The notes under the pieces were generated by a model. It did no database searches. It was given only the letters and a program-made list of their open reading frames with translations, and was not told the origin of the DNA. A DNA stretch of 59,993 nt from a virus. How positions within the stretch are numbered: the stretch's first letter is position 1; the number at the start of each line of letters is the position of its first letter. Positions 1-59,993 of the stretch are shown in pieces. The stretch lies in the IMG/VR virus record IMGVR_UViG_3300044630_000957, positions 1 to 59,993 of that record, one strand, 5' to 3'. The position numbers and the translations under genes were made by a program.

Positions 1-2124
1 CGTTGACTGCAAATTCGCTGCGCTTGGACGAGCCGCCCTTTGCGAAACGCATGTTGTCAACGTCAGGGGCGTACATCGACGGCCCCCTCGGCTCGTTTGG
101 AATAGGTGTGGTGATAGGCGCAGGGTTATTCTGCGACGCGTAATCGAAGAAACTAAGCTCAGGCCGTGTGCCGTAAGTCAGCCAGTCTTGGTCGCCCATC
201 GGACGCGCTGTGCGGGTCGCGCCGATAGCGCCGAGGCCGCCTGCGGATGGCAGCTTGGCCGAGAAGATCGGGTTCAACCGGCCTGTGCCGCCGCCACCGT
301 ATGTGCCAGTTTGGCCTGAGCCACCGTCGCCACCGCCGACTAAACCGGAGATGAGGCCCGCGATGCGCAGGTACTCTTCGAGGCCGAGCTTCTTCTCGTC
401 TGTCAGCGCGGGGTCGGGCTTTAAGTCCAAAGGACGGAGAGGTTCTAAGGGGGGCATCACCGAAACCGATGTGGGTTCGGGCCGCTCAATCTTAGAACCT
501 TCTACAACGATTGGCTCCTTGTAGTTTTCCATACCGGAAACCCTGTCGATTACGCCGAGATCTAAATTGAGGCCACCGGTATCGGTAGGCTGCTCAATCT
601 TAGAACCTTCAGAGATGATAGGGTTCTTCTCAAATTCAGCTATTCCAGCGAGTACATCGGGCGATAGCCCACTCGTGACTGGGACAGAAACAGGGGTTGC
701 CTGCTCAATCTTAGAACCTTCAGAGATGATAGGGTTCTTCTCAAATTCAGCTATTCCAGCGAGTACATCGGGCGATAGCCCAGTATTCACGGGAGCTGGG
801 ACTGCCTGTTCAAGTGGGCTTGCTTTAACAAGGATATCGTTGGGGTCAGCGGTGTCGGTCAGTCGGTCGAACGCGGATACATCTTCTCCGGGCGCGCCGA
901 ACTGGTTGCCTCCAAGGTTAACACCAAACGCGTTGCCGAGCCTGTTGCCGATGGCTGTGATGCCATCATACGGCTTCTCGGCCAATGCTTGTTGAATTTT
1001 GTTAGGCGAGCCACCGAGAGTGGTGCCTATGCTTGGCGTACCTAAAGTAGACGCAGTCACCTGTAGGCCGCCGTCGGCAGTCATACCACTCGAACCGGAC
1101 GTACCCTTGGTGCCGTTAAGGTTTATCGGTTTGAGACCTAGCTCGTTGGCCACAGTGGGCGCTACGTAACTAAGCGCGCCCGAAGCAACGCCACCAAGGA
1201 GTGCGTTCTTCAGGCTCTGGCCCGTGGCTAAACCGCCTGCGGTCGAGCCGAGACCTGTACCTACTGCCGTGGCAAGTTTTGGAGCTAAAGCGGTGCCGAA
1301 TTTACCTCCAGCTTCCAGTGCAGGGCCGAGTACTTGACCGCCAGCGGCAGACAAGCCGCCCATCGCAACGCCCTTGAGGATATTGTCGCCCCTAAGCGCC
1401 GCACCTGCGCCGCCAAGACCAGCCCCAGCGGCGATGGTGCCAAGGACGTTCAAGCCCGGTATGAACATCGTTGCCAATGGCAGAGCCGTTCCGACCGCAC
1501 CAGCAATCTTGCCCAGCGTGCTCTTGTTCTTCTTCTCATACGCGACGGTCGAGTAGTTACCAGTCGGGTCTGCGGTTTGGATGCTGTAGTTCGCCTTGCG
1601 GCCAAACTGGTTCGTCAGGCCTTGACCTAATTCAGTTGCCTTGCGCGCAGCGTCGAAGCCTGTGCCCTCGAACACGATCTGGTTGGTGCGGTGGTCAACG
1701 AGGCGTACAGGCTGGTCGGCCCGCACCGCGAAGGTGTTGCCACCTGTCTGCGAGGTGGGATTGCCTTTGTTAGATAACGGCGCGCCGATGTACTGCAAAT
1801 TAGGATCGGCTTGATATATGCCGCCCATCGGGCCGCCACCGAAGTTCGAACCGAAATTCATCCCGTACAGGTTGTTTAGGCCGCTCAGGTCAAGTTTGCT
1901 AAAGTCAAACGTGTTAGGGTCGAACGGCGCTTCGGCAGGCACAGCCTCTGTCGTCATCGGCTCGACTGCCGCTTGCTGGTACGGCTGCTCAACAGGCGCG
2001 GGCAGCATGCCGCCACCGCCGTAGGGCATCTCGCTATAGCCGCCCATGTCGTATCCGCCGTACATCATAGGCTGCTCGACAGGCATATACTGCTCGACGG
2101 GTGGGGTGTACTGGTACGGCTCGC
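1..2124. repeat. Terminal redundancy, copy A (partner 57810-59993)
   Basis: Base 1 aligns with 57810 and base 2124 with 59993. About 540 bases at the left and 600 at the right of the repeat are nearly identical to the partner; the middle (about 555-1150) is unrelated or only distantly similar and the rest is intermediate. The total length differs by 60 bases, so reading frame is kept. This is seen directly. Perfect terminal repeats would be expected to match, so I infer a circular map of about 57.8 kb in which the two ends sample different strain alleles of one gene. A true tandem duplication is the alternative. Confidence 0.85.
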
Positions 2125-2260
2125 TGTAGCCGCGCGTGTCACCGTCACCGTAGCCGCCCATGTCGTACATCATACGCTCGCCATCCATCACGCGTCCGCC
2201 AATAGCGTAACGCGGCACGGACGTTTCCAGATATTTGCTGAAGCCGGGGATGTAATTCAT
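1..2260 (-). CDS. Large virion (ejection-type) protein, allele A, 3' end cut by window edge
   Basis: The start ATG at 2258-2260 overlaps the stop of the upstream gene (ATGA), and 753 codons are visible before the window edge. On the circular map the gene would finish at 57577. Domains in order: a Tyr/Gly/Pro-rich N-terminus with MMYGGYDMGGY-like repeats; a conserved domain around RADQPVRLVDHRTNQ; a Gly/Ala-rich hydrophobic stretch that could cross or form a channel in a membrane; a variable linker with repeats such as NDILVKASPLEQ and NPIISEGSKIEQ (twice); and a Gly-rich segment. The C-terminal part, seen in allele B, has the GPGTGRSDDIPAVLSDGEYV signature of phage internal virion proteins. 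It lies at the head of a run of ejection-type genes. The exact role is unproven. Confidence 0.75.
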   Translation of the reverse strand, partial: MNYIPGFSKYLETSVPRYAIGGRVMDGERMMYDMGGYGDGDTRGYSEPYQYTPPVEQYMPVEQPMMYGGYDMGGYSEMPYGGGGMLPAPVEQPYQQAAVEPMTTEAVPAEAPFDPNTFDFSKLDLSGLNNLYGMNFGSNFGGGPMGGIYQADPNLQYIGAPLSNKGNPTSQTGGNTFAVRADQPVRLVDHRTNQIVFEGTGFDAARKATELGQGLTNQFGRKANYSIQTADPTGNYSTVAYEKKNKSTLGKIAGAVGTALPLATMFIPGLNVLGTIAAGAGLGGAGAALRGDNILKGVAMGGLSAAGGQVLGPALEAGGKFGTALAPKLATAVGTGLGSTAGGLATGQSLKNALLGGVASGALSYVAPTVANELGLKPINLNGTKGTSGSSGMTADGGLQVTASTLGTPSIGTTLGGSPNKIQQALAEKPYDGITAIGNRLGNAFGVNLGGNQFGAPGEDVSAFDRLTDTADPNDILVKASPLEQAVPAPVNTGLSPDVLAGIAEFEKNPIISEGSKIEQATPVSVPVTSGLSPDVLAGIAEFEKNPIISEGSKIEQPTDTGGLNLDLGVIDRVSGMENYKEPIVVEGSKIERPEPTSVSVMPPLEPLRPLDLKPDPALTDEKKLGLEEYLRIAGLISGLVGGGDGGSGQTGTYGGGGTGRLNPIFSAKLPSAGGLGAIGATRTARPMGDQDWLTYGTRPELSFFDYASQNNPAPITTPIPNEPRGPSMYAPDVDNMRFAKGGSSKRSEFAVN
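590..782 (-). repeat. 82-bp perfect direct repeat inside allele A
   Basis: Bases 590-671 and 701-782 are identical. The 111-bp period equals 37 codons, so the protein gains a second copy of the unit GLSPDVLAGIAEFEKNPI followed by ISEGSKIEQ. Allele B lacks this duplication but has other related units. A perfect in-frame repeat indicates a recent duplication within the variable linker. Confidence 0.95.
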
Positions 2261-2493
2261 GAGCTTTTACCTTCGAGCATTGGATATACACGCATTCCCC
2301 ACTCACGCCAATCAGAGAACTGATAGGGATCAGGAATAATTTGCTGCGTAAATGGAGAGGCACGCAACAGCCCTATAGCCCAGCCTTGCCACTCGGCCTC
2401 ATCGGGAGGCGTGCCGAATGCCCACGCGTCGTTGACCGACAGTATAACTGAACAGGCCCAGTCTTGCCAAGTCATTCCGCGAGGGTCGATCAT
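2257..2493 (-). CDS. Small late protein, 78 aa, Trp-rich
   Basis: Unrecognised small protein starting MIDPRGMTWQDWACSVI. It is rich in Trp (seven residues, including WQDWA, WQGWA and WREWG) and ends MLEGKSS. Its start overlaps the stop of the gp10-like gene by ATGA and its stop overlaps the start of the large virion gene, so it is translationally coupled to both. The position between the tail hub gene and the ejection proteins suggests a virion or assembly role. No signal peptide or membrane segment is evident. Confidence 0.75.
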   Translation of the reverse strand: MIDPRGMTWQDWACSVILSVNDAWAFGTPPDEAEWQGWAIGLLRASPFTQQIIPDPYQFSDWREWGMRVYPMLEGKSS

Positions 2494-4265
2494 CCCAATG
2501 TCGTCCCATCGCCTTGCTGGACGTGCGCAAGCACGAGGCCCATTTGATAGTCGCCGCCGAGGGTGTTGCTCTCGAAGCGGAAGCGCAGCTCGCGGCGCTG
2601 CGTCTTGAGGAAGACGACCTGCTCCTGCGGCGTCTGTGGATCTTCCACAAACGTCATGATGATGCCGTTGACTTCAGGCGCACGCGCGTTGGCTCGGCCC
2701 ATAACCTGAACGGTCATGTCGCCGCTCTGCACGAAGTCAGGCTCGATCATCAAAGCCTGAAGCGACTTGTTGATTTGCGCCGTGACAGGCAGCGACAGGT
2801 CGGCAGTCTCGAAGAACGACTGTATCGGGTTGAGCGTCAGGCCGTCGATCTCGTCGGTGCCGACCTCGTGAACCCAGAACTTGTACGGGTTGTCGAATAC
2901 CAAATTGAACGTCGCGGCAGAACCCGCCCCGCCAGTCACGCTGACAGGGTTGGTCGGGATCTCGGTGTACTGGCCCGCGTTGCTGATGCTGATGCCAGTA
3001 ATGCCGCCTGAGCCGTTGATGGTGGTGACCGTCAGCTCCGTGTCGAGCTGGCCTAGACCGCCCGCAACGGTGAGCGTGTTGCCTACGGCGTAGCCAGTTC
3101 CTGCCGCGACTATCGCAGCCGAAACGGCCTCAGCCTCTTGCGGCTCGACGCCTGACAGGAGCGGCTTGCTGAACACGGCAGGGAAGAGGCCCGCACCTCG
3201 TCCGCCATTGGGCAGCTCGGTGTCGTACCATGTGCCCTCGCGCACGTTGTAGATGACGGCGTGGTTCGGCTCGATGCTGTCGCCAAACGGGAAGCACCAC
3301 CATATCTCACCGAAGCGCGGAACCTTATACGCGAACACCTTCTGGCGCTGCGGATAGTTTAGGTTATCGAAGAAGAAGTTGAGATTGAGGTTGTTCTCGA
3401 TCTCGCGCACAACGCCGTTGAACGACAGGAAGCGGTCAGTGCCGATCCAGTAGAAGATGCCGTCATACTCGATGACGCTGTTGGCCGACAGGATCGACGA
3501 CTGCGCGCTGATAGTGTCGAATTGGAATACCGCCGTGCCGCCGACATACGTGCCGCGTATCAGGCTGTCCGCCGACCAGAACAGGCCAGACGGGCTGTTG
3601 CCCGGTCCGCCGCGCAGTGGCATGGCTTTGACGATCTTCTGGCCTGTAATGTACGCATTGCCTGCGCCAGAGCTGGTAAAGTCCGCCGGATCGTTCGGCA
3701 CGGACCACGCCGCGTAGCCGTCGTTGCCGAAGGCGAACGTGTACGGCGGCAGCGTGACGACGCCGCCAGTGACGCTGAAGTTGGCGGGCACCGTGGTGAC
3801 TTCAGTCAAGGCGCTCGTGCCGAGAAGGTCGCCGACGAAGAGCGCGCCGCCGTCGCTGTTGCAGATGCAGTTCAGGTTCGGCGCGACTTGCGCGACGATC
3901 TGGTTGCCGTTGGTCGTGTCATAGGCCGTGGCGAACTGCCACATATTGCCGTTGTCTACGGTGAAGCCCGACGCGGGCGTGCGATCGGTGATGACGCTCG
4001 TGTTGTACGTGCCGTCGATGAAGAAGCGCTCAAGGCGGTCGGCAGATCCTGCGTGGACATATGTCTGCAAGTCCTGCGTGTACTCGTGCAGCGCACGCGG
4101 CAGGCCGCGCAGGAACTTGTTGATCGAGCGGTAGCCGCCGATCTTACGCGGCAGCCCGCGCTGGAAGCGGACCCACTGGCCGTCAACGTACTGGTCGCCC
4201 TCGAACTTGGTGCCGTCGCGCTTGATGCCGGGGGCAGAGCGTATCTGTACGATTTGTTCGGGCAT
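2490..4265 (-). CDS. Tail hub / DNA-stabilisation-like structural protein (P22 gp10-like)
   Basis: 591 aa, starting MPEQIVQIRSAPGIK; this ATG shares its A with the upstream TAA (TAATG), which favours it over an earlier in-frame start. The N-terminus (DGTKFEGDQYVDGQWVRFQ) and repeated FxGVVREI/WxxD blades are like the beta-propeller tail proteins of short-tailed phages related to P22 gp10, which plug the portal after packaging. A Gly-rich insert at about residues 370-455 (AAGTGYAVGNTLTVAGG to NPVSVTGGAGSAATF) looks like an added small beta module. It lies in the tail cluster between a small glycine-rich protein and ejection proteins. The family assignment is by pattern, not by search. Confidence 0.6.
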   Translation of the reverse strand: MPEQIVQIRSAPGIKRDGTKFEGDQYVDGQWVRFQRGLPRKIGGYRSINKFLRGLPRALHEYTQDLQTYVHAGSADRLERFFIDGTYNTSVITDRTPASGFTVDNGNMWQFATAYDTTNGNQIVAQVAPNLNCICNSDGGALFVGDLLGTSALTEVTTVPANFSVTGGVVTLPPYTFAFGNDGYAAWSVPNDPADFTSSGAGNAYITGQKIVKAMPLRGGPGNSPSGLFWSADSLIRGTYVGGTAVFQFDTISAQSSILSANSVIEYDGIFYWIGTDRFLSFNGVVREIENNLNLNFFFDNLNYPQRQKVFAYKVPRFGEIWWCFPFGDSIEPNHAVIYNVREGTWYDTELPNGGRGAGLFPAVFSKPLLSGVEPQEAEAVSAAIVAAGTGYAVGNTLTVAGGLGQLDTELTVTTINGSGGITGISISNAGQYTEIPTNPVSVTGGAGSAATFNLVFDNPYKFWVHEVGTDEIDGLTLNPIQSFFETADLSLPVTAQINKSLQALMIEPDFVQSGDMTVQVMGRANARAPEVNGIIMTFVEDPQTPQEQVVFLKTQRRELRFRFESNTLGGDYQMGLVLAHVQQGDGTTLG

Positions 4266-4828
4266 TATAGAGCTTCCGCGTTGAGGTCTACGGTCCACGT
4301 ATCAAGCACCGTGGCAGTGCCAGTGCGGCGAACTTGGAAGGCTAGTTGGGCATACACAGAGTTTCCTGACCCAGAAATATCTACGAGCCAAGCGGGGTTA
4401 CCAGTCGTCGCTATCCAAGTGTTAACCGTGCCAGTAACCGAACCGGCTGTCACACTAGCGTAAACTTCGTAGTTTCCACCTTGGCTGGTTGGTGTGCACC
4501 ACTGTTCTACATACATATAAGAGCCGCCGTTAAGCGCCTCATATACTTGGCCTATGGCGGCACCAGCACCGAAAATTGCGTACGCTGCTTCGGAATACCC
4601 AAAACCCGCAGCGAAAACGCCGTAATCGCTGAAAGTAATAAGGACATTGCTCTTGCCGTAGAAGTTGGTCGGCATGACAATAGCGCCAGACGCAACGCCC
4701 GCCAGCGTGCGGACGTCGGTGTCGTTCAGCGAGACCGTGGCGGTAGCAGCTTTACCCAACTCAAGGTTGATAGACTGCCCCGCAGTGCTGCCACCCAAGC
4801 TGATTGGGCCTGAAGAGTTAAGCGTCAT
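4265..4828 (-). CDS. Tail-associated structural protein, 187 aa
   Basis: Begins MTLNSSGPISLGGSTAGQSI and continues with LNDTDVRTLAGVASGAIVMP and a phage-typical NFYGKS segment. This N-terminal pattern recurs in tail or collar proteins of many phages. The C-terminal half is a beta-rich domain with YMYVEQWCTP and VYAQLAFQVRRTG. The gene is coupled by TAATG junctions to the S74 fibre upstream and to the gp10-like gene downstream, which supports a tail-tip or fibre-attachment role. I do not recognise a catalytic motif. Confidence 0.65.
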   Translation of the reverse strand: MTLNSSGPISLGGSTAGQSINLELGKAATATVSLNDTDVRTLAGVASGAIVMPTNFYGKSNVLITFSDYGVFAAGFGYSEAAYAIFGAGAAIGQVYEALNGGSYMYVEQWCTPTSQGGNYEVYASVTAGSVTGTVNTWIATTGNPAWLVDISGSGNSVYAQLAFQVRRTGTATVLDTWTVDLNAEAL

Positions 4829-7800
4829 TATTTAGCTCCCCGTAGCTCGTCCAGTTCCGCCTTTAACTCTGCGATGGCAGCGAACGCCACGGCGACCAGT
4901 TTCTCGTAATCAACCGCCAGTGTGCCGTCGTCGCGGGTGCGAACGGCCAGCGGGAACATTTCCTCCACGTCCTGCGCGATGACGCCGAAGTCGTTCTTGC
5001 GGACGAAGTAGTCGTCCTCGCCGCCGTGCTCCGCGATGTAGGCGTCGGTCCAATCGAACGTCTTGCCGCCAACAGTAGTCACGATGTCGAGCGCGTTCTC
5101 AATCGGACGCACGTTCTCTTTCAGACGCGCATCGGACGAATAGAACGCCGTGACGTTGTTCGTCGCACGGATCTCACCGGCAGTGCCAGAGCCTGCCGTG
5201 CCGACGCCGAGGCTGTTAACCTGATAGTTGTTGCTTGTGTTCAGCGCGTTTGCGGTGGTCGCCGTCGTAGCGGTTGTCGCCGAGGTGGCTGTCGCCGCGT
5301 TGCCGCTGACGTTGATGGCCCAAGTGCCGCTTGCGCCCGAACCCGTGGCGGAAGGTACACCAAGCGCGGACTGCGCGGTGGCTTGCGTAGTTCCGCCTGT
5401 GCCTCCATTGGCCACAGCGAGCGTGCCGCCAAGCGTCAGCGTGCCCGACGTCGTGATCGCGCCGCCGGTCAGGGTAAGGCCCGTCGTGCCGCCTGATCCA
5501 GAGACTGAGGTGACCGTGCCTGTGTTCGACGTAAAGCCCGAAGGGTTGCTTGCGGCGTAAGCGCCAAGGTTGGTGAGCGCAGATCCAGCGGTTGTTGCGC
5601 CGGTACCGCCGTTGGCCACGGCTACGGTGCCAGTGACGTTGGCTGCCGTCCCAGTCGTGTTCTGGTTAAGCGTTGGGACGTCAGCGGCTACAATCGCACG
5701 GAACGTAGGCGTACCCGCCGTGCCGTTCGGCGCGGACAGGAACGTATTGGCGGATTGTGACGCAAAGTTGGAAGCCGTGACGGCAAGCGTGCCGCCAAGG
5801 GTGAGGGAGCCAGACGTCGTAACCGTACCGCTCAGGCTCAGTCCGCTGACCGTGCCTGTGCCGCCAACTGAGGTGACCGTGCCTGTGTTCGAGGTGAAAC
5901 CAGACGGGTTACTCGCGGGATAAGCGCCAAGGTTGGTGAGCGCAGCGCCCGCAGTCGTTGCGCCTGTACCGCCATTAAGTATGGCGACAGTGCCAGTGAC
6001 GTTCGACGCCGTCCCAGTCGTATTCTGGTTGAGGGTCGGGAATGTGCAGTTTGTCAGCGTGCCAGAGGAGGGTGTGCCAAGCGCGCCGCCCGGAGCGACG
6101 TAGTCAGTGCCTGCGGTAGCGGCAGTGAACGCCGCAGTTCCGTTGCCCTTAACGAGGCCCGTAAGAGTGGTGGTGCCTGTGCCCCCGTTGGCGACAACAA
6201 GCGTACCAGCGAGGGTAAACGTACCCGCCCCTGTGATCGGCCCACCAGCCAAAGTGAGGCCCGTAGTGCCGCCCGACGCGGCCACGGATGTGACCGTGCC
6301 ACCGCCAGCGGTAGAGGTTATGGTAACGCCGCCCGCGCTGTTCGAGATAGATATGCCCGAACCTGCGGTGAGCGTTGCAACGCTGTACCCTGTGCCGTTG
6401 CCGATCAGGAGCTGGCCGTTTGACGGGGCAGTCGCGACGCCGGTACCGCCTTGTCCCACGCTGAGTGCGGTGGTCAAGCCTGTCAGTGACGTGATGTCGG
6501 AGTTCGCGCCGGAGCCAGCCGCGCTGAGGGTAAGTCTCGCGCCGGAGGCACTGGTCGCGCCAGTGCCCCCAGACGCTATCGCGAGCGTGCCCGCGAGTGT
6601 CAGTGTGCCGGAGGTGGTGATGGGCGAACCGGTAAAAGATAGACCGGTTGTGCCGCCCGACGCGGCCACTGACGTAACTGTACCGCCGCCAGCGGTAGAC
6701 GTGATGGTGATACCACCGGCACTGTTTGTGATGCTGATGCCCGACCCAGCCGTCAGGGTCGCCTTCGTGAGCGTGTTGCCTGTGCTGTTACCGATCAGGA
6801 GCTGCCCGTCGGTGTACGTGGTCTGGCCTGTGCCGCCGTTGGCGACAGGGAGCGCAGTGCCCGACAGCGAGATTGCCAGCGTGCCCGATGTCGTGATCGG
6901 CGAGCCGGTTACGGACAGGAACGACGGCACCGTTGCCGCGACGCTGGTCACCGAGCCTGAACCCGTGCCGACGCCCACGCCGTTGATGAAGAGGCCCGTG
7001 GCGTTAATCGTGCCCGCACCCTGCGCTCCGGCAGTAGGCGCGCCGATCTGGATACCTGCCGCGTTGGTCAGCGCAGTGATGTCCGCGTTGCTGCCTGATG
7101 CGGCTGCGCCAAGGCTCGTGCGCGCCGCGCCAGCCGTTGTGGCGTTTGTGCCGCCCTGCGCGACGCTCAGGGGCGTCGTGAGGCCAGACAACGATGTGAT
7201 GTCAGAGTTAGCGCCAGAGGCCGCCGCCGCGATGGCGGAGCGCGCCGCCGCCGTTGTGGTAGCCGTAAAGACCGCCGTGCCGATGCCTGTGCCGCCGAGG
7301 TTGGTCAGGGCCGACGGTGCGTTGGTCGCTCCGGTGCCGCCTTGGACAACAGGAACAATACCCGCAAAGGCTGCTGACGTGGTGGCCGAGATGATGTCCG
7401 TGCCGTCGCAGTACAGGATACCTGTCGCGCCCTGAGTGACCAAAGTGGCCGCGCCGCTGGCCGTCTTGATGCCTAGCGTAAATGCACCAGTCGTGGCGTT
7501 GTTGACCCAGTATTGCTGCACCGTCGCGGGCACAACGATGTTGACGTTGGAAGTCAGCGTGCCTGTGAACTTATACGCGATACGGTTAAGCTCAGAGCCA
7601 GCAAGCGTGTACGTGCCGCCAGTGACGGCGATGGTCGTGTAGTCGAAGGCGAAGACCGCCTGCTGGCCGAGGCCGATGGTGTACCACTGGATGCCGTCGC
7701 TTACGACCACGGCGCTGTCGCCCGGCTGCAAGCGCAGTGTGGCTGCCGCGTTGATAAGCTCAGAGCCAGACGGGTCGATAGTCAAGTCGCCCTGCCCGCC

Positions 7801-8391
7801 GTTGCGGACCTGCACAAACCAGCCGTCGCCAGCCGCCACGGCAGTCGGCAAGTTGAGCGTGCCGAGGCCGCCAGTCCAGACAAAAATCTTGGCGCGATCA
7901 GGGGCCGTGAGAGTGTACGGCGTAATGGAGAAGTCAACGACTTCGTAATTCTGCGCGAGGGTCGACCCAGTCGCGATCAGACCAGCGCCAGCCAGCGCTG
8001 CGGCTTGGGCCTGCGCCACGGCAGCGCCGTAGCGGAACGTGCGCCAGACACCGCCTACGGTGGTGTTGCTGATGAGGTAGCACTGCCACTGCTCACCTGC
8101 GCCGATGCTCAGGATTGCGTTGCCTGCGGCGTTGTCGACGGTGATGGTGTCTGGGCCGAGGTTGTTGAACAGGATTGTCTGGCCGACGCCGACTGACATC
8201 GCGTCAGGCAAAGTTATCGTGTAGGGGCCGGTTGGCGTGACGTCGATGATGCGCGCGACGACGTTGTTGCCGGTGGTGGCCTCAAGCGGCCACTCAAGGA
8301 CGATGTCGCTGGTCAGCGCAAGCGGGAGGTACGATACGTCTGAGGGGTAGATCGTCGTACCGCCGAAGACTTGAGTGAATGACGTGGACAT
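4828..8391 (-). CDS. Tail fibre/spike with NGGTGAT repeats and C-terminal S74 chaperone
   Basis: 1187 aa. The start MSTSFTQVFGGTTIY is chosen because AAGGAGG lies 7 bases upstream. The N-terminus (to about 300) is a structural domain with fold-like repeats. The middle is built from repeats of the VANGGTGATT / LTNLGAYPASNPSGF / TVTSVGGTGTVSGL type common in trimeric phage fibres. The last 102 residues start SDARLKENV, the Ser-Lys pair of the peptidase S74 intramolecular chaperone family, which trimerises the fibre and then cleaves itself off; a coiled coil (FAAIAELKAELDELRG) ends it. A long middle module is shared with the 2319-aa fibre gene. Likely a receptor-binding structure. Confidence 0.85.
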   Translation of the reverse strand: MSTSFTQVFGGTTIYPSDVSYLPLALTSDIVLEWPLEATTGNNVVARIIDVTPTGPYTITLPDAMSVGVGQTILFNNLGPDTITVDNAAGNAILSIGAGEQWQCYLISNTTVGGVWRTFRYGAAVAQAQAAALAGAGLIATGSTLAQNYEVVDFSITPYTLTAPDRAKIFVWTGGLGTLNLPTAVAAGDGWFVQVRNGGQGDLTIDPSGSELINAAATLRLQPGDSAVVVSDGIQWYTIGLGQQAVFAFDYTTIAVTGGTYTLAGSELNRIAYKFTGTLTSNVNIVVPATVQQYWVNNATTGAFTLGIKTASGAATLVTQGATGILYCDGTDIISATTSAAFAGIVPVVQGGTGATNAPSALTNLGGTGIGTAVFTATTTAAARSAIAAAASGANSDITSLSGLTTPLSVAQGGTNATTAGAARTSLGAAASGSNADITALTNAAGIQIGAPTAGAQGAGTINATGLFINGVGVGTGSGSVTSVAATVPSFLSVTGSPITTSGTLAISLSGTALPVANGGTGQTTYTDGQLLIGNSTGNTLTKATLTAGSGISITNSAGGITITSTAGGGTVTSVAASGGTTGLSFTGSPITTSGTLTLAGTLAIASGGTGATSASGARLTLSAAGSGANSDITSLTGLTTALSVGQGGTGVATAPSNGQLLIGNGTGYSVATLTAGSGISISNSAGGVTITSTAGGGTVTSVAASGGTTGLTLAGGPITGAGTFTLAGTLVVANGGTGTTTLTGLVKGNGTAAFTAATAGTDYVAPGGALGTPSSGTLTNCTFPTLNQNTTGTASNVTGTVAILNGGTGATTAGAALTNLGAYPASNPSGFTSNTGTVTSVGGTGTVSGLSLSGTVTTSGSLTLGGTLAVTASNFASQSANTFLSAPNGTAGTPTFRAIVAADVPTLNQNTTGTAANVTGTVAVANGGTGATTAGSALTNLGAYAASNPSGFTSNTGTVTSVSGSGGTTGLTLTGGAITTSGTLTLGGTLAVANGGTGGTTQATAQSALGVPSATGSGASGTWAINVSGNAATATSATTATTATTANALNTSNNYQVNSLGVGTAGSGTAGEIRATNNVTAFYSSDARLKENVRPIENALDIVTTVGGKTFDWTDAYIAEHGGEDDYFVRKNDFGVIAQDVEEMFPLAVRTRDDGTLAVDYEKLVAVAFAAIAELKAELDELRGAK

Positions 8392-8393
8392 TA

Positions 8394-9047
8394 TTACGCC
8401 TCCTTGCGCACGGCGGATCGGTCTAGGATTTTGGCGAGGTCTTCGCCGTTCAACATTGCCGCCGCGCGATCGTACATGCTCTGCCAAACTGGGATGCGTT
8501 CGTCGTTCTTGAGGAACGGCGTCGCTTCAACCAGCGTGCCGTAGAGCAAGAGCTGCGGGGCGTATTCGGTGATCCAGTTCGTCTGCACGCTCTCGTCGAG
8601 CAATGGCGGCAGCTCATAGTACAGGATCTCAAAGGGGTATTCTGCGTCGGGTGTCGGCGCAAGCAGCCAGTGGCTGTAGTCATAGTCGCTGTAGAAGATG
8701 GGCGTGTCCGTCTCCAACGCGTTCGGCCAATAGGACCGCAGATATTCATAGACGCGGGAGAACAGGATTTTGCGGTCGTTTCCTGTTGTGCCAGTGCCGA
8801 TGTTAATCGACACCGTGTCGCGCCAGCGATCAGGCTTGGGGTAGACAGACTGACCCGCAGAGAGCGTGCCAGTCACGACGTTGATGAAGCCCTCGACCTT
8901 CAGCTCGCGGGCGATGCGGCGCTCGGCGAGGTTGATTAAACGTGGGATTTGCTCAAAGACAATCGGGTCGGACGCAAGCGTATTGCCGCGCTCAAGGTAG
9001 CGCTGCACGTCTTGTTTCAACGTCGTGAATGTCATCGCAGTGGCCAT
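8394..9047 (-). CDS. Head-tail adaptor-like protein
   Basis: 217 aa, starting MATAMTFTTLKQDVQRYLERG. The order of elements (N-terminal helix, IPRLINLAERRIARELKVEG, then FEILYYELPPLLDE and a C-terminal LLLYGTLVEATPFL helix) resembles the adaptor family that sits under the portal in podoviruses such as SU10. It is the first gene after a sigma70-like promoter (9075-9103) and precedes the fibre gene. A second adaptor-like gene lies at 22250-23236, so the phage may use two adaptor rings, or this one may act as a tail accessory factor. Confidence 0.6.
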   Translation of the reverse strand: MATAMTFTTLKQDVQRYLERGNTLASDPIVFEQIPRLINLAERRIARELKVEGFINVVTGTLSAGQSVYPKPDRWRDTVSINIGTGTTGNDRKILFSRVYEYLRSYWPNALETDTPIFYSDYDYSHWLLAPTPDAEYPFEILYYELPPLLDESVQTNWITEYAPQLLLYGTLVEATPFLKNDERIPVWQSMYDRAAAMLNGEDLAKILDRSAVRKEA

Positions 9048-9074
9048 AACGTGCCCCTATATCAGATTTAGCGC

Positions 9075-9103
9075 ATAATAACAGCCTTCGCCGCGACTGT
9101 CGA
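9075..9103 (-). promoter_or_regulatory. Sigma70-like promoter inside the late arm
   Basis: On the minus strand TCGACA (9103-9098), a 17-base spacer and TATTAT (9080-9075) each match the consensus hexamers at five of six positions. The predicted start of the transcript is near 9068, just before the adaptor gene at 9047. It would separately drive adaptor, fibre, hub and ejection genes downstream of the lysis block. It lies in the only non-coding gap of this part. Confidence 0.55.
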
Positions 9104-9112
9104 AGATATTGT

Positions 9113-9298
9113 TTACCCAGCGAGGAACTGCGCAAGCAGAGCGAAAAACGCTCCGAGAGCCGCCAGACCGCCAGCCAACTTAGCTTTGCCGCTGAGGGCG
9201 GGCTTCTCTGCGCCTTCCATAGGGATAATCTTGCCTACAGCCTTCTTGAGAATGGCCTTCTCGGCTTCCTTCTGGATAAGTTTCTTCAAATTAAGCAT
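9113..9298 (-). CDS. Small one-TM membrane protein, possible holin or lysis accessory
   Basis: 61 aa. The start MLNLKKLIQKEAEKAILKKA is preceded by AAGGAG at 7 bases and is far better than any earlier in-frame start. The N-terminal half is a basic amphipathic helix; residues about 43-60 (GLAALGAFFALLAQFLAG) form a single hydrophobic segment at the very C-terminus. It lies directly downstream of the endolysin, so a pinholin-like or lysis-timing role is reasonable, but the family was not identified. Confidence 0.6.
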   Translation of the reverse strand: MLNLKKLIQKEAEKAILKKAVGKIIPMEGAEKPALSGKAKLAGGLAALGAFFALLAQFLAG

Positions 9299-9309
9299 TG
9301 TCGTTCTCC

Positions 9310-9924
9310 TTATAACCAAGCAGCGTATTTCTTGGTCTTGGCTTTGCGGTCGTCGAGGCCGTGTGTGCCCCCGTTGATCCGCTTGGTGAGTTGCAGAATG
9401 GCAGCGTCGTTGATGCCCTGATCGCAGATCGACCACAGCTTGTTTGCGTCAAAGAACCACAACGCGCTTTCGAAGCCGAGTTCGTTAGCGACGATGTCTG
9501 GGTTGTCTAACACCTCCTGTTCGCGCCCGATGTACTTGCCGAATGCGCGGTAGTTGTTCTTCCCGGTGAGTTGGAGCGGACCCCTGCCCCGGTATTTCCA
9601 GCCCTCGCCTGACGCTTCATCGCCGTTGCCCATACGGTTGGCGTAGACGCGATTGGCAATCTTTTGCGGCTGGCGTTCATAAGCACGGGCCATAGCATCC
9701 GTGGGAAAATACTTCCCAAAGATGCCGCGCAAACCCTTTGCGCCATAGTTCAGGTTCTCACTGAACGCTTTGAAATTGCCGCTTTCATGCGCCGTCTGAG
9801 CGAAGAAATGTGCGGCGCGGTTTTTGTTCAGCTTGAAGTGCGCGCAGGCGGCCTTCAGCGTCCCCGGACCAAACGCGCCATCTGGATGGCATCCACATTT
9901 ATCTTGTAGGTTTATAAGGCTCAT
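9310..9924 (-). CDS. Endolysin, glycoside hydrolase family 19 type
   Basis: 204 aa, starting MSLINLQDKCGCHPDG; the ATG overlaps the upstream stop (ATGA). The first 35 residues resemble a short peptidoglycan-binding-like helix pair (DGAFGPGTLKAACAHF). The GH19 chitinase/lysozyme core follows: FFAQTAHESGNFKAFSENLN with the presumed catalytic Glu in HES, then GWKYRGRGPLQLTGKNNY, a hallmark of the family, and a C-terminal ITKRINGG-like LTKRINGGTHGLDDR. No signal peptide is present, so release needs a holin, and the neighbouring membrane genes are candidates. It cleaves the glycan of peptidoglycan at the end of infection. Confidence 0.9.
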   Translation of the reverse strand: MSLINLQDKCGCHPDGAFGPGTLKAACAHFKLNKNRAAHFFAQTAHESGNFKAFSENLNYGAKGLRGIFGKYFPTDAMARAYERQPQKIANRVYANRMGNGDEASGEGWKYRGRGPLQLTGKNNYRAFGKYIGREQEVLDNPDIVANELGFESALWFFDANKLWSICDQGINDAAILQLTKRINGGTHGLDDRKAKTKKYAAWL

Positions 9925-10436
9925 TTCCCTGCACTCCGCCAATCTGGAAAGTCATTCTCGTCCACCACGCCGTCACCGTTCGCATCATAGCGCATATCGT
10001 TGCGATACTTCTCCCAAGGCTCCATGTCATCGTCATCGTCATCATCGTCGTCTTCAGGCTCGTCGATAAAGACTGTGGCCTGCGGATTGTCGTATGTTTT
10101 TGGTGCTTCAGGCTGCATCTCTGGTGTCAGGTCGAGCGGCGCGGGTGGTGCTGGCGCAGGCTCTTCTGGCTCAGGGTCGTTGCGATCTTCCGGTGGTGGT
10201 GGAACCAACTCGCCCTTCATACCCATCAACGTAGCATAGGAGCCAGCCACAGCGCCAACAACCGAGGTCATGACGTATGACAGCAAGCCGAACACATCCT
10301 TGTTGTCGATGACTTCATTCGACACGAACAGGCCCGCAATCATGGCAACGGTAATAGTGCAGATGACAAACGCCATCGTGCGGGCAGCCATGAGGAGCGC
10401 CTTGATGCGCGCATCCATTAATTTATCTTCCATCAT
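9921..10436 (-). CDS. Two-TM holin-like membrane protein with C-terminal EF-hand loop
   Basis: 171 aa. Hydrophobic segments at about 18-40 (TMAFVICTITVAMIAGLFVS) and 48-68 (VFGLLSYVMTSVVGAVAGSY) are followed by a Pro/Glu-rich hydrophilic tail and a run of nine Asp residues. The end reads DANGDGVVDENDF, a canonical 12-residue calcium-binding loop (Asp at 1, 5, 9 and 12, Asn at 3). The start sits in a TGATGATG junction with the upstream gene. Two TM helices next to the endolysin suggest a holin. A calcium-binding acidic tail is unusual for a holin, so an envelope or virion role cannot be excluded. Confidence 0.6.
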   Translation of the reverse strand: MMEDKLMDARIKALLMAARTMAFVICTITVAMIAGLFVSNEVIDNKDVFGLLSYVMTSVVGAVAGSYATLMGMKGELVPPPPEDRNDPEPEEPAPAPPAPLDLTPEMQPEAPKTYDNPQATVFIDEPEDDDDDDDDDMEPWEKYRNDMRYDANGDGVVDENDFPDWRSAGK

Positions 10437-10957
10437 CAGTCCTTTCCGGCCAGCGGGTTCGCCAGCGTCTTTTGAATACGTTCGGCAGTCTCAGCCTCAA
10501 GTTCCTTGATGCGACGCTGCTGCTCCTGATCCTGCTGACGCAGTTGCTCTATGACGGCGCGCTGCATCGCCATGTTCTGCGCATCGCTGTTTCTAACGCT
10601 GCTCGACACCGCGTCAACCGTTTGGCGCGTCCCGCTTACGCTGCTGGAAATGCTGCCCGTCATATAATTAAGGGCTTCGCTGTTAATCTTGGTCAGACGC
10701 TCGACGCTCGTGACGCGCTCATCCAGCACCGAAATGCGTCCTTCAATGCCAGACAGGTCAGGCGGCACATAAGCCGCTGTGACTTCCTTCATGGTCAAGA
10801 ACTGCTGATACACTTGGAAGCCAGCCCAGAGGCCGCCGACAATGGTCGATATAGCCGCGAAGATAATGGCAATCTTGCCACTGCTCAGGCCACCAATCTT
10901 AAAACTGAAGCCGCTCTCATCAAAGGCGACCTTGGGTTCCTCATCTGTACTGCTCAT
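10436..10957 (-). CDS. One-TM coiled-coil membrane protein
   Basis: 173 aa. A hydrophilic N-terminus (SSTDEEPKVAFDESGFSFK) is followed by one membrane segment (IAIIFAAISTIVGGLWAGF, about 29-47) and then a long heptad-rich region (ISVLDERVTSVERLTKINSE; later QDQEQQRRIKELEAETAERI). The topology, a TM anchor with a long periplasmic coiled coil, is like an inner-membrane spanin (Rz-type) or a lysis regulator. Its start overlaps the end of the exported nidogen-like gene by 17 bases. The order membrane protein, holin-like, endolysin, small TM protein forms a lysis block. Confidence 0.6.
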   Translation of the reverse strand: MSSTDEEPKVAFDESGFSFKIGGLSSGKIAIIFAAISTIVGGLWAGFQVYQQFLTMKEVTAAYVPPDLSGIEGRISVLDERVTSVERLTKINSEALNYMTGSISSSVSGTRQTVDAVSSSVRNSDAQNMAMQRAVIEQLRQQDQEQQRRIKELEAETAERIQKTLANPLAGKD

Positions 10958-12590
10958 CTACCATCTCCTGCCAGCGGGCATCATTCGTCTGCATCAGTCG
11001 ATACAATTCAAAGTTTGCGTCTTGCAGCCTACGTCGGCTGTATATATCACGAATTGCGTAAAAGTCAGCCCTATCTTGCAGGGATGTCTGAGTGTACGCA
11101 GCGAAGCCCGGCACGGCCCCCATTTCATTGATGGTTTCCGATTGGCCTTCTGACATCTCGTTTTCTGATTTTTCAGATGAGGCGGTTGCCGCAGCGGGCG
11201 CGGCGTTGCTTTGACCGCCGACGCTGTTCAGAATTTCAAAGGTATTAGCCATCGAAACAGGGCTGCCCACTGATATGGCGGCGTCGAGCGGTGACGAACC
11301 AAGGCCGACACCGCTGCCGCCTGCAACGGAAGCACTCGACCCAAAATCAACGCGCATTTGGAAGCCAGCAAAGCCCTGCACCGATTGTGCGTTGCCTTCA
11401 AAGGCCGACGCTTGGCTGGCCTGTTCGGCCTCCTCGAAGAAGGCCGATTGCTGCGCGCTCTCCTCAAGCGCCGTAGCATTTGCTTCTTGCTCCGCGCCCG
11501 ATGCGTCTTGGCTTTCCAAAGCGTTCTCTGCGCCTTCCAGCGACGCCAAGGTTTCACTGGCTAAAGTTTCTTTATCATCTTCGGGGCCCTGCGCCGCCAA
11601 TGCAGCCAATTCTTCAGGGGACAGGCGCTCGTCATCAATATCTTCTAAATCCTGTTCCGACACCAGTTCTTCGATGGTGTCGTCTTCGACCGCCTCTTCA
11701 ACGGCAGCCTCCTCAGCGGCAGTTTCGGCGTCAGCTTCGAGCGATGCTTCGGCAGTTTCCAGCGCCTGTTGCGCTTCTTCAATCTCCTGCTCGGCCACAT
11801 CTTCCATCTGCACTTCTTCCTGCGGCGTCTGCTCGACTGAAGCAACGGCAGTGTCCGATGTGCTTTCCGTAGGATCAGGTGCGCCGACATCGATGGCTAC
11901 GGATGCCGGTGGGCAAGTGGGGTCCATGGGCGTTGCGTTGCAGTCAACAGGCACAACCTCTGGCTCGGGCGCAATCCACGACAAGAGGCCCGACTGGTTC
12001 TGAAGGAACTGCGCGTTGCGCCCGTAGAAGAGCGGGATGTTATCGTCGGCAGTTGGGCCGGTGAGGCCCGCAGTAAAGTCGCGCCGACCGGAGAAACCCA
12101 GATTGCCAAAATTCAGTTGTATGTCGCCGTCGGCAAAGAGGCCAATCTCGAAGGTGCTGCTGTTGTTCGTGCCATATTCGTTCACGCCATACCAGCCGAA
12201 TAGGATCGAGCCGTCGTCGCGGCGATAATATGGGTTGCCAGTGTAGCTGATTAGGTCTGACCAGTAGGCGTAGATTGTGTTGCGCTGCGCCATTTCGATA
12301 GGCTGACCATTGCAGCACAGATGCGCGCCGCTCTGGAACGACACAAAGCCATTGCTCGAAACCCACGCGTCGGTGAACGTCTGGCCCCAATACTCAAATT
12401 CAAAGCCAAGGCTGACGTTCCGCGTGCCATCGTCACCCAGATTGAGGGGCGTCATTGTGGTAGGCGCGCCGTTGATTTGCGGGGGGATTAAGGCAGGCTC
12501 ATAGGTCTGCGCAGCCGCAGATGTACTGACCAGCAATGCAGCCAGTAAAGAGATTAGACGCTTAGTCTGCGTCGGGGCGGCGGTCGGCAT
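10941..12590 (-). CDS. Exported nidogen-like domain protein with acidic Ala/Glu-rich stalk
   Basis: 549 aa. The start MPTAAPTQTKRLISLLAALL gives a clear signal peptide ending ...STSAAAQ; it overlaps the upstream gene by 29 bases, with GGAAG upstream. After cleavage comes a beta-sandwich region (VSLGFEFEYWGQTFTDAW, VSSNGFVSF, then DGDIQLNFGN), the pattern of nidogen (NIDO)-like extracellular domains. Residues about 230-390 are a long Glu/Ala/Ser-rich helical stalk, followed by a Ser/Gly-rich part and a basic C-terminal helix (YSRRRLQDANFELYRLMQ). It would act in the periplasm or outside the cell. A phage protein exported by the host route is unusual. The function is unknown. Confidence 0.65.
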   Translation of the reverse strand: MPTAAPTQTKRLISLLAALLVSTSAAAQTYEPALIPPQINGAPTTMTPLNLGDDGTRNVSLGFEFEYWGQTFTDAWVSSNGFVSFQSGAHLCCNGQPIEMAQRNTIYAYWSDLISYTGNPYYRRDDGSILFGWYGVNEYGTNNSSTFEIGLFADGDIQLNFGNLGFSGRRDFTAGLTGPTADDNIPLFYGRNAQFLQNQSGLLSWIAPEPEVVPVDCNATPMDPTCPPASVAIDVGAPDPTESTSDTAVASVEQTPQEEVQMEDVAEQEIEEAQQALETAEASLEADAETAAEEAAVEEAVEDDTIEELVSEQDLEDIDDERLSPEELAALAAQGPEDDKETLASETLASLEGAENALESQDASGAEQEANATALEESAQQSAFFEEAEQASQASAFEGNAQSVQGFAGFQMRVDFGSSASVAGGSGVGLGSSPLDAAISVGSPVSMANTFEILNSVGGQSNAAPAAATASSEKSENEMSEGQSETINEMGAVPGFAAYTQTSLQDRADFYAIRDIYSRRRLQDANFELYRLMQTNDARWQEMVDEQYR

Positions 12591-13566
12591 TTTCTTCCCA
12601 TGCCGCTGTCGCAGCCTCACCGATTGCGCCCATGAACGGGCAGGGCGTACCAGCCATCTCCATCGCCCTGAAGACACGGGTGTCTTGGCACAGGAGGCTC
12701 ACGGCAGCGACGCGCATGCCCATGTCGTACAGGGTCTTCGAGAGCTTCATCCGCTCACAGTTTTGGTCGCGCACAGTGCGGCCAGCCGACAGGCCGATGA
12801 TTTGCGTCTGCACTGCACCAGACTGCCCAGTGGTGCAAAGATCTTGGCTGTAGGACATCATGCTTGGCGCGATGGCGCTGGGCGGAGGCGACTTGATGTT
12901 CTGATCGATAACCTGCCGAGAGACGTTCTCGCTATAGCTTTTGCTGTCGGAGACGTTGACGTTGTTGTTCTGGTTGACGTTGTTCGTCGTGCTGTTGATT
13001 GTCGAGTTCGACGTGTCGTTGTTGATGTTCCGGTTGGTGTTATCGGACCTGCTATTCACGCTCTGGTTGATCGTGCTGTTGCTCGTGTCGGTATTGATGT
13101 TCCGGTTGACGTTATCCGACGTGCTGGTGTTCTGGTTGATGTTCGTCATCGTGCCAGAATTGACGTTGGTGTTCTGGTTGATGTTCGTCATCGTGCCAGT
13201 ATTTTGGTTGATGTTCGTGTTCGTCGAAACATTGTTGTTCGTGTTGACCGACGTGCTCACGTTATTGTTGTTGTTCGTGTTGACCGACGTGCTCGTGCTG
13301 GCGTTCACGTTGTTGTTCGTGTTGACCGACGTGCTGGCAGACGTGCTGTTGTTGTTATTCGTGTTCGTCGACGTGCTGGTGGAATTGTTGTTATTGTTGT
13401 TCGTGTTTGTGCTGGTCGTCGTATTGGTGTTGTCCGACGTGCTGGTCGTGGTCGTGTTATAGATATATTCCGTAGGCGCTACGGATGCAGGCGGAGGGGT
13501 TGCCTGCGCAAACACGAGAGAAGCCGCGCTGGTGGCGGCCACAAAACCAAACAGAAACCGTTTCAT
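12562..13566 (-). CDS. Exported Asn/Thr/Ser-repeat (prion-like) protein with Cys C-domain
   Basis: 334 aa. The ATG at 13566 overlaps the upstream stop (TGATG). MKRFLFGFVAATSAASLVFA is a standard signal peptide. Residues about 40-215 consist almost only of Asn, Thr, Ser, Val and Ile in short repeats (NTNNN, STSVNTNNN, NINQNT). The C-terminal domain has four Cys (DLCTTG, DQNCERMKL, LLCQDTR, GTPCPFMG) that could form two disulfides after export. The C-domain looks conserved and globular; the repeats resemble amyloid-forming Q/N-rich domains. It lies beside another exported protein and the lysis block. No known family name comes to mind. Confidence 0.7.
   Translation of the reverse strand: MKRFLFGFVAATSAASLVFAQATPPPASVAPTEYIYNTTTTSTSDNTNTTTSTNTNNNNNNSTSTSTNTNNNNSTSASTSVNTNNNVNASTSTSVNTNNNNNVSTSVNTNNNVSTNTNINQNTGTMTNINQNTNVNSGTMTNINQNTSTSDNVNRNINTDTSNSTINQSVNSRSDNTNRNINNDTSNSTINSTTNNVNQNNNVNVSDSKSYSENVSRQVIDQNIKSPPPSAIAPSMMSYSQDLCTTGQSGAVQTQIIGLSAGRTVRDQNCERMKLSKTLYDMGMRVAAVSLLCQDTRVFRAMEMAGTPCPFMGAIGEAATAAWEENADRRPDAD
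12945..13460 (-). repeat. Low-complexity tandem repeat coding the Asn-rich tract
   Basis: On the plus strand units such as GTTGTTCGTGTTGACCGACG recur at variable spacing, mixed with TTGTTATTG-type runs. All of it is one open frame on the minus strand, and the repeats translate to NTNNN/STSVNT. Such DNA can slip during replication, so tract length may vary between isolates. Confidence 0.9.
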
Positions 13567-13778
13567 CACCGATCCGCCTTGTTATCCAATTTATCTTCGA
13601 TCCGGCGAAGGTGCGTCATCACCTCGTCGAACTTCTTGTCAATGGCGTTGAACCTCTCTTCACCAAAGCCAAGGCGCGCCTCCATGAGGGTAAGCCTGTT
13701 GTTGAGGTTGACCCAGACCGTTATGAGGCCGCCGATGAAGGCCAGCACGGTGACGATGGTGTTGATGTCAAAGTCCAT
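13566..13778 (-). CDS. Small TM plus coiled-coil protein, 70 aa
   Basis: MDFDINTIVTVLAFIGGLIT gives one membrane helix at about 7-25, followed by a heptad-rich helix (LTLMEARLGFGEERFNAIDK, then VMTHLRRIEDKL). The start is coupled to the upstream DUF5856-like gene through TAATG and the stop to the Asn-rich gene through TGATG. This architecture matches small phage membrane proteins in lysis cassettes (spanin or holin accessory), but there is no diagnostic motif. Confidence 0.65.
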   Translation of the reverse strand: MDFDINTIVTVLAFIGGLITVWVNLNNRLTLMEARLGFGEERFNAIDKKFDEVMTHLRRIEDKLDNKADR

Positions 13779-14140
13779 TATTTCAGGTTCCGCAGCTTAT
13801 ATACGGCGGTCAGATACACTTCCGTGACGCCGTCGACGAGGTTGGCCACTGCGCGGTTGCCCTTGCAGACGGCCTCGTGGTTCTCCTCGATCCAGTCCGC
13901 ATCAGCCTCTAGGAGCTTCAGCACGTCACGCTCAGTCACCTTCGGGGCCGGTATGTTCCCGATGAGGCTGAACGCGCCTTGGTAGGCTTCTACGAGCTTG
14001 TCGATCGCGTCGATCACGTCGTCGTAGAAGCCGCCCAAAGCCATGTGCTTTGCGAAACTGCCATCACCCTTGGCGCGCCAGTGCTCAAAGTGCGCCACGT
14101 TGCGTGCGTAGAACACGCGGCTGATGAGTTCCTCGATCAT
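13778..14140 (-). CDS. DUF5856-like (ferritin/Dps-like helical) protein
   Basis: 120 aa, starting MIEELISRVFYARNVAHFEH one base after the upstream stop. The segment HFEHWRAKGDGSFAKHMALG followed by FYDDVIDAIDKLVEAYQG has the spacing of the ferritin-like Dps superfamily (His, Glu and Asp positions on two helices), as in the phage family DUF5856. A C-terminal helix (VNLVDGVTEVYLTAVYKL region) completes a four-helix bundle. It may bind metal or protect DNA; whether it is active is unknown. The assignment is from memory of the family pattern. Confidence 0.6.
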   Translation of the reverse strand: MIEELISRVFYARNVAHFEHWRAKGDGSFAKHMALGGFYDDVIDAIDKLVEAYQGAFSLIGNIPAPKVTERDVLKLLEADADWIEENHEAVCKGNRAVANLVDGVTEVYLTAVYKLRNLK

Positions 14141-14141
14141 G

Positions 14142-14345
14142 TTACGCGCCGTTTGGCGCAAGCTGGGTGTTTGCCTGCTCCATGATTTTGCGCAGCATCG
14201 GGTCGGCTATCTTATGTGGCAGCTCCTGCAATGCGGCGAGGATAAGGTTTATGTCGTTGACGGCCAGTTCCAACTTTACAACTGGCTCCTGCGGTGCAGC
14301 TTGAACCTGATTGTCTACGTCGAGGTGGTCTAGTTCTTTATTCAT
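14142..14345 (-). CDS. Small late protein, 67 aa
   Basis: Starts MNKELDHLDVDNQVQAAPQE and has a helical C-terminal half (NLILAALQELPHKIADPMLR). AGGAGA is present upstream (CAAAGGAGACAGACTATG). The pattern VNDINLILAALQELPHK is typical of a short phage protein that often precedes the ferritin-like gene; its function is unknown. Confidence 0.7.
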   Translation of the reverse strand: MNKELDHLDVDNQVQAAPQEPVVKLELAVNDINLILAALQELPHKIADPMLRKIMEQANTQLAPNGA

Positions 14346-14362
14346 AGTCTGTCTCCTTTGAT

Positions 14363-14734
14363 TTAACTAGCTGGTGGTGTTGGTGTCGGGGTTGGTTCTT
14401 CCCACGGGAAATCGCCATTAGGGACGTCCACTACTGGGTCTTTGATTAGCGCAATCTGCTTGTTGATTTGCTCGTCAACGTGATCCTTGTAAGAACCGAC
14501 AACAACGGCTTCTATCCAACCAAGGACATCGGCTTCTGTCAAGTCTTCATAGGGAATGAACGTAGCCGGATCGAGGCTGTCCAACGGGAATGGCGTTGCG
14601 CCATTAAAGGTACCGCTGTCGCCGTCTTCGTCCGTGCCAGTGCAGGTCCATGTGGATTGAACGACAAAGTTATCTACGCTGCCGTCTGTGGTTTTCTTCA
14701 GGGACGTTACCGCCCATGTGTACGTAAGTGCCAT
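14363..14734 (-). CDS. Small structural-type protein (DUF7936-like), 123 aa
   Basis: MALTYTWAVTSLKKTTDGSV is followed by VVQSTWTCTGTDEDGDSGTF and a Pro/Thr-rich tail (PTPTPTPPAS). Proteins of this pattern follow fibre genes in many podo- and myophages and are likely virion-associated. The start is one base past the fibre stop. The family name is given from memory and is tentative. Confidence 0.6.
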   Translation of the reverse strand: MALTYTWAVTSLKKTTDGSVDNFVVQSTWTCTGTDEDGDSGTFNGATPFPLDSLDPATFIPYEDLTEADVLGWIEAVVVGSYKDHVDEQINKQIALIKDPVVDVPNGDFPWEEPTPTPTPPAS

Positions 14735-14735
14735 A

Positions 14736-17700
14736 TTACTGTTCCTTTGCTTCTAGGGCTTTTACCTTATTTGTGAGTTCTTTTACAGCCTCAATCAGCA
14801 GGCCGATAGTGGCGTTGTAATCCACTGCCTTGATGTCGCCGTGATCGCGCACAGCTTCCGGCAGAACCGTTTCGATTTCCTGCGCGATGACGCCAGCGTA
14901 CCGCTGCTCTTTATCATCAAGGTCTGTGCGGGTGTATGTAACGCCCCGTATCTGGTCTAGCTTGTCCAGTGCGTTTGGAATTGTCTCGACGTTGGCTTTG
15001 ATGCGTATGTCTGAGAACGCAGTGACGTTGCCGGTGGCTGTTATAGCGCCGTATACATAAAGACCACGCGACCCAGCCTGACCGATTTCGACGTTTGTCC
15101 CTGCCGTGGCTTTAATCATCGGCGCACCGACTGTAAGGTCCCAAACCTGCCAAACACCCGCACTGGCAACATCAAAGGAACATTCGGCACTGGCGGCAAC
15201 GAGGATGTTAACTCCAGTGTTCCACGTTATGTCACCACGCCAAGTCTGAACGCCCAAGCTAACGGTTTGAAGGACCGAAGTGCCATTTGGGTCTACATAG
15301 AAGCCGCTATCATTGTTGTCGTACATGATTGGCGCGTAGAAATTGACATTCGACCGAGTAAAAGCACTTCCGTTCCCGATATCAAACAGAACCGCACTGT
15401 TTTCGATGTTAATGAACTGGAAACCGCCATAGGCAGGACTTGCCCGGAAACGCTGTCCTGTATAGAAACGGATTTCTAGCGGCTGCGTCCACGCCCCAGC
15501 GGGCTTGCCTATACGGTAATTAGTGTCGCCGTCAGAGTGGAAGTTGATCCATAACGAGCCACTTGTGGTGACGTTTTGACCCCCAAGGTAAATGGACGAT
15601 GCTGATGTATCGGTAGATTGTGCAATAAAGTTAGCACGGTTAAGGTTGCTGAAACCGTTAGGGTCAAGGTAATAGCCAGTGTCGTTGCTGTCGTAGAAGA
15701 TTGGTGCACGGACGTCAGCAGTGACAGAAAGAGTGCCGCCCATCGACATTGTCATACCGATTGCCGACGCTACGCCAGCATAACCGGGTGTAGCCGATCC
15801 CCACCAAAAACGATTGGAGGTATCAATACCGAAGCCCGCGCCAAGTTGACCGGCGCGGGTTAGGCCGTAGTAGGAATAGTTGTTACCATCAGTTGCGCGT
15901 GTAACCGCTATCTTACCGTAAGGATCATTTGTTTGCCCACTATCGTAAACGCCAAGATTTTGGGCAAGAAGTGTAATTAAACTCGACGTGCTGGCCGCGT
16001 CGATGAAAAATCCGGTGTTGTTGCTATCGTAGAAGATAGGTGCGCGCATAGAAACGTCGCTCTGAGTAAACCCTGCGGACCCGAAAAAGTAAGCACCGCC
16101 GTCCCAGAATAGGTACTTAGAACCTCCATCGGCAAAGTAGTAGACGCCTGTAGTTCCACTACTACGGCGTGAATAAACATCGCCGTTACCTTGAATTACG
16201 GTGCCACCATCAAACAGTACCTGACCGCCCAACCGCGAGCCAGCGGCGGGATCGAGATAATACGCAGTGTTGTTGCTGTCGTAAAAGATCGGTGCGCGGA
16301 AGTCACCACTGGCAGCGAACGTAGCGCCGCTTGGGGCGTCGGCCCAACCAGCGTAAATCTTCGACCATGCGCTCCAAGCACCGGCTTCACGGAAACGAAC
16401 AGATGGATACGGAAGTCCGCCTACTGCGGTACGAGGCCAATAAAACTGACTGGCGTAGTCAGAATAGGGGTAGTTTGACCCCAGACCAAGGCTAAACCCG
16501 TAATACTGGGTAGCACCAGAAATGCCGGGGCCATTCGTGTTACCTTGTACATACCTTACGCCGAAATTGGTAATTGCATTGAAATCAGTTTGCTGACCAT
16601 GCACTTGGTTCATGTTATTGAACGTGGCGATTGCGCCAAGGACGTTTCCACTTGCCACATTTAGGTCATTAAGGACCGATGTGCTGGCCGCGTCGATGTA
16701 GTACGCGGTGTTATTGCTGTCGTAGAAGATCGGAGCGCGGGAGGAGCCAAAAGCAGTGACGAAGTTACCCGTGTTGATGCCGAGAGCAATAGTCCCAGTG
16801 CCGGTTACGTCTGACGAAGACCCGTTAACCCAGAAGTACATACCAGCATCGGCGGAAGTGTAATCAACGCCGATACCTGAATATTTAGCGTTTGCGGAGT
16901 TGAACACCAGTACGGGGAAAGTGGCCGCGAGCATCATGTTGCGGTTCCAGCCAGCCGTCATGGCTGTGCCGCCACTATTTACCAGTGTGCCGTTGAGGTT
17001 GGAGCCAGATGCGGGGTCGAGGTAATAACCCGTGTTGTCGCTGTCGTAGTATATCGGGGCGCGCATGTCCCCGTTATTGATTTGGAGGCCGGTGCTGTTC
17101 CACGAGGCGACAGTAGTCCGAAGAGCGGGGTTGATGGTGTCAGACGTTCCGTATTGCAGAATGCCACCGTTGTAACCTGCAATGGCAAGTTGGTCGCTGG
17201 GGTTTGCACCATAATTACCAAATACGACGTAACCGCCCATGTTGTTATCTTGGAAAGCGATACCGGAATAAGTGGCATTATCCGCTGAATGACGGAACAG
17301 AAGGTAGTTGTTGCCGGAGCTATCAAGAATGCCAGTTACACCGGAAGGGAGCGCGCCGATCCCTGTCGGCGTTGACGCAACTACATGTGACTTTGCCAGT
17401 GGTGTAACCGTGCCGATACCGACATTTCCGCTGGGGTATTTGATGGTCAGGCGCGGCGTTGTTCCTGCCTCGATAATTTGGAAATCATCGCCAGTTGTCT
17501 GCAAGTCGTATGAATAGTTAGTCGCAGAGCCGATACGCACATAGCGGTTCGCTCCGTTGTTCAGTGTTAGATTGCCTGACGTGATAAGATTGCCAGCGGT
17601 GTTTAATGAGGTCGAACCAGTAGGATCAAGATAATAGCTCGTGTTCGCACTGTCATAGAAGATTGGCGCACGGACATCGCCATTCGCAGTGAACGAACCA

Positions 17701-20700
17701 GAGCTATTTAACGTAGCTTTTGTCATCATCGTATTGTCGGAGCCGTTTTCGGTTCCGAAATACATTATGTTTGAGCCGTATACGATTGCGCCATGCTGAC
17801 CCGCAGAGGCACCAAATGCAATACCATAAGCGGCAAAGGCTGTTGCAGGTTCATATATGTTACCGATGCCGACACCCGCACCGATATTTGACGGATCAAC
17901 ATCTCCGCCGGTTACGTAAACAGCATTTAATCTCGAACCGCCAGCCGGATCGAGGTAGTAGCTCGTGTTCGCGCTGTCGTAGTATATCGGGGCACGCATA
18001 TCGACGTTGGCCGTGACGTTACCGCTGCTGTTGATCGAAAGGCGTTGCGTGTTGCTTGTGAGGAAATTTAAGGGTATCGCGCCGGGTGTTACTATTTCGG
18101 CTGCGGATGAGTTGACCCCAAAATAAGCGATTGCGGTTCCGCCTACCTTTAACGCGTTGATTGCTGATGTAGCGCCGTTGGTTTCGATTAACCCGCGACC
18201 ACTTGTGCCGTAAACACTGGTGGCTCCGCCAACTATCACGTTACCGCCGTCACCCTGCAAACACAGATTTGTAGGTACGCTACCAGCGTATGCCTGTAAC
18301 GAACCTACATACCCCTGCACAGGGTCGTTGATATACCCCATCTGCAAACGGTAAGCGGTGTTGTTTGTGGCCTCGCCAATCTGGAGTTGGTTCCCACCAG
18401 CAAAGGTTGTTGGTGTTGTTGCGGGGATAAGCGTTAGACGCCCGCCGAAGTCCGTGGTAGTCCCCACCAGCAAGTTGCCGCTGGCGTTGATGCGCATACG
18501 TTCAGTGAAAGCCCCCGCCGCGCGCTGTCCAAAACGCATAACATCTGCTGTGTTGGTAAAAATCTGCAAGCCGTTACTGTCGGGCGTGCCGATGCCATAG
18601 TCAGCGGTGTAGCTGTAAAAAGACTTACTGATAGGTACAATTATGTTACCTTCAACACGCAGCCTCTCCACTGGTAAAGTGGTGCCAATACCGACATTCG
18701 TGCCGTCGTCGTATATAACCGACGCGCTGACAGCCGACGTGCCGTTACCCTTGAGAACGTAGCCCGATGACAGGGTCGTTGCGCCTGTGCCGCCATTGGC
18801 GACGTTCAGCGTGCCTGCAAGAGTGATCGTCCCGCTGGTGGTGACTGGGCCGCCAGACGTCGTCAGGCCGGTGGTGCCGCCGCTGACGTCGATACTCGTA
18901 ACGGTGCCCGCGCCACTCGCGGGCGAGGAGATAGTGAAGTTCGGGTACGTGCCGGTCACGGTCGTAGCGCCAGATCCTGTCAGCGACACAACCTGATCTG
19001 GGGCCGTGTTGGTGACGGTGATAGAGCCAGAGGACGTGATAGGGCCGCCAGAGACGCTGACGCCAGTTCCCGCAGTCAGGTTGACGCTGGTGACGGTGCC
19101 GGTGTTTGACGTAAAGCCAGACGGATTGCTCGCGGGGTACGCTCCGAGGTTCGTCAGCGCAGTTGCCGCGCTCGTCGCGCCAGTACCGCCATTAGCGATG
19201 GCAAGTGCGCCAGACGTGATCTGCGACGCAGCGATAGCGATTGCAGACGACGACGCAGACGTAATCTGACCCTGCGCGTTGACCGCGATGACAGGGACGG
19301 AGGACGCGCTGCCATAGGTCGATGCGCTTACGCCTGTGTTCGTGATGCTGAAGACCGTACCGGTCAGCGTCAGGCCAGTGCCCGCCGAGTACAGGACTGG
19401 CGCGGCGAACTGCGTGAACGTAATCGGCGTTGTGCCGACCGTAATCGGCAGTGGCGTCTGCTGCACCCACGACGTGTTGGACAGCGTCGATCCCGCCGTG
19501 ACAAGGAAGAAGTCGCCCGCGTCGATCTGGTCAACGCCAGTGCCTGCGCTGTCGAAGTCTGTTGCGCGTGTCAGGATGTACGGCGTCGAGCCGTTGCCGA
19601 CCTGCGTGACGGTGTAGACGCCGTTATTGGCCCCCGCCGCCTCGTCCTTGACCAAGATGCGGTTGCCCGCAACCACGGCCACGCCGTCGACCGAGAGTGC
19701 GCCGTTGGCATTGGCCGTGAGCGTCGCGCCGACGCCAGAAGTGCCGTTGTTGTACGTGTTGGCAGGCAGAGCCGCAGCCGTTGCCAAGCGCACGGACTGA
19801 TGGAAGTTGATGCCTGACGCGATGCTGTCGGCATACGCCTTGTTGACGATGTCGGTGCCGTTGACTGGCGACGTGCTGATTGTGCCTGTGGTGAGCGCAA
19901 TCGACGTGATGTCGGTGTTGGCACCAGAGGCCGCCGCGCTGAGGTTCGTGCGCGCCGTGGCGGCCACGCTCGCGCCTGTGCCGCCATTGGCGATGGCAAC
20001 GATGCCCGTTACGTTTGAGGCCGTGCCGGTCGTGTTCTGGTTGAGCGTTGGGATGTCCGCCGCAACGATAGCGCGGAACGTCGGCGTGCCTGCCGAGCCG
20101 TTCGGTGCCGCAAGGACCGTGTTGGCCGTCTGCGACGCGAAGTTGGACGGCAGGACGGCAAGCGTCCCACCAAGTGTCAGCGAACCTGCGGACGTCACTG
20201 TGCCGCTCAGGCTCAGGCCGCTGACGGTGCCGGTGCCTGAGACTGACGTCACCGTACCTACGTTAGATGTGAAGCCCGAAGGGTTGCTTGCGGGGTACGC
20301 ACCTAAGTTCGTTAGAGCAGCGACTGCGTCCGTTGCGCCAGTACCGCCATTGACGATGGCAAGCGTGCCGTTGAGGGTCAGTGTGCCCGCCGACGTAATT
20401 GGGCCGCCGGTAAACGACATGCCCGTTGTGCCGCCGCTGGCATTGACGCTGGTCACGGTGCCTGCGGTGCTGTCGTTCGATGTGATTGTGAAGCTAGGGT
20501 ACGTGCCAGTGACGGTCGTCGTGCCTGCGCCTGTTAGGGATACGACCTGATCTGGCGCGGTGTTGGTGACTGTGAACGACGGGTAGCTGCCGGTGACTGA
20601 GATTGCGGTGCCGCCTGTCAGCGCCACGACCTGATCGGGCGCAGCGTTGACCAGAGAGCCGCTGGCGAGCGTCAGACCATTGCCGACGGAGATTTCCTCC

Positions 20701-21695
20701 GCAGCGCCGACTGATGCCGTAGTGCGGCCTAGAAGCCGCGCAGAGGCCAATGTCAGGCCGCTGGCGGTGTATGCGCCCGGCGCGACGTAATCAATGCCTG
20801 CGGTGGCCGCAGACAGCTCTGTGCCGTTGCCTTTAAGCAAGCCGCTCACGGTCGTCGAAAGCGTGATAATCGGTGACAGGGTCGGGCTGGCAACGGTGCC
20901 CGCAAAACCGTTGGCGGTCGCGACGGCAACGCTGATTACGGTGCCCGCGCCTACCTCAGTCCAGAAGGGCACGCCGCCGGGGCCGCCAGAGCGCAGAACC
21001 TGCCCAATGCTTCCGGCGGTGGTCAGATACAGCTTGTCGTTGCTAGAATAGACGATGGCACCGGCAACAGGAGACAGACTGTTGCCAGTGCCGCCACGGG
21101 ACAAGGGGAGCACGCCTTGCGTTTCCGTGGTGTCGCTCAAGTCCACCGCAGGGTGGACGTGATCTCCACGCGCGGCAACAGTCGAGACACCGGAGGAACC
21201 GGGACCGAGAGGCTCAGGCGTTGTAGATGAAAAGATTACAGCGAAAGAACGGTTGGCGGAAAGATCTCCGCCGCCGGTCAGACCCGCGCCAGCCGTGATT
21301 GTGCGGCTGGTGGGGACGTAATTTGCGAGTACGATAGGTGCCGAGGTCGCACCCGTGACGCGGCCCTGCGCGTTGACCGTGAGGACTGGCACGCTGTCGG
21401 CGGCACCGTAAGTGCCAGCCGTGACGCCTGTGGTGGTCAGGCGGCTGTCATCGACACCGCCCGGCAAGATGAAGAGCGTGCGGTTGGTCGACAGATCTCC
21501 GCCGCCACCCAGACCGCTGCCTGTGTTGATTTCACGCGAGGACGGCACCGCGCCGACGGCAGCGATGTTGGCGAACTGGACCTTGAAGGTGCGTCCGTCG
21601 ATGATGTACGGCATGTAGCCGAGTGTGCTCGTTCCCTGATATTCAGGGAGGCCGGTGATGCGGGTAGGGATGAGATTTGTAGGGACGTTGCTCAA
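14736..21695 (-). CDS. Giant tail fibre (2319 aa) with YDSNNTxYYLDP repeats and S74 chaperone
   Basis: The largest gene. The N-terminus (MSNVPTNLIPTRITGLPEYQ) is likely the virion anchor. Residues about 50-1050 carry GAGLTGGGDLSANRS and NGGTGAT-type fibre repeats, including a long block nearly the same as in the smaller fibre (LTNLGAYPASNPSGFTSN onward). From about 1200 to 2200 there are eight spaced copies of APIFYDSNNTxYYLDPxxxS, a repeat known from long fibres of marine phages. The last 92 residues begin SDIRIKANVETI, the Ser-Lys motif of the S74 self-cleaving chaperone, ending with a coiled coil. Probably the main host-recognition fibre. Confidence 0.88.
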   Translation of the reverse strand: MSNVPTNLIPTRITGLPEYQGTSTLGYMPYIIDGRTFKVQFANIAAVGAVPSSREINTGSGLGGGGDLSTNRTLFILPGGVDDSRLTTTGVTAGTYGAADSVPVLTVNAQGRVTGATSAPIVLANYVPTSRTITAGAGLTGGGDLSANRSFAVIFSSTTPEPLGPGSSGVSTVAARGDHVHPAVDLSDTTETQGVLPLSRGGTGNSLSPVAGAIVYSSNDKLYLTTAGSIGQVLRSGGPGGVPFWTEVGAGTVISVAVATANGFAGTVASPTLSPIITLSTTVSGLLKGNGTELSAATAGIDYVAPGAYTASGLTLASARLLGRTTASVGAAEEISVGNGLTLASGSLVNAAPDQVVALTGGTAISVTGSYPSFTVTNTAPDQVVSLTGAGTTTVTGTYPSFTITSNDSTAGTVTSVNASGGTTGMSFTGGPITSAGTLTLNGTLAIVNGGTGATDAVAALTNLGAYPASNPSGFTSNVGTVTSVSGTGTVSGLSLSGTVTSAGSLTLGGTLAVLPSNFASQTANTVLAAPNGSAGTPTFRAIVAADIPTLNQNTTGTASNVTGIVAIANGGTGASVAATARTNLSAAASGANTDITSIALTTGTISTSPVNGTDIVNKAYADSIASGINFHQSVRLATAAALPANTYNNGTSGVGATLTANANGALSVDGVAVVAGNRILVKDEAAGANNGVYTVTQVGNGSTPYILTRATDFDSAGTGVDQIDAGDFFLVTAGSTLSNTSWVQQTPLPITVGTTPITFTQFAAPVLYSAGTGLTLTGTVFSITNTGVSASTYGSASSVPVIAVNAQGQITSASSSAIAIAASQITSGALAIANGGTGATSAATALTNLGAYPASNPSGFTSNTGTVTSVNLTAGTGVSVSGGPITSSGSITVTNTAPDQVVSLTGSGATTVTGTYPNFTISSPASGAGTVTSIDVSGGTTGLTTSGGPVTTSGTITLAGTLNVANGGTGATTLSSGYVLKGNGTSAVSASVIYDDGTNVGIGTTLPVERLRVEGNIIVPISKSFYSYTADYGIGTPDSNGLQIFTNTADVMRFGQRAAGAFTERMRINASGNLLVGTTTDFGGRLTLIPATTPTTFAGGNQLQIGEATNNTAYRLQMGYINDPVQGYVGSLQAYAGSVPTNLCLQGDGGNVIVGGATSVYGTSGRGLIETNGATSAINALKVGGTAIAYFGVNSSAAEIVTPGAIPLNFLTSNTQRLSINSSGNVTANVDMRAPIYYDSANTSYYLDPAGGSRLNAVYVTGGDVDPSNIGAGVGIGNIYEPATAFAAYGIAFGASAGQHGAIVYGSNIMYFGTENGSDNTMMTKATLNSSGSFTANGDVRAPIFYDSANTSYYLDPTGSTSLNTAGNLITSGNLTLNNGANRYVRIGSATNYSYDLQTTGDDFQIIEAGTTPRLTIKYPSGNVGIGTVTPLAKSHVVASTPTGIGALPSGVTGILDSSGNNYLLFRHSADNATYSGIAFQDNNMGGYVVFGNYGANPSDQLAIAGYNGGILQYGTSDTINPALRTTVASWNSTGLQINNGDMRAPIYYDSDNTGYYLDPASGSNLNGTLVNSGGTAMTAGWNRNMMLAATFPVLVFNSANAKYSGIGVDYTSADAGMYFWVNGSSSDVTGTGTIALGINTGNFVTAFGSSRAPIFYDSNNTAYYIDAASTSVLNDLNVASGNVLGAIATFNNMNQVHGQQTDFNAITNFGVRYVQGNTNGPGISGATQYYGFSLGLGSNYPYSDYASQFYWPRTAVGGLPYPSVRFREAGAWSAWSKIYAGWADAPSGATFAASGDFRAPIFYDSNNTAYYLDPAAGSRLGGQVLFDGGTVIQGNGDVYSRRSSGTTGVYYFADGGSKYLFWDGGAYFFGSAGFTQSDVSMRAPIFYDSNNTGFFIDAASTSSLITLLAQNLGVYDSGQTNDPYGKIAVTRATDGNNYSYYGLTRAGQLGAGFGIDTSNRFWWGSATPGYAGVASAIGMTMSMGGTLSVTADVRAPIFYDSNDTGYYLDPNGFSNLNRANFIAQSTDTSASSIYLGGQNVTTSGSLWINFHSDGDTNYRIGKPAGAWTQPLEIRFYTGQRFRASPAYGGFQFINIENSAVLFDIGNGSAFTRSNVNFYAPIMYDNNDSGFYVDPNGTSVLQTVSLGVQTWRGDITWNTGVNILVAASAECSFDVASAGVWQVWDLTVGAPMIKATAGTNVEIGQAGSRGLYVYGAITATGNVTAFSDIRIKANVETIPNALDKLDQIRGVTYTRTDLDDKEQRYAGVIAQEIETVLPEAVRDHGDIKAVDYNATIGLLIEAVKELTNKVKALEAKEQ

Positions 21696-22012
21696 AACTC
21701 GTCATCCTCGAAAAAGATTAGATAATCATCGCTGTCCTCAGTGATGAGGAACTGCTCGCTGTTTTGCGCGATAACGCCCGCCGGATTTGTAGCGAGAGGC
21801 ACATCGGGACGCAAGAATGGTAGCAGAATATTATCCGGCTGGCGAGCGGGAAGGCGATACGGATCGTATTGGTCGCGATCCCTCTCGCAGACTAGCAAGC
21901 CGGGGTAATTTGGGTCGGGCATCAAGTCAGCCAGCGGCATCTTGATGGAGCAGCGCCCACATATGCCGATCGCCAGCGTCGTATTGCCGCGTGTGTTGAG
22001 ATAGCGGGGCAT
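21692..22012 (-). CDS. Small Cys-knuckle protein, paralogue 1 (106 aa)
   Basis: The start MPRYLNTRGNTTLAIGICGR shares its A with the upstream stop (TGATG), so a longer in-frame reading is rejected. CGRC, a third Cys (LLVCERD) and the phrase DQYDPYRLPARQPDNILLPF match the neighbouring 77-aa protein almost element for element. Two CxxC Cys plus a later Cys suggest a zinc-binding knuckle, with His or Asp as fourth ligand. The extra acidic tail (SDDYLIFFEDDEF) is unique to this copy. Both lie between the adaptor and the giant fibre, so a tail-assembly role is likely. Confidence 0.7.
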   Translation of the reverse strand: MPRYLNTRGNTTLAIGICGRCSIKMPLADLMPDPNYPGLLVCERDRDQYDPYRLPARQPDNILLPFLRPDVPLATNPAGVIAQNSEQFLITEDSDDYLIFFEDDEF

Positions 22013-22245
22013 CAGCCGTCCAACGCCACGTCTGGGCGCGGAAAGCGCAGGGTGATGTCCTCTGGCTGCCGCGCGGGCTCGCGCCACGGGTCGTAATCGT
22101 CCACGTCGTCGATGCAGACCTTTAGCGTCGGAATATTCCGGTCGCTGTACAGGTCATCAATAGGAAATTTACGCTTGCAGCGGTCACAAATGCCGATGCC
22201 GAGGTGATTTCGCCCGATGGTGTTGATGTAGCCCTCAACAGCCAT
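22012..22245 (-). CDS. Small Cys-knuckle protein, paralogue 2 (77 aa)
   Basis: MAVEGYINTIGRNHLGIGIC begins a protein with CDRC, then LKVCIDDVDDYDPWREPARQ and LRFPRPDVALDG. It parallels the downstream 106-aa paralogue over its full length, and the two genes abut with a one-base overlap. The pair probably arose by tandem duplication. Metal binding is inferred from three Cys; no enzyme motif is present. Confidence 0.7.
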   Translation of the reverse strand: MAVEGYINTIGRNHLGIGICDRCKRKFPIDDLYSDRNIPTLKVCIDDVDDYDPWREPARQPEDITLRFPRPDVALDG

Positions 22246-22249
22246 GATT

Positions 22250-23236
22250 TTACCTCGTGTACGGTGAAATATTGGGGGCGATCATCATCGGACTGTTGTC
22301 GCGCTCTTCCATTTGCGCGATATTCAGTGAAATCGCCGCCTTTTGGTCCAAAATCGGGATTAAATTGACGTCAACTTCGACCAATTCAAGCGCCATTTTG
22401 GCCGCCAGACCCGAAACGATGGCCTCAAGCCAGCGCTGAGGCACTTCAACGTCCTGCGTCATCGTACCGACGTCCATAATGTAGCGCTGACGCCACACGA
22501 CGATCTGGCAGACGGTCGCAGCCAAGTTCGGCACCGGCCACATGTGCATAATTGGGTTGTTGACCTGACGATCGAACCAATATTGCAGCGGGCGGTTCGA
22601 CTGAAACGCCTTATTTGGCAAGTTTGTGTAGTCGTCGCGGTTCATGCGCGCCAGCGGGATCTCGGTCGGCGTGTTTGCCAGATAGATTTGGCTGAAGCCG
22701 AGCGTGCCTGACGTCGCGCGGATGCGGAAATACCGAGACGCCACGCTGCTTTCCAGATCGTACCAAGTCCACTGGCCTGCGGTCGCGGTTGGCGTCTCAG
22801 ATTGGATCGTGACCCACGTCACGTTATCGTCTGAACGCTCAAATACGATAGGCACGGCGGGAGCGGACCAAAGGATGCCGGTGTTGGAGACGAATACGTC
22901 GTCGGTGAAGTCCACTTCGCGGGCCGTTGACGTTGTGTAATTGATGCCGGTCACCTGCTGGAGCCAGCGGAAGTTGCTGTTCAGGATGTCGACTGTGCCG
23001 TCGAGCATCGTGATGTCGCCCACGCCGTCGTACAGCGGGTAGATCTGCTTCTCGATGCACCAGAGCGGCGCGCCTTGGTTGGCCAAGTCGGAGAGGAACA
23101 GGTATAGCTGGTCGTTGGCTATGTCGATGTGTTCGGCGGTGATCTGTTGCGCCGTCAGCTTACAGCGACGGATCGCGTTGTCGATGACGCGCCGTGTGTT
23201 AAAATTAGTCTGTGAAACTGTGTCTGAAAACGCCAT
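22250..23236 (-). CDS. Head-tail adaptor / gp4-like protein with beta-domain insert
   Basis: 328 aa, starting MAFSDTVSQTNFNTRRVIDN. The N-terminal helices (RRCKLTAQQITAEHIDIAND, LYLFLSDLANQGAPLWCIEK) and the C-terminal YWFDRQVNNPIMHMWPVPNL, VPQRWLEAIVSGLAAKMALE match phage head-completion adaptors that dock under the portal. Residues about 105-175 (FERSDDNVTWVTIQSETP; SRYFRIRATSGTLGFSQIYL) look like an inserted jelly-roll of the F5/8C carbohydrate-binding style. The gene lies downstream of a terminator (23311-23338), so it may have its own transcript start in 23237-23310. Confidence 0.65.
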   Translation of the reverse strand: MAFSDTVSQTNFNTRRVIDNAIRRCKLTAQQITAEHIDIANDQLYLFLSDLANQGAPLWCIEKQIYPLYDGVGDITMLDGTVDILNSNFRWLQQVTGINYTTSTAREVDFTDDVFVSNTGILWSAPAVPIVFERSDDNVTWVTIQSETPTATAGQWTWYDLESSVASRYFRIRATSGTLGFSQIYLANTPTEIPLARMNRDDYTNLPNKAFQSNRPLQYWFDRQVNNPIMHMWPVPNLAATVCQIVVWRQRYIMDVGTMTQDVEVPQRWLEAIVSGLAAKMALELVEVDVNLIPILDQKAAISLNIAQMEERDNSPMMIAPNISPYTR

Positions 23237-23310
23237 AAGGATGTGCTCGCATTGTTATCGCAGCAGCAAGCCGATGACAGCAAGCACCTCTAGCGTGGGT
23301 GGTATAGCGC

Positions 23311-23338
23311 AAAAACTGCCCGCCAGCAAGGCGAGCAG
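23311..23338 (-). terminator. Rho-independent terminator, minus strand
   Basis: Read on the minus strand, CTGCTCGCC (23338-23330), loop TTGCT and GGCGGGCAG (23324-23316) form a nine-pair stem with one G-U, followed directly by TTTTT (23315-23311). It lies just downstream of the 157-aa gene and ends the capsid transcription unit before the adaptor/tail unit. Confidence 0.85.
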
Positions 23339-23348
23339 TTCATTTATA

Positions 23349-23822
23349 TTAGCACTTACCCTTTGGCATTGCGGTCAGACCGCCCTTGCTGCGGCGGATC
23401 ATAGGCTTGCTGCTGTGTGCTGGAACGCCTTTCTTTGCTGCCGCAGCTTTCATCATCTGCGCTTCGCGGTCGGACATAGCGCCCATTCCACGAGCGCCAG
23501 CCTTAGCAGCCGCGCGGGCTGCGGCACCAGCCAAAGCGCCAGCAGCAGCGCCAGCCAAAGCACCGCCGCCTATCCCACTGGCAGGAGCCTTTGGCATTGG
23601 CTTCTTAACTGCGGGGCGACCTACGCCAAGATCTGCGTCAGTTGCGCGGCGGCCAGAGGCGTCGGTCGGGCGTGTTGAGATGCCTTCGACGGGTGCCTTG
23701 CGGCCAGACATGCGACGATCTTCCGCCGCAATCTCGGCCATCGTTGCGCGCTTGCCGCGTTCGTTGAACGTGCCACCTTCTGGCATGTACTGCGTCCGAG
23801 TGCTGTCTTTGAAACCTTTCAT
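23349..23822 (-). CDS. Basic Ala/Gly-rich late protein, 157 aa
   Basis: The start MKGFKDSTRTQYMPEGGTFN is chosen for AAAGGT upstream and for its fit two bases after the previous gene. It is highly basic, with an Ala/Gly-rich middle (GALAGAAAGALAGAAARAAA) that could be a helical or membrane-active segment, and ends KPMIRRSKGGLTAMPKGKC. Small basic proteins of this kind occur next to DUF6321-like proteins in related phages and may be packaged. The function is unknown. Confidence 0.65.
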   Translation of the reverse strand: MKGFKDSTRTQYMPEGGTFNERGKRATMAEIAAEDRRMSGRKAPVEGISTRPTDASGRRATDADLGVGRPAVKKPMPKAPASGIGGGALAGAAAGALAGAAARAAAKAGARGMGAMSDREAQMMKAAAAKKGVPAHSSKPMIRRSKGGLTAMPKGKC

Positions 23823-23823
23823 G

Positions 23824-24000
23824 TCACTTACCTTTCTTGCGGGCCGCGGCCATATTATCAACGAGATTTGGATAGGGTCGTCCTGCCGCCTTGGCGCGAG
23901 CCTTAGCCGCTTTCTTGCGCTTGACCGACAAGTCTTTCGGCTTGCCGAGATCCTTCGGGCGCTTCTTGTCCCAGACAGGTTTTACTGCAAAGTCGCTCAT
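23824..24000 (-). CDS. Small basic protein, 58 aa
   Basis: MSDFAVKPVWDKKRPKDLGK followed by a Lys/Ala/Arg-rich helix (KRKKAAKARAKAAGRPYPNL) and ending AAARKKGK. It fits exactly between the DUF6321-like gene (ends 24002) and the next gene, with the junction TGACATG downstream, so it is a genuine coupled gene. The high Lys/Arg content suggests binding of nucleic acid or of an acidic head protein. Confidence 0.75.
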   Translation of the reverse strand: MSDFAVKPVWDKKRPKDLGKPKDLSVKRKKAAKARAKAAGRPYPNLVDNMAAARKKGK

Positions 24001-24001
24001 A

Positions 24002-24622
24002 TCAGCAATCCCATTTACGGAGTGAAAGTGCCTTGCGTGTCGGGCGACCCTTGTCGTCCTTCATCGGCCCCGGCATGCCAGACATGCGTGCGCAGAATGA
24101 CTTGCGACGCGCGGCTGCCTTTGGTGATTTCTTTGCCTGCTTCGCGCTGACAGGAGGCTTGATGTCCTTGCCCTGAGCGCGCAGCGATGCGCGGCCCTTG
24201 GCATTGAGGCCGCCTTCGGGGTTCTGCCCCTCCTTGCGGGTCCATGCGCCGCCGCCCTCGGCCATAGCGAGACCGCCCTTGCCAAAGGGCATGCGCAAGT
24301 TGGCGTTGACGCCGCGTTGCTGCGGATTGTAGCCCACGCCCGCAGAGAACTTTGGATTGCTGTACTGCGCCTGAAGCTGCTGGAGCGCGACGCCTTTGGG
24401 GTCGACGCGCATCTGAGCGCCAATGTCGAACTGGCCGTTGCGCATGGGCATCTGAGCGCCGACCTGCATGCCGTTCGGTGTTAAGTTCGCGTTGGCGCGG
24501 GGCGGTTGTCCTTGCTGCATTGGTTGCTGCATGGGCTGCTGCCCGCGCTTGTTCACGCCCAGCGCGTCGTCGATGTGGCTCTTGGCCTTAAACTGTCGGA
24601 GGTCGAAGGCGTTGTCCATCAT
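24002..24622 (-). CDS. DUF6321-like late protein
   Basis: 206 aa. The start ATGGACAACGC region follows a TGATGATG junction; the first Met codon at 24622 overlaps the upstream stop. The N-terminal half is Gln/Asn/Pro-rich (QQPMQQPMQQGQPPRANANL). The C-terminal half carries the DUF6321 pattern: KEGQNPEGGLNAKGRASLRA, RRKSFCARMSGMPGPMKDDK, GRPTRKALSLRKWDC. This domain is common in phages of aquatic bacteria and its function is unknown. Position between head decoration genes and the capsid-unit terminator suggests a virion or packaging-associated role. Confidence 0.7.
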   Translation of the reverse strand: MMDNAFDLRQFKAKSHIDDALGVNKRGQQPMQQPMQQGQPPRANANLTPNGMQVGAQMPMRNGQFDIGAQMRVDPKGVALQQLQAQYSNPKFSAGVGYNPQQRGVNANLRMPFGKGGLAMAEGGGAWTRKEGQNPEGGLNAKGRASLRAQGKDIKPPVSAKQAKKSPKAAARRKSFCARMSGMPGPMKDDKGRPTRKALSLRKWDC

Positions 24623-25029
24623 CAATCTGCGTAGGACTTAACCATCTCAAGGATGATAGTGTACCTGTCACCGGCGCTGGCGTCGTGAGTAGAGAATTGG
24701 ATGTCGCCATTCTTACCTGCGCCTGCGTTGTTCCACAGACCGCCGAACTCCGTCAGGTCCATCGAGTACATGGTGTTCTGCGGGATTGACGTGATAAGCA
24801 CGTCCGTGGTGGCGTCCCAGAACATGTCAACAATTAGGCCGTGCGTAAAGACGTGCATCTTAACGATAGTAACGCCGTCGCAAGCCTTGCTGAAAGAGCT
24901 AGGGTTGAGCGTCGAAACATCAACCTTGGTCACCTTGGTCTCGCCGGTGCCGTCGGAGATGTTCGTAAATTTCATAATGGCCATACGCTCGCCATCGAAC
25001 AGGGTTTGTGTTGCTACTGCATCTGCCAT
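24622..25029 (-). CDS. Head accessory protein, 135 aa
   Basis: The start MADAVATQTLFDGERMAIMK is supported by GAGGA nine bases upstream; the earlier in-frame TTG lacks a site. The segment MKFTNISDGTGETKVTKVDV is a pattern I know from conserved virion proteins next to major capsid genes in podophages. The protein is beta-rich, with no Cys pairs or TM. It probably decorates or completes the head. Confidence 0.65.
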   Translation of the reverse strand: MADAVATQTLFDGERMAIMKFTNISDGTGETKVTKVDVSTLNPSSFSKACDGVTIVKMHVFTHGLIVDMFWDATTDVLITSIPQNTMYSMDLTEFGGLWNNAGAGKNGDIQFSTHDASAGDRYTIILEMVKSYAD

Positions 25030-25050
25030 CTGTGTATTCCTCAATAATCA

Positions 25051-25072
25051 GGGGCCACCCGAAGGCGACCCC
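25051..25072 (-). terminator. UUCG-capped hairpin between two head genes
   Basis: Minus strand GGGGTCGCC, loop TTCG, GGTGGCCCC: nine pairs including two G-U. The following bases (TGATTATT) are only moderately T-rich. It may be a partial terminator or an mRNA-stabilising hairpin behind the 147-aa head protein gene. Confidence 0.55.
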
Positions 25073-25095
25073 CTCTTATAACATAAGACTAACGC

Positions 25096-25539
25096 TTAGT
25101 CATTAGCCGTTGTTTGCACGTACTGGTACGTGACGCGGACTTGTCCAACCGTAGGCTGGCCAACGGACGTCACTGTCGCAACGACAGTTCCGTTTGTTCC
25201 GATGTTGTCCATTGCAGCAAGCTGTGCCGCAGTGAACGTAGGCAGAACGCGGACACCAGTTTTGGCATTGACGCCGCTTGCGTAGGTGGTCGCACCCGAT
25301 GCCGTACCGACAGAGACAGTTGCCGAGGTGGCACTGTCGTACTGCGTGAGCACGTCAACGATGATGTTCACAATCTGCGAACCGAAAGGCAAGTAGACTG
25401 TGCCGTTTTGCACGAGTGTGGCGTCGAAGTTGATCAACACGGTCTGCGAAAGAACCGCGAGACCGATGTTTGGGCCGCCTGCTTTACCGGCGTTAATGTC
25501 GCCGGAGGCAAGTGGGCCGCTCCAAGTAGTTTGTGACAT
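25096..25539 (-). CDS. Capsid decoration-like protein, 147 aa
   Basis: MSQTTWSGPLASGDINAGKA begins a small beta-rich protein with FDATLVQNGTVYLPFGSQIV, NIIVDVLTQYDSATSATVSV and a C-terminal QVRVTYQYVQTTAND. It has AAAGGAG upstream (CTAAAGGAGAAACTAAATG) and immediately follows the capsid gene and its hairpin. Its size, composition and place fit a head decoration or cement protein made in high amounts. Confidence 0.65.
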   Translation of the reverse strand: MSQTTWSGPLASGDINAGKAGGPNIGLAVLSQTVLINFDATLVQNGTVYLPFGSQIVNIIVDVLTQYDSATSATVSVGTASGATTYASGVNAKTGVRVLPTFTAAQLAAMDNIGTNGTVVATVTSVGQPTVGQVRVTYQYVQTTAND

Positions 25540-25563
25540 TTAGTTTCTCCTTTAGAGAAGGGA

Positions 25564-25581
25564 GGGGGACCGAAGTCCCCC
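25564..25581 (-). terminator. UUCG-capped GC hairpin after the major capsid gene
   Basis: Minus strand GGGGGAC, loop TTCG, GTCCCCC: seven perfect pairs, starting eight bases past the capsid stop, then TCCCTTCTCT. The short pyrimidine run makes it a leaky terminator or a 3' stabiliser that lets capsid mRNA accumulate over downstream genes. Confidence 0.65.
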
Positions 25582-25588
25582 AACCCAA

Positions 25589-26503
25589 TTAGATGCCAGC
25601 CGTACCGTATACGCCGCGTGGATCGGTCCAACCGAACGCATAACGCTCGGTAGCCTTGTAGCGCATGCTGTCGGTTTCGAAGTCACCTTCCATGCTCTTC
25701 TCAAGACCACGACGCATAGCGAGCTTCAAACCTTCTGGCGCATCAGTCTGTACCCACCATGCAGTGGTCGAGGTGATACGCGACAGGTTGGCTTGTCCTT
25801 CCGCCAATAAACCCATAGAATTCACAGGGTTAACGTCGTTGTTCGCGGTGCCTGCACGCAGTGCGGACTTCAGCAATACTTCAGCTTGGAACACGTTCGA
25901 AGGACCGGAAACGATCTTCTTAGGTGTCAAGCGGATGCGCTTGCCGTTGTTGTCTACTGCGTTGCGGATCTGGATGAGGATCTGCTCAAGCGAGGTCTGC
26001 GACAAGTTGGCTGCGGTCGTAAGCTGGTTCGAGAACGTACCAGTTGCGATCGGGTGAGACGTGTTGACCAACGATACGCCGTCGCCGCCTGCATACGCGC
26101 TGTTGAAGGCACGGTTCAGGATGTTGGCACCAAGGGTTTCCTTGGTTTCGATCAGCGACTGTGCAAGGTGACGAGCATAGGTCTGACCGATACGGATGTG
26201 ATCGCCATCTTCCACCAGAACCTTTGTCAATGCAAAGGCAAGGCCGTAGACGCGGTACACGTAGCGCTGGATGAACAGCACGCCGCCGGATTGATACGTG
26301 ACAGGCATGCCGTCTGGCAATTCTGGCGCGGCACCAAAGCCGAACAGGACAGGCTCTTCGTGGTAGTTACGGGGAATGCCCTTAAACTCTTTGAAGACCT
26401 GCGCCCACTCATCAGCGCGTTGATCGTAAATTCCGTTGAACTCTTCGTTTAGGATCGGTTCAACGATCGAGCGGAAGTCTGTACTTCTCATTGGGGTAGC
26501 CAT
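25589..26503 (-). CDS. Major capsid protein
   Basis: 304 aa, starting MATPMRSTDFRSIVEPILNE. HK97-fold-type elements include FALTKVLVEDGDHIRIGQTY, a helix (ARHLAQSLIETKETLGANIL), the P-domain-like DGVSLVNTSHPIATGTFSNQ, and the C-terminal YAFGWTDPRGVYGTAGI. The HxxA/DGVSLF-type motif is typical of capsid proteins of marine and freshwater podophages. It follows scaffold and two head genes and is followed by a strong hairpin, as expected for the most abundant late product. Confidence 0.85.
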   Translation of the reverse strand: MATPMRSTDFRSIVEPILNEEFNGIYDQRADEWAQVFKEFKGIPRNYHEEPVLFGFGAAPELPDGMPVTYQSGGVLFIQRYVYRVYGLAFALTKVLVEDGDHIRIGQTYARHLAQSLIETKETLGANILNRAFNSAYAGGDGVSLVNTSHPIATGTFSNQLTTAANLSQTSLEQILIQIRNAVDNNGKRIRLTPKKIVSGPSNVFQAEVLLKSALRAGTANNDVNPVNSMGLLAEGQANLSRITSTTAWWVQTDAPEGLKLAMRRGLEKSMEGDFETDSMRYKATERYAFGWTDPRGVYGTAGI

Positions 26504-26517
26504 TGTTCAAGCCCTCC

Positions 26518-27093
26518 TTAGTACGCGGCCTTATCGGCGACGTTTTGATGTTCGCTGATTTGGACCTGAGCGATGACATACGTGTCACCCCAGTTGTTGT
26601 CGGGACCGGGAGTGATCCCGATGAGGCGCATTTGAGCGTTCGCAGCAGCAGTTGAAACGCCCAACATCATCTGGCTGATGCCGACTACAGTCGAGCCAGT
26701 ACCGATGGTGGTGGTGTCATACTGCTTACCAATGTCGGCTACGTTCAGAGCGGCGTCGCTCTGGATTTCATAGACGATGGTTGGGTCGAGCGTAGCGTAA
26801 GCAACGATGTCAGTCGCTGCGAGCGATGCAGTCCACTTGTTGGACACGCGACGGCGACCGTCACTGTCCGTGAACTCAACGCCTTGGAAGGTGCCGATGA
26901 AAGCGGCACCGACAGCGGCAGCCACGAGTGTGCCTTCCGTTTCGCCACCAGATGTTGCTGGCGCGATGCGGACGGGTTGGTTCTGTAGTATGTTAACGGC
27001 GTAGCCTGTCTGGATCGTAAAGGCGGTAGGACGAACCGTGCCGCTTGGCGAATAGACAGGACGTAGGCCGAACGGTTGTGATACCGAAGACAT
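26518..27093 (-). CDS. Head protein upstream of capsid gene, 191 aa
   Basis: MSSVSQPFGLRPVYSPSGTV with AGAGGA upstream. FGLRPV near the N-terminus, followed by VNILQNQPVRIAPATSGGET and FQGVEFTDSDGRRRVSNKWT, is a pattern of conserved phage head proteins (often minor capsid or decoration) located beside the major capsid gene. Beta-rich, no TM. Probably virion-associated. Confidence 0.65.
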   Translation of the reverse strand: MSSVSQPFGLRPVYSPSGTVRPTAFTIQTGYAVNILQNQPVRIAPATSGGETEGTLVAAAVGAAFIGTFQGVEFTDSDGRRRVSNKWTASLAATDIVAYATLDPTIVYEIQSDAALNVADIGKQYDTTTIGTGSTVVGISQMMLGVSTAAANAQMRLIGITPGPDNNWGDTYVIAQVQISEHQNVADKAAY

Positions 27094-27129
27094 AGCCTTA
27101 ATCCTCTTGTTAAATGGATGAAACCGTCA

Positions 27130-27669
27130 TCAGTCGAAAAGACCAATGCGCGGGTTATGCTCACGCATTTCCATCAAACCGTCACCTTCGAACAACGTGC
27201 TGCCTGAACCTTCTGCCTGTTGCCGCATGATCTCTGCGGTTTCGGCCAGCTTGTTCTCCTCACGTAACGGAGCATCGTGGTGAGCTTCCTGCATAAACCT
27301 TTGATACAAGGCTTCGGGCAGCTTAAACGCGATCATCTCGTTGACACCAATCATTCCAGACCATTCGCCTGTCTTGATTGAGGCGAACTCCATGCCCGGC
27401 ACCTCCGACGCTTTTATCGGCTCGTATCCGAGCTGAATGCGACGGTGGATTGGGTCACGAGGGTTCGTCGTCGTGAGCCAGCACATGTGATATCCCGGTA
27501 TATTCGGTAAATCAGGTAGTGCGTCATTAAATAACTGCGCCCGGAACATCTCGAGCCGGTCGTCATCAGTCACTTCGCGATTTTCGGTGACCTGTCGGTC
27601 TTCCATTTCGCGGGACTGCCGTCCAACACCGAGTTCCTTCTTCAAACGCTCATCAGTACTATTTGTCAT
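27130..27669 (-). CDS. Head morphogenesis-region protein, 179 aa
   Basis: A charged N-terminus (MTNSTDERLKKELGVGRQSR) and a core with PDLPNIPGYHMCWLTTTNPR and IQLGYEPIKASEVPGMEFAS, then LREENKLAETAEIMRQQAEG. I know this arrangement (PGYHxCWxTTTNxxDPI) from hypothetical proteins always placed between scaffold and capsid genes in podophages. Its role is unproven; an assembly factor is likely. Confidence 0.65.
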   Translation of the reverse strand: MTNSTDERLKKELGVGRQSREMEDRQVTENREVTDDDRLEMFRAQLFNDALPDLPNIPGYHMCWLTTTNPRDPIHRRIQLGYEPIKASEVPGMEFASIKTGEWSGMIGVNEMIAFKLPEALYQRFMQEAHHDAPLREENKLAETAEIMRQQAEGSGSTLFEGDGLMEMREHNPRIGLFD

Positions 27670-27687
27670 GTTGTCTCACTCCAGTTT

Positions 27688-28632
27688 TCAGCGAGCCGAA
27701 CTTTTGTCGTAAGCCTGATAAGCCTTGAGCATTTGGTTACGACGCGGAACGTCATCCCAAATACCTGCGTCTATCATAGCTTGCTTCCGTTCGGGTGTCA
27801 CGTATATTTCTTTCTTAGTCGAAACGGGCGCGTGCTCACGCGTCGTTCCGGTCGGGGGTGCCTTACGTTTGCTAGGACTTTGGCGGGTTTCCGCCTCGTC
27901 GTCGCCAATGCGCGCGGCCACGCGGCGGGTCAGCTCGTGCCAGTAGTCGGCGTCCTTGGGGTTGTACCCCTCGGCGGCGAGCTGGTTGTCAATGACCTTC
28001 GTGATGGCGCTGTCCTCGTCACGGCCACTAGGGTCGTACCATGGGTTCGCGTTCATCCATTCCTTTGCGTAATTTACCACGCGCGGGTCAGGGCCGGGGT
28101 TGGCGTGTTGCTGGCGGACCTGCTCCACTTGCTGCTTCTGCTGCCACAGTTGCTGCGCCTCGTACTGCGCCTCGTCGCGCAGACGCATCGCCGTTGCCAC
28201 GTCGTCACCGTTACCGGCCTCGACTGCGCGGGCGATGATGGCCTCGGCCTGCTTCACGTCGGCCTGAGCCTGCGCGATGCGTTGGTCGATGGCGCTTACA
28301 TTGCTGGCAAGCGTGTTGCCCTCGATGGCAGAGACGCGGCGCAACAGCGCATCGTTCTGCTCACGCAACTCGGCAAGCTCGCGATCGGCGTGCTCCTTGG
28401 CGCGTAGCCGCCGCTCACGCTGCTTCTGGCGCTTGACGTTGCTACGGCTCTTGCGGGCGATTTCTTCGTCGCTGTCGTCTTCGCTGTCGCCAAGCCGCTC
28501 ATCATCATCGTCATCATCGTCATCGCTGTCATCGGTGTCAGCTTCTTCCTGTACAGGTTCCTGTACAGGTTCCTCGCCTTCGATGATTACGATATCGTCT
28601 TCGTCATTTTCTGTCAGTTGGTTGTCAGCCAT
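27688..28632 (-). CDS. Scaffolding protein
   Basis: 314 aa, with an extremely acidic N-terminus (runs such as DTDDSDDDDDDDDERLGD), a long coiled coil (RKQREREL-type; QRIAQAQADVKQAEAIIARA; LWQQKQQVEQVRQQHA), and a basic C-terminal part (SPSKRKAPPTGTTREHAPVS, then YVTPERKQAMIDAGIWDDVP). Acidic, helical, placed between portal and capsid genes, it fits an assembly scaffold that guides capsid polymerisation and leaves before packaging. The C-terminal basic helix would contact capsid subunits. Confidence 0.8.
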   Translation of the reverse strand: MADNQLTENDEDDIVIIEGEEPVQEPVQEEADTDDSDDDDDDDDERLGDSEDDSDEEIARKSRSNVKRQKQRERRLRAKEHADRELAELREQNDALLRRVSAIEGNTLASNVSAIDQRIAQAQADVKQAEAIIARAVEAGNGDDVATAMRLRDEAQYEAQQLWQQKQQVEQVRQQHANPGPDPRVVNYAKEWMNANPWYDPSGRDEDSAITKVIDNQLAAEGYNPKDADYWHELTRRVAARIGDDEAETRQSPSKRKAPPTGTTREHAPVSTKKEIYVTPERKQAMIDAGIWDDVPRRNQMLKAYQAYDKSSAR

Positions 28633-28642
28633 TTACATGCTC

Positions 28643-29068
28643 CTAGAGGAATGCCTTGACGGCAAGCGGGTCACCAGTGACCTTGCCCACCAAATCAAGA
28701 TCGTTGAAGATTACGACGATGGCCTCTTCTCCATCATCGGTCTTTACCGACCAACGGTCGCCGCCGTAGCGGGGCACGCGGACGAAGTCTCCGACTTCGC
28801 ACCACGACCCTTCGGGCCAGTGTTCCATTGTGTTGCGGTTCTTGAACGCGAGGCTGCCGATGTCGATGACCTTGGCGACCTGCGTGTTGTAGTGCTCCGT
28901 CTCGCGGACGTCGCCTGTCAGGATGATGCCACCCTTCGTCTTTGTCTTTGGCGTCCGTATCTGGCACAGGACGCGCGAGCCGAATGGCTTCACGCCTGCG
29001 TCACAGGGTGGGAATGCCTCGTCGAGACCGTCGTAACTAAACTCGACGCTGTTTCCATTTATCTGCAT
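28643..29068 (-). CDS. GroES-like co-chaperonin
   Basis: 141 aa. PFGSRVLCQIRTPKTKTKGG is the start of the Cpn10 barrel, with the mobile-loop-like KTKGGIILTGD. YNTQVAKVIDIGSLAF, then GDFVRVPRYGGDRWSVKTDD and AIVVIFNDLDLVGKVTGD complete the GroES fold (compare T4 gp31 and cyanophage versions). It acts with host GroEL, probably to fold the capsid protein, which fits its place between portal and scaffold genes. It is longer than bacterial GroES (about 95 aa) because of an N-terminal extension and a loop (NRNTMEHWPEGSWCE). Confidence 0.85.
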   Translation of the reverse strand: MQINGNSVEFSYDGLDEAFPPCDAGVKPFGSRVLCQIRTPKTKTKGGIILTGDVRETEHYNTQVAKVIDIGSLAFKNRNTMEHWPEGSWCEVGDFVRVPRYGGDRWSVKTDDGEEAIVVIFNDLDLVGKVTGDPLAVKAFL

Positions 29069-29076
29069 GTGTGCTC

Positions 29077-29265
29077 CTAAAATTCACGTTTGTCGTCTTC
29101 CGCCACCGTGTTGATCAGGATTTCCTTGGCCCGCTGCAATCCAGCGTACAGGCCAACGGCGCGTCCATAATCAAACTCGGTCTTGCCAGACGGCCTCTCC
29201 AGCGCCTCAACAGCCATTGCTGCCTGTTCTGTCTCAAGGCGTTGGAGGAGGGTTTCTATTCTCAT
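29077..29265 (-). CDS. Small helical protein, 62 aa
   Basis: MRIETLLQRLETEQAAMAVE, then TEFDYGRAVGLYAGLQRAKE and an acidic/basic end (AEDDKREF). Coupled by ATGA to the 44-aa gene upstream. The DYGRxxGxxxGLxxA helix is found in small proteins of phage head clusters. Function unknown. Confidence 0.75.
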   Translation of the reverse strand: MRIETLLQRLETEQAAMAVEALERPSGKTEFDYGRAVGLYAGLQRAKEILINTVAEDDKREF

Positions 29266-29396
29266 GCCGGTGTCTTGGGTGACTTAACTGGATGAGGCAT
29301 GATGCCTTGTGCCATTTTCTTGTGCATAGGCATGGTCTTGTCGCTCGCCTTCGGGGTTTTGCCCTTCGGTGTCGCGCTCTTTGCATTGTCGGCCAT
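29262..29396 (-). CDS. Basic Met/Lys/Pro-rich mini-protein, 44 aa
   Basis: MADNAKSATPKGKTPKASDK, then TMPMHKKMAQGIMPHPVKSP. AAGGA lies seven bases before the ATG, the gene fits between the portal stop and the next start, and it ends with an ATGA overlap, so it is real despite its length. The composition suggests a disordered nucleic-acid- or capsid-binding peptide. Confidence 0.75.
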   Translation of the reverse strand: MADNAKSATPKGKTPKASDKTMPMHKKMAQGIMPHPVKSPKTPA

Positions 29397-29406
29397 ATGG
29401 TTTTCC

Positions 29407-31968
29407 TTATGGGTTCGGGTTTATCCCAGTGCCGGTTGACACTGCGATGCGTTCGCCAGACATGATCTCGGCCTGCGCAAGCTGCATAGCCGTTTGGTTG
29501 TCTTGCTGGTTCATGGTCATGCGGGCGTTGAGTTCAGCCGACTTGCGGGCGTCCTCGCGGTCCTGCTTCATCTGCTCAAGCTGCTGCTCGATCTGGAGCT
29601 TCTGCGCCTGAAGCTGCATCTCGGCTTGGCTCTGCATTGCCTCGGCCTGCATCTTCTGGCCCTCGATCTGCATGGCCGTCTGGTCTTTCTGCATTTGCAT
29701 CTGCATCTTCTGGCCGTCGAGCTGCATCTGCGCCTGATCGCGCTGCTGCTGTGCCTGTAGCTTCTGGCCCTCGATGGCGGTGCGCGGATCTTGCGGCGGC
29801 TGCGGTGCGAGTTGCTGCATCATCTGCATGGCCTGCGCGATGACAGGCGGCAGCGATGCGAACACCTCGGTCGCGTCGGTGACCACCGTCTGCGATGCCT
29901 CGGCCAGCATGCGATCGAACGCGCGGCGTGCCTCGTCATCCTTGAGGTTCTTCATGTCCTCGCTGATGTCGATGCCCGACGTGTCCTCGGCCAGCTCAAG
30001 CACCGTTGACGCGTACCACAACGCAAGGTGCTCCTTGATGTGGCCGAGTATCACCGGCAGATAGGCTGGCGCGATGAGCTGGCTTGCGCCGAGCGCGGGG
30101 TTCGTCATGTACGCCAAGTGCGTCTTGAGGTGGGCGATGTGGTCCTGCTCAGGGAAGGCGACGATCGGTCGGCCCATAGTGGCCGCGACGTTCTCGTTAA
30201 CCGCGTTCTGCTGCTTCGGCTCCATCGGCGGGACGAGCAGCTCCTTCGGGTTCGGTACGCGCAGCGTCTCAAGCAGACGCTCCTCGACCTTGCGCAGGTT
30301 GTACAGTTGCGGCAGTGCGGCGGCGCGCTGCGACACCGCCTGAACCTGCGCAAAGCGTTGGCTCTCGCTGAAGATCGCGGGGTCGGACACCGGCACGACG
30401 TCCATCGGGCCTTCGAAGTCTGCGCGCGTGGCCAGCACTTCGCCGACCTCGTGCTTCACGTCGGCGTCGTCCAAATACATCGCGTTGAGGCGGTGCAGGA
30501 TGCGCAGCGTGCGGGCCATAGCGCCGTGCAGACGCGCGTGGATCGACGAGAACACGGTCATGCCCTCTTGGATCAGCGCGAGCGTCGTGCCGACTGGCGC
30601 GTTCGGGTTCTGGTCGGCCAGATTGTCCATCGATGTGCGGACCACGCCCTTGCCTGCGTCGACCACAAAGCCGAGCAGTTGGAACAGGGTCGGCGATGGT
30701 GGGTTGAACGGTATCGGCATGGCCAGCTTGCGGACGTCGTCCACGTTGAGGCCACCCTCGATTTCTTCGACCTGTGTCGGCTGGATGTTCAGCGACTGGC
30801 CGCCACGTGTGCCGCCCTTCAACTTGAGCATCGTCGGCACGTTCTGGATGTGCGCGCTGTCCATCAGTGCGCGCAGAGCGCCAGTTGCGGCGGCGCTCAG
30901 GCCACCAATCATGTGCGGCAAGCCGATTGGGTACGCGCCGCGCCACGGGATGAACGGGAACTCGACGAACCAGTCGAGTGGCTCGCGGCTGTCGTCCTCT
31001 TCGTCCCAGTTGCGGTAAATCGCGAGCACTTTGCTCGATGGCTTGTCGATCGTGATGATGTACGGCGCGTTGCCGTCACCCTCGACGTCGGCGATGACGT
31101 GGCACTCGAACACGGTGCGCAGGCCATCTTCGTTGTAGCTGGTGTCGTTGCGACCCTCGATCTTGTCGTTGGCCACGTCGGCTGCCGAGCGCTCAGGCTC
31201 AAGACCGGCGGGCGTCAGGTCGACGTCGCGGTACATGCCGCTCTCGACGCGCTGCTCGTAGTCGAGCTGCGTCAGGTACTGGACGTGCGTCTTGCGCTGC
31301 GCGGTGTAGAAGTTGGTCGCCGCGAATGGCAGGTACATGTCGTCGATCATGACGGCAAGGAAGCCGGGGCGGTTGCGCGCCTCGTCCCACGACATCTTGA
31401 GGTACTGCGCGCCGCCGAGTGGCACCTGCGTCAGTAGCTGCTCAAGCTCGGAGCGGAACTCTTGGCTCTGCACGGTGAGCTGCCAGTTCATGAGCGACGT
31501 CTTGCGCTTCGCCTTCTGGATCTTCTTCATCGTGACTTCGCCCTCGATCAGATCCTTGGCCGGACCTTGCGGGGGTAGAAGCTCCTTGATGGCGCGTGAT
31601 GCGAAGTCGATGCACGCCTCGGTCATCATCGGGTGGACGACCTTCGATGCGCCGTTGAACTGCGCGCCGCCGGGCGCGTCGTCACCGAGACCGGTGCGGC
31701 GGATGCCCTCTTCGTACTGCTCGTCGCGCTTCTTGCGCGCCTCCTTGTCGCGGCTGATCAGTTCGAGGAACTTCGACGCCAGTGACTTTAGGTCCGGTTC
31801 GGGCATAGTCTCGGCGAGGTTGTCGTAGAAGCTGCTCTCGCCTGCGGCTGGTCCGTTCTCGTCGAGCGTGACGATCGCGCCACCGTCCTCGGTGTCCTCA
31901 ACGTCGGTCACGTCCTCGCCGTCGAACTCAACGACTTCGCCCTCGATGATGTCTTCGTCTTCGATCAT
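29407..31968 (-). CDS. Portal protein, P22-like, with long Gln-rich C-terminal barrel
   Basis: 853 aa. After an acidic N-terminus (EDEDIIEGEVVEFDGEDVTD) come the portal body motifs: GAQFNGASKVVHPMMTEACI, DMYLPFAATNFYTAQRKTHV, FVEFPFIPWRGAYPIGLPHM, then NAPVGTTLALIQEGMTVFSS. Residues about 680-820 are a Gln/Met/Lys-rich helix (MQLDGQKMQMQMQKDQTAMQ), matching the long C-terminal barrel of P22-type portals (725 aa) but longer. It forms the dodecameric ring for DNA entry and the docking site for adaptors. It follows the large terminase with a ten-base gap. Confidence 0.9.
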   Translation of the reverse strand: MIEDEDIIEGEVVEFDGEDVTDVEDTEDGGAIVTLDENGPAAGESSFYDNLAETMPEPDLKSLASKFLELISRDKEARKKRDEQYEEGIRRTGLGDDAPGGAQFNGASKVVHPMMTEACIDFASRAIKELLPPQGPAKDLIEGEVTMKKIQKAKRKTSLMNWQLTVQSQEFRSELEQLLTQVPLGGAQYLKMSWDEARNRPGFLAVMIDDMYLPFAATNFYTAQRKTHVQYLTQLDYEQRVESGMYRDVDLTPAGLEPERSAADVANDKIEGRNDTSYNEDGLRTVFECHVIADVEGDGNAPYIITIDKPSSKVLAIYRNWDEEDDSREPLDWFVEFPFIPWRGAYPIGLPHMIGGLSAAATGALRALMDSAHIQNVPTMLKLKGGTRGGQSLNIQPTQVEEIEGGLNVDDVRKLAMPIPFNPPSPTLFQLLGFVVDAGKGVVRTSMDNLADQNPNAPVGTTLALIQEGMTVFSSIHARLHGAMARTLRILHRLNAMYLDDADVKHEVGEVLATRADFEGPMDVVPVSDPAIFSESQRFAQVQAVSQRAAALPQLYNLRKVEERLLETLRVPNPKELLVPPMEPKQQNAVNENVAATMGRPIVAFPEQDHIAHLKTHLAYMTNPALGASQLIAPAYLPVILGHIKEHLALWYASTVLELAEDTSGIDISEDMKNLKDDEARRAFDRMLAEASQTVVTDATEVFASLPPVIAQAMQMMQQLAPQPPQDPRTAIEGQKLQAQQQRDQAQMQLDGQKMQMQMQKDQTAMQIEGQKMQAEAMQSQAEMQLQAQKLQIEQQLEQMKQDREDARKSAELNARMTMNQQDNQTAMQLAQAEIMSGERIAVSTGTGINPNP

Positions 31969-31978
31969 TGCCTAATCC

Positions 31979-33430
31979 TTATTGCCCATACGGGTTCTGT
32001 ATCACCTTCGGCGGTGGTTTGTCCATTTCTTGCTTCTTGTCGACCAGAGAGCCGAGCATGCCCTTGTCCATCATGAGCCGCATCGCCTGCGTCGTGCTGT
32101 CCACGAAGTCGTCGTGCTTGATGCTGCCCTTGCCGCTGAACGAGCAGAGCTGCGCCACCAGCGGGTCGGCCCAGACGCGCGGCTTGCCGGGGAACTTGTC
32201 GCTCTCAGGCAGGAACACCCTGCGCCGTGCGAACACGGGGCTGACCACATGCAGGCGCGCCAGCTTGTCTGCCCGTCCGGGGTTGTAGGCGTGCGCCAGT
32301 ATCCCCTCGCGTTCGAGCATCTGTCTCAAGCTGATGCCGCTCCCCTTGTCCTCGATCAGCAGGATGTCTGGCTTGCGCCCCGACGTCAGCGGCTTCGCGC
32401 TACCGTACATGGGCTTGATCAACGCGACGTCCTGATCGTCGCCATACGCCGTGTTCATTTCCTTCTTCACGCGCTTGATCAGGTCGGGCATGCCGAGCTG
32501 CTCCTGCCAGCAGTCGAGCAGCAGGGCGTAGCCCTTGCCGTCGTGCTGGAACACGCCCCAGACGCTGCACGCCGTGTAGTCGGCGTCGCCGCTCTTCTTG
32601 TCGCGGGTCGCCTCGGTGTACGCGGTGTCGAGTGACATGATGATCCAGTCGAACGCGGGCAGCGGCTTCTTCGCGGGCCAGAGCTTGAGCCAGCTCTTCT
32701 TGATGATAGCGTTCTCGCTTGGGTCCAGCAGCTCCCCGTGGATCTCCTGACGCCCGATGGTTGTACCCTCGTATGCCTCCAAGCTCTCGAAGAACCGATC
32801 GGGCAGGTTGTCGCGGTTGTCGAACGTCGAGCCGGTGATGATGGTGCGGCCCTGCTTCGGGATGATCAGCTTGCGCACCAGCTCGACGGGTCGCGGCGTC
32901 GTCGTCCACAGCACCTGCGGCTTCGCGCCGAGGCGCAGGCCCATCATGGCCATGTCCCACGTCTCTTCGGCGTTCTGCCACGCGGCCAGCTCGTCGCACC
33001 AAATGAACTGGTGCTGCGGCCCGCGCAGACGTGCGGGCTTCTCGCTCGTGAAGCCACGGATTTTCGTGCCGTTCTTCATCTCAAGGAGAAGATCCGTGCT
33101 GTTGTACTTCTTGATTAACCCTTGGGGTATGACGTTGAGCAGGCCGCTCTCGCCCTGAAAGCAGACCTTGTCGACGTCGGCATAGGTTGGCGCGATCACG
33201 GCGCAGTAGGTGTTGCGGTGTAGGGCGGCTTTGGCCCCCAGCCATTCAGCCCCGATGCGGGTCTTGCCGTAACCGCGACCCGCCATGTAGCCGTACTCAC
33301 TGAAGTCGGCGGCGGGGATCTGTTCGGGTCGCGCCATCTTCGCCCAGCGCACCTGCCAGTCGACAAGGAGGCGCGTCTTCGGCGGCATGGCTTCCGCGTC
33401 GGCGGTCTTGAGGTGGACTGCCTCAGCCAT
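31979..33430 (-). CDS. terL: Terminase large subunit
   Basis: 483 aa. Walker A is AGRGYGKTR (about 50-58), Walker B FIWCDELA (about 148-155), the coupling motif follows in TTTPRP, and nuclease acidic residues lie in MSLDTAYTEA, IEDKGSG and KHDDFVDSTTQAM. RPARLRGPQHQFIWCDELA is very close to the terminase of the Rhodobacter gene transfer agent and related alphaproteobacterial phages. The enzyme translocates DNA into the prohead using ATP and cuts concatemers; this type usually packages by headful, which agrees with the circular map. The start overlaps the 62-aa gene by eight bases. Confidence 0.95.
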   Translation of the reverse strand: MAEAVHLKTADAEAMPPKTRLLVDWQVRWAKMARPEQIPAADFSEYGYMAGRGYGKTRIGAEWLGAKAALHRNTYCAVIAPTYADVDKVCFQGESGLLNVIPQGLIKKYNSTDLLLEMKNGTKIRGFTSEKPARLRGPQHQFIWCDELAAWQNAEETWDMAMMGLRLGAKPQVLWTTTPRPVELVRKLIIPKQGRTIITGSTFDNRDNLPDRFFESLEAYEGTTIGRQEIHGELLDPSENAIIKKSWLKLWPAKKPLPAFDWIIMSLDTAYTEATRDKKSGDADYTACSVWGVFQHDGKGYALLLDCWQEQLGMPDLIKRVKKEMNTAYGDDQDVALIKPMYGSAKPLTSGRKPDILLIEDKGSGISLRQMLEREGILAHAYNPGRADKLARLHVVSPVFARRRVFLPESDKFPGKPRVWADPLVAQLCSFSGKGSIKHDDFVDSTTQAMRLMMDKGMLGSLVDKKQEMDKPPPKVIQNPYGQ

Positions 33431-33611
33431 GGTTGCGGTACAGCGTCAGCGTTTCGCGCAGCTCGGCATTGGCTGCGCGGATCTTGTCGTATCGCTCGTT
33501 GGCCAGATGCAGCGCGTGGTTGAGCGCGTACTGCTCGGTCGCGTGGTGCTCGGCTGCCGCCTCAAGTTCGCGGATGCGACGCCACGGGTTAACGAACAGG
33601 CGCGGGATCAT
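33423..33611 (-). CDS. Small coiled-coil protein between terminase genes, 62 aa
   Basis: MIPRLFVNPWRRIRELEAAA, then EYALNHALHLANERYDKIRA-type heptads and RETLTLYRNHG. Overlaps both neighbours (ATGA with the small terminase, eight bases with the large). The place suggests a packaging accessory or a linker between terminase subunits; no motif identifies it. Confidence 0.7.
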   Translation of the reverse strand: MIPRLFVNPWRRIRELEAAAEHHATEQYALNHALHLANERYDKIRAANAELRETLTLYRNHG

Positions 33612-34081
33612 TTACTGTTACGCTTCGCGGCCAGTATGGTCTCAGTGAAGAAGGCCGCCAAGGCGTCTGCTTCAGGCGCGTCTTCATCGTCGGTGGTCTT
33701 GTCTTTCGTGTTGCCGTCGCCGTATTTGTTCGGGCTCCACTTGGCCAGCAGCTTGAGGCGGAACTCTGCGCGGTTCTTTGCCCACGCGACGGCGGCGCTG
33801 TCGATGCGCGTCGTGGACGTCTTGCCGTCACCGTCGGTCTGCACGATGCGCTCCGGCTCGGCGTCGATGATGTCGAGTGCGTCGTCGGCGATGACGTCCG
33901 CGCCAACCTCTCTAGCTTCCGCGTATGCGATGCGAAGACCTTCGTCCTCGCGGACCCACTGGCTCCACGCAGTCGGATGAAACTTCAAGTCGCGTGAAAT
34001 CGACGACAACGTCTCGCCGAGGGCGATGCGCGACAGCACCTCTGCGATCAGCTTATCTGTCTTCTTTGCCGGGTAAGGCAT
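33608..34081 (-). CDS. terS: Terminase small subunit (Sf6/P22-type HTH)
   Basis: 157 aa. An N-terminal HTH (LIAEVLSRIALGETLSSISR, then FHPTAWSQWVRED) is followed by a helical oligomerisation domain (LRIAYAEAREVGADVIADDA) and WAKNRAEFRLKLLAKWSPNK. This matches small terminases of the Sf6/gp1 family that bind pac DNA. The only plausible start is TTG at 34081, with GGAG 12 bases upstream; there is no in-frame ATG. It is the first gene of the late arm, facing the early genes across 485 bp. Confidence 0.8.
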   Translation of the reverse strand: MPYPAKKTDKLIAEVLSRIALGETLSSISRDLKFHPTAWSQWVREDEGLRIAYAEAREVGADVIADDALDIIDAEPERIVQTDGDGKTSTTRIDSAAVAWAKNRAEFRLKLLAKWSPNKYGDGNTKDKTTDDEDAPEADALAAFFTETILAAKRNSK

Positions 34082-34566
34082 ATGTCTGCATGCTCCGTTC
34101 GGTTACACAGTGCTACCAGTTATCACCCACAGATAACCGCATTCTCACCCACATGCAAGGGGTAGCTCGACCGAGCTATTCCAAATCACCCAGCCGAGCC
34201 TCCGCCATCAACACCAAACAACACACCATTGTCAATGCAACACGACGTTGCGACGCACCATGCAGCACGACGCATCATGCACCGAGTGCAACTTTCGGAA
34301 CTGGTCAACACACCACAGCAAAAAGCGCAGCGCAACACAGCATCTGCTCGGTGCAGCATTTGCAGCAGGTGGGGTACCCCTAAAGGGGTAACCCCCTTCA
34401 CGCTGCATAAATGCTGCATTTCTCCGAGCTGCACCATTTGCAACATGAGGCTTAATGCTGCAAATGGTGCATGTTGCAGGGGTATGAAATTATTTTCATT
34501 ATAGGGCTTGCAATGCCTAATTGCATCGTCTAGGTACTGTCTATCAGCAACGAAGGAGACTACCAA
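34082..34566. promoter_or_regulatory. Divergent intergenic region with palindromes and TGC/GCA repeats; candidate origin and late promoter
   Basis: No gene is apparent in these 485 bases. TAGCTCG-AC-CGAGCTA (34164-34179) is a perfect inverted repeat next to a weak minus-strand promoter candidate (TTGCAT, 17 bases, TATCTG). ATGCARCACGACG occurs twice 25 bases apart (34235 and 34260). From 34350 to 34480 the DNA is dense in TGCAGCA/TGCTGCA units, including the 13-bp inverted repeat TGCACCATTTGCA / TGCAAATGGTGCA (34430-34442, 34459-34471). TACCCC-TAAA-GGGGTA (34375-34390) is a small hairpin. The repeat density suggests a replication origin or regulator-binding array. Confidence 0.6.
34508..34543 (+). 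promoter_or_regulatory. Early promoter/operator P1
   Basis: TTGCAA (34508), a 17-base spacer, TAGGTA (34531) and a predicted transcript start at A34543, where ATCAGCAAC begins. The dyad TGCAAT-N5-ATTGCA (34509-34525) overlaps the -35 and spacer. It serves the first early gene at 34567. The same layout recurs at 37883, 42140 and 48219. Confidence 0.8.
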
Positions 34567-34773
34567 ATGACAATGCTTATCGACCTAGACCGCAAGTGCG
34601 CCGCCACACAAAAGTGGGAGAAGGTTTCCACCTTCCGCTACTTCGTTGACGCAGACGCCGTCGCCCGCCTCCTAAGCAAGATGGACGGCACTGCCTACCG
34701 CATCCGCGACAACCGCTGGTCCAACGACGGTGTTGAAGTCACCGTCTTCACCAATGGGGAGGTAGCAGCATGA
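34567..34773 (+). CDS. First early protein, 68 aa, unknown
   Basis: MTMLIDLDRKCAATQKWEKV, then FRYFVDADAVARLLSKMDGT and VEVTVFTNGEVAA. GGAG lies seven bases before the ATG and promoter P1 a short distance upstream, so it is the first translated product of infection. Small alpha/beta protein with no known motif; a host take-over role is a guess from its place. Confidence 0.7.
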   Translation: MTMLIDLDRKCAATQKWEKVSTFRYFVDADAVARLLSKMDGTAYRIRDNRWSNDGVEVTVFTNGEVAA

Positions 34774-35033
34774 TCCGCCCAACCCTCAGCATCAACGGCA
34801 GCAGCGCCCCCGACCTCATCGACCCACGCCGCGAGGCGATGGACCACCTGATGGACGCCATCGAGGCGCTCAAGCTGGTCACGCCTAATGGTCGCGACTA
34901 CATCTGCGACCGCGAGCGGTTCATCGCCGATCGCAACACCCACTTCGACCGACTGGCTGCGCTGCACACGCTGCGCAACGAGCTGCTCGAAGAGGCGCTG
35001 CACGTCCAGCAACAGGGGAGGGTGGCAGCGTGA
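34770..35033 (+). CDS. Early protein, 87 aa, unknown
   Basis: MIRPTLSINGSSAPDLIDPR followed by a helical C-terminal half (AIEALKLVTPNGRDYICDRE; LAALHTLRNELLEEALHVQQ). ATGA overlap with the upstream gene and GTGA overlap with the next. Mostly helical and charged; no motif recognised. Confidence 0.7.
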   Translation: MIRPTLSINGSSAPDLIDPRREAMDHLMDAIEALKLVTPNGRDYICDRERFIADRNTHFDRLAALHTLRNELLEEALHVQQQGRVAA

Positions 35034-35122
35034 CCCTCTTGCACATCGCATCGACCCTCTTCTTTTTGGCCGTCCTCGCCTTCACCATCATCGCAATCAT
35101 CAAGACACTGCGGGGAGCCTGA
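35030..35122 (+). CDS. 30-aa single-TM early peptide
   Basis: A GTG start overlapping the previous stop (GTGA) opens LLHIASTLFFLAVLAFTIIA, one hydrophobic helix, ending KTLRGA. Overlap at the front and an immediate next gene (ATG at 35124) support it. Tiny membrane peptides of early phage regions often target the host envelope or block superinfection; here that is only inference. Confidence 0.5.
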   Translation: MTLLHIASTLFFLAVLAFTIIAIIKTLRGA

Positions 35123-35123
35123 C

Positions 35124-35390
35124 ATGACCATCACCGAGGACACACCCGAAGGTGGCCCAGAGGAGCTTCAGTGGAAGATCGACCGGCTGATCGAGCAGGT
35201 CGAGCGGCACGCCGCCGAGCTGACACGCGTGACCGGCATCAAGAACGGTCTGGCAAAGGAAGTTGACGAGCTGGACAGGCGCTTCGACACCCTGACCTCG
35301 CGCCTGACCGTCGGCGTCCTGCGCAAGGCTGGCTACACCGTCAAGATCGAGGAGGCCGAGTTCTGCGAAGCCTGCGGCGAGGAATTTTAA
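35124..35390 (+). CDS. Coiled-coil early protein with C-terminal CxxC, 88 aa
   Basis: MTITEDTPEGGPEELQWKID leads into heptads (LIEQVERHAAELTRVTGIKN; EVDELDRRFDTLTSRLTVGV), then KAGYTVKIEEAEFCEACGEE. The single CxxC could bind metal as a dimer. Starts one base after the TM peptide. No family recognised. Confidence 0.7.
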   Translation: MTITEDTPEGGPEELQWKIDRLIEQVERHAAELTRVTGIKNGLAKEVDELDRRFDTLTSRLTVGVLRKAGYTVKIEEAEFCEACGEEF

Positions 35391-35401
35391 GGAGCAGCGT
35401 G

Positions 35402-36256
35402 ATGGCTAAAACCTTCCCTTCAGACATAACACCCGGACACCTTTTGACTAATTTTATAGATACTTTGAAAAGGACGTCCGGGATATCCCGACGTGACTTT
35501 AAAGCGCTACGTAGCCGTATAGATATGGCCGCAACGCGAGGGGTTAAGTTTATAGCCCCCGATGCCCCTGAAATTGACAAAAGCAAACATATGGAAATGG
35601 AAGACTTCCGCCCACCTTACCCAGTCACTGTATGGGAAGGTGAGCTGTTTGACCACGGTGGTGTTGGGCTGATCGTAATCGCGCGTGACGCTGGCAATAG
35701 TGTGGAACTTAATTTTGTCACAACAACCAGTGAGGCTATGCGAGCCTTTACCGACCAAAACGGTATCGACGGCGTAGGTCAGTGGATTATCTCTCCATTG
35801 ACGTGTCGCATCCCGTACAGCGGCCATTTTACCACCCTTGCCGACGCCGGAAAGATGGAGGTGCTAATGCCTGATCGCATGGGCCGCGCCGAGGTTGAAA
35901 ACAGTTTCGAAACGTACTGGCCTTACGTCTACTTCTATACAGCCGTCTGCCAGATCTTGACAAACCACAACGTCACCACGGAGGACATCGAGCCCGACGC
36001 TAAGGCGGCGCGGTCACGCCGCATCAGGGGCAAGGCCCCTCTGTACACGTACAAGACGCTGACCATCGGCGCGCCTAAGAAGCGGCAGGTCGTCAGAGGC
36101 GGCGGCACGCACGCATCGCCGCGATCGCACCTGCGCCGTGGCTTCTACCGCACCAGCCCGAAGGGCGTGCGGCACTGGGTCAACGCGACGATGGTCATGG
36201 GTGAGACACCCGGCCTCGTCCACAAGGATTATCAAGTAGAAGGAGGACTGAAATGA
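35402..36256 (+). CDS. Early protein of 284 aa with conserved RRGHxR-like C-terminus
   Basis: The ATG at 35402 has AAGGAG seven bases upstream; a GTG one codon earlier is less likely. The N-terminal 180 residues (AKTFPSDITPGHLLTNFIDT; FDHGGVGLIVIARDAGNSVE) are alpha/beta. The C-terminal part, THASPRSHLRRGFYRTSPKG then RHWVNATMVMGETPGLVHKD, matches a widespread phage and plasmid family whose hallmark is a basic LRRGHxR motif, a basic-residue cluster that may contact nucleic acid. The name of the family escapes me and the function is unknown. The 5' half of the gene is more A/T-rich than its neighbours. Confidence 0.7.
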   Translation: MAKTFPSDITPGHLLTNFIDTLKRTSGISRRDFKALRSRIDMAATRGVKFIAPDAPEIDKSKHMEMEDFRPPYPVTVWEGELFDHGGVGLIVIARDAGNSVELNFVTTTSEAMRAFTDQNGIDGVGQWIISPLTCRIPYSGHFTTLADAGKMEVLMPDRMGRAEVENSFETYWPYVYFYTAVCQILTNHNVTTEDIEPDAKAARSRRIRGKAPLYTYKTLTIGAPKKRQVVRGGGTHASPRSHLRRGFYRTSPKGVRHWVNATMVMGETPGLVHKDYQVEGGLK

Positions 36257-36447
36257 AGAAATGGTTAGCACGCAAACTCTTTGATATAGCCATCTGGCTC
36301 GACTGGGATGAGGCTGTCATAGTCTCTGAGGCTATGTCGGTTACTCGGTTCAAGATCGCACTGGATGCGCTGACAGCACCGCGCAAGCCGGGCCGCCCAC
36401 TGGGCAGCAAGGACAAGAAACCGCGCAAGCGTCAGGTGAAGCCATGA
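36253..36447 (+). CDS. Small basic early protein with AT-hook-like tail, 64 aa
   Basis: MKKWLARKLFDIAIWLDWDE gives an amphipathic helix; the tail KPGRPLGSKDKKPRKRQVKP contains a PGRPxGSKDK stretch like AT-hook/HMG-I DNA-binding segments. ATGA overlaps at both ends. May bind host or phage DNA. Confidence 0.65.
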   Translation: MKKWLARKLFDIAIWLDWDEAVIVSEAMSVTRFKIALDALTAPRKPGRPLGSKDKKPRKRQVKP

Positions 36448-36569
36448 GCGAGCGCGCGCTGTTCTTTTTCATCATGGGCGTCGGCCTACTGACGACCTAC
36501 CTCATGTTGACCGCCCCTGAGCTCACCGCACAGGATCGAAAAGAGATGGAGGAAGACTGGTGGGACTGA
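36444..36569 (+). CDS. 41-aa membrane peptide
   Basis: MSERALFFFIMGVGLLTTYL forms one N-terminal TM helix; the tail is acidic (QDRKEMEEDWWD). Overlap ATGA with the upstream stop. Likely a small inner-membrane protein of unknown purpose. Confidence 0.6.
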   Translation: MSERALFFFIMGVGLLTTYLMLTAPELTAQDRKEMEEDWWD

Positions 36570-36634
36570 TACGACGCATCATCGACTGGGCGATCGCCCG
36601 CATGTTCAAAGACCAAAAGGATTGGGAGCAATGA
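36560..36634 (+). CDS. Possible 24-aa peptide with amphipathic helix
   Basis: A GTG inside the end of the previous gene opens GLIRRIIDWAIARMFKDQKD and stops in an ATGA overlap with the next start. Only the two overlaps support it; the reading could be accidental. Confidence 0.3.
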   Translation: MGLIRRIIDWAIARMFKDQKDWEQ

Positions 36635-36852
36635 TTAAACCAGACCTTATCTGCCGGGACAACATTCTGATGCCCTCGCAGCTTCAGTTCGTACAGCCAG
36701 AGACCGGCGCGATCGTCGCAACGGTCAACGCCGGAACGGAAGAAGGCAAGTACACGGTGGCCGCCATGTTTATCGGCTACGAGAAGGTGGGCTACAAGAT
36801 TAAGGACGAGACGCACCTTGTGACCAACGATCTTAAAGGAGAAGTAATATGA
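36631..36852 (+). CDS. Early protein, 73 aa, unknown
   Basis: MIKPDLICRDNILMPSQLQF, then ETGAIVATVNAGTEEGKYTV and HLVTNDLKGEVI, a small beta-rich protein. A longer in-frame start (MGA) is rejected since the ATG at 36631 sits in a coupled overlap. No motif recognised. Confidence 0.65.
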   Translation: MIKPDLICRDNILMPSQLQFVQPETGAIVATVNAGTEEGKYTVAAMFIGYEKVGYKIKDETHLVTNDLKGEVI

Positions 36853-37052
36853 TTACCGCAGAAGACGCAATGAGGCAGGCCCACATGACAGCCAGCCTGT
36901 ACGCATACGAGGCATCAGTAGCCTTCGAGAAGATCTTCGGCTTTCCGGCAGAGGACGAACCCCAAGCCGCCGCCATCTTCATCGGCCAGTACATGCGTAC
37001 CGCAGCTCACGACTTCGATGTCGCCATGCGGGAGCGCGGCGAATGCCCATAG
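36849..37052 (+). CDS. Small helical early protein, 67 aa
   Basis: MITAEDAMRQAHMTASLYAY, then AFEKIFGFPAEDEPQAAAIF and MRTAAHDFDVAMRERGECP. All-helical pattern. ATGA overlap upstream and a ten-base overlap with the GcrA-like gene. Function unknown. Confidence 0.7.
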   Translation: MITAEDAMRQAHMTASLYAYEASVAFEKIFGFPAEDEPQAAAIFIGQYMRTAAHDFDVAMRERGECP

Positions 37053-37213
37053 TAAGACGATCCGCAATGACGTGGACGCCGGAGAAGGATGCCGAGCTGC
37101 TGGCTTATTACGAGCATGGCTTGAGGCCAGCCTACATGGCGGAGCGAATGGGGCTGACGGTTGCTTCCGTAGAGGGCCGCTATCACAAACTAAAGAGGGC
37201 ACGAAAGACATGA
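37043..37213 (+). CDS. GcrA-like / SANT-type HTH DNA-binding protein, 56 aa
   Basis: MPIVRRSAMTWTPEKDAELL, then EHGLRPAYMAERMGLTVASV and EGRYHKLKRARKT. The spacing W-T-x-E-x3-E-L-L, G-L, M-A, V-x-G/Y-x-H-K-L resembles the N-terminal HTH of GcrA, the sigma70-associated cell-cycle regulator of alphaproteobacteria, and generic Myb/SANT helices. The GcrA C-terminal sigma-binding part is absent. It could redirect host transcription. The similarity is by eye. Confidence 0.6.
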   Translation: MPIVRRSAMTWTPEKDAELLAYYEHGLRPAYMAERMGLTVASVEGRYHKLKRARKT

Positions 37214-37743
37214 GCAGCAGAAACCTACCACACCACCTGTATGTCTATGTGGACAGCTCGTTCATACGCAAGGACGGCAAAGGCTTCGAGCCTGCCGTCT
37301 GGTTCGCGCTGCGCTCCACGCCGAACCGCGCGTGGGGCTGCCACGTCATGCTTGAGTGCGGCGCGGTCTACCGCAACGTCCCGCCGCATGCGATAGCGTT
37401 CAGCAACAGCCCAGACTATTACTGGACACTGCCACAGGCGCAGGTCTGGGACTGCTACGGCACCGAGTTCGATGTCATACGTTACGACTATCTGGCCGAC
37501 CTAGAGGCCCGCTACGATGGCGGCGATGATAAGGCGACGTGCCTGTTCACCGCATGCCCGCACAGCGATGGCTTCAGCGCGGCACCAGAGCAGAGCAAGG
37601 AGTTCATGTTCATGCGGACGACAGGCGATCGGCTGCTGATCAGGCCGACCAACATGCTGTTGTTCAAAGAGCGCAGCTTCACCGTCGACACAGGCTGGCC
37701 GACTGATATCAAGACCACAACCCAAGTCTGGAATTGCGAATGA
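37210..37743 (+). CDS. Early protein, 177 aa, unknown
   Basis: The start MSSRNLPHHLYVYVDSSFIR overlaps the GcrA-like stop; an earlier in-frame start would swallow that gene. Beta-rich with Trp and Tyr-rich strands (FEPAVWFALRSTPNRAWGCH; DYYWTLPQAQVWDCYGTEFD), five Cys and an acidic middle. The phrase GCHVMLECGAVYRNVPPHAI is a pattern I have seen in phage hypothetical proteins. No catalytic motif. Confidence 0.7.
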   Translation: MSSRNLPHHLYVYVDSSFIRKDGKGFEPAVWFALRSTPNRAWGCHVMLECGAVYRNVPPHAIAFSNSPDYYWTLPQAQVWDCYGTEFDVIRYDYLADLEARYDGGDDKATCLFTACPHSDGFSAAPEQSKEFMFMRTTGDRLLIRPTNMLLFKERSFTVDTGWPTDIKTTTQVWNCE

Positions 37744-37862
37744 GCCGCCCGATAGGCACCATCGCCGTCCGCAAGAGCGGGAAACAGTACGGCATCCGAA
37801 AGGGTCGAGCCTACAAAACTCGCGTTATTAACGGCGTCCCGTTCATCACAAGAATATTATGA
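37740..37862 (+). CDS. Basic 40-aa peptide
   Basis: MSRPIGTIAVRKSGKQYGIR, then KGRAYKTRVINGVPFITRIL. Start overlaps the previous stop (ATGA). Strongly basic, probably nucleic-acid binding. It is the last gene before promoter P2. Confidence 0.65.
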   Translation: MSRPIGTIAVRKSGKQYGIRKGRAYKTRVINGVPFITRIL

Positions 37863-37882
37863 ACGAAATGTTTCGATAGCTA

Positions 37883-37918
37883 TTGCAATGCCTGATTGCA
37901 TCGACTAGGGATTGTTTA
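37883..37918 (+). promoter_or_regulatory. Early promoter/operator P2
   Basis: TTGCAA (37883), 17 bases, TAGGGA (37906), predicted start A37918 at ATCAGCAAC. Dyad TGCAAT-N5-ATTGCA at 37884-37900. It opens the unit from 37940 to the primase-helicase. Confidence 0.8.
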
Positions 37919-37939
37919 TCAGCAACACGGAGACACCAA

Positions 37940-38254
37940 ATGGAAAACCCCGACTACACCGAACGCCAGATCAACGAAGCCCTCAAGGCGCACACGCAGC
38001 TCGACATCACCGTCATGTGGGACGGCTACGAGCCAGAGCGCGGCGGGACGGCGGACTTCGAAGTCTACCTCGACGGCGACACGACCGATCTGGTGGTCTG
38101 GGACCACGGGACTTCTTTTGACATCTACGCACGCACAGGCGAGCGCCACTACACCTCAAAGGGTTGGGCTGGTAACTACAAAAAGCTGGCCGCCAACCTC
38201 ACCAACATCATTCAAGAGGCGATCATCGCCGGAGAAATGGGAGAGTACGCATGA
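37940..38254 (+). CDS. Early protein, 104 aa, acidic alpha/beta
   Basis: MENPDYTERQINEALKAHTQ with GGAG upstream; an upstream in-frame start would lie in the promoter. TADFEVYLDGDTTDLVVWDH and YARTGERHYTSKGWAGNYKK look like strands; the end is a helix (LAANLTNIIQEAIIAGEMGE). Unknown family. Confidence 0.7.
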   Translation: MENPDYTERQINEALKAHTQLDITVMWDGYEPERGGTADFEVYLDGDTTDLVVWDHGTSFDIYARTGERHYTSKGWAGNYKKLAANLTNIIQEAIIAGEMGEYA

Positions 38255-38481
38255 ACATCATTTGGCCATGGGCCGCCCGCAAGGTGATTGACGCCTACAA
38301 GTTAGACGCCGACCGTCTGGACGCCATGAACTCTCGGCTTGAGAAAAAGCTGAAAGAGAGCGAGTTGCATCAGCGCATACTGCGCACCGAGCTTGAGCGT
38401 CTGCAAGATCTGCTCAAGAAAGCCCACTTCCGCAATCCGAAGACAGGCCGTATTGGTCGCAAGGGGGAGCGGTTCAAATGA
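38251..38481 (+). CDS. Coiled-coil early protein, 76 aa
   Basis: MNIIWPWAARKVIDAYKLDA, heptads LEKKLKESELHQRILRTELE, LQDLLKKAHF, and a basic end (KTGRIGRKGERFK). Overlaps both neighbours by ATGA. Unknown function. Confidence 0.7.
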   Translation: MNIIWPWAARKVIDAYKLDADRLDAMNSRLEKKLKESELHQRILRTELERLQDLLKKAHFRNPKTGRIGRKGERFK

Positions 38482-38669
38482 TACGGGATCTCAAAACCAT
38501 CCACGCCGAGGCCCGCAAGGTCTTCAACAAGCGCGACAAGCTCGAAGCCGAGCTGCGCGCCCTCAACAACCAGATTAACCAGCTCAAGGCCGAGCACATG
38601 GTCATCACCCGCGTCTGGGGCCTCCGTGAGGAAAGTTTCAGGCAAGAGACAACGAAAGTAGCCGCATGA
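38478..38669 (+). CDS. Small coiled-coil protein, 63 aa
   Basis: MIRDLKTIHAEARKVFNKRD, LEAELRALNNQINQLKAEHM, then RVWGLREESFRQETTKVAA. A short heptad protein directly before the Cro-like gene with ATGA coupling on both sides. Possible partner of a neighbouring coiled-coil protein. Confidence 0.7.
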   Translation: MIRDLKTIHAEARKVFNKRDKLEAELRALNNQINQLKAEHMVITRVWGLREESFRQETTKVAA

Positions 38670-38914
38670 CCACCAAAGAAGAACGTATCGCCGCCATTGA
38701 TCTCGCCATCGAGCGAGGCGGCGGCATCGTCAAGTTTTGCAAGCGCATGGGCGTGAGCCATCAGGCCGTCTATGCGTGGAAAAGTCGCGGCTGGGCACCC
38801 GTGGAGAAGGCCATCATCTTGGAGGCCGTCTTTGCTATCCCTCGATCGGACCTCATGAACCCTGACCTCATGCGCGCCCTGAACACGCCGAGCGCAAGCG
38901 CAGATCTACTATGA
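38666..38914 (+). CDS. YdaS/Cro-like HTH regulator
   Basis: 82 aa. AAIDLAIERGGGIVKFCKRM, then GVSHQAVYAWKSRGWAPVEK and IILEAVFAIPRSDLMNPDLM match the YdaS-like Cro family (HTH followed by a 'wing' and RxDL.P.L end). It probably binds operator DNA as a dimer; the dyads in the four early promoters are candidate sites. It is coupled (ATGA) to the methyltransferase gene. Confidence 0.75.
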   Translation: MTTKEERIAAIDLAIERGGGIVKFCKRMGVSHQAVYAWKSRGWAPVEKAIILEAVFAIPRSDLMNPDLMRALNTPSASADLL

Positions 38915-40068
38915 GGTACGGTTCCGTTTGCAGCGGCATTGAGGCCGCGACTGCCGCATGGCATCACATGGGCTGGGAAGCAGCTTTCTTTTCCGAGATT
39001 GAAAAGTTCCCCTGCGCCGTACTTCAACACCATTATCCCGACGTGCCATTGCACGGCGATTTCACAACGATAGAGAAAAACCAATATGGAAAGATCGACC
39101 TCCTCGTCGGCGGCACACCCTGCCAGTCATTCAGCGTCGCAGGATTGCGAGGCGGTCTGGACGACGACCGTGGTAACCTTGCGCTCGAATTTTGCCGACT
39201 TGCTCAAAGAGAGCAACCTCGCTGGATTGTCTGGGAAAATGTCCCCGGTGTCCTGTCATCGAACGGAGGACGGGACTTTGGTTCCATCCTCGGGGCGTTG
39301 GAAGACCTCGGGTATGGTCTCGCGTACCGAGTGCTTGACGCTCAGTACTTCGGAGTGGCCCAGCGCCGTCGTCGTGTGTTCGTTGTCGGATACCTTGGAG
39401 ACTGGCGACCTGCCGCAGCGGTTCTCCTTGAGCGCCACAGCATGTCAGGGCATCCTGCGCCGAGCCGACAGGCGCGGCAAGAAGCTGCCGGAGCGGCTTC
39501 AACAGGCACTGGAAGCAGTGGCGGCGACGGAGGGGCACGACCTGATTTAGCCGGACCGCTGACGGCTGGTATGCACAAGGGGCCACGCGGCACTGAGGCT
39601 GTGGAGAGCGGCCACGTTGTCGCGATTGACGCAGCACACGCGTTCAAAGTCAGGGGCGGCTGCGAGGGCGGCGGCAAGGGCTATCTGGGTTCCGATGAGG
39701 TGGCCTTCACGATAAGCACCCATCAGGATCAGCATATATTCTCTGGGACACACGTTGCAGCATTCCAGTCCAGCCAATCGGGCGTTCGGGTAGGCGAGAC
39801 ACATGCCACACTGGACGCTAACAACGGCCCCCGTAGGCACAATGGTGCGTTGATTGGGGCCACTGTCCGCCGCCTGACACCTGTAGAGTGCGAACGGCTG
39901 CAAGGCTTCCCCGACAACTTCACCGCCATCCCGTGGCGCAAGAAGGGAGCGGAGGATTGCCCAGACGGCCCACGCTACAAGGTGCTGGGCAACAGCATGG
40001 CCGTCCCGGTGATGCGCTGGATTGGTGAGCGTATAAACACCGTTGATGACCTAATTTCAGTTTTATGA
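38911..40068 (+). CDS. DNA (cytosine-5) methyltransferase
   Basis: 385 aa. Motif I GSVCSGIEAATAAW, motif IV GGTPCQSFSVAG with the catalytic Cys, motif VI WENVPGVLS, motif VIII QRRRRVFVV and motif X GNSMAVPVMRW are all intact, so it should transfer a methyl group from SAM to cytosine C5. The variable region between VIII and IX holds a Gly/Ser-rich disordered stretch (about 175-215) and a target domain. No restriction partner is visible, so it probably guards phage DNA against host nucleases. Overlaps both neighbours by ATGA. Confidence 0.92.
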   Translation: MRYGSVCSGIEAATAAWHHMGWEAAFFSEIEKFPCAVLQHHYPDVPLHGDFTTIEKNQYGKIDLLVGGTPCQSFSVAGLRGGLDDDRGNLALEFCRLAQREQPRWIVWENVPGVLSSNGGRDFGSILGALEDLGYGLAYRVLDAQYFGVAQRRRRVFVVGYLGDWRPAAAVLLERHSMSGHPAPSRQARQEAAGAASTGTGSSGGDGGARPDLAGPLTAGMHKGPRGTEAVESGHVVAIDAAHAFKVRGGCEGGGKGYLGSDEVAFTISTHQDQHIFSGTHVAAFQSSQSGVRVGETHATLDANNGPRRHNGALIGATVRRLTPVECERLQGFPDNFTAIPWRKKGAEDCPDGPRYKVLGNSMAVPVMRWIGERINTVDDLISVL

Positions 40069-42134
40069 GCGAGGACGACGACATGGCAAGCGTAAGGGCT
40101 ATTGCGCCCAAATTGCTTTCGCTGGAAGTGCCAGAGGAACTGCGTTCAGTTCCCGCGTGGCTCATCTGGCGCTTTGAGAAATACAACAGTGAACCAAAGC
40201 CACGCAAGGTGCCCTACTGGACCGACGGCACCATCCGTCACGGCCAGCAAGGCTCGCCGACCGATCGCACGCGGCTGACGACCTTCGCCGCAGCGCGCGA
40301 CGCCGCAGCGCGCATGGGCTATGACGGCGTCGGCTTCGCGCCGCTGCCTGATTTCGGCTACACCTTCCTCGACTTCGACCACTGCGTCGGGCCGAACGGC
40401 GAGATCCCGAACGACATCGAGCGCATCATTGTGCGTACCTATGCCGAGTACAGCCCCAGCGGCAAAGGCATCCGCGCCGCGCTGAAGGGCAATCTGGGCA
40501 ACCACAAGAGCCACGCCACGCCCGATCGCTTCGGCTTCGAGACGTTCAGCAGCTCAGGCTTCGTGACCTTCACCGGCAACATCCTGCCCGCCTGCGAGAT
40601 GATTGGCCTCCAGAACACAGTGGCTGACGTCGACCCGTACACGATCGACATGTGCGAGAAGCGCTTCGGCTCAGTGCAGAACAACATCGTCGACCCCGAC
40701 GACTTCATGGCAGGCCGCGAGCCACGGCTGGGCCTGACCATTGGGCGCATTGAAGAACTGTTGGCCGCCCTCGATCCCGACATGGGCCGCGAGCAGTGGA
40801 TCAAGACCGGCATGGCCGTGGCCCATGAGACTGACGGCGGCGACGACGGCTTTGATCTGTGGGACGACTGGTCGAGCAATGGCTACACTTACCCCGGCAC
40901 TGAAGGCCTGCGCGTCCAGTGGGACAGCTTCGAGCGGCGCAAGGGATCGAACCGCAAGCAGGTCACCATGGCCTCGGTCATCAAGATGGTGAAGGATGCC
41001 GCAGCAACGCGCCCCAGTAAGGCGGCGAGCGCCCAAGAGGTGTCGGCCAAGGCCGATGCGCTCGTCGCAGAGCTAGGGGCTTCAGAGGGCGTGTATTCGC
41101 CTGCGGGCTACACTGGCAAGTTCCCTGTCCTGTCTGCCGATGAGATGACCAAGCAGAAGACGGCTAAGTGGCTCATCAAGGGCGTGCTGCCTGCCGCCGA
41201 CATCGTCACGATCTTCGGCGCGTCAGGCTCAGGCAAGAGCTTTGTCGTGCTTGAGATGGCGGCCTGCATCGCACTGGGCGTGCCGTGGCGCGGCCACAAG
41301 GCCGAGAAGGGCCGCGTCATCATCATCGCGGCGGAAGGCGCAGGCAGTTACGGCAAGCGTATTAAGGCGCTGGCGCAGTATCTAGGCATCTCGCCCAAGG
41401 ATCTGGACATTGGCGTGATCGTCGTGCCGCCGAACCTCATGGAGGAGGGCGACGTGACCGAGCTCGCCGCGTCGATCAAGGCGGTCGGCGACGTGTCGCT
41501 GATCATCATCGACACCTTTGCGCAGGTGACGCCGGGCGCGAACGAGAACGGCGCGGAGGACATGGGCCTCGCCCTGTCCAACGTGCGTGTGCTGGGCGAT
41601 GCCACAGGCGCGACGGTCGAGCTTGTACACCACGCAGGCAAGGACGCGCACCGAGGCTCACGCGGCTGGTCAGGCATCCGTGCCGCCGTCGACGCCGAGC
41701 TGGAAGTGACGCGCGACGAGGACAGCGGCGCACGGCAGATCCGCACCACCAAGCAGAAGGATGGCGAGGACGGGCTGAAGTGGGGCTTCAAGTTGGAGAC
41801 GATCCTGCTGGGCCTCGACGAGGACGGTGACGACATCACGAGCTGCGTCGCGGTCGAGGACGAGCTGCGTTCGCCAGCCACTGGCGACAAGAAATCAGTG
41901 AAGCGTCGCGGGCGTGTTGAGACCCATATCCTTGAGGTCATGACCACCTTTGCAGAAGACGCAGTTGTTCGCGCAGAGGAGCTCATCCAGAAGGCTTGCG
42001 ATATGTTACCACCGCCAGAACAGGGCAAGCGCGACATCCGCCGTCAAACGGTTGTCAGGGCAATTCAACAACTTAGCAAGGAGAAGGACGGCCCGCTGCG
42101 CATGGAAAACGGCATTGTAATTTTTTACGAATAG
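40065..42134 (+). CDS. Primase-helicase (AEP-type primase, PriCT-like, RepA-like ATPase)
   Basis: 689 aa. N-terminal archaeo-eukaryotic-type primase/polymerase: YTFLDFDHCVGPNGEIP with the acidic pair, YSPSGKGIRAALKGN and GFVTFTGNIL. Residues about 225-300 (LLAALDPDMGREQWIKTGMA, DLWDDWSSNG) resemble PriCT-2. Residues about 365-600 form an RecA-fold AAA ATPase: Walker A FGASGSGKSF, Walker B SLIIIDTFAQV, ELVHHAGKDAHRGSRG as in RepA/DnaB-like helicases. A winged C-terminal helix pair follows. It primes and unwinds at the fork with the family A polymerase of this phage. Confidence 0.85.
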   Translation: MSEDDDMASVRAIAPKLLSLEVPEELRSVPAWLIWRFEKYNSEPKPRKVPYWTDGTIRHGQQGSPTDRTRLTTFAAARDAAARMGYDGVGFAPLPDFGYTFLDFDHCVGPNGEIPNDIERIIVRTYAEYSPSGKGIRAALKGNLGNHKSHATPDRFGFETFSSSGFVTFTGNILPACEMIGLQNTVADVDPYTIDMCEKRFGSVQNNIVDPDDFMAGREPRLGLTIGRIEELLAALDPDMGREQWIKTGMAVAHETDGGDDGFDLWDDWSSNGYTYPGTEGLRVQWDSFERRKGSNRKQVTMASVIKMVKDAAATRPSKAASAQEVSAKADALVAELGASEGVYSPAGYTGKFPVLSADEMTKQKTAKWLIKGVLPAADIVTIFGASGSGKSFVVLEMAACIALGVPWRGHKAEKGRVIIIAAEGAGSYGKRIKALAQYLGISPKDLDIGVIVVPPNLMEEGDVTELAASIKAVGDVSLIIIDTFAQVTPGANENGAEDMGLALSNVRVLGDATGATVELVHHAGKDAHRGSRGWSGIRAAVDAELEVTRDEDSGARQIRTTKQKDGEDGLKWGFKLETILLGLDEDGDDITSCVAVEDELRSPATGDKKSVKRRGRVETHILEVMTTFAEDAVVRAEELIQKACDMLPPPEQGKRDIRRQTVVRAIQQLSKEKDGPLRMENGIVIFYE

Positions 42135-42139
42135 GGGGG

Positions 42140-42175
42140 TTGCAATCCCAAATTGCATTCCCTATATAGCGTCTA
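42140..42175 (+). promoter_or_regulatory. Early promoter/operator P3
   Basis: TTGCAA (42140), 17 bases, TATATA (42163), predicted start A42175 at ATCAGCAAC. Dyad TGCAAT-N5-ATTGCA at 42141-42157. The best -10 of the four. It starts six bases past the primase-helicase stop and drives the recombination/nuclease genes. Confidence 0.82.
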
Positions 42176-42202
42176 TCAGCAACGCAAATAGGAGTACAAA
42201 AC

Positions 42203-42514
42203 ATGGCAACCGTAGCCGCAAATATTTCCAACATTTCCCCAGTCGACCGTCTGGGTGACATCAAGGCCGAGATCGCCCGCTTGAAGGACATCGAAGCCTT
42301 TCTTCTCGACGAGATCAAGGATCTTGGCGCGGGTGCCCATGAGGGCCACACCTTCCGCGCCACTGTGTCCGAGATTGCCGAGCGCTCGTCGCTTTGCCCC
42401 AAGGCAGCCGAAGCCAAGCTCCGCGAGCTGGGCGTCGACGGTCGCTGGTTCAGCAAGAACCAGAAGGTAACTAAGGGCTACACGACCGTTAAGGTCGTGG
42501 CGCGCAAGGCGTAA
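42203..42514 (+). CDS. Helical early protein, 103 aa
   Basis: MATVAANISNISPVDRLGDI, then EIARLKDIEAFLLDEIKDLG, and HTFRATVSEIAERSSLCPKA, GYTTVKVVARKA. The pattern of a coiled coil followed by a small beta-hairpin is common in phage genes near DUF2800; function unknown. AGGAG upstream. First gene after P3. Confidence 0.7.
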   Translation: MATVAANISNISPVDRLGDIKAEIARLKDIEAFLLDEIKDLGAGAHEGHTFRATVSEIAERSSLCPKAAEAKLRELGVDGRWFSKNQKVTKGYTTVKVVARKA

Positions 42515-42518
42515 TCCG

Positions 42519-42695
42519 ATGGAGAGCATCTTGGCCGCAGAATACACGTCGGGTACTAACAAGTACCCGCCGACCCTCTACATCAACCGGATCGCGAACG
42601 GACGTCGTTCGAGCGTGGCCGCATTCACAGTGTCAGGCAAGCGCGAGGCGCGCCAGCTTGCAAAGCAACAGGGAGCAGAACCATGGAACTTTTAG
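42519..42695 (+). CDS. Small protein, 58 aa
   Basis: MESILAAEYTSGTNKYPPTL, then INRIANGRRSSVAAFTVSGK and REARQLAKQQGAEPWNF. A compact beta-then-helix layout. The stop overlaps the next start by 13 bases. Not recognised, but no other gene occupies the space. Confidence 0.65.
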   Translation: MESILAAEYTSGTNKYPPTLYINRIANGRRSSVAAFTVSGKREARQLAKQQGAEPWNF

Positions 42696-42976
42696 ACCGC
42701 AGCCGCTATCGCATGTGCGAGGACAGCAAACTTCTTGAAGAGGCGAAGTACAATCCCACCGCAGAGCTGGCCGTCGTGCTGGCCGAGCGTCTGGAGGAAG
42801 TGCAGTTCGAGTTTGACGAACAGCTCGAAGCCGCAAGGGAACGCGCCGCCGACTTTGAACGCGAAGCGAACAAGCTCGACGACGAGGTCTGCGAGTTGCA
42901 ACACAAAATCGACGTGCTTGAACTGATGCTTGCCACGCGTGATGAAACTATTGAACAACTGAAAAAAGGAAACTGA
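42683..42976 (+). CDS. Coiled-coil protein, 97 aa
   Basis: MELLDRSRYRMCEDSKLLEE, then long heptads (LAERLEEVQFEFDEQLEAAR; CELQHKIDVLELMLATRDET). Entirely helical and acidic. GGAG sits seven bases before the ATG. Probably an assembly or regulatory partner; function unknown. Confidence 0.7.
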   Translation: MELLDRSRYRMCEDSKLLEEAKYNPTAELAVVLAERLEEVQFEFDEQLEAARERAADFEREANKLDDEVCELQHKIDVLELMLATRDETIEQLKKGN

Positions 42977-42979
42977 TAG

Positions 42980-43507
42980 ATGATTAAGATCGAAGTAACA
43001 GGCAACAGCATCCCCGAAGTGGCCGACAAGCTGTTGGCCATCGGTGCCAGCTTGCGTAGCGCGCCTACCGCATTTCAGCCCACCGAACCAGTCAATAGCA
43101 TAACCTCATCAAATATTGATCCAGTTATGCCTGAACTGCGGGAGGTAGCTAAAGCGGCACCCGTGGACCCTACGCTGAACCGGCCTACGTCCGACGCCTC
43201 GGTGACTTCGCCCGATACGTCGAGCGATACGCCGCGTTCGGTGGCCCCCAAGAGTGCCCCCGTTGCTACAGCTACCGAGAGCCAGCCGACGACGGAGGAA
43301 CCATCTTCTACCCCTGCCCCTGCGGCATCGGCCTCTGAGCTCGACTTCGAACTGGACGTTGCTCCAGTTGTACTTCGCGCCGTTGGCAGCAAGGGCAAGG
43401 CTTTCGTGCAGGACGTCCTGTCAGAGTTCGGCACCGAGCGAGCATCGCAGCTCGCCGTGTCCCTGTGGCCTGAGCTGATCGCCCGTCTGGAAGCGGAGAT
43501 GGCCTGA
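42980..43507 (+). CDS. Pro/Ser/Thr-rich linker protein with helical C-domain, 175 aa
   Basis: The N-terminus MIKIEVTGNSIPEVADKLLA is a small fold that recurs in phage proteins near single-strand DNA functions. Residues about 45-125 are low-complexity Pro/Ser/Thr/Ala. The C-terminal domain (VLRAVGSKGKAFVQDVLSEF, RASQLAVSLWPELIARLEAE) is helical. TGATG overlap with the DUF2800 gene. May be an accessory of the recombination nuclease. Confidence 0.65.
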   Translation: MIKIEVTGNSIPEVADKLLAIGASLRSAPTAFQPTEPVNSITSSNIDPVMPELREVAKAAPVDPTLNRPTSDASVTSPDTSSDTPRSVAPKSAPVATATESQPTTEEPSSTPAPAASASELDFELDVAPVVLRAVGSKGKAFVQDVLSEFGTERASQLAVSLWPELIARLEAEMA

Positions 43508-44685
43508 TGGCACACGCCAAACTTAGTCCGTCCGGCGCGCATCGCTGGATGGCCTGTTCAGGCAGTGTTGGCCTTGAGGCACCGTTCCCTGATAGCAGCA
43601 GCGTCTACGCCGCCGAGGGCACCGTGGCGCACGACGTCGCGGCGCAGTGTCTGATCGACGACAGAGATCCGGCATCGTTCATAGGCGACGTCATGGAGGT
43701 CGACGGTTTCACCTTTACGGTCGACAAGGCCATGGCTGACTATGTGGCCGACTACGTCAAGCTCGTTCGCGATCTGGCTAAGGGCAAGACGCTCTACGCC
43801 GAGAGCAAGGTGCCGATCGATCACCTGACAGGCGAAGAGGGAGCCACAGGCACCAGCGACGCCGTCATCATCGACGTTGCCGATCGCAACCTGTCGATCG
43901 TCGATCTGAAGTACGGCATGGGCGTTACCGTGGACGCCACAGATAACCCGCAGCTCATGATGTATGCGCTGGGCGCATTGGAGCTGTACGGCGTCCTGTG
44001 CGACTTCGACACGGTCAGCATGTACATCCACATGCCGCGCCTAAACTATGTGGCCGAGTGCCACATGCCGGTAAGTGAATTACTTACCTTCGCGGATCAA
44101 GTCCGTGAGGCGGCGTCAAGGATCGAGGAACCGACGTTTAACCCCGGCGAGAAGCAGTGCCGCTTCTGTAAGGCGAAGTCGACGTGCCCCGCCCTGCGGG
44201 CTGAGGTGACGGAGATTGTCGGCGGATCGGCCACGGTCGATGAGTTCCTGCCCGACGTGCCAGACATGCAGACAGGCGATAACTATCTGTCTATGGCCAT
44301 GGCGAAGGTCGGGCTGGTCGAAGACTGGTGCAAGGGCGTCCGCGCCGAGGTCGAGCGGCGCTTGCTGGCAGGGCAGACGGTCGACGGCTTTAAGCTCGTG
44401 GAGGGCCGCAAGGGCAACCGCAAGTGGTCGAATGAGGCCGAGGTCGAGGCCCTGCTCAAGTCTTTCCGCATGCGGCAGGACGAGATGTATGATATGAGCT
44501 TGATTTCCCCGACAAAGGCGGAGAAGATGTTCAAGAGTAACCCCAAGCGGTGGGAGAAGGTCGAAGCATTGACCACCCGCAGCGACGGTAAGCCATCTGT
44601 GGCATTTGCCTCGGATAAGCGGTCAGAGATGACCGTTCAATCGGTCGCGGACGATTTCCGTGACCTTCTTAAAACTGCAAACTGA
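43507..44685 (+). CDS. DUF2800 family PD-(D/E)XK nuclease
   Basis: 392 aa. LSPSGAHRWMACSGSVGLEA begins the family, GTVAHDVAAQCL follows, then YAESKVPIDHLTGEEGATGT, the catalytic-type stretch SDAVIIDVADRNLSIVDLKY (Asp and Asp-x-K), and a Cys cluster (KQCRFCKAKSTCPAL) typical of the AddB/Cas4-like iron-sulfur-bearing fold. DUF2800 proteins sit with DUF2815 and family A polymerase in many phage replication modules and are thought to be recombination exonucleases. This gene lies directly in such a module. Confidence 0.85.
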   Translation: MAHAKLSPSGAHRWMACSGSVGLEAPFPDSSSVYAAEGTVAHDVAAQCLIDDRDPASFIGDVMEVDGFTFTVDKAMADYVADYVKLVRDLAKGKTLYAESKVPIDHLTGEEGATGTSDAVIIDVADRNLSIVDLKYGMGVTVDATDNPQLMMYALGALELYGVLCDFDTVSMYIHMPRLNYVAECHMPVSELLTFADQVREAASRIEEPTFNPGEKQCRFCKAKSTCPALRAEVTEIVGGSATVDEFLPDVPDMQTGDNYLSMAMAKVGLVEDWCKGVRAEVERRLLAGQTVDGFKLVEGRKGNRKWSNEAEVEALLKSFRMRQDEMYDMSLISPTKAEKMFKSNPKRWEKVEALTTRSDGKPSVAFASDKRSEMTVQSVADDFRDLLKTAN

Positions 44686-44703
44686 AGAAGTGGATAATTG
44701 ATA

Positions 44704-45288
44704 ATGGCTACACGTATTATGCTCAAGGGCATCACACTGGCGTTTCCGGCTCTGGCCGAACCGCAGGCATTTGGCGAAGGCGAACCAGCCTATGGTGCCA
44801 AGTTCCCGATCAAGCCAAACAGCGAACAGCAGAAGGCCATTGAGGCTGCCATGCTGGCCGAAGCCACAGAGGCATGGAAGGACAAGGCCGACAGCGTTTT
44901 GTCCATGCTGGCCGACGACGGCAAGGTCGCCTTCGCAAAGAAGGTGTACAAGTCGAAGAAGACTGGGGAAGCCTACCAAGGCTTTGAAGGCATGCACTAT
45001 CTGTCTGCCCGCAACGCCAAGACCCAGCCGACCGTGTTTAACGAATACGGCGACGAACTGAAGAGCAAGGGCGACATCGAAGCCAAGGCGTTCAGCGGTG
45101 CGTTGGTTAACGCTTCGGTCGAGATCTGGGCGCAGGACAACAAGTGGGGTCGGCGCATTAACTGCTCCCTGCGCGGTGTCATGCTGACAGGCGAAGGCGA
45201 AAACGTCGGCGGCGGCTCAAGCCCAGCGTCGGCGGATGAGTTCGCGACTTTGGCCAAAGCCAAGGCTGACGCGGACGATCTCCTGTGA
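44704..45288 (+). CDS. DUF2815 single-strand DNA-binding-like protein
   Basis: 194 aa, starting MATRIMLKGITLAFPALAEP; an earlier in-frame TTG has no ribosome site. AYGAKFPIKPNSEQQKAIEA, then YLSARNAKTQPTVFNEYGDE and GALVNASVEIWAQDNKWGRR are the DUF2815 signature. The family has an OB-like fold and is regarded as the SSB/annealing partner of the DUF2800 nuclease. The acidic C-terminus (KADADDLL) is SSB-like. GTGA overlap with the GapR-like gene. Confidence 0.85.
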   Translation: MATRIMLKGITLAFPALAEPQAFGEGEPAYGAKFPIKPNSEQQKAIEAAMLAEATEAWKDKADSVLSMLADDGKVAFAKKVYKSKKTGEAYQGFEGMHYLSARNAKTQPTVFNEYGDELKSKGDIEAKAFSGALVNASVEIWAQDNKWGRRINCSLRGVMLTGEGENVGGGSSPASADEFATLAKAKADADDLL

Positions 45289-45539
45289 GCGACGTAGGAC
45301 ACAATAGCGCGGGCGATCCGCTCCGCCTTCTGATCGAGCGCATCGAGCGTCTCGAAGAGGAGAAGAAGGGCGTCGCGGAGGACATCAAGGACGTGTACAC
45401 CGAGGCTAAGGCCCGTGGGTATGTGCCGAAGATCATCCGCGAGATCGTCCGCATCCGCAAGATGTCGAAGGATGACAGGGACGAGCATTTCGCGATACTC
45501 GATACCTATGCTTCGGCTATTGGCTTAGACCTACTTTAG
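45285..45539 (+). CDS. GapR-like (DUF2312) nucleoid-associated protein
   Basis: 84 aa, GTG start overlapping the DUF2815 stop. RLLIERIERLEEEKKGVAED, IKDVYTEAKARGYVPKIIRE and IVRIRKMSKDDRDEHFAILD follow the GapR/DUF2312 family almost without gaps, including the basic helix RKMSKDDRD-like region. In Caulobacter, GapR clamps overtwisted DNA ahead of forks and helps topoisomerases. Next to replication genes a phage copy may relieve supercoiling or compact DNA. The family is nearly limited to alphaproteobacteria and their phages. Confidence 0.85.
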   Translation: MSDVGHNSAGDPLRLLIERIERLEEEKKGVAEDIKDVYTEAKARGYVPKIIREIVRIRKMSKDDRDEHFAILDTYASAIGLDLL

Positions 45540-45548
45540 GTCTATAGT
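45520..45548 (+). promoter_or_regulatory. Promoter with palindromic operator in its spacer
   Basis: TTGGCT (45520), 17 bases, TATAGT (45543; five of six matches). The spacer is almost wholly the perfect dyad TAGACCTA-CTT-TAGGTCTA (45526-45544), which reaches into the -10. A dimeric repressor bound here would block polymerase. It overlaps the end of the GapR-like gene and precedes the leader of the HTH gene at 45685. Confidence 0.65.
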
Positions 45549-45551
45549 CAC

Positions 45552-45600
45552 GGTGTGCCTGCCCCACATCCACCCTTTGCGGGCGGGCACACCTTCTTTC
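45552..45600 (+). terminator. Terminator-like hairpin after the GapR-like gene
   Basis: GGTGTGCCTGCCC (45552-45564) pairs with GGGCGGGCACACC (45581-45593) over 13 positions with one G-U; the loop is 16 bases and TTCTTTCT follows. It would end the P3 transcript, or attenuate transcription into the polymerase gene. Confidence 0.75.
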
Positions 45601-45604
45601 TGGC

Positions 45605-45684
45605 GAGCCGCGCGCGGGTGCGGGTTGCTCCTGCGTTGCTGATAACCGAAGCGCGCGGCTCACCTGAAAGAAGGAGTTATCAGC
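45605..45684 (+). promoter_or_regulatory. 5' leader with two mutually exclusive stems over the ribosome site
   Basis: Stem A: GAGCCGCGCGC (45605-45615) pairs perfectly with GCGCGCGGCTC (45651-45661). Stem B: GCTGATAAC (45638-45646) pairs perfectly with GTTATCAGC (45676-45684), directly between AAGGAG (45671-45676) and the ATG at 45685. The stems interleave, so they exclude each other or form a pseudoknot. Stem B would hide the start region, suggesting control of translation. Confidence 0.6.
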
Positions 45685-45978
45685 ATGAAACTTACAATCC
45701 CACAAATCCGCGACTTGATTTCTGAACTGACCGATGAAGGCATAAAGTTGTCCCGTCGGCAGTATGAGATAAACTTGCGCATTAACGCTTTGATGCAGGA
45801 GACCTACCGTCGGACCTACAGCCGCGCGCCGGTCAAGAGCAAACGCATCACCAACGCTGTGCGTCTGTCGGTCTGGGCTATGGCAAAAGATAACCCAGAC
45901 GCATCGCATCAAGAGATCGCCGAAGCGCATAACATCAACATCGGTCGCGTCAGCGAGATCCTGCACGGCAAACGATGA
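45685..45978 (+). CDS. HTH DNA-binding protein, 97 aa
   Basis: The N-terminal half (MKLTIPQIRDLISELTDEGI, LRINALMQETYRRTY) is helical; the C-terminal half has an HTH: WAMAKDNPDASHQEIAEAHN then INIGRVSEILHGKR. AAGGAG lies nine bases before the ATG, within a structured leader. It is coupled by ATGA to the DNA polymerase gene and preceded by a promoter with a dyad, so it may control its own operon. Family not named. Confidence 0.7.
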   Translation: MKLTIPQIRDLISELTDEGIKLSRRQYEINLRINALMQETYRRTYSRAPVKSKRITNAVRLSVWAMAKDNPDASHQEIAEAHNINIGRVSEILHGKR

Positions 45979-47939
45979 GCGTCCTGTACCTCGATTTGGA
46001 AACCTTCTGCACCGTCAACATCAGGCACGGCGCGTATCGTTATGCCGAAGAGGCAGAGGTGATGCTTGTCGCCATTGCGAAAGACAACGATCCGGTGGAC
46101 GTCTGGGACACGCAGGACATGCCGAACTGGCGTGAGGCGCTGCGTGAGGCAGTTGAGGCTGCCGACACCGTCGTGATCCACAACAGCAACTTCGATCGCA
46201 CCGTCCTGCGCGAGCAGGGCGTCAACATCCCCGTCGAGAAGATCGTTGACACGATGGTGATGGCGCTACAGCACAGCCTGCCGGGCTCTCTGGGCCAGCT
46301 CTGCGACGCGTTAAACGTGCCGCAGGATAAAGCTAAAGACAAAGCAGGCAAAAAGCTGATACACTTATTCACCAAGCCGTGCCCCAAGAATTGGAAACTA
46401 CGGCGCGCAACACGGGAGACGCACCCCAATGACTGGACAGCCTTCATCGAATACGCCCGACTTGATGTGGACGCGATGCGAGACATACATGGACGCCTGC
46501 CGCATTGGAACGATAGTGATTATGAACGAAACCTTTGGCGGGTCGACCAGAGAATTAATGACCGTGGTATCGCCGTCGACCTCGATTTCGCGCGATCCGC
46601 TCTCCGAGCTTTTGACCGAGCTTCAAGAACTCTGGCCTCTCGTGCAGCCCATCTGACTGGCGGCAGCGTCACCTCGGCCACGCAGCGTCAGCGGCTGCTT
46701 GACCACTTCAAGGACACTCTGGACTTCGAGCCCGAAGACCTGACGCGCGCCACGCTTGGCAACCTGCTCGGTGGGAAGCTCGACCCGAAGGTGCGCGAGT
46801 TGCTGGAGATCCGGCAGCAGGCCGCCGCAACGTCACCGGCTAAGTACACTGTGCTGCTCAACGGCGCGTCACGCGACGGTCGCCTGCGCGGCCTGATCCA
46901 GTTCTGCGGCGCGGCGCGCACTGGGCGTGATGCTGGGCGGCTGTTTCAGCCCCAGAACCTGCCCCGATCGCCCGACTGGTTCGACGACGTCGTACAGGAG
47001 ACGACCGTGGCCGCGTTTAAGGCGGACTGCGAAGACATCATCTGGGACAACGTCAGCGAGCGTTGCGCCTTCGGCGTGCGCGGCGCGCTGGTCGCGCCTG
47101 TTGGCAAGAAGCTGGTCATCGCCGATCTGTCGAACATCGAAGGTCGCGTGCTGGCGTGGCTGGCGAACGAAGAATGGAAGATCAAGGCTTTCAAGGCCTA
47201 TGACAGCGGCGACGGGCACGACCTGTACAAGGTGACCGCTGGACGCATCCTCGACAAAGATCCGAGCGACATCACGAAGACCGAGCGGCAGCTCCAAGGC
47301 AAGGTGCCTGAGCTCGCTGGGGGCTATCAGGGCGGCGTCGGCGCGTACCGGAAGATGGGCGGCGCAGTCTTTGACGCGATGACCGACGAGGCCATACAAG
47401 AGATCGTCACGGCGTGGCGCAAGGCGCACCCGCGCACGCGCAGCCTGTGGTACGACATGGAGGCGGCTGCCCGCGAGGCGATCAACAATCTGGGCGAGAG
47501 CTTCGGCGTGCGCGGCCTGATTACGTTCGACGTCAAGGCGGACACGCAGGGCATCGCGTGGCTGCGCATGCGGCTGCCGAGCGGTCGCTACCTGTGCTAC
47601 CCGTCCCCAGAGGTGTCGGAGAGCGGCACCATCACGCACGAGGGCATGAACCAATACACCCGCAAGTGGGAGCGCCTCGACACCTACGGCGGCAAGCTGA
47701 CAGAGAACGCGGTGCAGGCGATCGCCCGCGACGTGTTCATGTCTGGCATGCTGCGCGCCGAGATCGACGGCTTCAACGTCTGCATCCGCGTCCATGACGA
47801 GCTCGTGTGCGAGACGCCGGACAACCCGACCTACACGAGTGATGGTCTGGCCGCGCTCATGTCGACCAACCCAAGCTGGTCTGGGGGACTGCCCTTGTCG
47901 GCGGCTGGGTTTGAGACGAAGAGGTATAGGAAGGAATGA
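45975..47939 (+). CDS. DNA polymerase, family A, with 3'-5' exonuclease
   Basis: 654 aa. Exo I YLDLETFC (Asp, Glu), Exo II VIHNSNFDR, Exo III EYARLDVDAM give a proofreading domain. The polymerase has motif A VIADLSNIEGRVLAW, the fingers region RQLQGKVPELAGGYQGGVGA (motif B) and motif C IRVHDELVCE. No 5'-3' exonuclease domain is present, as in other phage enzymes. It should copy phage DNA with the primase-helicase. The gene sits between HTH and VRR-NUC genes with ATGA overlaps. Confidence 0.93.
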   Translation: MSVLYLDLETFCTVNIRHGAYRYAEEAEVMLVAIAKDNDPVDVWDTQDMPNWREALREAVEAADTVVIHNSNFDRTVLREQGVNIPVEKIVDTMVMALQHSLPGSLGQLCDALNVPQDKAKDKAGKKLIHLFTKPCPKNWKLRRATRETHPNDWTAFIEYARLDVDAMRDIHGRLPHWNDSDYERNLWRVDQRINDRGIAVDLDFARSALRAFDRASRTLASRAAHLTGGSVTSATQRQRLLDHFKDTLDFEPEDLTRATLGNLLGGKLDPKVRELLEIRQQAAATSPAKYTVLLNGASRDGRLRGLIQFCGAARTGRDAGRLFQPQNLPRSPDWFDDVVQETTVAAFKADCEDIIWDNVSERCAFGVRGALVAPVGKKLVIADLSNIEGRVLAWLANEEWKIKAFKAYDSGDGHDLYKVTAGRILDKDPSDITKTERQLQGKVPELAGGYQGGVGAYRKMGGAVFDAMTDEAIQEIVTAWRKAHPRTRSLWYDMEAAAREAINNLGESFGVRGLITFDVKADTQGIAWLRMRLPSGRYLCYPSPEVSESGTITHEGMNQYTRKWERLDTYGGKLTENAVQAIARDVFMSGMLRAEIDGFNVCIRVHDELVCETPDNPTYTSDGLAALMSTNPSWSGGLPLSAAGFETKRYRKE

Positions 47940-48229
47940 CGCCCGCAGGACGCCTACAGGACCACCTCAAGCACGTCGTGCAGAAGAGTGGGGGTCAGTA
48001 CCGCAAGGTGCGCTGGGAGGGCCGTAGGGGCTGTCCAGACTGCTTTGTGTGGTGGACGTGGCCCAAGGCGGCCTTTATAGAGATCAAGGCGGACGCCGAT
48101 CGCGTCAGCGGGCACCAGCAGCGCGAGATCGAGCGCATGAGAAACGACGGTTTTCCGGTCTTTATCGCTCGGTCGATAGAAGAAATCGACGAAATAGTGA
48201 AAAAAGTGCAGAAGGGGGTTGCAACCTGA
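47936..48229 (+). CDS. VRR-NUC domain nuclease
   Basis: 97 aa. LQDHLKHVVQKSGGQYRKVR, GCPDCFVWWTWPKAAFIEIK and KADADRVSGHQQREIERMRN match the minimal VRR-NUC fold: G-x-PD and E-I-K are the catalytic PD-(D/E)XK residues. Stand-alone phage forms cut Holliday junctions or other branched DNA. It lies between the DNA polymerase and the SNF2 helicase, the usual order. Confidence 0.88.
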   Translation: MTPAGRLQDHLKHVVQKSGGQYRKVRWEGRRGCPDCFVWWTWPKAAFIEIKADADRVSGHQQREIERMRNDGFPVFIARSIEEIDEIVKKVQKGVAT

Positions 48230-48253
48230 CGTTGCATATGCCACTAGAGTGCA
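48219..48253 (+). promoter_or_regulatory. Early promoter/operator P4
   Basis: TTGCAA (48219) and a dyad TGCAAC-N5-GTTGCA (48220-48236): both half-sites differ from P1-P3 by matched changes, so symmetry is kept. ATCAGCAAC starts at 48253, one base closer than in the other three, and the -10 (CACTAG or nearby) is poor. It starts inside the end of the VRR-NUC gene and leads to the last early unit. Confidence 0.68.
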
Positions 48254-48277
48254 TCAGCAACGAAGGAGTACAATACC

Positions 48278-48442
48278 ATGAAGACCACCGCATATATTTA
48301 TGAGCACATCGAAGGTTCCAACTGGCGTTTGATAGAAAAACGCACAGCCTCGCTTTGGTTGCTTCGCGCCTACGTTAAGGCGCTAACGAACCGCTATGAC
48401 GAGCCATACAAACTCGAAATCGTTTCAGGAGGCGCAGCATGA
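48278..48442 (+). CDS. Small protein, 54 aa
   Basis: MKTTAYIYEHIEGSNWRLIE, then LWLLRAYVKALTNRYDEPYK and LEIVSGGAA. GGAG upstream and directly behind P4. ATGA overlap with the next gene. Short beta/helix protein; unrecognised. Confidence 0.65.
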   Translation: MKTTAYIYEHIEGSNWRLIEKRTASLWLLRAYVKALTNRYDEPYKLEIVSGGAA

Positions 48443-48594
48443 AGACCAAGAAACGCACACAAGCAGAACTCAAAGCTATGGCATACAGCATAGCCGACGA
48501 AGTCGAGACCCGCGCCGAAGCAATCTGGCAACGCGCACCGAAGCTCACGTACGAGCAATGCCAGAGTTTGGCGCTATTGCAGATGTTGAAATGA
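48439..48594 (+). CDS. Small helical protein, 51 aa
   Basis: MKTKKRTQAELKAMAYSIAD, then EVETRAEAIWQRAPKLTYEQ and SLALLQMLK. ATGA overlaps with both neighbours. Basic N-terminus, helical. Unrecognised. Confidence 0.65.
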   Translation: MKTKKRTQAELKAMAYSIADEVETRAEAIWQRAPKLTYEQCQSLALLQMLK

Positions 48595-49949
48595 CCTTCA
48601 AGCCACACGACTATCAGGAAGAGGCCCTCGCGCACCTATACAAGGAGCGCAGGGCAGCCCTGTGGATGCCGATGGGCGGCGGGAAGACCGTAACCACCCT
48701 GACGGCTCTGGAGGCCCTGTCCGTGGTCGAGGAGGTCTATCCGGCCCTTGTGCTTGCCCCGCTGCGCGTTGCGCGCACGACGTGGCCTGACGAGGTCGAG
48801 AAGTGGCCTCACCTGTCGCACCTGCGCGTCAGCGCCATTACAGGGACGCCGAAGCAGCGTGAGCGTGCGTTGGCCAAGAAGGCCGACATCTACACGACCA
48901 ACTATGACAACCTTGTCTGGCTGCGCAAAGAGCTGGGCGACGCGTGGCCCTTCAAGACCGTGATTGCGGACGAGTTCACTCGGCTGAAGTCCTTCCGCTT
49001 GCGGCAGGGCGGATCTCGCGCCCGCGCCTTGGGCGAGGTGGCGCACACGCACGTCAGCCGCTTCATCGGTCTGACAGGCACGCCCGCGCCAAACGGCGTC
49101 AAGGATCTGTGGGGCCAGATCTGGTTCCTCGATCAGGGCGAGCGTCTGGGCCGCACATTCAGTGCCTTCGAGCAGCGCTGGTTCCGCAAGGGGTATGACG
49201 GCTACAGCCTCATGCCTTACGATCACACGCAGACCGAAGTGGAGGAGAGGCTCAAGGACATCTGCCTGACCGTGCGCGGTCTGCCAGTCGACGAGCCTAT
49301 TACCAACCCGATCTACGTTGAGATGCCGCCCATGGCGCGCAAGGTCTATGTCGATATGGAAACCGAGATGTTCGCCGTCCTGAACGACGAAGGCGTTGAG
49401 GCGGCCAACGCGGCTGTGCGGACGCAGAAGTGCTTGCAGCTCGCCAACGGCGCGATGTATATTGATGACGAGGGAAACTGGGAGGCGGTTCATGATGCCA
49501 AGCTGGACGCGCTGGATAGTATCATTGAGGAGGCTAACGGCGCGCCTGTGCTGGTGGCCTACAATTTCAAACACGACTTGGCCCGGCTACAGAAGCGTTA
49601 CCCTAAAGGCCGCGTCTTGGACACTGACCCTGACACGATCCGGCAGTGGAACCGAGGGGAAATTGAGTTACTATTCGCTCACCCTGCGTCGGCGGGACAC
49701 GGCCTCAACCTCGCGGACGGCGGCAACATCCTCGCGTTCTTCGGGGTCAACTGGAACTTAGAAGAGCACATGCAGATCATCGAGCGCATAGGGCCGATGC
49801 GGCAGAAGCAGGCGGGCTATGATCGCCCTGTCTTCATCTACCCGATCCTCGTCCGCAACACGGTCGACAACCTTGTTATGTACCGCCTCACGTCGAAGAA
49901 GAGCGTGCAGGAGGTTCTATTGGAAGCGTTAAAAAGGAAAAAGAAATGA
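48591..49949 (+). CDS. SNF2-family DNA helicase/translocase
   Basis: 452 aa; the start MTFKPHDYQEEALAHLYKER overlaps the previous stop, and a longer in-frame start is rejected. Motif I MPMGGGKTVTTL, Ia LAPLRVARTTWPDEVEKWPH, II VIADEFTRLKS (DExx type), III LTGTPAPNGVKDLWGQIWFL, V PASAGHGLNLADGGN and VI MQIIERIGPMRQKQAG are all present. Superfamily 2 ATPase moving on duplex DNA. In phages it accompanies VRR-NUC and may act in recombination-dependent replication or branch processing. Confidence 0.9.
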   Translation: MTFKPHDYQEEALAHLYKERRAALWMPMGGGKTVTTLTALEALSVVEEVYPALVLAPLRVARTTWPDEVEKWPHLSHLRVSAITGTPKQRERALAKKADIYTTNYDNLVWLRKELGDAWPFKTVIADEFTRLKSFRLRQGGSRARALGEVAHTHVSRFIGLTGTPAPNGVKDLWGQIWFLDQGERLGRTFSAFEQRWFRKGYDGYSLMPYDHTQTEVEERLKDICLTVRGLPVDEPITNPIYVEMPPMARKVYVDMETEMFAVLNDEGVEAANAAVRTQKCLQLANGAMYIDDEGNWEAVHDAKLDALDSIIEEANGAPVLVAYNFKHDLARLQKRYPKGRVLDTDPDTIRQWNRGEIELLFAHPASAGHGLNLADGGNILAFFGVNWNLEEHMQIIERIGPMRQKQAGYDRPVFIYPILVRNTVDNLVMYRLTSKKSVQEVLLEALKRKKK

Positions 49950-50326
49950 GCAAGAGCTTTATATGCAGCACATGCAGCGTTGAGCACGACACGATGCCAA
50001 GGGCGGAGGCCTGCTTCCAGTCGCATGAGGAGGCGGCTAAGGTGCCAGAGCCGAAGGCCGCCGAGCTGCTGGGCCGCGCTGCGGCGCACATGCACAATCG
50101 AGCGTCGACCTATGACGAGCCAGAGGGCGAGCGGTCGATGGGTAAGATCGTGACGGCCTTCAACGCCATCACAGGGCGCGACCTGACCGAGAGCGAGGGC
50201 TGGATGTTCATGCAGCAGGTCAAGCTCGTGCGGCTGTTTACGCGCAGCGAGTACCACGCCGACAGCGCCGAGGATAACATAGCCTATGCCGCGTTGCTGG
50301 CCGAAGCGAAGGGAGACGGGCGTTGA
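49946..50326 (+). CDS. DUF6378-like protein
   Basis: 126 aa. An N-terminal CxxC pair (FICSTCSVEHDTMPRAEACF) looks like a small zinc finger. The C-terminal domain, HNRASTYDEPEGERSMGKIV and AFNAITGRDLTESEGWMFMQ then VKLVRLFT, fits DUF6378, a helical MazG-adjacent phage family. ATGA overlaps with both neighbours. Possibly nucleotide-related; unproven. Confidence 0.7.
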   Translation: MSKSFICSTCSVEHDTMPRAEACFQSHEEAAKVPEPKAAELLGRAAAHMHNRASTYDEPEGERSMGKIVTAFNAITGRDLTESEGWMFMQQVKLVRLFTRSEYHADSAEDNIAYAALLAEAKGDGR

Positions 50327-50535
50327 TGCTTACCTTAATGGACCCCGAAAACTGCCCAGACACGGACATGTATCGCGAGCTGCTGTGGTTCGAGACCGTG
50401 TGCCGTATCAAGCGCATCAGGCGCACGACAGAAGAAGAGGTGCGTTCGTTCCTGCGGGACGAGCGGGGACGCCCCGACTTAGCCGAGGCGTTCTCTACTT
50501 CTTATCTTTTTCCAGAAGACCCTCAAGAAACCTGA
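50326..50535 (+). CDS. Last early gene, 69 aa
   Basis: MLTLMDPENCPDTDMYRELL, then WFETVCRIKRIRRTTEEEVR and YLFPEDPQET. TGATG junction with the upstream gene. Its last 41 bases overlap, tail to tail, the end of the minus-strand 712-aa ejection-type gene. No motif recognised. Confidence 0.65.
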   Translation: MLTLMDPENCPDTDMYRELLWFETVCRIKRIRRTTEEEVRSFLRDERGRPDLAEAFSTSYLFPEDPQET

Positions 50536-52633
50536 GCGTATCGTAGTCAAGGACGCCGCCTTGTGGCTTCATTTGCATGGCGCGCAAAGGTGACTTCGTG
50601 CCGGGCTGAACGCCTACAGGAAAGTCAAACGGGGTCTCGTAGTTAAGGGCCGCCATGACGTCGGGGGACAACCCAAGAGCGCCAATGTTTTCCTTCAGTC
50701 TCCCCACACCACGACCGGGGATCGAGTAATTGTAGGACGCGTGGGACGAGGGTGACGCGCCGAACCTTGGGTCGATGATGCCGACATTGCGGAGTGTTGT
50801 CAGCGGAGTGTTCATTTGGTCGAGGTCGGTTGCGGCGTAAACTGCCTCGCCGCCGCCAAGACCGCCGCGATTACGGTATTTGTCCATTACTGTGTTCAAA
50901 GCGCCGCGCGCCTTGCCGGTGACGGTCATGAACATCTCAGCGCTGTCGGGGTCTTCAAACCCACGCCAGTTTGGTAGGATGCTTTTAATTTCGGATGCAA
51001 GCGCATTGCGATCCGCGCCATCCAACGCCGCATCGGCGTAGCTGTATTGGATGCCGCGCGGCATGTGCGAAAACTTAACCGCGTTTGGCCCCATCGTCCA
51101 CGGCATGTACAGAACGTCTTTGCCTGTCATTTGCTGTAACTGATCCGCCAACTCTACATGCCGTTCGGCGGGGCCGCGCTCGGACGCCCAGACGGAGCCG
51201 GGGTTGTCGAACATGTAGTCTTGGCCCCCACGGCGACTGAACGGAACGCGGAACCTTACATCGTTGATCGCGGTAATGTCATCGCCCGCCGCCGCAAGGT
51301 CCGACATAGACGTGATGTACGGGTGGCCTTCGTAGTCGAATATGCTGACCTCTGGCGCGGGATCGGTAACACGCGGAGCCAGTTCTACTTTAAGGTCGGC
51401 AATCTTGCCCAGTTCGCCTTTACGGCTCTCTATGCGAGGGTCTACGGCCACATCCGCCGGGCGCACGGAGTAAGGACGAGGGGCTGGCATACTCGCGTTT
51501 GGAATGTCAGAGCCAGCTATGCCTTGCGCAGCCGCGCGCCACTCTGACAGCGGCGCGTCTGAAGGTATCATGCCTTCAAGCCTGCGAGCCACGTCGGAAC
51601 CGAACTCAAGCGCGACTTCGTGGATTGGGTTTGCGATGCCCTTAACAACGGGTTTTGCTTTGGGTGCCGTCTTTGTCTTGGCGGCAAACTTGTCCAGATA
51701 TGCTTGGTACATGTCTTGCCCGGTTTCCGCTATGGTGTGAACCTCGTGCGGGGCGGGCTTCCATCCCTCGGCGATTTTTTCTCCATAACCACTCATTTTA
51801 ACCTGCGCGCTTTTAGGGACGAGATAAACAACGTCATCCTTTCTGGGTAAGAAACGACTTTGCATAATATCCCGTGGTTCGCCGCCACGCCATACATTCA
51901 TCAAGTTCATGCCCGCGCCGGGTCTGAACCCTTCGGTTTTAATTTTTTCCGCGACTTCCCCGGCTTTTTTTCCACGATTGCGGAGATCGATGTGCTGCAA
52001 ATAGTTCCGCTCAAACTGCTTCTCAGTGAGAGGCTTTTCTGCCTTCGGCGTAACCGCCATTTCCGAGGTCTTCGCCGCACCTTTAATGGCTGTCTTCTCT
52101 GCGGCCTTAATCGCATTGCGGACAGCAACCCCTGCGGGCCGCCCAATGATAGGCAGCGCGGACAGCACGGCGGTTCCCGCCATCGCCTCCATCGCCTCTG
52201 CCTCGTCCTTGCGGCCCTGCGCGCGCAGCTTGCGCGCGGTCTCGCGGACGTCGCCGAAATCACGAATGCCTGCGGGTATAGATGCGATGGCGTCTTCGAT
52301 AAACGCGTTCGGGTTTTCCACAGCCGCGTCGATCGTGGATTTAGCGAGGCCCTTGACGTCACGCGCCACGCTTGAGGGCGACGACGACTTGATGTAGTTC
52401 ACCACGCGGCCCGGTATCGACGCAATCCCGCTGCCGAGTTTGTCTACGTTCGCCATTGCCGCTTCATTGGCGCGGCGTCTCTCGGCCTGCTTCGCCTCAA
52501 AGCGACGCTTCTGAGTTGCCTTCGGGCTTTGCTTGCGCACGGCAAGAGGTTTTGCCGACGGGTCAGGCACGACCACGTACCGACCCAACTCGTCGTCAAA
52601 TACTTCAAGCCCAAACGTGTCGCCAGCAGCCAT
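50495..52633 (-). CDS. Large ejection-type protein with polyvalent-protein-like C-terminal domain (712 aa)
   Basis: Start MAAGDTFGLEVFDDELGRYV with GAGGAG upstream. Basic N-terminal helices, then a hydrophobic part (AVLSALPIIGRPAGVAVRNA). Residues about 205-310 (IDLRNRGKKAGEVAEKIKTE, GGEPRDIMQSRFLPRKDDVV, YLVPKSAQVKMSGYGEKIAE) form a domain seen beside toxins/ADP-ribosyltransferase-like folds in phage proteins. Residues about 430-700 (FDYEGHPYITSMSDLAAAGD, GGQDYMFDNPGSVWASERGP, GGLGGGEAVYAATDLDQMNT) recall large polyvalent protein-associated domains injected with DNA. The assignments are tentative. Confidence 0.6.
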   Translation of the reverse strand: MAAGDTFGLEVFDDELGRYVVVPDPSAKPLAVRKQSPKATQKRRFEAKQAERRRANEAAMANVDKLGSGIASIPGRVVNYIKSSSPSSVARDVKGLAKSTIDAAVENPNAFIEDAIASIPAGIRDFGDVRETARKLRAQGRKDEAEAMEAMAGTAVLSALPIIGRPAGVAVRNAIKAAEKTAIKGAAKTSEMAVTPKAEKPLTEKQFERNYLQHIDLRNRGKKAGEVAEKIKTEGFRPGAGMNLMNVWRGGEPRDIMQSRFLPRKDDVVYLVPKSAQVKMSGYGEKIAEGWKPAPHEVHTIAETGQDMYQAYLDKFAAKTKTAPKAKPVVKGIANPIHEVALEFGSDVARRLEGMIPSDAPLSEWRAAAQGIAGSDIPNASMPAPRPYSVRPADVAVDPRIESRKGELGKIADLKVELAPRVTDPAPEVSIFDYEGHPYITSMSDLAAAGDDITAINDVRFRVPFSRRGGQDYMFDNPGSVWASERGPAERHVELADQLQQMTGKDVLYMPWTMGPNAVKFSHMPRGIQYSYADAALDGADRNALASEIKSILPNWRGFEDPDSAEMFMTVTGKARGALNTVMDKYRNRGGLGGGEAVYAATDLDQMNTPLTTLRNVGIIDPRFGASPSSHASYNYSIPGRGVGRLKENIGALGLSPDVMAALNYETPFDFPVGVQPGTKSPLRAMQMKPQGGVLDYDTLRFLEGLLEKDKK

Positions 52634-52648
52634 TAACGTAAACTCCTC

Positions 52649-55039
52649 TTAGCGGCGCATGCCGTAGTGTCGTGCCAGATCGGCGATGGATGCCATGCCG
52701 CCGTTGCGGAACGCCTGCACCGTGCCGCCACGGTACATGTTCCGCATGGGTGCCGCTGTTGCGTCGTCAACGACCACATATTCGCCCAACTCAGGATCGA
52801 AGGACGCGATCTCCACGTCCGCTTCGTAGTCGCCGCCGGGCATCGTAGATAGGCCGCTGAGGTCTTCTTCGGTGAGCGACGGGACAACCACTTCGAAGTC
52901 ATCTGAAAGCTGGCCGCGAGTGTCTTCAGGCGGCGGGGCAATCGTCGATGCGGCGGCAACGCCACCCTTCGTGACGCGGCGCTCAAGCGCCCGATCAGCC
53001 GCTTGCTGAACCGGAGCAGCCGCCTCAAGACGTGTCAACACCTCTTCAAGTTCTTCGGGGCTGCTGGCTTTAAGCATGCGCGCCAACTGTGTGTACGTCG
53101 CCCGCGACACGTTAGCGTTCCGCATGTTAGACAGCAAACGTGCAGTTCTGTTGATGATGTTGCCCGGCGTGGGGTTGACAAAGAGGTCAACAGCGTTTTC
53201 GATGTTGCCGCCCGCAATCTGGTTTTGGATGTCTTCACGTTCAGCAAGTCGGCGGAATGACGCGCTGTTGCCGGTGGCTTGACCGATGTCGTTAAACAAC
53301 TGTTCTTCGCGCCGTAAAGCCGCTTCGAACACTTGAAACTCGCCGGGGTCCATGACCGCTTCAAACTTTTTCAAGGAGTTTTCCTTGAGGAGAGTGTTGG
53401 CGAAGTTTTGACGCCTACCTGTATCCTCAAAACCCTTCAGAACTTGCTGCATAAAGCCAGTCTTGAAGGCCTGCTGTTCGCCCGGAGAGTAATCCTTCAT
53501 AAACTTGCCAAACTGCTGCCAGCGCAAGCCACCAGAGTTTTTGCCCTGTTCGAGGGCTTCCTTAATTTCGATGTCGCCCTTGTATTGCTGACGCGCGGCC
53601 TTGAACTCCTTCGGGCCGATGGCATCAAGCCGCTCTACAAAGGCGTCGCGCAAACCGCGCAGGGACGTAGCTTGGCCGCCCTGACCGCTGGCGTAGAGCG
53701 AGTTAATTTTGCGGTCGAGCGCAATCTTAACCTGATTAAGGGTGCCCATGTCTGGTGCCATTTTGCCGGTAGGCGAGAGACCAATAACCGAGCCTTCCGC
53801 GTCCATGATTGGGTCGAAGACTTCACGCAGTTTGAACTGCGACGGGTCTTGCCCTTTAAGAAGTGCTTCTTGTTGCTGCAAGCGCGAGTTTTGAAGCGCG
53901 TCTATGTACGCCGAGCGGATTGCAGGATCGTCCAGAACCTGCATGATACGCGGATCGCGGACCTCCACGTTCTGCCAGCCTGAGCCATAATTCCTCTCGG
54001 CGTTGTCGCGCAGCGTTTTGAGGACGCTCTCCTCCGACGCAAAATAATCTGGCGTCGGCACCGCCTCTTTCGCAAGGGCTTTGACGCGCTGCGGGGCACC
54101 GGACTGCACGTTGAACAGTCGGCGGACGAGATCGGCTTGTTCGCCGCTTGGTGTATTAACCACGTTTTCAGTAAGACGGCTAAGTTCTGGCGATAGCCCG
54201 CCAAGGGGCAAGTTGTCTATGCCATACGTCTTTGCCAGTTCGGCCAATTCGGCAATTTTTGCGTTGTCCAAACCGCCTTCGGCGATGCGGCGGCTGATGA
54301 TGCCCGCTGCGCGGCGGGCTGCCTCTTCGTCGCCCATCTCCGTGCCACGCGCAGATAATACGCCGCGACCAAACTTGACCGCCTCGCCAACGCCGTACCC
54401 CGCAGCACCCAATGGAACGCCGAGGGCACCACCGATAACAGCTTTGCCCGCGCTGTCCACAAACCCTTCGCCCGAACCGAAACCCGCAGTGCCGCCAGCA
54501 ACTGCGCCCGTAGCGGCAGCTCTGGCGAGAGGTGATGATAATTTGCTAATCCCTGTACCGGCTTGGATTGCCCGTCCGGCGACGTTAACACCGGGGACGA
54601 ACATGGTTCCGATGCCACCTGTGATATTCAGAGCGGGGCCAAGGACGGGATACGCCTCGTTGAACTTGGCGCGCTCAAGCCGGATTTCGTTGACCAGCTC
54701 ATCGTAACTCTTGTCTGAGAACGCGGCGCGAGCAGCCGCCTCAGCTTCGTCGCTGAACTCAAACGCCGCGCCGCCCGCCAATTCGCGGAGGCCGCCAGCG
54801 ACCGTCTCACCCGCCGTAAGTTCGGGAGGCTCAATCTCAATCTGAGGCGCAACATCGGCAGTACCGCCGCCCGGTGCCTCATATACCCGAACCAACTGCT
54901 CCAACTCTTCGTCATTAAGCGTGTCAAGCTGCGCGGCAGTGTTTTCGTGCTGCTGGATGAGGTAGGCAAGCTCCTCGTCCGACATCCGGTCGATGGAGGA
55001 GTATCTGTTGGGCGTAGCATTTTGGCCGGTGTTTATCAC
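52649..55039 (-). CDS. Internal virion / ejection protein, 796 aa
   Basis: An N-terminal helix pair (MSDEELAYLIQQHENTAAQL, LNDEELEQLVRVYEA), then a hydrophobic Gly/Ala stretch at about 125-210 (NITGGIGTMFVPGVNVAGRA; VIGGALGVPLGAAGYGVGEA) suited to crossing a membrane, and a long helical body (LQNSRLQQQEALLKGQDPSQ; FVERLDAIGPKEFKAARQQY). The C-terminus has FDPELGEYVVVDDATAAPMR and a GGTVQAFRNGGMASIADLAR tail. Size, composition and place match proteins ejected into the host to build a trans-envelope channel. ATGA overlap upstream. Confidence 0.7.
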   Translation of the reverse strand: MINTGQNATPNRYSSIDRMSDEELAYLIQQHENTAAQLDTLNDEELEQLVRVYEAPGGGTADVAPQIEIEPPELTAGETVAGGLRELAGGAAFEFSDEAEAAARAAFSDKSYDELVNEIRLERAKFNEAYPVLGPALNITGGIGTMFVPGVNVAGRAIQAGTGISKLSSPLARAAATGAVAGGTAGFGSGEGFVDSAGKAVIGGALGVPLGAAGYGVGEAVKFGRGVLSARGTEMGDEEAARRAAGIISRRIAEGGLDNAKIAELAELAKTYGIDNLPLGGLSPELSRLTENVVNTPSGEQADLVRRLFNVQSGAPQRVKALAKEAVPTPDYFASEESVLKTLRDNAERNYGSGWQNVEVRDPRIMQVLDDPAIRSAYIDALQNSRLQQQEALLKGQDPSQFKLREVFDPIMDAEGSVIGLSPTGKMAPDMGTLNQVKIALDRKINSLYASGQGGQATSLRGLRDAFVERLDAIGPKEFKAARQQYKGDIEIKEALEQGKNSGGLRWQQFGKFMKDYSPGEQQAFKTGFMQQVLKGFEDTGRRQNFANTLLKENSLKKFEAVMDPGEFQVFEAALRREEQLFNDIGQATGNSASFRRLAEREDIQNQIAGGNIENAVDLFVNPTPGNIINRTARLLSNMRNANVSRATYTQLARMLKASSPEELEEVLTRLEAAAPVQQAADRALERRVTKGGVAAASTIAPPPEDTRGQLSDDFEVVVPSLTEEDLSGLSTMPGGDYEADVEIASFDPELGEYVVVDDATAAPMRNMYRGGTVQAFRNGGMASIADLARHYGMRR

Positions 55040-55740
55040 TTCTTAGTCCCCTTAGCTGCGGCGCGGCGCTGCCGCTCTGCCGCGAGCTGATCGTAGGTGA
55101 AAGGCGATACACCCATCCGAGATTGCTGTTCGGCAACTTTAACGCCGCTGGCAACGATATTCATGAAGCGTTGCAATTCACGCTTGAACTGCACTTCCGA
55201 AGTGGCTGCGTTCATGTTTGCGAGAGCTTCCGTTGCGGATACCCCTTCTGGCCCCGAAATGGCACCAGCACCCTTCAGTTGCTCAAAGGCTTGCATGAAC
55301 GCGCCCTTCTTAACAGCATTCAGCGCGTTGGTGAAGTCGCCTGCGGGTGTCGCCGGAACTGTGCCGATGCCGAAGCCTCCCTTGAACGGATTAGGCATGC
55401 CGACTGCGGCAGAAAACCCGGGGTGCTTGAGAAGAGCGGCCCCCTCGTTAAGCGCCTGCTGCGAGATTGACCGAAGTTTAGGGAGGCTGAACTCCTTCGT
55501 CGCGGCACTTTCGCCGAGCACCGAAGCGCGGCGGTTGCGGTACGCTTCGTCGGCTTGCTGCGCCGGAGTTTTAGGAGCCTGAGGCAGTGGCGTGGCCCGA
55601 AGACGCTCAAGCTCTACCCTATCACGCTCCGCTTTATCGTACTTGGCCTGCAAGTCAGCCAACTTGGCTGCTTCTGCGGTAGCCGCCGATTGCGACGGCT
55701 TAGCGTGATACTTCGGGTCGCTGAATTTAGAACCGCTCAT
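55036..55740 (-). CDS. Internal virion protein, 234 aa
   Basis: The ATG at 55740 shares a base with the upstream stop (TGATG); a GTG one codon earlier is less likely. MSGSKFSDPKYHAKPSQSAA, coiled-coil LADLQAKYDKAERDRVELER, then PKLRSISQQALNEGAALLKH and a helical C-terminus (ELQRFMNIVASGVKVAEQQS) ending basic. Resembles the smaller ejection proteins of podophages. Function inferred from position only. Confidence 0.65.
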   Translation of the reverse strand: MSGSKFSDPKYHAKPSQSAATAEAAKLADLQAKYDKAERDRVELERLRATPLPQAPKTPAQQADEAYRNRRASVLGESAATKEFSLPKLRSISQQALNEGAALLKHPGFSAAVGMPNPFKGGFGIGTVPATPAGDFTNALNAVKKGAFMQAFEQLKGAGAISGPEGVSATEALANMNAATSEVQFKRELQRFMNIVASGVKVAEQQSRMGVSPFTYDQLAAERQRRAAAKGTKK

Positions 55741-56534
55741 CACCGGCCTCCTCTAGCATAATTAACAATCCGCATTGCTTTTTCAGCAAAGCGCGGCCCA
55801 AATTCCTGAATGAAGTCATCGAGATTAGCTTGTGACGGATCGGAAAGCAAATCAGCCCATGCGACGTCATTGGGTTGGACGATGCTTTCCCCAGAAATTG
55901 GATCGTAGGCTTTACTGTTTTCAATGATGACCGATTTCATCGTTGGTGTCTTATTCGCCATCGCCTCCAACTTCGCCATAGCAAGCGCCGTCGTCACGTC
56001 CTGCTTGGCGAGGCCCAGCCGCTGGGCGAAGCGATCTTTATCCAGTTGCTCAAGCGCCTCGCGACGGCTGATCTCGCCCTCGCGCTGGGCCTTCTGCTGC
56101 GCCGCCAAGACGGGTGAGATATTCTCCAAGATGCCGCCAAAGCCACGACGTGTCGTCGGTGCGGCTAACGCTGCCGACAACTGGAACATACGCTCGCTGA
56201 ACGACGGGGCGTACCGTTTCTCCGCCAAGGCCTTAGCCTGAGCGTCGTAACGAGCCTGCTGCTCCGCCGCGAGCTTGTTGAAGGCCGTCATGGACGTCTG
56301 GACATTGGGGTTGTTGTACACTGCCAGACCGCCAGCCTCCGCGTCAGAAGCGGCAGCAGCGTCTGCATCAGCGGCAGCAGCGTCTGCGGCAGCAATGGTG
56401 TTAAGGCCACCCAAATCTTCGTTCATCGTCTCTTCCTCTGCGTCGGTTGCCGCTGGCAGCATGCCTAAGCCTTGCTTCATTTTACGAATGTGTTCTATCT
56501 GCCACGGGGCAAGGGGCGGGTTTTGCACGATCAT
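55740..56534 (-). CDS. Internal virion protein with Ala/Asp tract, 264 aa
   Basis: MIVQNPPLAPWQIEHIRKMK, an Ala/Asp-rich tract (AADAAAADADAAAASDAEAG), then helical NKLAAEQQARYDAQAKALAE, FSERMFQLSAALAAPTTRRG and GEISRREALEQLDKDRFAQR. The APSFSERMFQLSAALAAPT segment is a phrase I associate with virion proteins of this group. Overlaps the upstream stop (ATGA). Confidence 0.65.
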   Translation of the reverse strand: MIVQNPPLAPWQIEHIRKMKQGLGMLPAATDAEEETMNEDLGGLNTIAAADAAAADADAAAASDAEAGGLAVYNNPNVQTSMTAFNKLAAEQQARYDAQAKALAEKRYAPSFSERMFQLSAALAAPTTRRGFGGILENISPVLAAQQKAQREGEISRREALEQLDKDRFAQRLGLAKQDVTTALAMAKLEAMANKTPTMKSVIIENSKAYDPISGESIVQPNDVAWADLLSDPSQANLDDFIQEFGPRFAEKAMRIVNYARGGR

Positions 56535-57577
56535 TTACCTTTCAGCGAACCGACGATGCCCGCCGCAGCGGTTAGCGCGCTGGCAATATCTTTCCCAGTC
56601 GATGAGTACTCCTGTTTGACGCCTGACGGCGAGATACCGTATTCTTGCGTCGCGCTTGGGACGCCGGAGGCAACACCTTGGAACGTCTTCATCATGTTGT
56701 TGATCTGCTCTTGCGGATAGCCCTGCTGACGCAGGAAGTCCTGATACGCCACGTCGAGGTTCTTCTGACCCTGCTGCTGCTCCAGTGCGCCGACGCCGCC
56801 CAGCGCGCCTGCGCCAGTGAGGCCGAGGCTCTGCGCCTGCTCGCCGAGTGTCGACAGAGCGCCAGAGGCGGCGAGCTGCTGTTGCTGCTGCGCCCGCGCC
56901 AGATCGCCAGCCGTGCTTGCGAGAGTGCCGAAGCGCGACAGGTCAGTGCCTGCGAGCCCAGCGGCCTGCGTGTAACCGGATTGGAGCGCCTCAGTCTGCT
57001 TACCGAGGATGTCGGCACTGGTGTCGCGAAGGGCGCGCGCCGTGTCGGTCATCATGCCCGACGGCGTGCCGCCTAAGCCACCACGCCCGCCGAAGCCGAG
57101 CTGACCGGCTTGGATGTAGCGGCCTTCGATTGCAGGCATAAGGTTTTCTGTGAGGTTGCGCGTGCCCAGCTCGCCGATGCGGTTGACAACGGCGTCGGTA
57201 TACGGGTTCATGTACTGGCCGATGTTCGACACGGATGTCTGACCGGCCTGCGTCAAGAACGGCTGTGCGGTGTTTAACGCGCCCGGCGCATTCGCGGCGC
57301 TCTGCGCAACGCCTGTGGCTTGATTGAATAGTGGCTGGTACGCCGTGGCGGCGTTGCCGGTCATGCCGAAGGCTTGCTGCTGCGTCGGCGTGAAGCCCGC
57401 AACGCGCGGCATCGGCGCTGTCTCGTATGGGCGATTGGCTATAGCCTGCTGCCCCGACAGGATGTCCATCGCGTAGTTGGTGTACCACTCAGGCAGCACC
57501 TGCTGCTTGGTCATGTCCGTGAGGGCGGAGCCTTGCGGGATTGCGGCCCCCTCGGCTAGGAATGAACTGATAGCCAT
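56531..57577 (-). CDS. Internal virion protein, 348 aa, Gln/Ala/Gly-rich
   Basis: MAISSFLAEGAAIPQGSALT, then PRVAGFTPTQQQAFGMTGNA and YMNPYTDAVVNRIGELGTRN, AGQLGFGGRGGLGGTPSGMM, a Gln-rich helix (LARAQQQQQLAASGALSTLG) and FLRQQGYPQEQINNMMKTFQ. The pattern P-x-F-T-P-x-Q-x-x-A and YMNPYxxxV is a hallmark of a widespread podophage virion protein family next to the portal-proximal ejection genes. TAATG junction with the allele B gene. Confidence 0.72.
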   Translation of the reverse strand: MAISSFLAEGAAIPQGSALTDMTKQQVLPEWYTNYAMDILSGQQAIANRPYETAPMPRVAGFTPTQQQAFGMTGNAATAYQPLFNQATGVAQSAANAPGALNTAQPFLTQAGQTSVSNIGQYMNPYTDAVVNRIGELGTRNLTENLMPAIEGRYIQAGQLGFGGRGGLGGTPSGMMTDTARALRDTSADILGKQTEALQSGYTQAAGLAGTDLSRFGTLASTAGDLARAQQQQQLAASGALSTLGEQAQSLGLTGAGALGGVGALEQQQGQKNLDVAYQDFLRQQGYPQEQINNMMKTFQGVASGVPSATQEYGISPSGVKQEYSSTGKDIASALTAAAGIVGSLKGK

Positions 57578-59993
57578 TAAATGCGTCCTCCAGACAGATA
57601 TGCTTCGGCCTTCTTGGCGTTAGCACTAAAACGGCCCTTTGCCAACTTCTGACCCTTGTGTTTACGAACTTTAACTCGAAGCTCGTCCAGCTTCTTTGCG
57701 CCAGCCTTATTCGACCCGTCACCCAGCAGGGCGACAGTCTCGGCATCGATCACATATTCGCCGTCGGACAGCACCGCAGGGATGTCGTCGCTGCGGCCAG
57801 TGCCGGGGCCGTTGACTGCAAATTCGCTGCGCTTGGACGAGCCGCCCTTTGCGAAACGCATGTTGTCAACGTCAGGGGCGTACATCGACGGCCCCCTCGG
57901 CTCGTTTGGAATAGGTGTGGTGATAGGCGCAGGGTTGGCTTGCGATGCGTAGTCGAAGAAGTTAAGCTCAGGCCGTGTGCCATAAGTCAACCAGTCTACG
58001 TCGCCCATCGGACGCGCTGTGCGGTTCCCGCCGATAACACCGAGGCCGCCTGCGGATGGCAGCTTGGCCGAGAAGATCGGGTTCAACCGGCCTGTGCCGC
58101 CGCCACCGTATGTGCCAGTTTGGCCTGAGCCACCGCCACCACCGCCGACTAAGCCGGAAATGAGGCTCGCGATGCGCAGGTACTCTTCGAGGCCGAGCTT
58201 CTTCTCGTCTGTCAGCGCGGGGTCGGGCTTTAAGTCCAAAGGACGGAGAGGTTCTAAGGGGGGCATCACCGAAACCGATGTGGGTTCGGGCCGCTCAATC
58301 TTAGAACCTTCTACAACGATTGGCTCCTTGTAGTTTTCCATACCGGAAACCCTGTCGATTACGCCGAGATCGGTTGGCATAAAGGTGCCGCTTGCGGGCT
58401 GCTCAATCCTCTTAGTAGCGTCTACAACAATGTCATTTGGTAAAACCGCTGGAGCTGTAGTCGTAAGCGCACCTAAGTCTATGCCGCTAGTAACCGCGCC
58501 GGGGCGCTGACCTGTTACCTTGATGATGTCTTCTTCGGCGATCTGGTCGGCTCCAGTAGGAAAGTTCTCCAGTCCGTCAATCGCGGGGATTACTTCAGGA
58601 GACAAACTGCCCAAGTCTAGTCCGCCAGTAACCGCGCCGGAGCGGGTTCCTGAAACGACAATCTCGTCGGTGTTGTTTACCACGGGGTCTGCTGTCAGAC
58701 CGGCTAAGTTTAACCCGCCAGTAACCGCACCGGGAACAGAGCCAGTGACGTTAATAATATCGCCATCGTATCCGCTGGTGTAATCCGCATTCGTTAAGGA
58801 GTTGGGTACCTTGGTGTTGGCGGCGTCATCCAAATACTTTTGCTCAGGCGTTTTATACCCACCAAGATTTATATTTGGCGTCGAAATGCTGGGCGTAGCA
58901 TTGACTATGATTTCCGCATTTGGGCCGCCGTAGACGGCACTACTATCAACGCCACCGCCAGTGCTGGTACTTGTGGCGGGCGCTTGATTTATGCCAAGAC
59001 CTTTAACTATGTCGGGCGTGACGTAACTAAGCGCGCCAGAAGCGACACCACCGAGGAGGGAACTCTTTAGGTCTTGTCCGGTAGCCAATCCGCCTGCGGT
59101 GGCACCGAGGCCCGTACCAATCGCGGTGCCCGCTCTAAGACCAATGTCCCCAACCTTACCTAAAGGGGCACCAAGAAGGGAGCCACCAGCGGCGGAGAGG
59201 CCGCCCATCGCCGCGCCCTTGAGAATGTTGTCACCCTTTAGGCCCGCGCCTGCGGCACCGAGGGCAGTCCCAAGACCAATTTTACCCGCAGTACTTGCAA
59301 GAAGCGAGCCTGCCGACGCGCCCGCAGTCAGCGGGATCATCGCCAGCGGCAGCAAGGTGCCTGCCACGTTGGCAATCGTACCCAGCGTGCTCTTGTTCTT
59401 CTTCTCATACGCGACGGTCGAATAGTTACCAGTCGGGTCTGCGGTTTGGATGCTGTAGTTCGCCTTGCGACCAAACTGGTTCGTCAGGCCCTGACCTAAT
59501 TCGGTTGCCTTGCGCGCGGCGTCAAAGCCTGTACCCTCGAACACGATCTGGTTGGTGCGGTGGTCAACGAGGCGTACAGGCTGGTCGGCCCGCACCGCGA
59601 AGGTGTTGCCACCCGTCTGCGACGTGGCGTTGCCTTTGTTAGATAAAGGCGCGCTGATGTACTGCAAATTAGGATCGGCTTGGTATATGCCGCCCATCGG
59701 GCCGCCACCGAAGTTCGAACCGAAATTCATCCCGTACAGGTTGTTTAGGCCGCTCAGGTCAAGTTTGCTAAAGTCAAACGTGTTAGGGTCGAACGGCACT
59801 TCGGCAGGCACAGCCTCTGTCGTCATCGGCTCGACTGCCGCTTGCTGGTACGGCTGCTCAACAGGCGCGGGCAGCATGCCGCCACCGCCGTATGGCAGCT
59901 CGTTATAGCCGCCCATGTCGTATCCGCCGTACATCATAGGCTGCTCGACAGGCATATACTGCTCGACGGGTGGGGTGTACTGGTACGGCTCGC
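57577..59993 (-). CDS. Large virion (ejection-type) protein, allele B, 5' end cut by window edge
   Basis: 792 aa from the first in-window Met; about 58 N-terminal residues lie past the edge and are seen in allele A (2260-2087). Conserved domain RADQPVRLVDHRTNQ at about 122-136, Gly/Ala hydrophobic stretch about 195-310, then six repeat motifs: AEIIVNATPS, DIINVTGSVPG, DEIVVSGTRSG, EDIIKVTGQRPG, NDIVVDATKRIEQ, EPIVVEGSKIERP (about 347-556). The C-terminus NGPGTGRSDDIPAVLSDGEY, VALLGDGSNKAGAKKLDELR is the phage internal-virion signature. The repeats resemble the N-terminal TonB-box/plug start of TonB-dependent receptors. That likeness is observed; a function is inference. Confidence 0.75.
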   Translation of the reverse strand, partial: EPYQYTPPVEQYMPVEQPMMYGGYDMGGYNELPYGGGGMLPAPVEQPYQQAAVEPMTTEAVPAEVPFDPNTFDFSKLDLSGLNNLYGMNFGSNFGGGPMGGIYQADPNLQYISAPLSNKGNATSQTGGNTFAVRADQPVRLVDHRTNQIVFEGTGFDAARKATELGQGLTNQFGRKANYSIQTADPTGNYSTVAYEKKNKSTLGTIANVAGTLLPLAMIPLTAGASAGSLLASTAGKIGLGTALGAAGAGLKGDNILKGAAMGGLSAAGGSLLGAPLGKVGDIGLRAGTAIGTGLGATAGGLATGQDLKSSLLGGVASGALSYVTPDIVKGLGINQAPATSTSTGGGVDSSAVYGGPNAEIIVNATPSISTPNINLGGYKTPEQKYLDDAANTKVPNSLTNADYTSGYDGDIINVTGSVPGAVTGGLNLAGLTADPVVNNTDEIVVSGTRSGAVTGGLDLGSLSPEVIPAIDGLENFPTGADQIAEEDIIKVTGQRPGAVTSGIDLGALTTTAPAVLPNDIVVDATKRIEQPASGTFMPTDLGVIDRVSGMENYKEPIVVEGSKIERPEPTSVSVMPPLEPLRPLDLKPDPALTDEKKLGLEEYLRIASLISGLVGGGGGGSGQTGTYGGGGTGRLNPIFSAKLPSAGGLGVIGGNRTARPMGDVDWLTYGTRPELNFFDYASQANPAPITTPIPNEPRGPSMYAPDVDNMRFAKGGSSKRSEFAVNGPGTGRSDDIPAVLSDGEYVIDAETVALLGDGSNKAGAKKLDELRVKVRKHKGQKLAKGRFSANAKKAEAYLSGGRI
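57810..59993. repeat. Terminal redundancy, copy B (partner 1-2124)
   Basis: Near-identical to the left end at both flanks (57810-58366 and about 59380-59993). The core (about 58370-58990) does not align with the left copy except for shared short motifs, and the stretch beyond it is intermediate. Sixty bases longer than copy A, which keeps frame. Confidence 0.85.

Follow-up and report, generated by a model that had tools for sequence, protein, structure and literature searches.

A predicted ejection-module protein of a freshwater phage carries a linker of TonB-box-like motifs

A freshwater virus of bacteria, represented by a single virus record in IMG/VR (59,993 bases, analysed in full and referred to below as the window), encodes a protein in which six motifs resembling the TonB box of TonB-dependent receptors (TBDTs) lie along one acidic linker. 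The reading that we prefer, and to which we give an even chance, is that this gene, designated gene B, encodes an internal ejection-module protein of a podovirus, with an unstructured linker of TonB-box mimics that engage host TonB for entry. Relatives of the protein keep these handles while the rest of the linker changes, suggesting that the virus may hook the host motor during entry.

Gene B occupies positions 57577-59991 of the minus strand as an 804-residue frame that is open at the contig end, an assignment drawn from the ORF list and from 40 IMG/VR relatives. Its AlphaFold2 (AF2) model, built on a 24-sequence alignment, is of low confidence overall and includes a confidently predicted small alpha/beta domain at residues 107-200 (59392-59673, minus strand, as for all features of this gene; pLDDT 85-95). 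This domain is followed by a Gly/Ala-rich segment at residues 201-335 (58987-59391; 49% G+A+S) with low-confidence helices at residues 228-331 and a hydrophobic stretch at residues 203-221; judging from its sequence, the segment is possibly membrane-active. The acidic linker (residues 336-590; 58222-58986), delimited by composition and a pLDDT of ~30, has a net charge of -19 and 9% proline and contains all six motifs, which fall in a part of the model (residues 340-600; pLDDT ~30) that is nearly structureless. Because AF2 assigns the linker no structure, the boxes appear to be short linear motifs and not buried strands, and the linker is, according to this low-confidence model from a 24-row alignment, the flexible, accessible segment expected of a TonB box. 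Finally, the conserved C-terminal domain (57580-57891) resembles the ends of tape-measure proteins (phrog_6090, 8.8e-7; phrog_25241, 9.6e-6), a likeness that resides in the final 100 residues. PHROG and Pfam searches with gene B gave no function beyond these tape-measure-like C-terminal matches, Pfam returning no family; a PDB fold search gave no significant match, and a viral fold search gave uncharacterised relatives only.

The likeness to TonB boxes was assessed with a profile trained on bacterial TBDT N-termini alone, in order to avoid circularity. The training set comprised 123 N-terminal segments, each preceding a PF07715 plug domain, from alpha- and gammaproteobacterial genomes, and the profile, learned by expectation-maximisation, converged on [ED][ET][IV][VI]V[TS][AG]x[RK]. 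At a threshold of at least 2 bits, it found exactly the six motifs, and nothing else, in the 804 residues of gene B, so that the sites singled out in the earlier note are also the ones ranked top by an independently learned, TBDT-only profile; the resemblance to the TonB-box/plug-start region of TBDTs is thus real. Five sites in gene B reached at least 6 bits, as against 0.05 in shuffled copies, and the best site scored 21.3 bits, where the median best score of real TBDTs is 17.1.

Each of the six motifs is in frame in this single minus-strand ORF, in the place where they had been described. Proceeding from the N-terminal side, they are AEIIVNATPS (58888-58917; 6.1 bits), GDIINVTGSVPGAVTGGLNLAGL (58696-58764; 2.4 bits), DEIVVSGTRSGAVTGGLDLGSL (58603-58668; 21.3 bits, with the core DEIVVSGTR), EDIIKVTGQRPGAVTSGIDLGAL (58465-58533; 7.8 bits), NDIVVDATKRIEQ (58399-58437; 12.0 bits), and EPIVVEGSKIERP (58288-58326; 13.0 bits). 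The third is the sole full-strength box, and the sixth is common to allele A, described below. Four of the six lack the canonical T of the V-T-A/G core, with D, E or N frequently in its place. The repeated tail GAVTGGLDLGSL, which was said often to trail the motifs, follows three of the six. Spacing is irregular, codons and flanks differ around each core, and a tandem-repeat finder detected no array, so the motif copies are diverged.

A second version of the gene, gene A, lies at the opposite end of the window (2-2266, minus strand), where its C-terminus is cut; it is 72% identical to gene B and carries five weaker motifs. The contig ends (1-2266 and 57577-59993) overlap, with 562 bp at 96% and ~980 bp at 84% identity, and the two genes are therefore two strain versions of one gene, which bears out the earlier description of gene B as an allele. 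Probably, the genome is circularly permuted and the assembler placed one version at each end; given this strain-mixed terminal overlap, the record probably represents a complete permuted genome whose end is mixed. Allele A also contains a recent 88-bp repeat (584-671 and 695-782; 97.7% identity) bearing two copies of NPIISEGSKIEQ, and boxes seem to multiply through module duplication. Elsewhere in the window, two large tail-fibre genes (4828-8487 and 14736-21695) have repeated modules in common, at ~77% identity over 398 bp.

The motifs recur across the protein family. A protein search recovered 40 relatives from IMG/VR, and an alignment search gave 80 from viral contigs, most of the 40 among them, together with 23 loci in genome contigs. 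Among 65 non-redundant relatives, 44 carried a total of 87 boxes of at least 10 bits, against 1.1 expected by shuffling (maximum 3), an enrichment of ~80-fold; the other 21 had no match at that threshold. These boxes are concentrated at relative positions 0.3-0.7, nearly all in the same linker, with a spacing of mostly 30-60 residues. Many are indistinguishable from the boxes of TBDTs, including the near-perfect EEIIVTGNR (L089), DELVVTGNR (L114), DKIVVTGSR (L118) and EEIIVTGSK (L044), as well as GDIVVSGSR. An unbiased scan of the DNA of 2.9 million viral contigs for two adjacent boxes added L251, a member of the family by its C-terminus, in which three EIVVTADRP boxes stand in a row. As a control, neighbouring genes yielded 13 matches in 159,218 residues, several of which lie in the gp16-like neighbour or in family members that are truncated. 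Proteins from Gram-positive genomes, which have the C-terminus alone in common and are not true orthologues, contained zero boxes by the TBDT profile.

Several relatives also differ in their architecture or apparent source. An extra insert of ~130 residues (SYEELSPEEKNFVDYHRRS...) precedes the C-terminal domain, in the C-terminal third, of L007 and L023. The gene of L040 (2483-4588) is a mosaic, its first half unlike the gene B protein and its C-terminal third near-identical to that of L034, and boxes are present in both versions. Phage contigs L044, L046 and L050 occur in MAGs labelled Bacteroidia, Acidobacteriaceae and Armatimonadetes, labels that are doubtful.

Conservation of the boxes is a matter of class. 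Within three clusters of close relatives, motif columns showed no excess of identity over linker columns (0.56 vs 0.52, 0.66 vs 0.68 and 0.42 vs 0.40). When relatives sharing 30-80% identity in the linker were compared in pairs, the aligned 9-mers were still box-like in 53% of cases, as against 12% in a simulation that scattered an equal number of linker-type changes at random, though nearly all of these 9-mers differ, the aligner favours similar strings, and the pairs are non-independent. This supports, without proving, the view that a box-like core is kept as a class and not as exact residues; retention of the core among relatives is accordingly suggested for its general character and not for its individual positions, which are no better kept than the linker. 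A 2024 review concluded that local secondary structure matters more to TonB-box activity than individual side chains (PMC11658791), and the loose residue conservation seen here fits such a dependence.

The surroundings of gene B would suit a virion gene. It lies within a structural module, upstream of a gene of the DNA ejection protein family (56531-57577, minus strand; phrog_4287, 3.6e-7) whose product shares 54.5% identity with gp065 of Caulobacter phage RW, and is thus encoded beside ejection proteins. A gp16-like internal virion protein, this copy being without a box, is encoded at 52649-55039 (minus strand; phrog_5880, 1.7e-40). Judging from gene order and C-terminal similarity, the name of virion protein given to the product in the earlier note is likely to be apt, and the protein is probably carried inside the virion. 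RW itself has been grouped among podoviruses distantly related to BPP-1 (PMC11053796), and its gp063 has a transglycosylase domain like that of T7 internal virion proteins. RW gp066, copies of which occur in GB2A, RLK and KcrB, has the same layout as gene B, with an N-terminal domain, a Gly/Ala segment, a proline-rich linker, and the same C-terminus, although clear BLAST similarity is confined to the C-terminal 157 residues. Its linker is shorter than that of gene B and rich in proline, and its four box-like motifs, DEIVVTPSQ (the best), DPVVVNPP, SPVTVSPP and DELVIKPP, are weaker; a single one matches the TBDT profile, with P replacing A/G.

Boxes also occur in other proteins. The gp16-like neighbours in relatives L114 (6868-8274) and L118 (8988-10358) have a single strong box, PEIVVTAPRI, near the N-terminus, and the downstream neighbour in L122 (8397-9446) has a single strong box, PEIVITAPKK, in a similar location. 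DNA scans further revealed EEIVVTAQR and EEIVVTASR, ~18 residues apart, in an unrelated, genuine tape-measure protein of L259 and L260 (in L259 at 5727-8354, plus strand; phrog_991), and no box was found in the tape measure of Marinobacter phage PS3, the best cultured relative of L259. The remaining candidates from the double-box scans (L252-L258 and L261-L269) were rejected as false positives, being either Ig-like strand repeats or short repeats in frames that are not coding; the Ig-like repeat proteins of L268 and L269 illustrate that the same string can appear as a buried strand. T1 and phi80 are the classic phages that need TonB. Their tail proteins, tape-measure proteins included, were scanned and had no box; the idea of phage-borne boxes therefore leaves the classic TonB-dependent phages unexplained, and the use of TonB by the present virus would differ from theirs.

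How podoviruses bring their DNA and proteins through the envelope, and what supplies the energy, is a long-standing question. To our knowledge, a role for TonB in phage infection, recognized since T1, has been through the receptor only. In the mechanism that we propose, the gene B protein would exit the virion together with the DNA, and its Gly/Ala helices would aid in crossing or lining the outer membrane, leaving the linker exposed in the periplasm. Successive boxes could then each add a beta strand to the C-terminal domain of the host's TonB, whereupon TonB-ExbBD, powered by the proton-motive force, might pull, anchor or orient the entry complex; group B colicins and pyocin S2 are precedents for such an action. 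The suggestion that the protein hooks the host's energy-transducing machinery is partly supported, by the likeness of the motifs and their spread through the family, and the Gly/Ala segment that it invokes is present (201-335); the colicin box is single and near the N-terminus, where those here are several and mid-chain. It is also conceivable, although we regard this more general proposal as rather doubtful, that phages of Gram-negatives have more than once come to bear TonB-box arrays on ejected proteins, which TonB-ExbBD would grip and pull from the inner side. Entry by such arrays would be colicin-like, multivalent and energy-coupled, and the genome would perhaps be pulled too.

Among other explanations, it is unlikely, although worth weighing, that the motifs serve in beta-augmentation with some other partner, for instance a portal or tail protein of the phage or another host protein in the periplasm; the resemblance to TonB boxes would then arise because each is a short hydrophobic strand with an acid and a base at its flanks. 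Such a role would sit well with the variation in exact residues, the T of the core often being D, E or N in gene B, and with the occurrence of similar strings as ordinary strands in some viral proteins; it has more difficulty with a likeness that extends over nine positions, the R/K that follows A/G among them, with the many relatives that match as well as real TBDTs, and with the recurrence of boxes in other ejection-type proteins. A shade less likely still is that the boxes do bind TonB, in order to occupy or block it and not to power entry, for example in superinfection exclusion, in protection from TonB-dependent phages or bacteriocins, or in receptor release. A chain with several boxes would be well suited to competing for TonB, and phages are known to interfere with TBDTs, as when Llp of T5 jams FhuA (PMC9586334). 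However, gene B has a tape-measure-like C-terminus and is found in the late structural/ejection module and not among early or lysogenic genes, and an ejected protein would provide few copies per infection.

Two further readings are less likely again. The first, in which the linker serves as a spacer free of constraint and prone to rapid recombination, and short modules have been duplicated and spread through it by chance, might be read from the repeated module tails (GAVTGGLDLGSL), the 88-bp repeat of allele A, and the lack of excess identity in the motif columns of close relatives, but it is disfavoured by the family-wide enrichment over shuffles, by codons and flanks that differ for each core, and by the class-level conservation, and we consider it improbable. 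More improbable yet is that the motifs belong, as buried strands, to an ordinary beta-repeat domain: I-V-V-x-G/A is strand-like, and L268 and L269 are such cases, but AF2 predicts almost no strands over residues 336-590, where the spacing of the motifs is irregular and the linker is acidic and contains proline. The motifs are, in short, not predicted as the buried beta strands that the earlier note had allowed for.

If the preferred reading of an ejected protein engaging TonB is true, the entry of phages and the import of bacteriocins would share one mechanism, the virion protein bringing TonB boxes of its own. RW is in culture and Caulobacter is a model host, which makes the idea testable, and the motif would serve as a simple sequence marker for other phages that exploit the host's energy machinery. 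Searches of the open-access literature turned up no previous description of a phage virion protein bearing a TonB box.

Comparison with known systems places the gene B protein between several of them. With ejection proteins of the T7 gp14-gp15-gp16 type and with tape-measure proteins, it shares the phrog_4287 neighbour, a gene neighbourhood that in RW includes the internal protein with a transglycosylase domain, and the C-terminal tape-measure likeness, and no TonB motif has been described for such proteins in the open-access literature searched. With the TBDTs (BtuB, FepA, FhuA and those of alphaproteobacteria), it shares a box on a flexible segment and the consensus [ED]x[IV][VI]V[TS][AG]x[RK], which its motifs match better than chance, one of the six at full strength. 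TBDTs differ in that the boxes of gene B are several per chain, mid-chain and in a phage protein, and the plug domain and 22-strand barrel were sought in gene B with Pfam, PF07715 and AF2 and found to be absent. Finally, the group B colicins and TonB-dependent pyocins (colicins B, M and Ia, pyocin S2 and klebicin C) resemble it as foreign proteins with a TonB box on a disordered segment and further domains for crossing the envelope. These bacteriocins have a single TonB box near the N-terminus, and a pyocin is pulled by TonB through its own box (PMC12927319). The receptor-binding and toxin domains of group B colicins have no counterpart among Pfam families in gene B; where these bacteriocins carry a single N-terminal box, the phage protein is encoded in an ejection module and carries up to six, all mid-chain.
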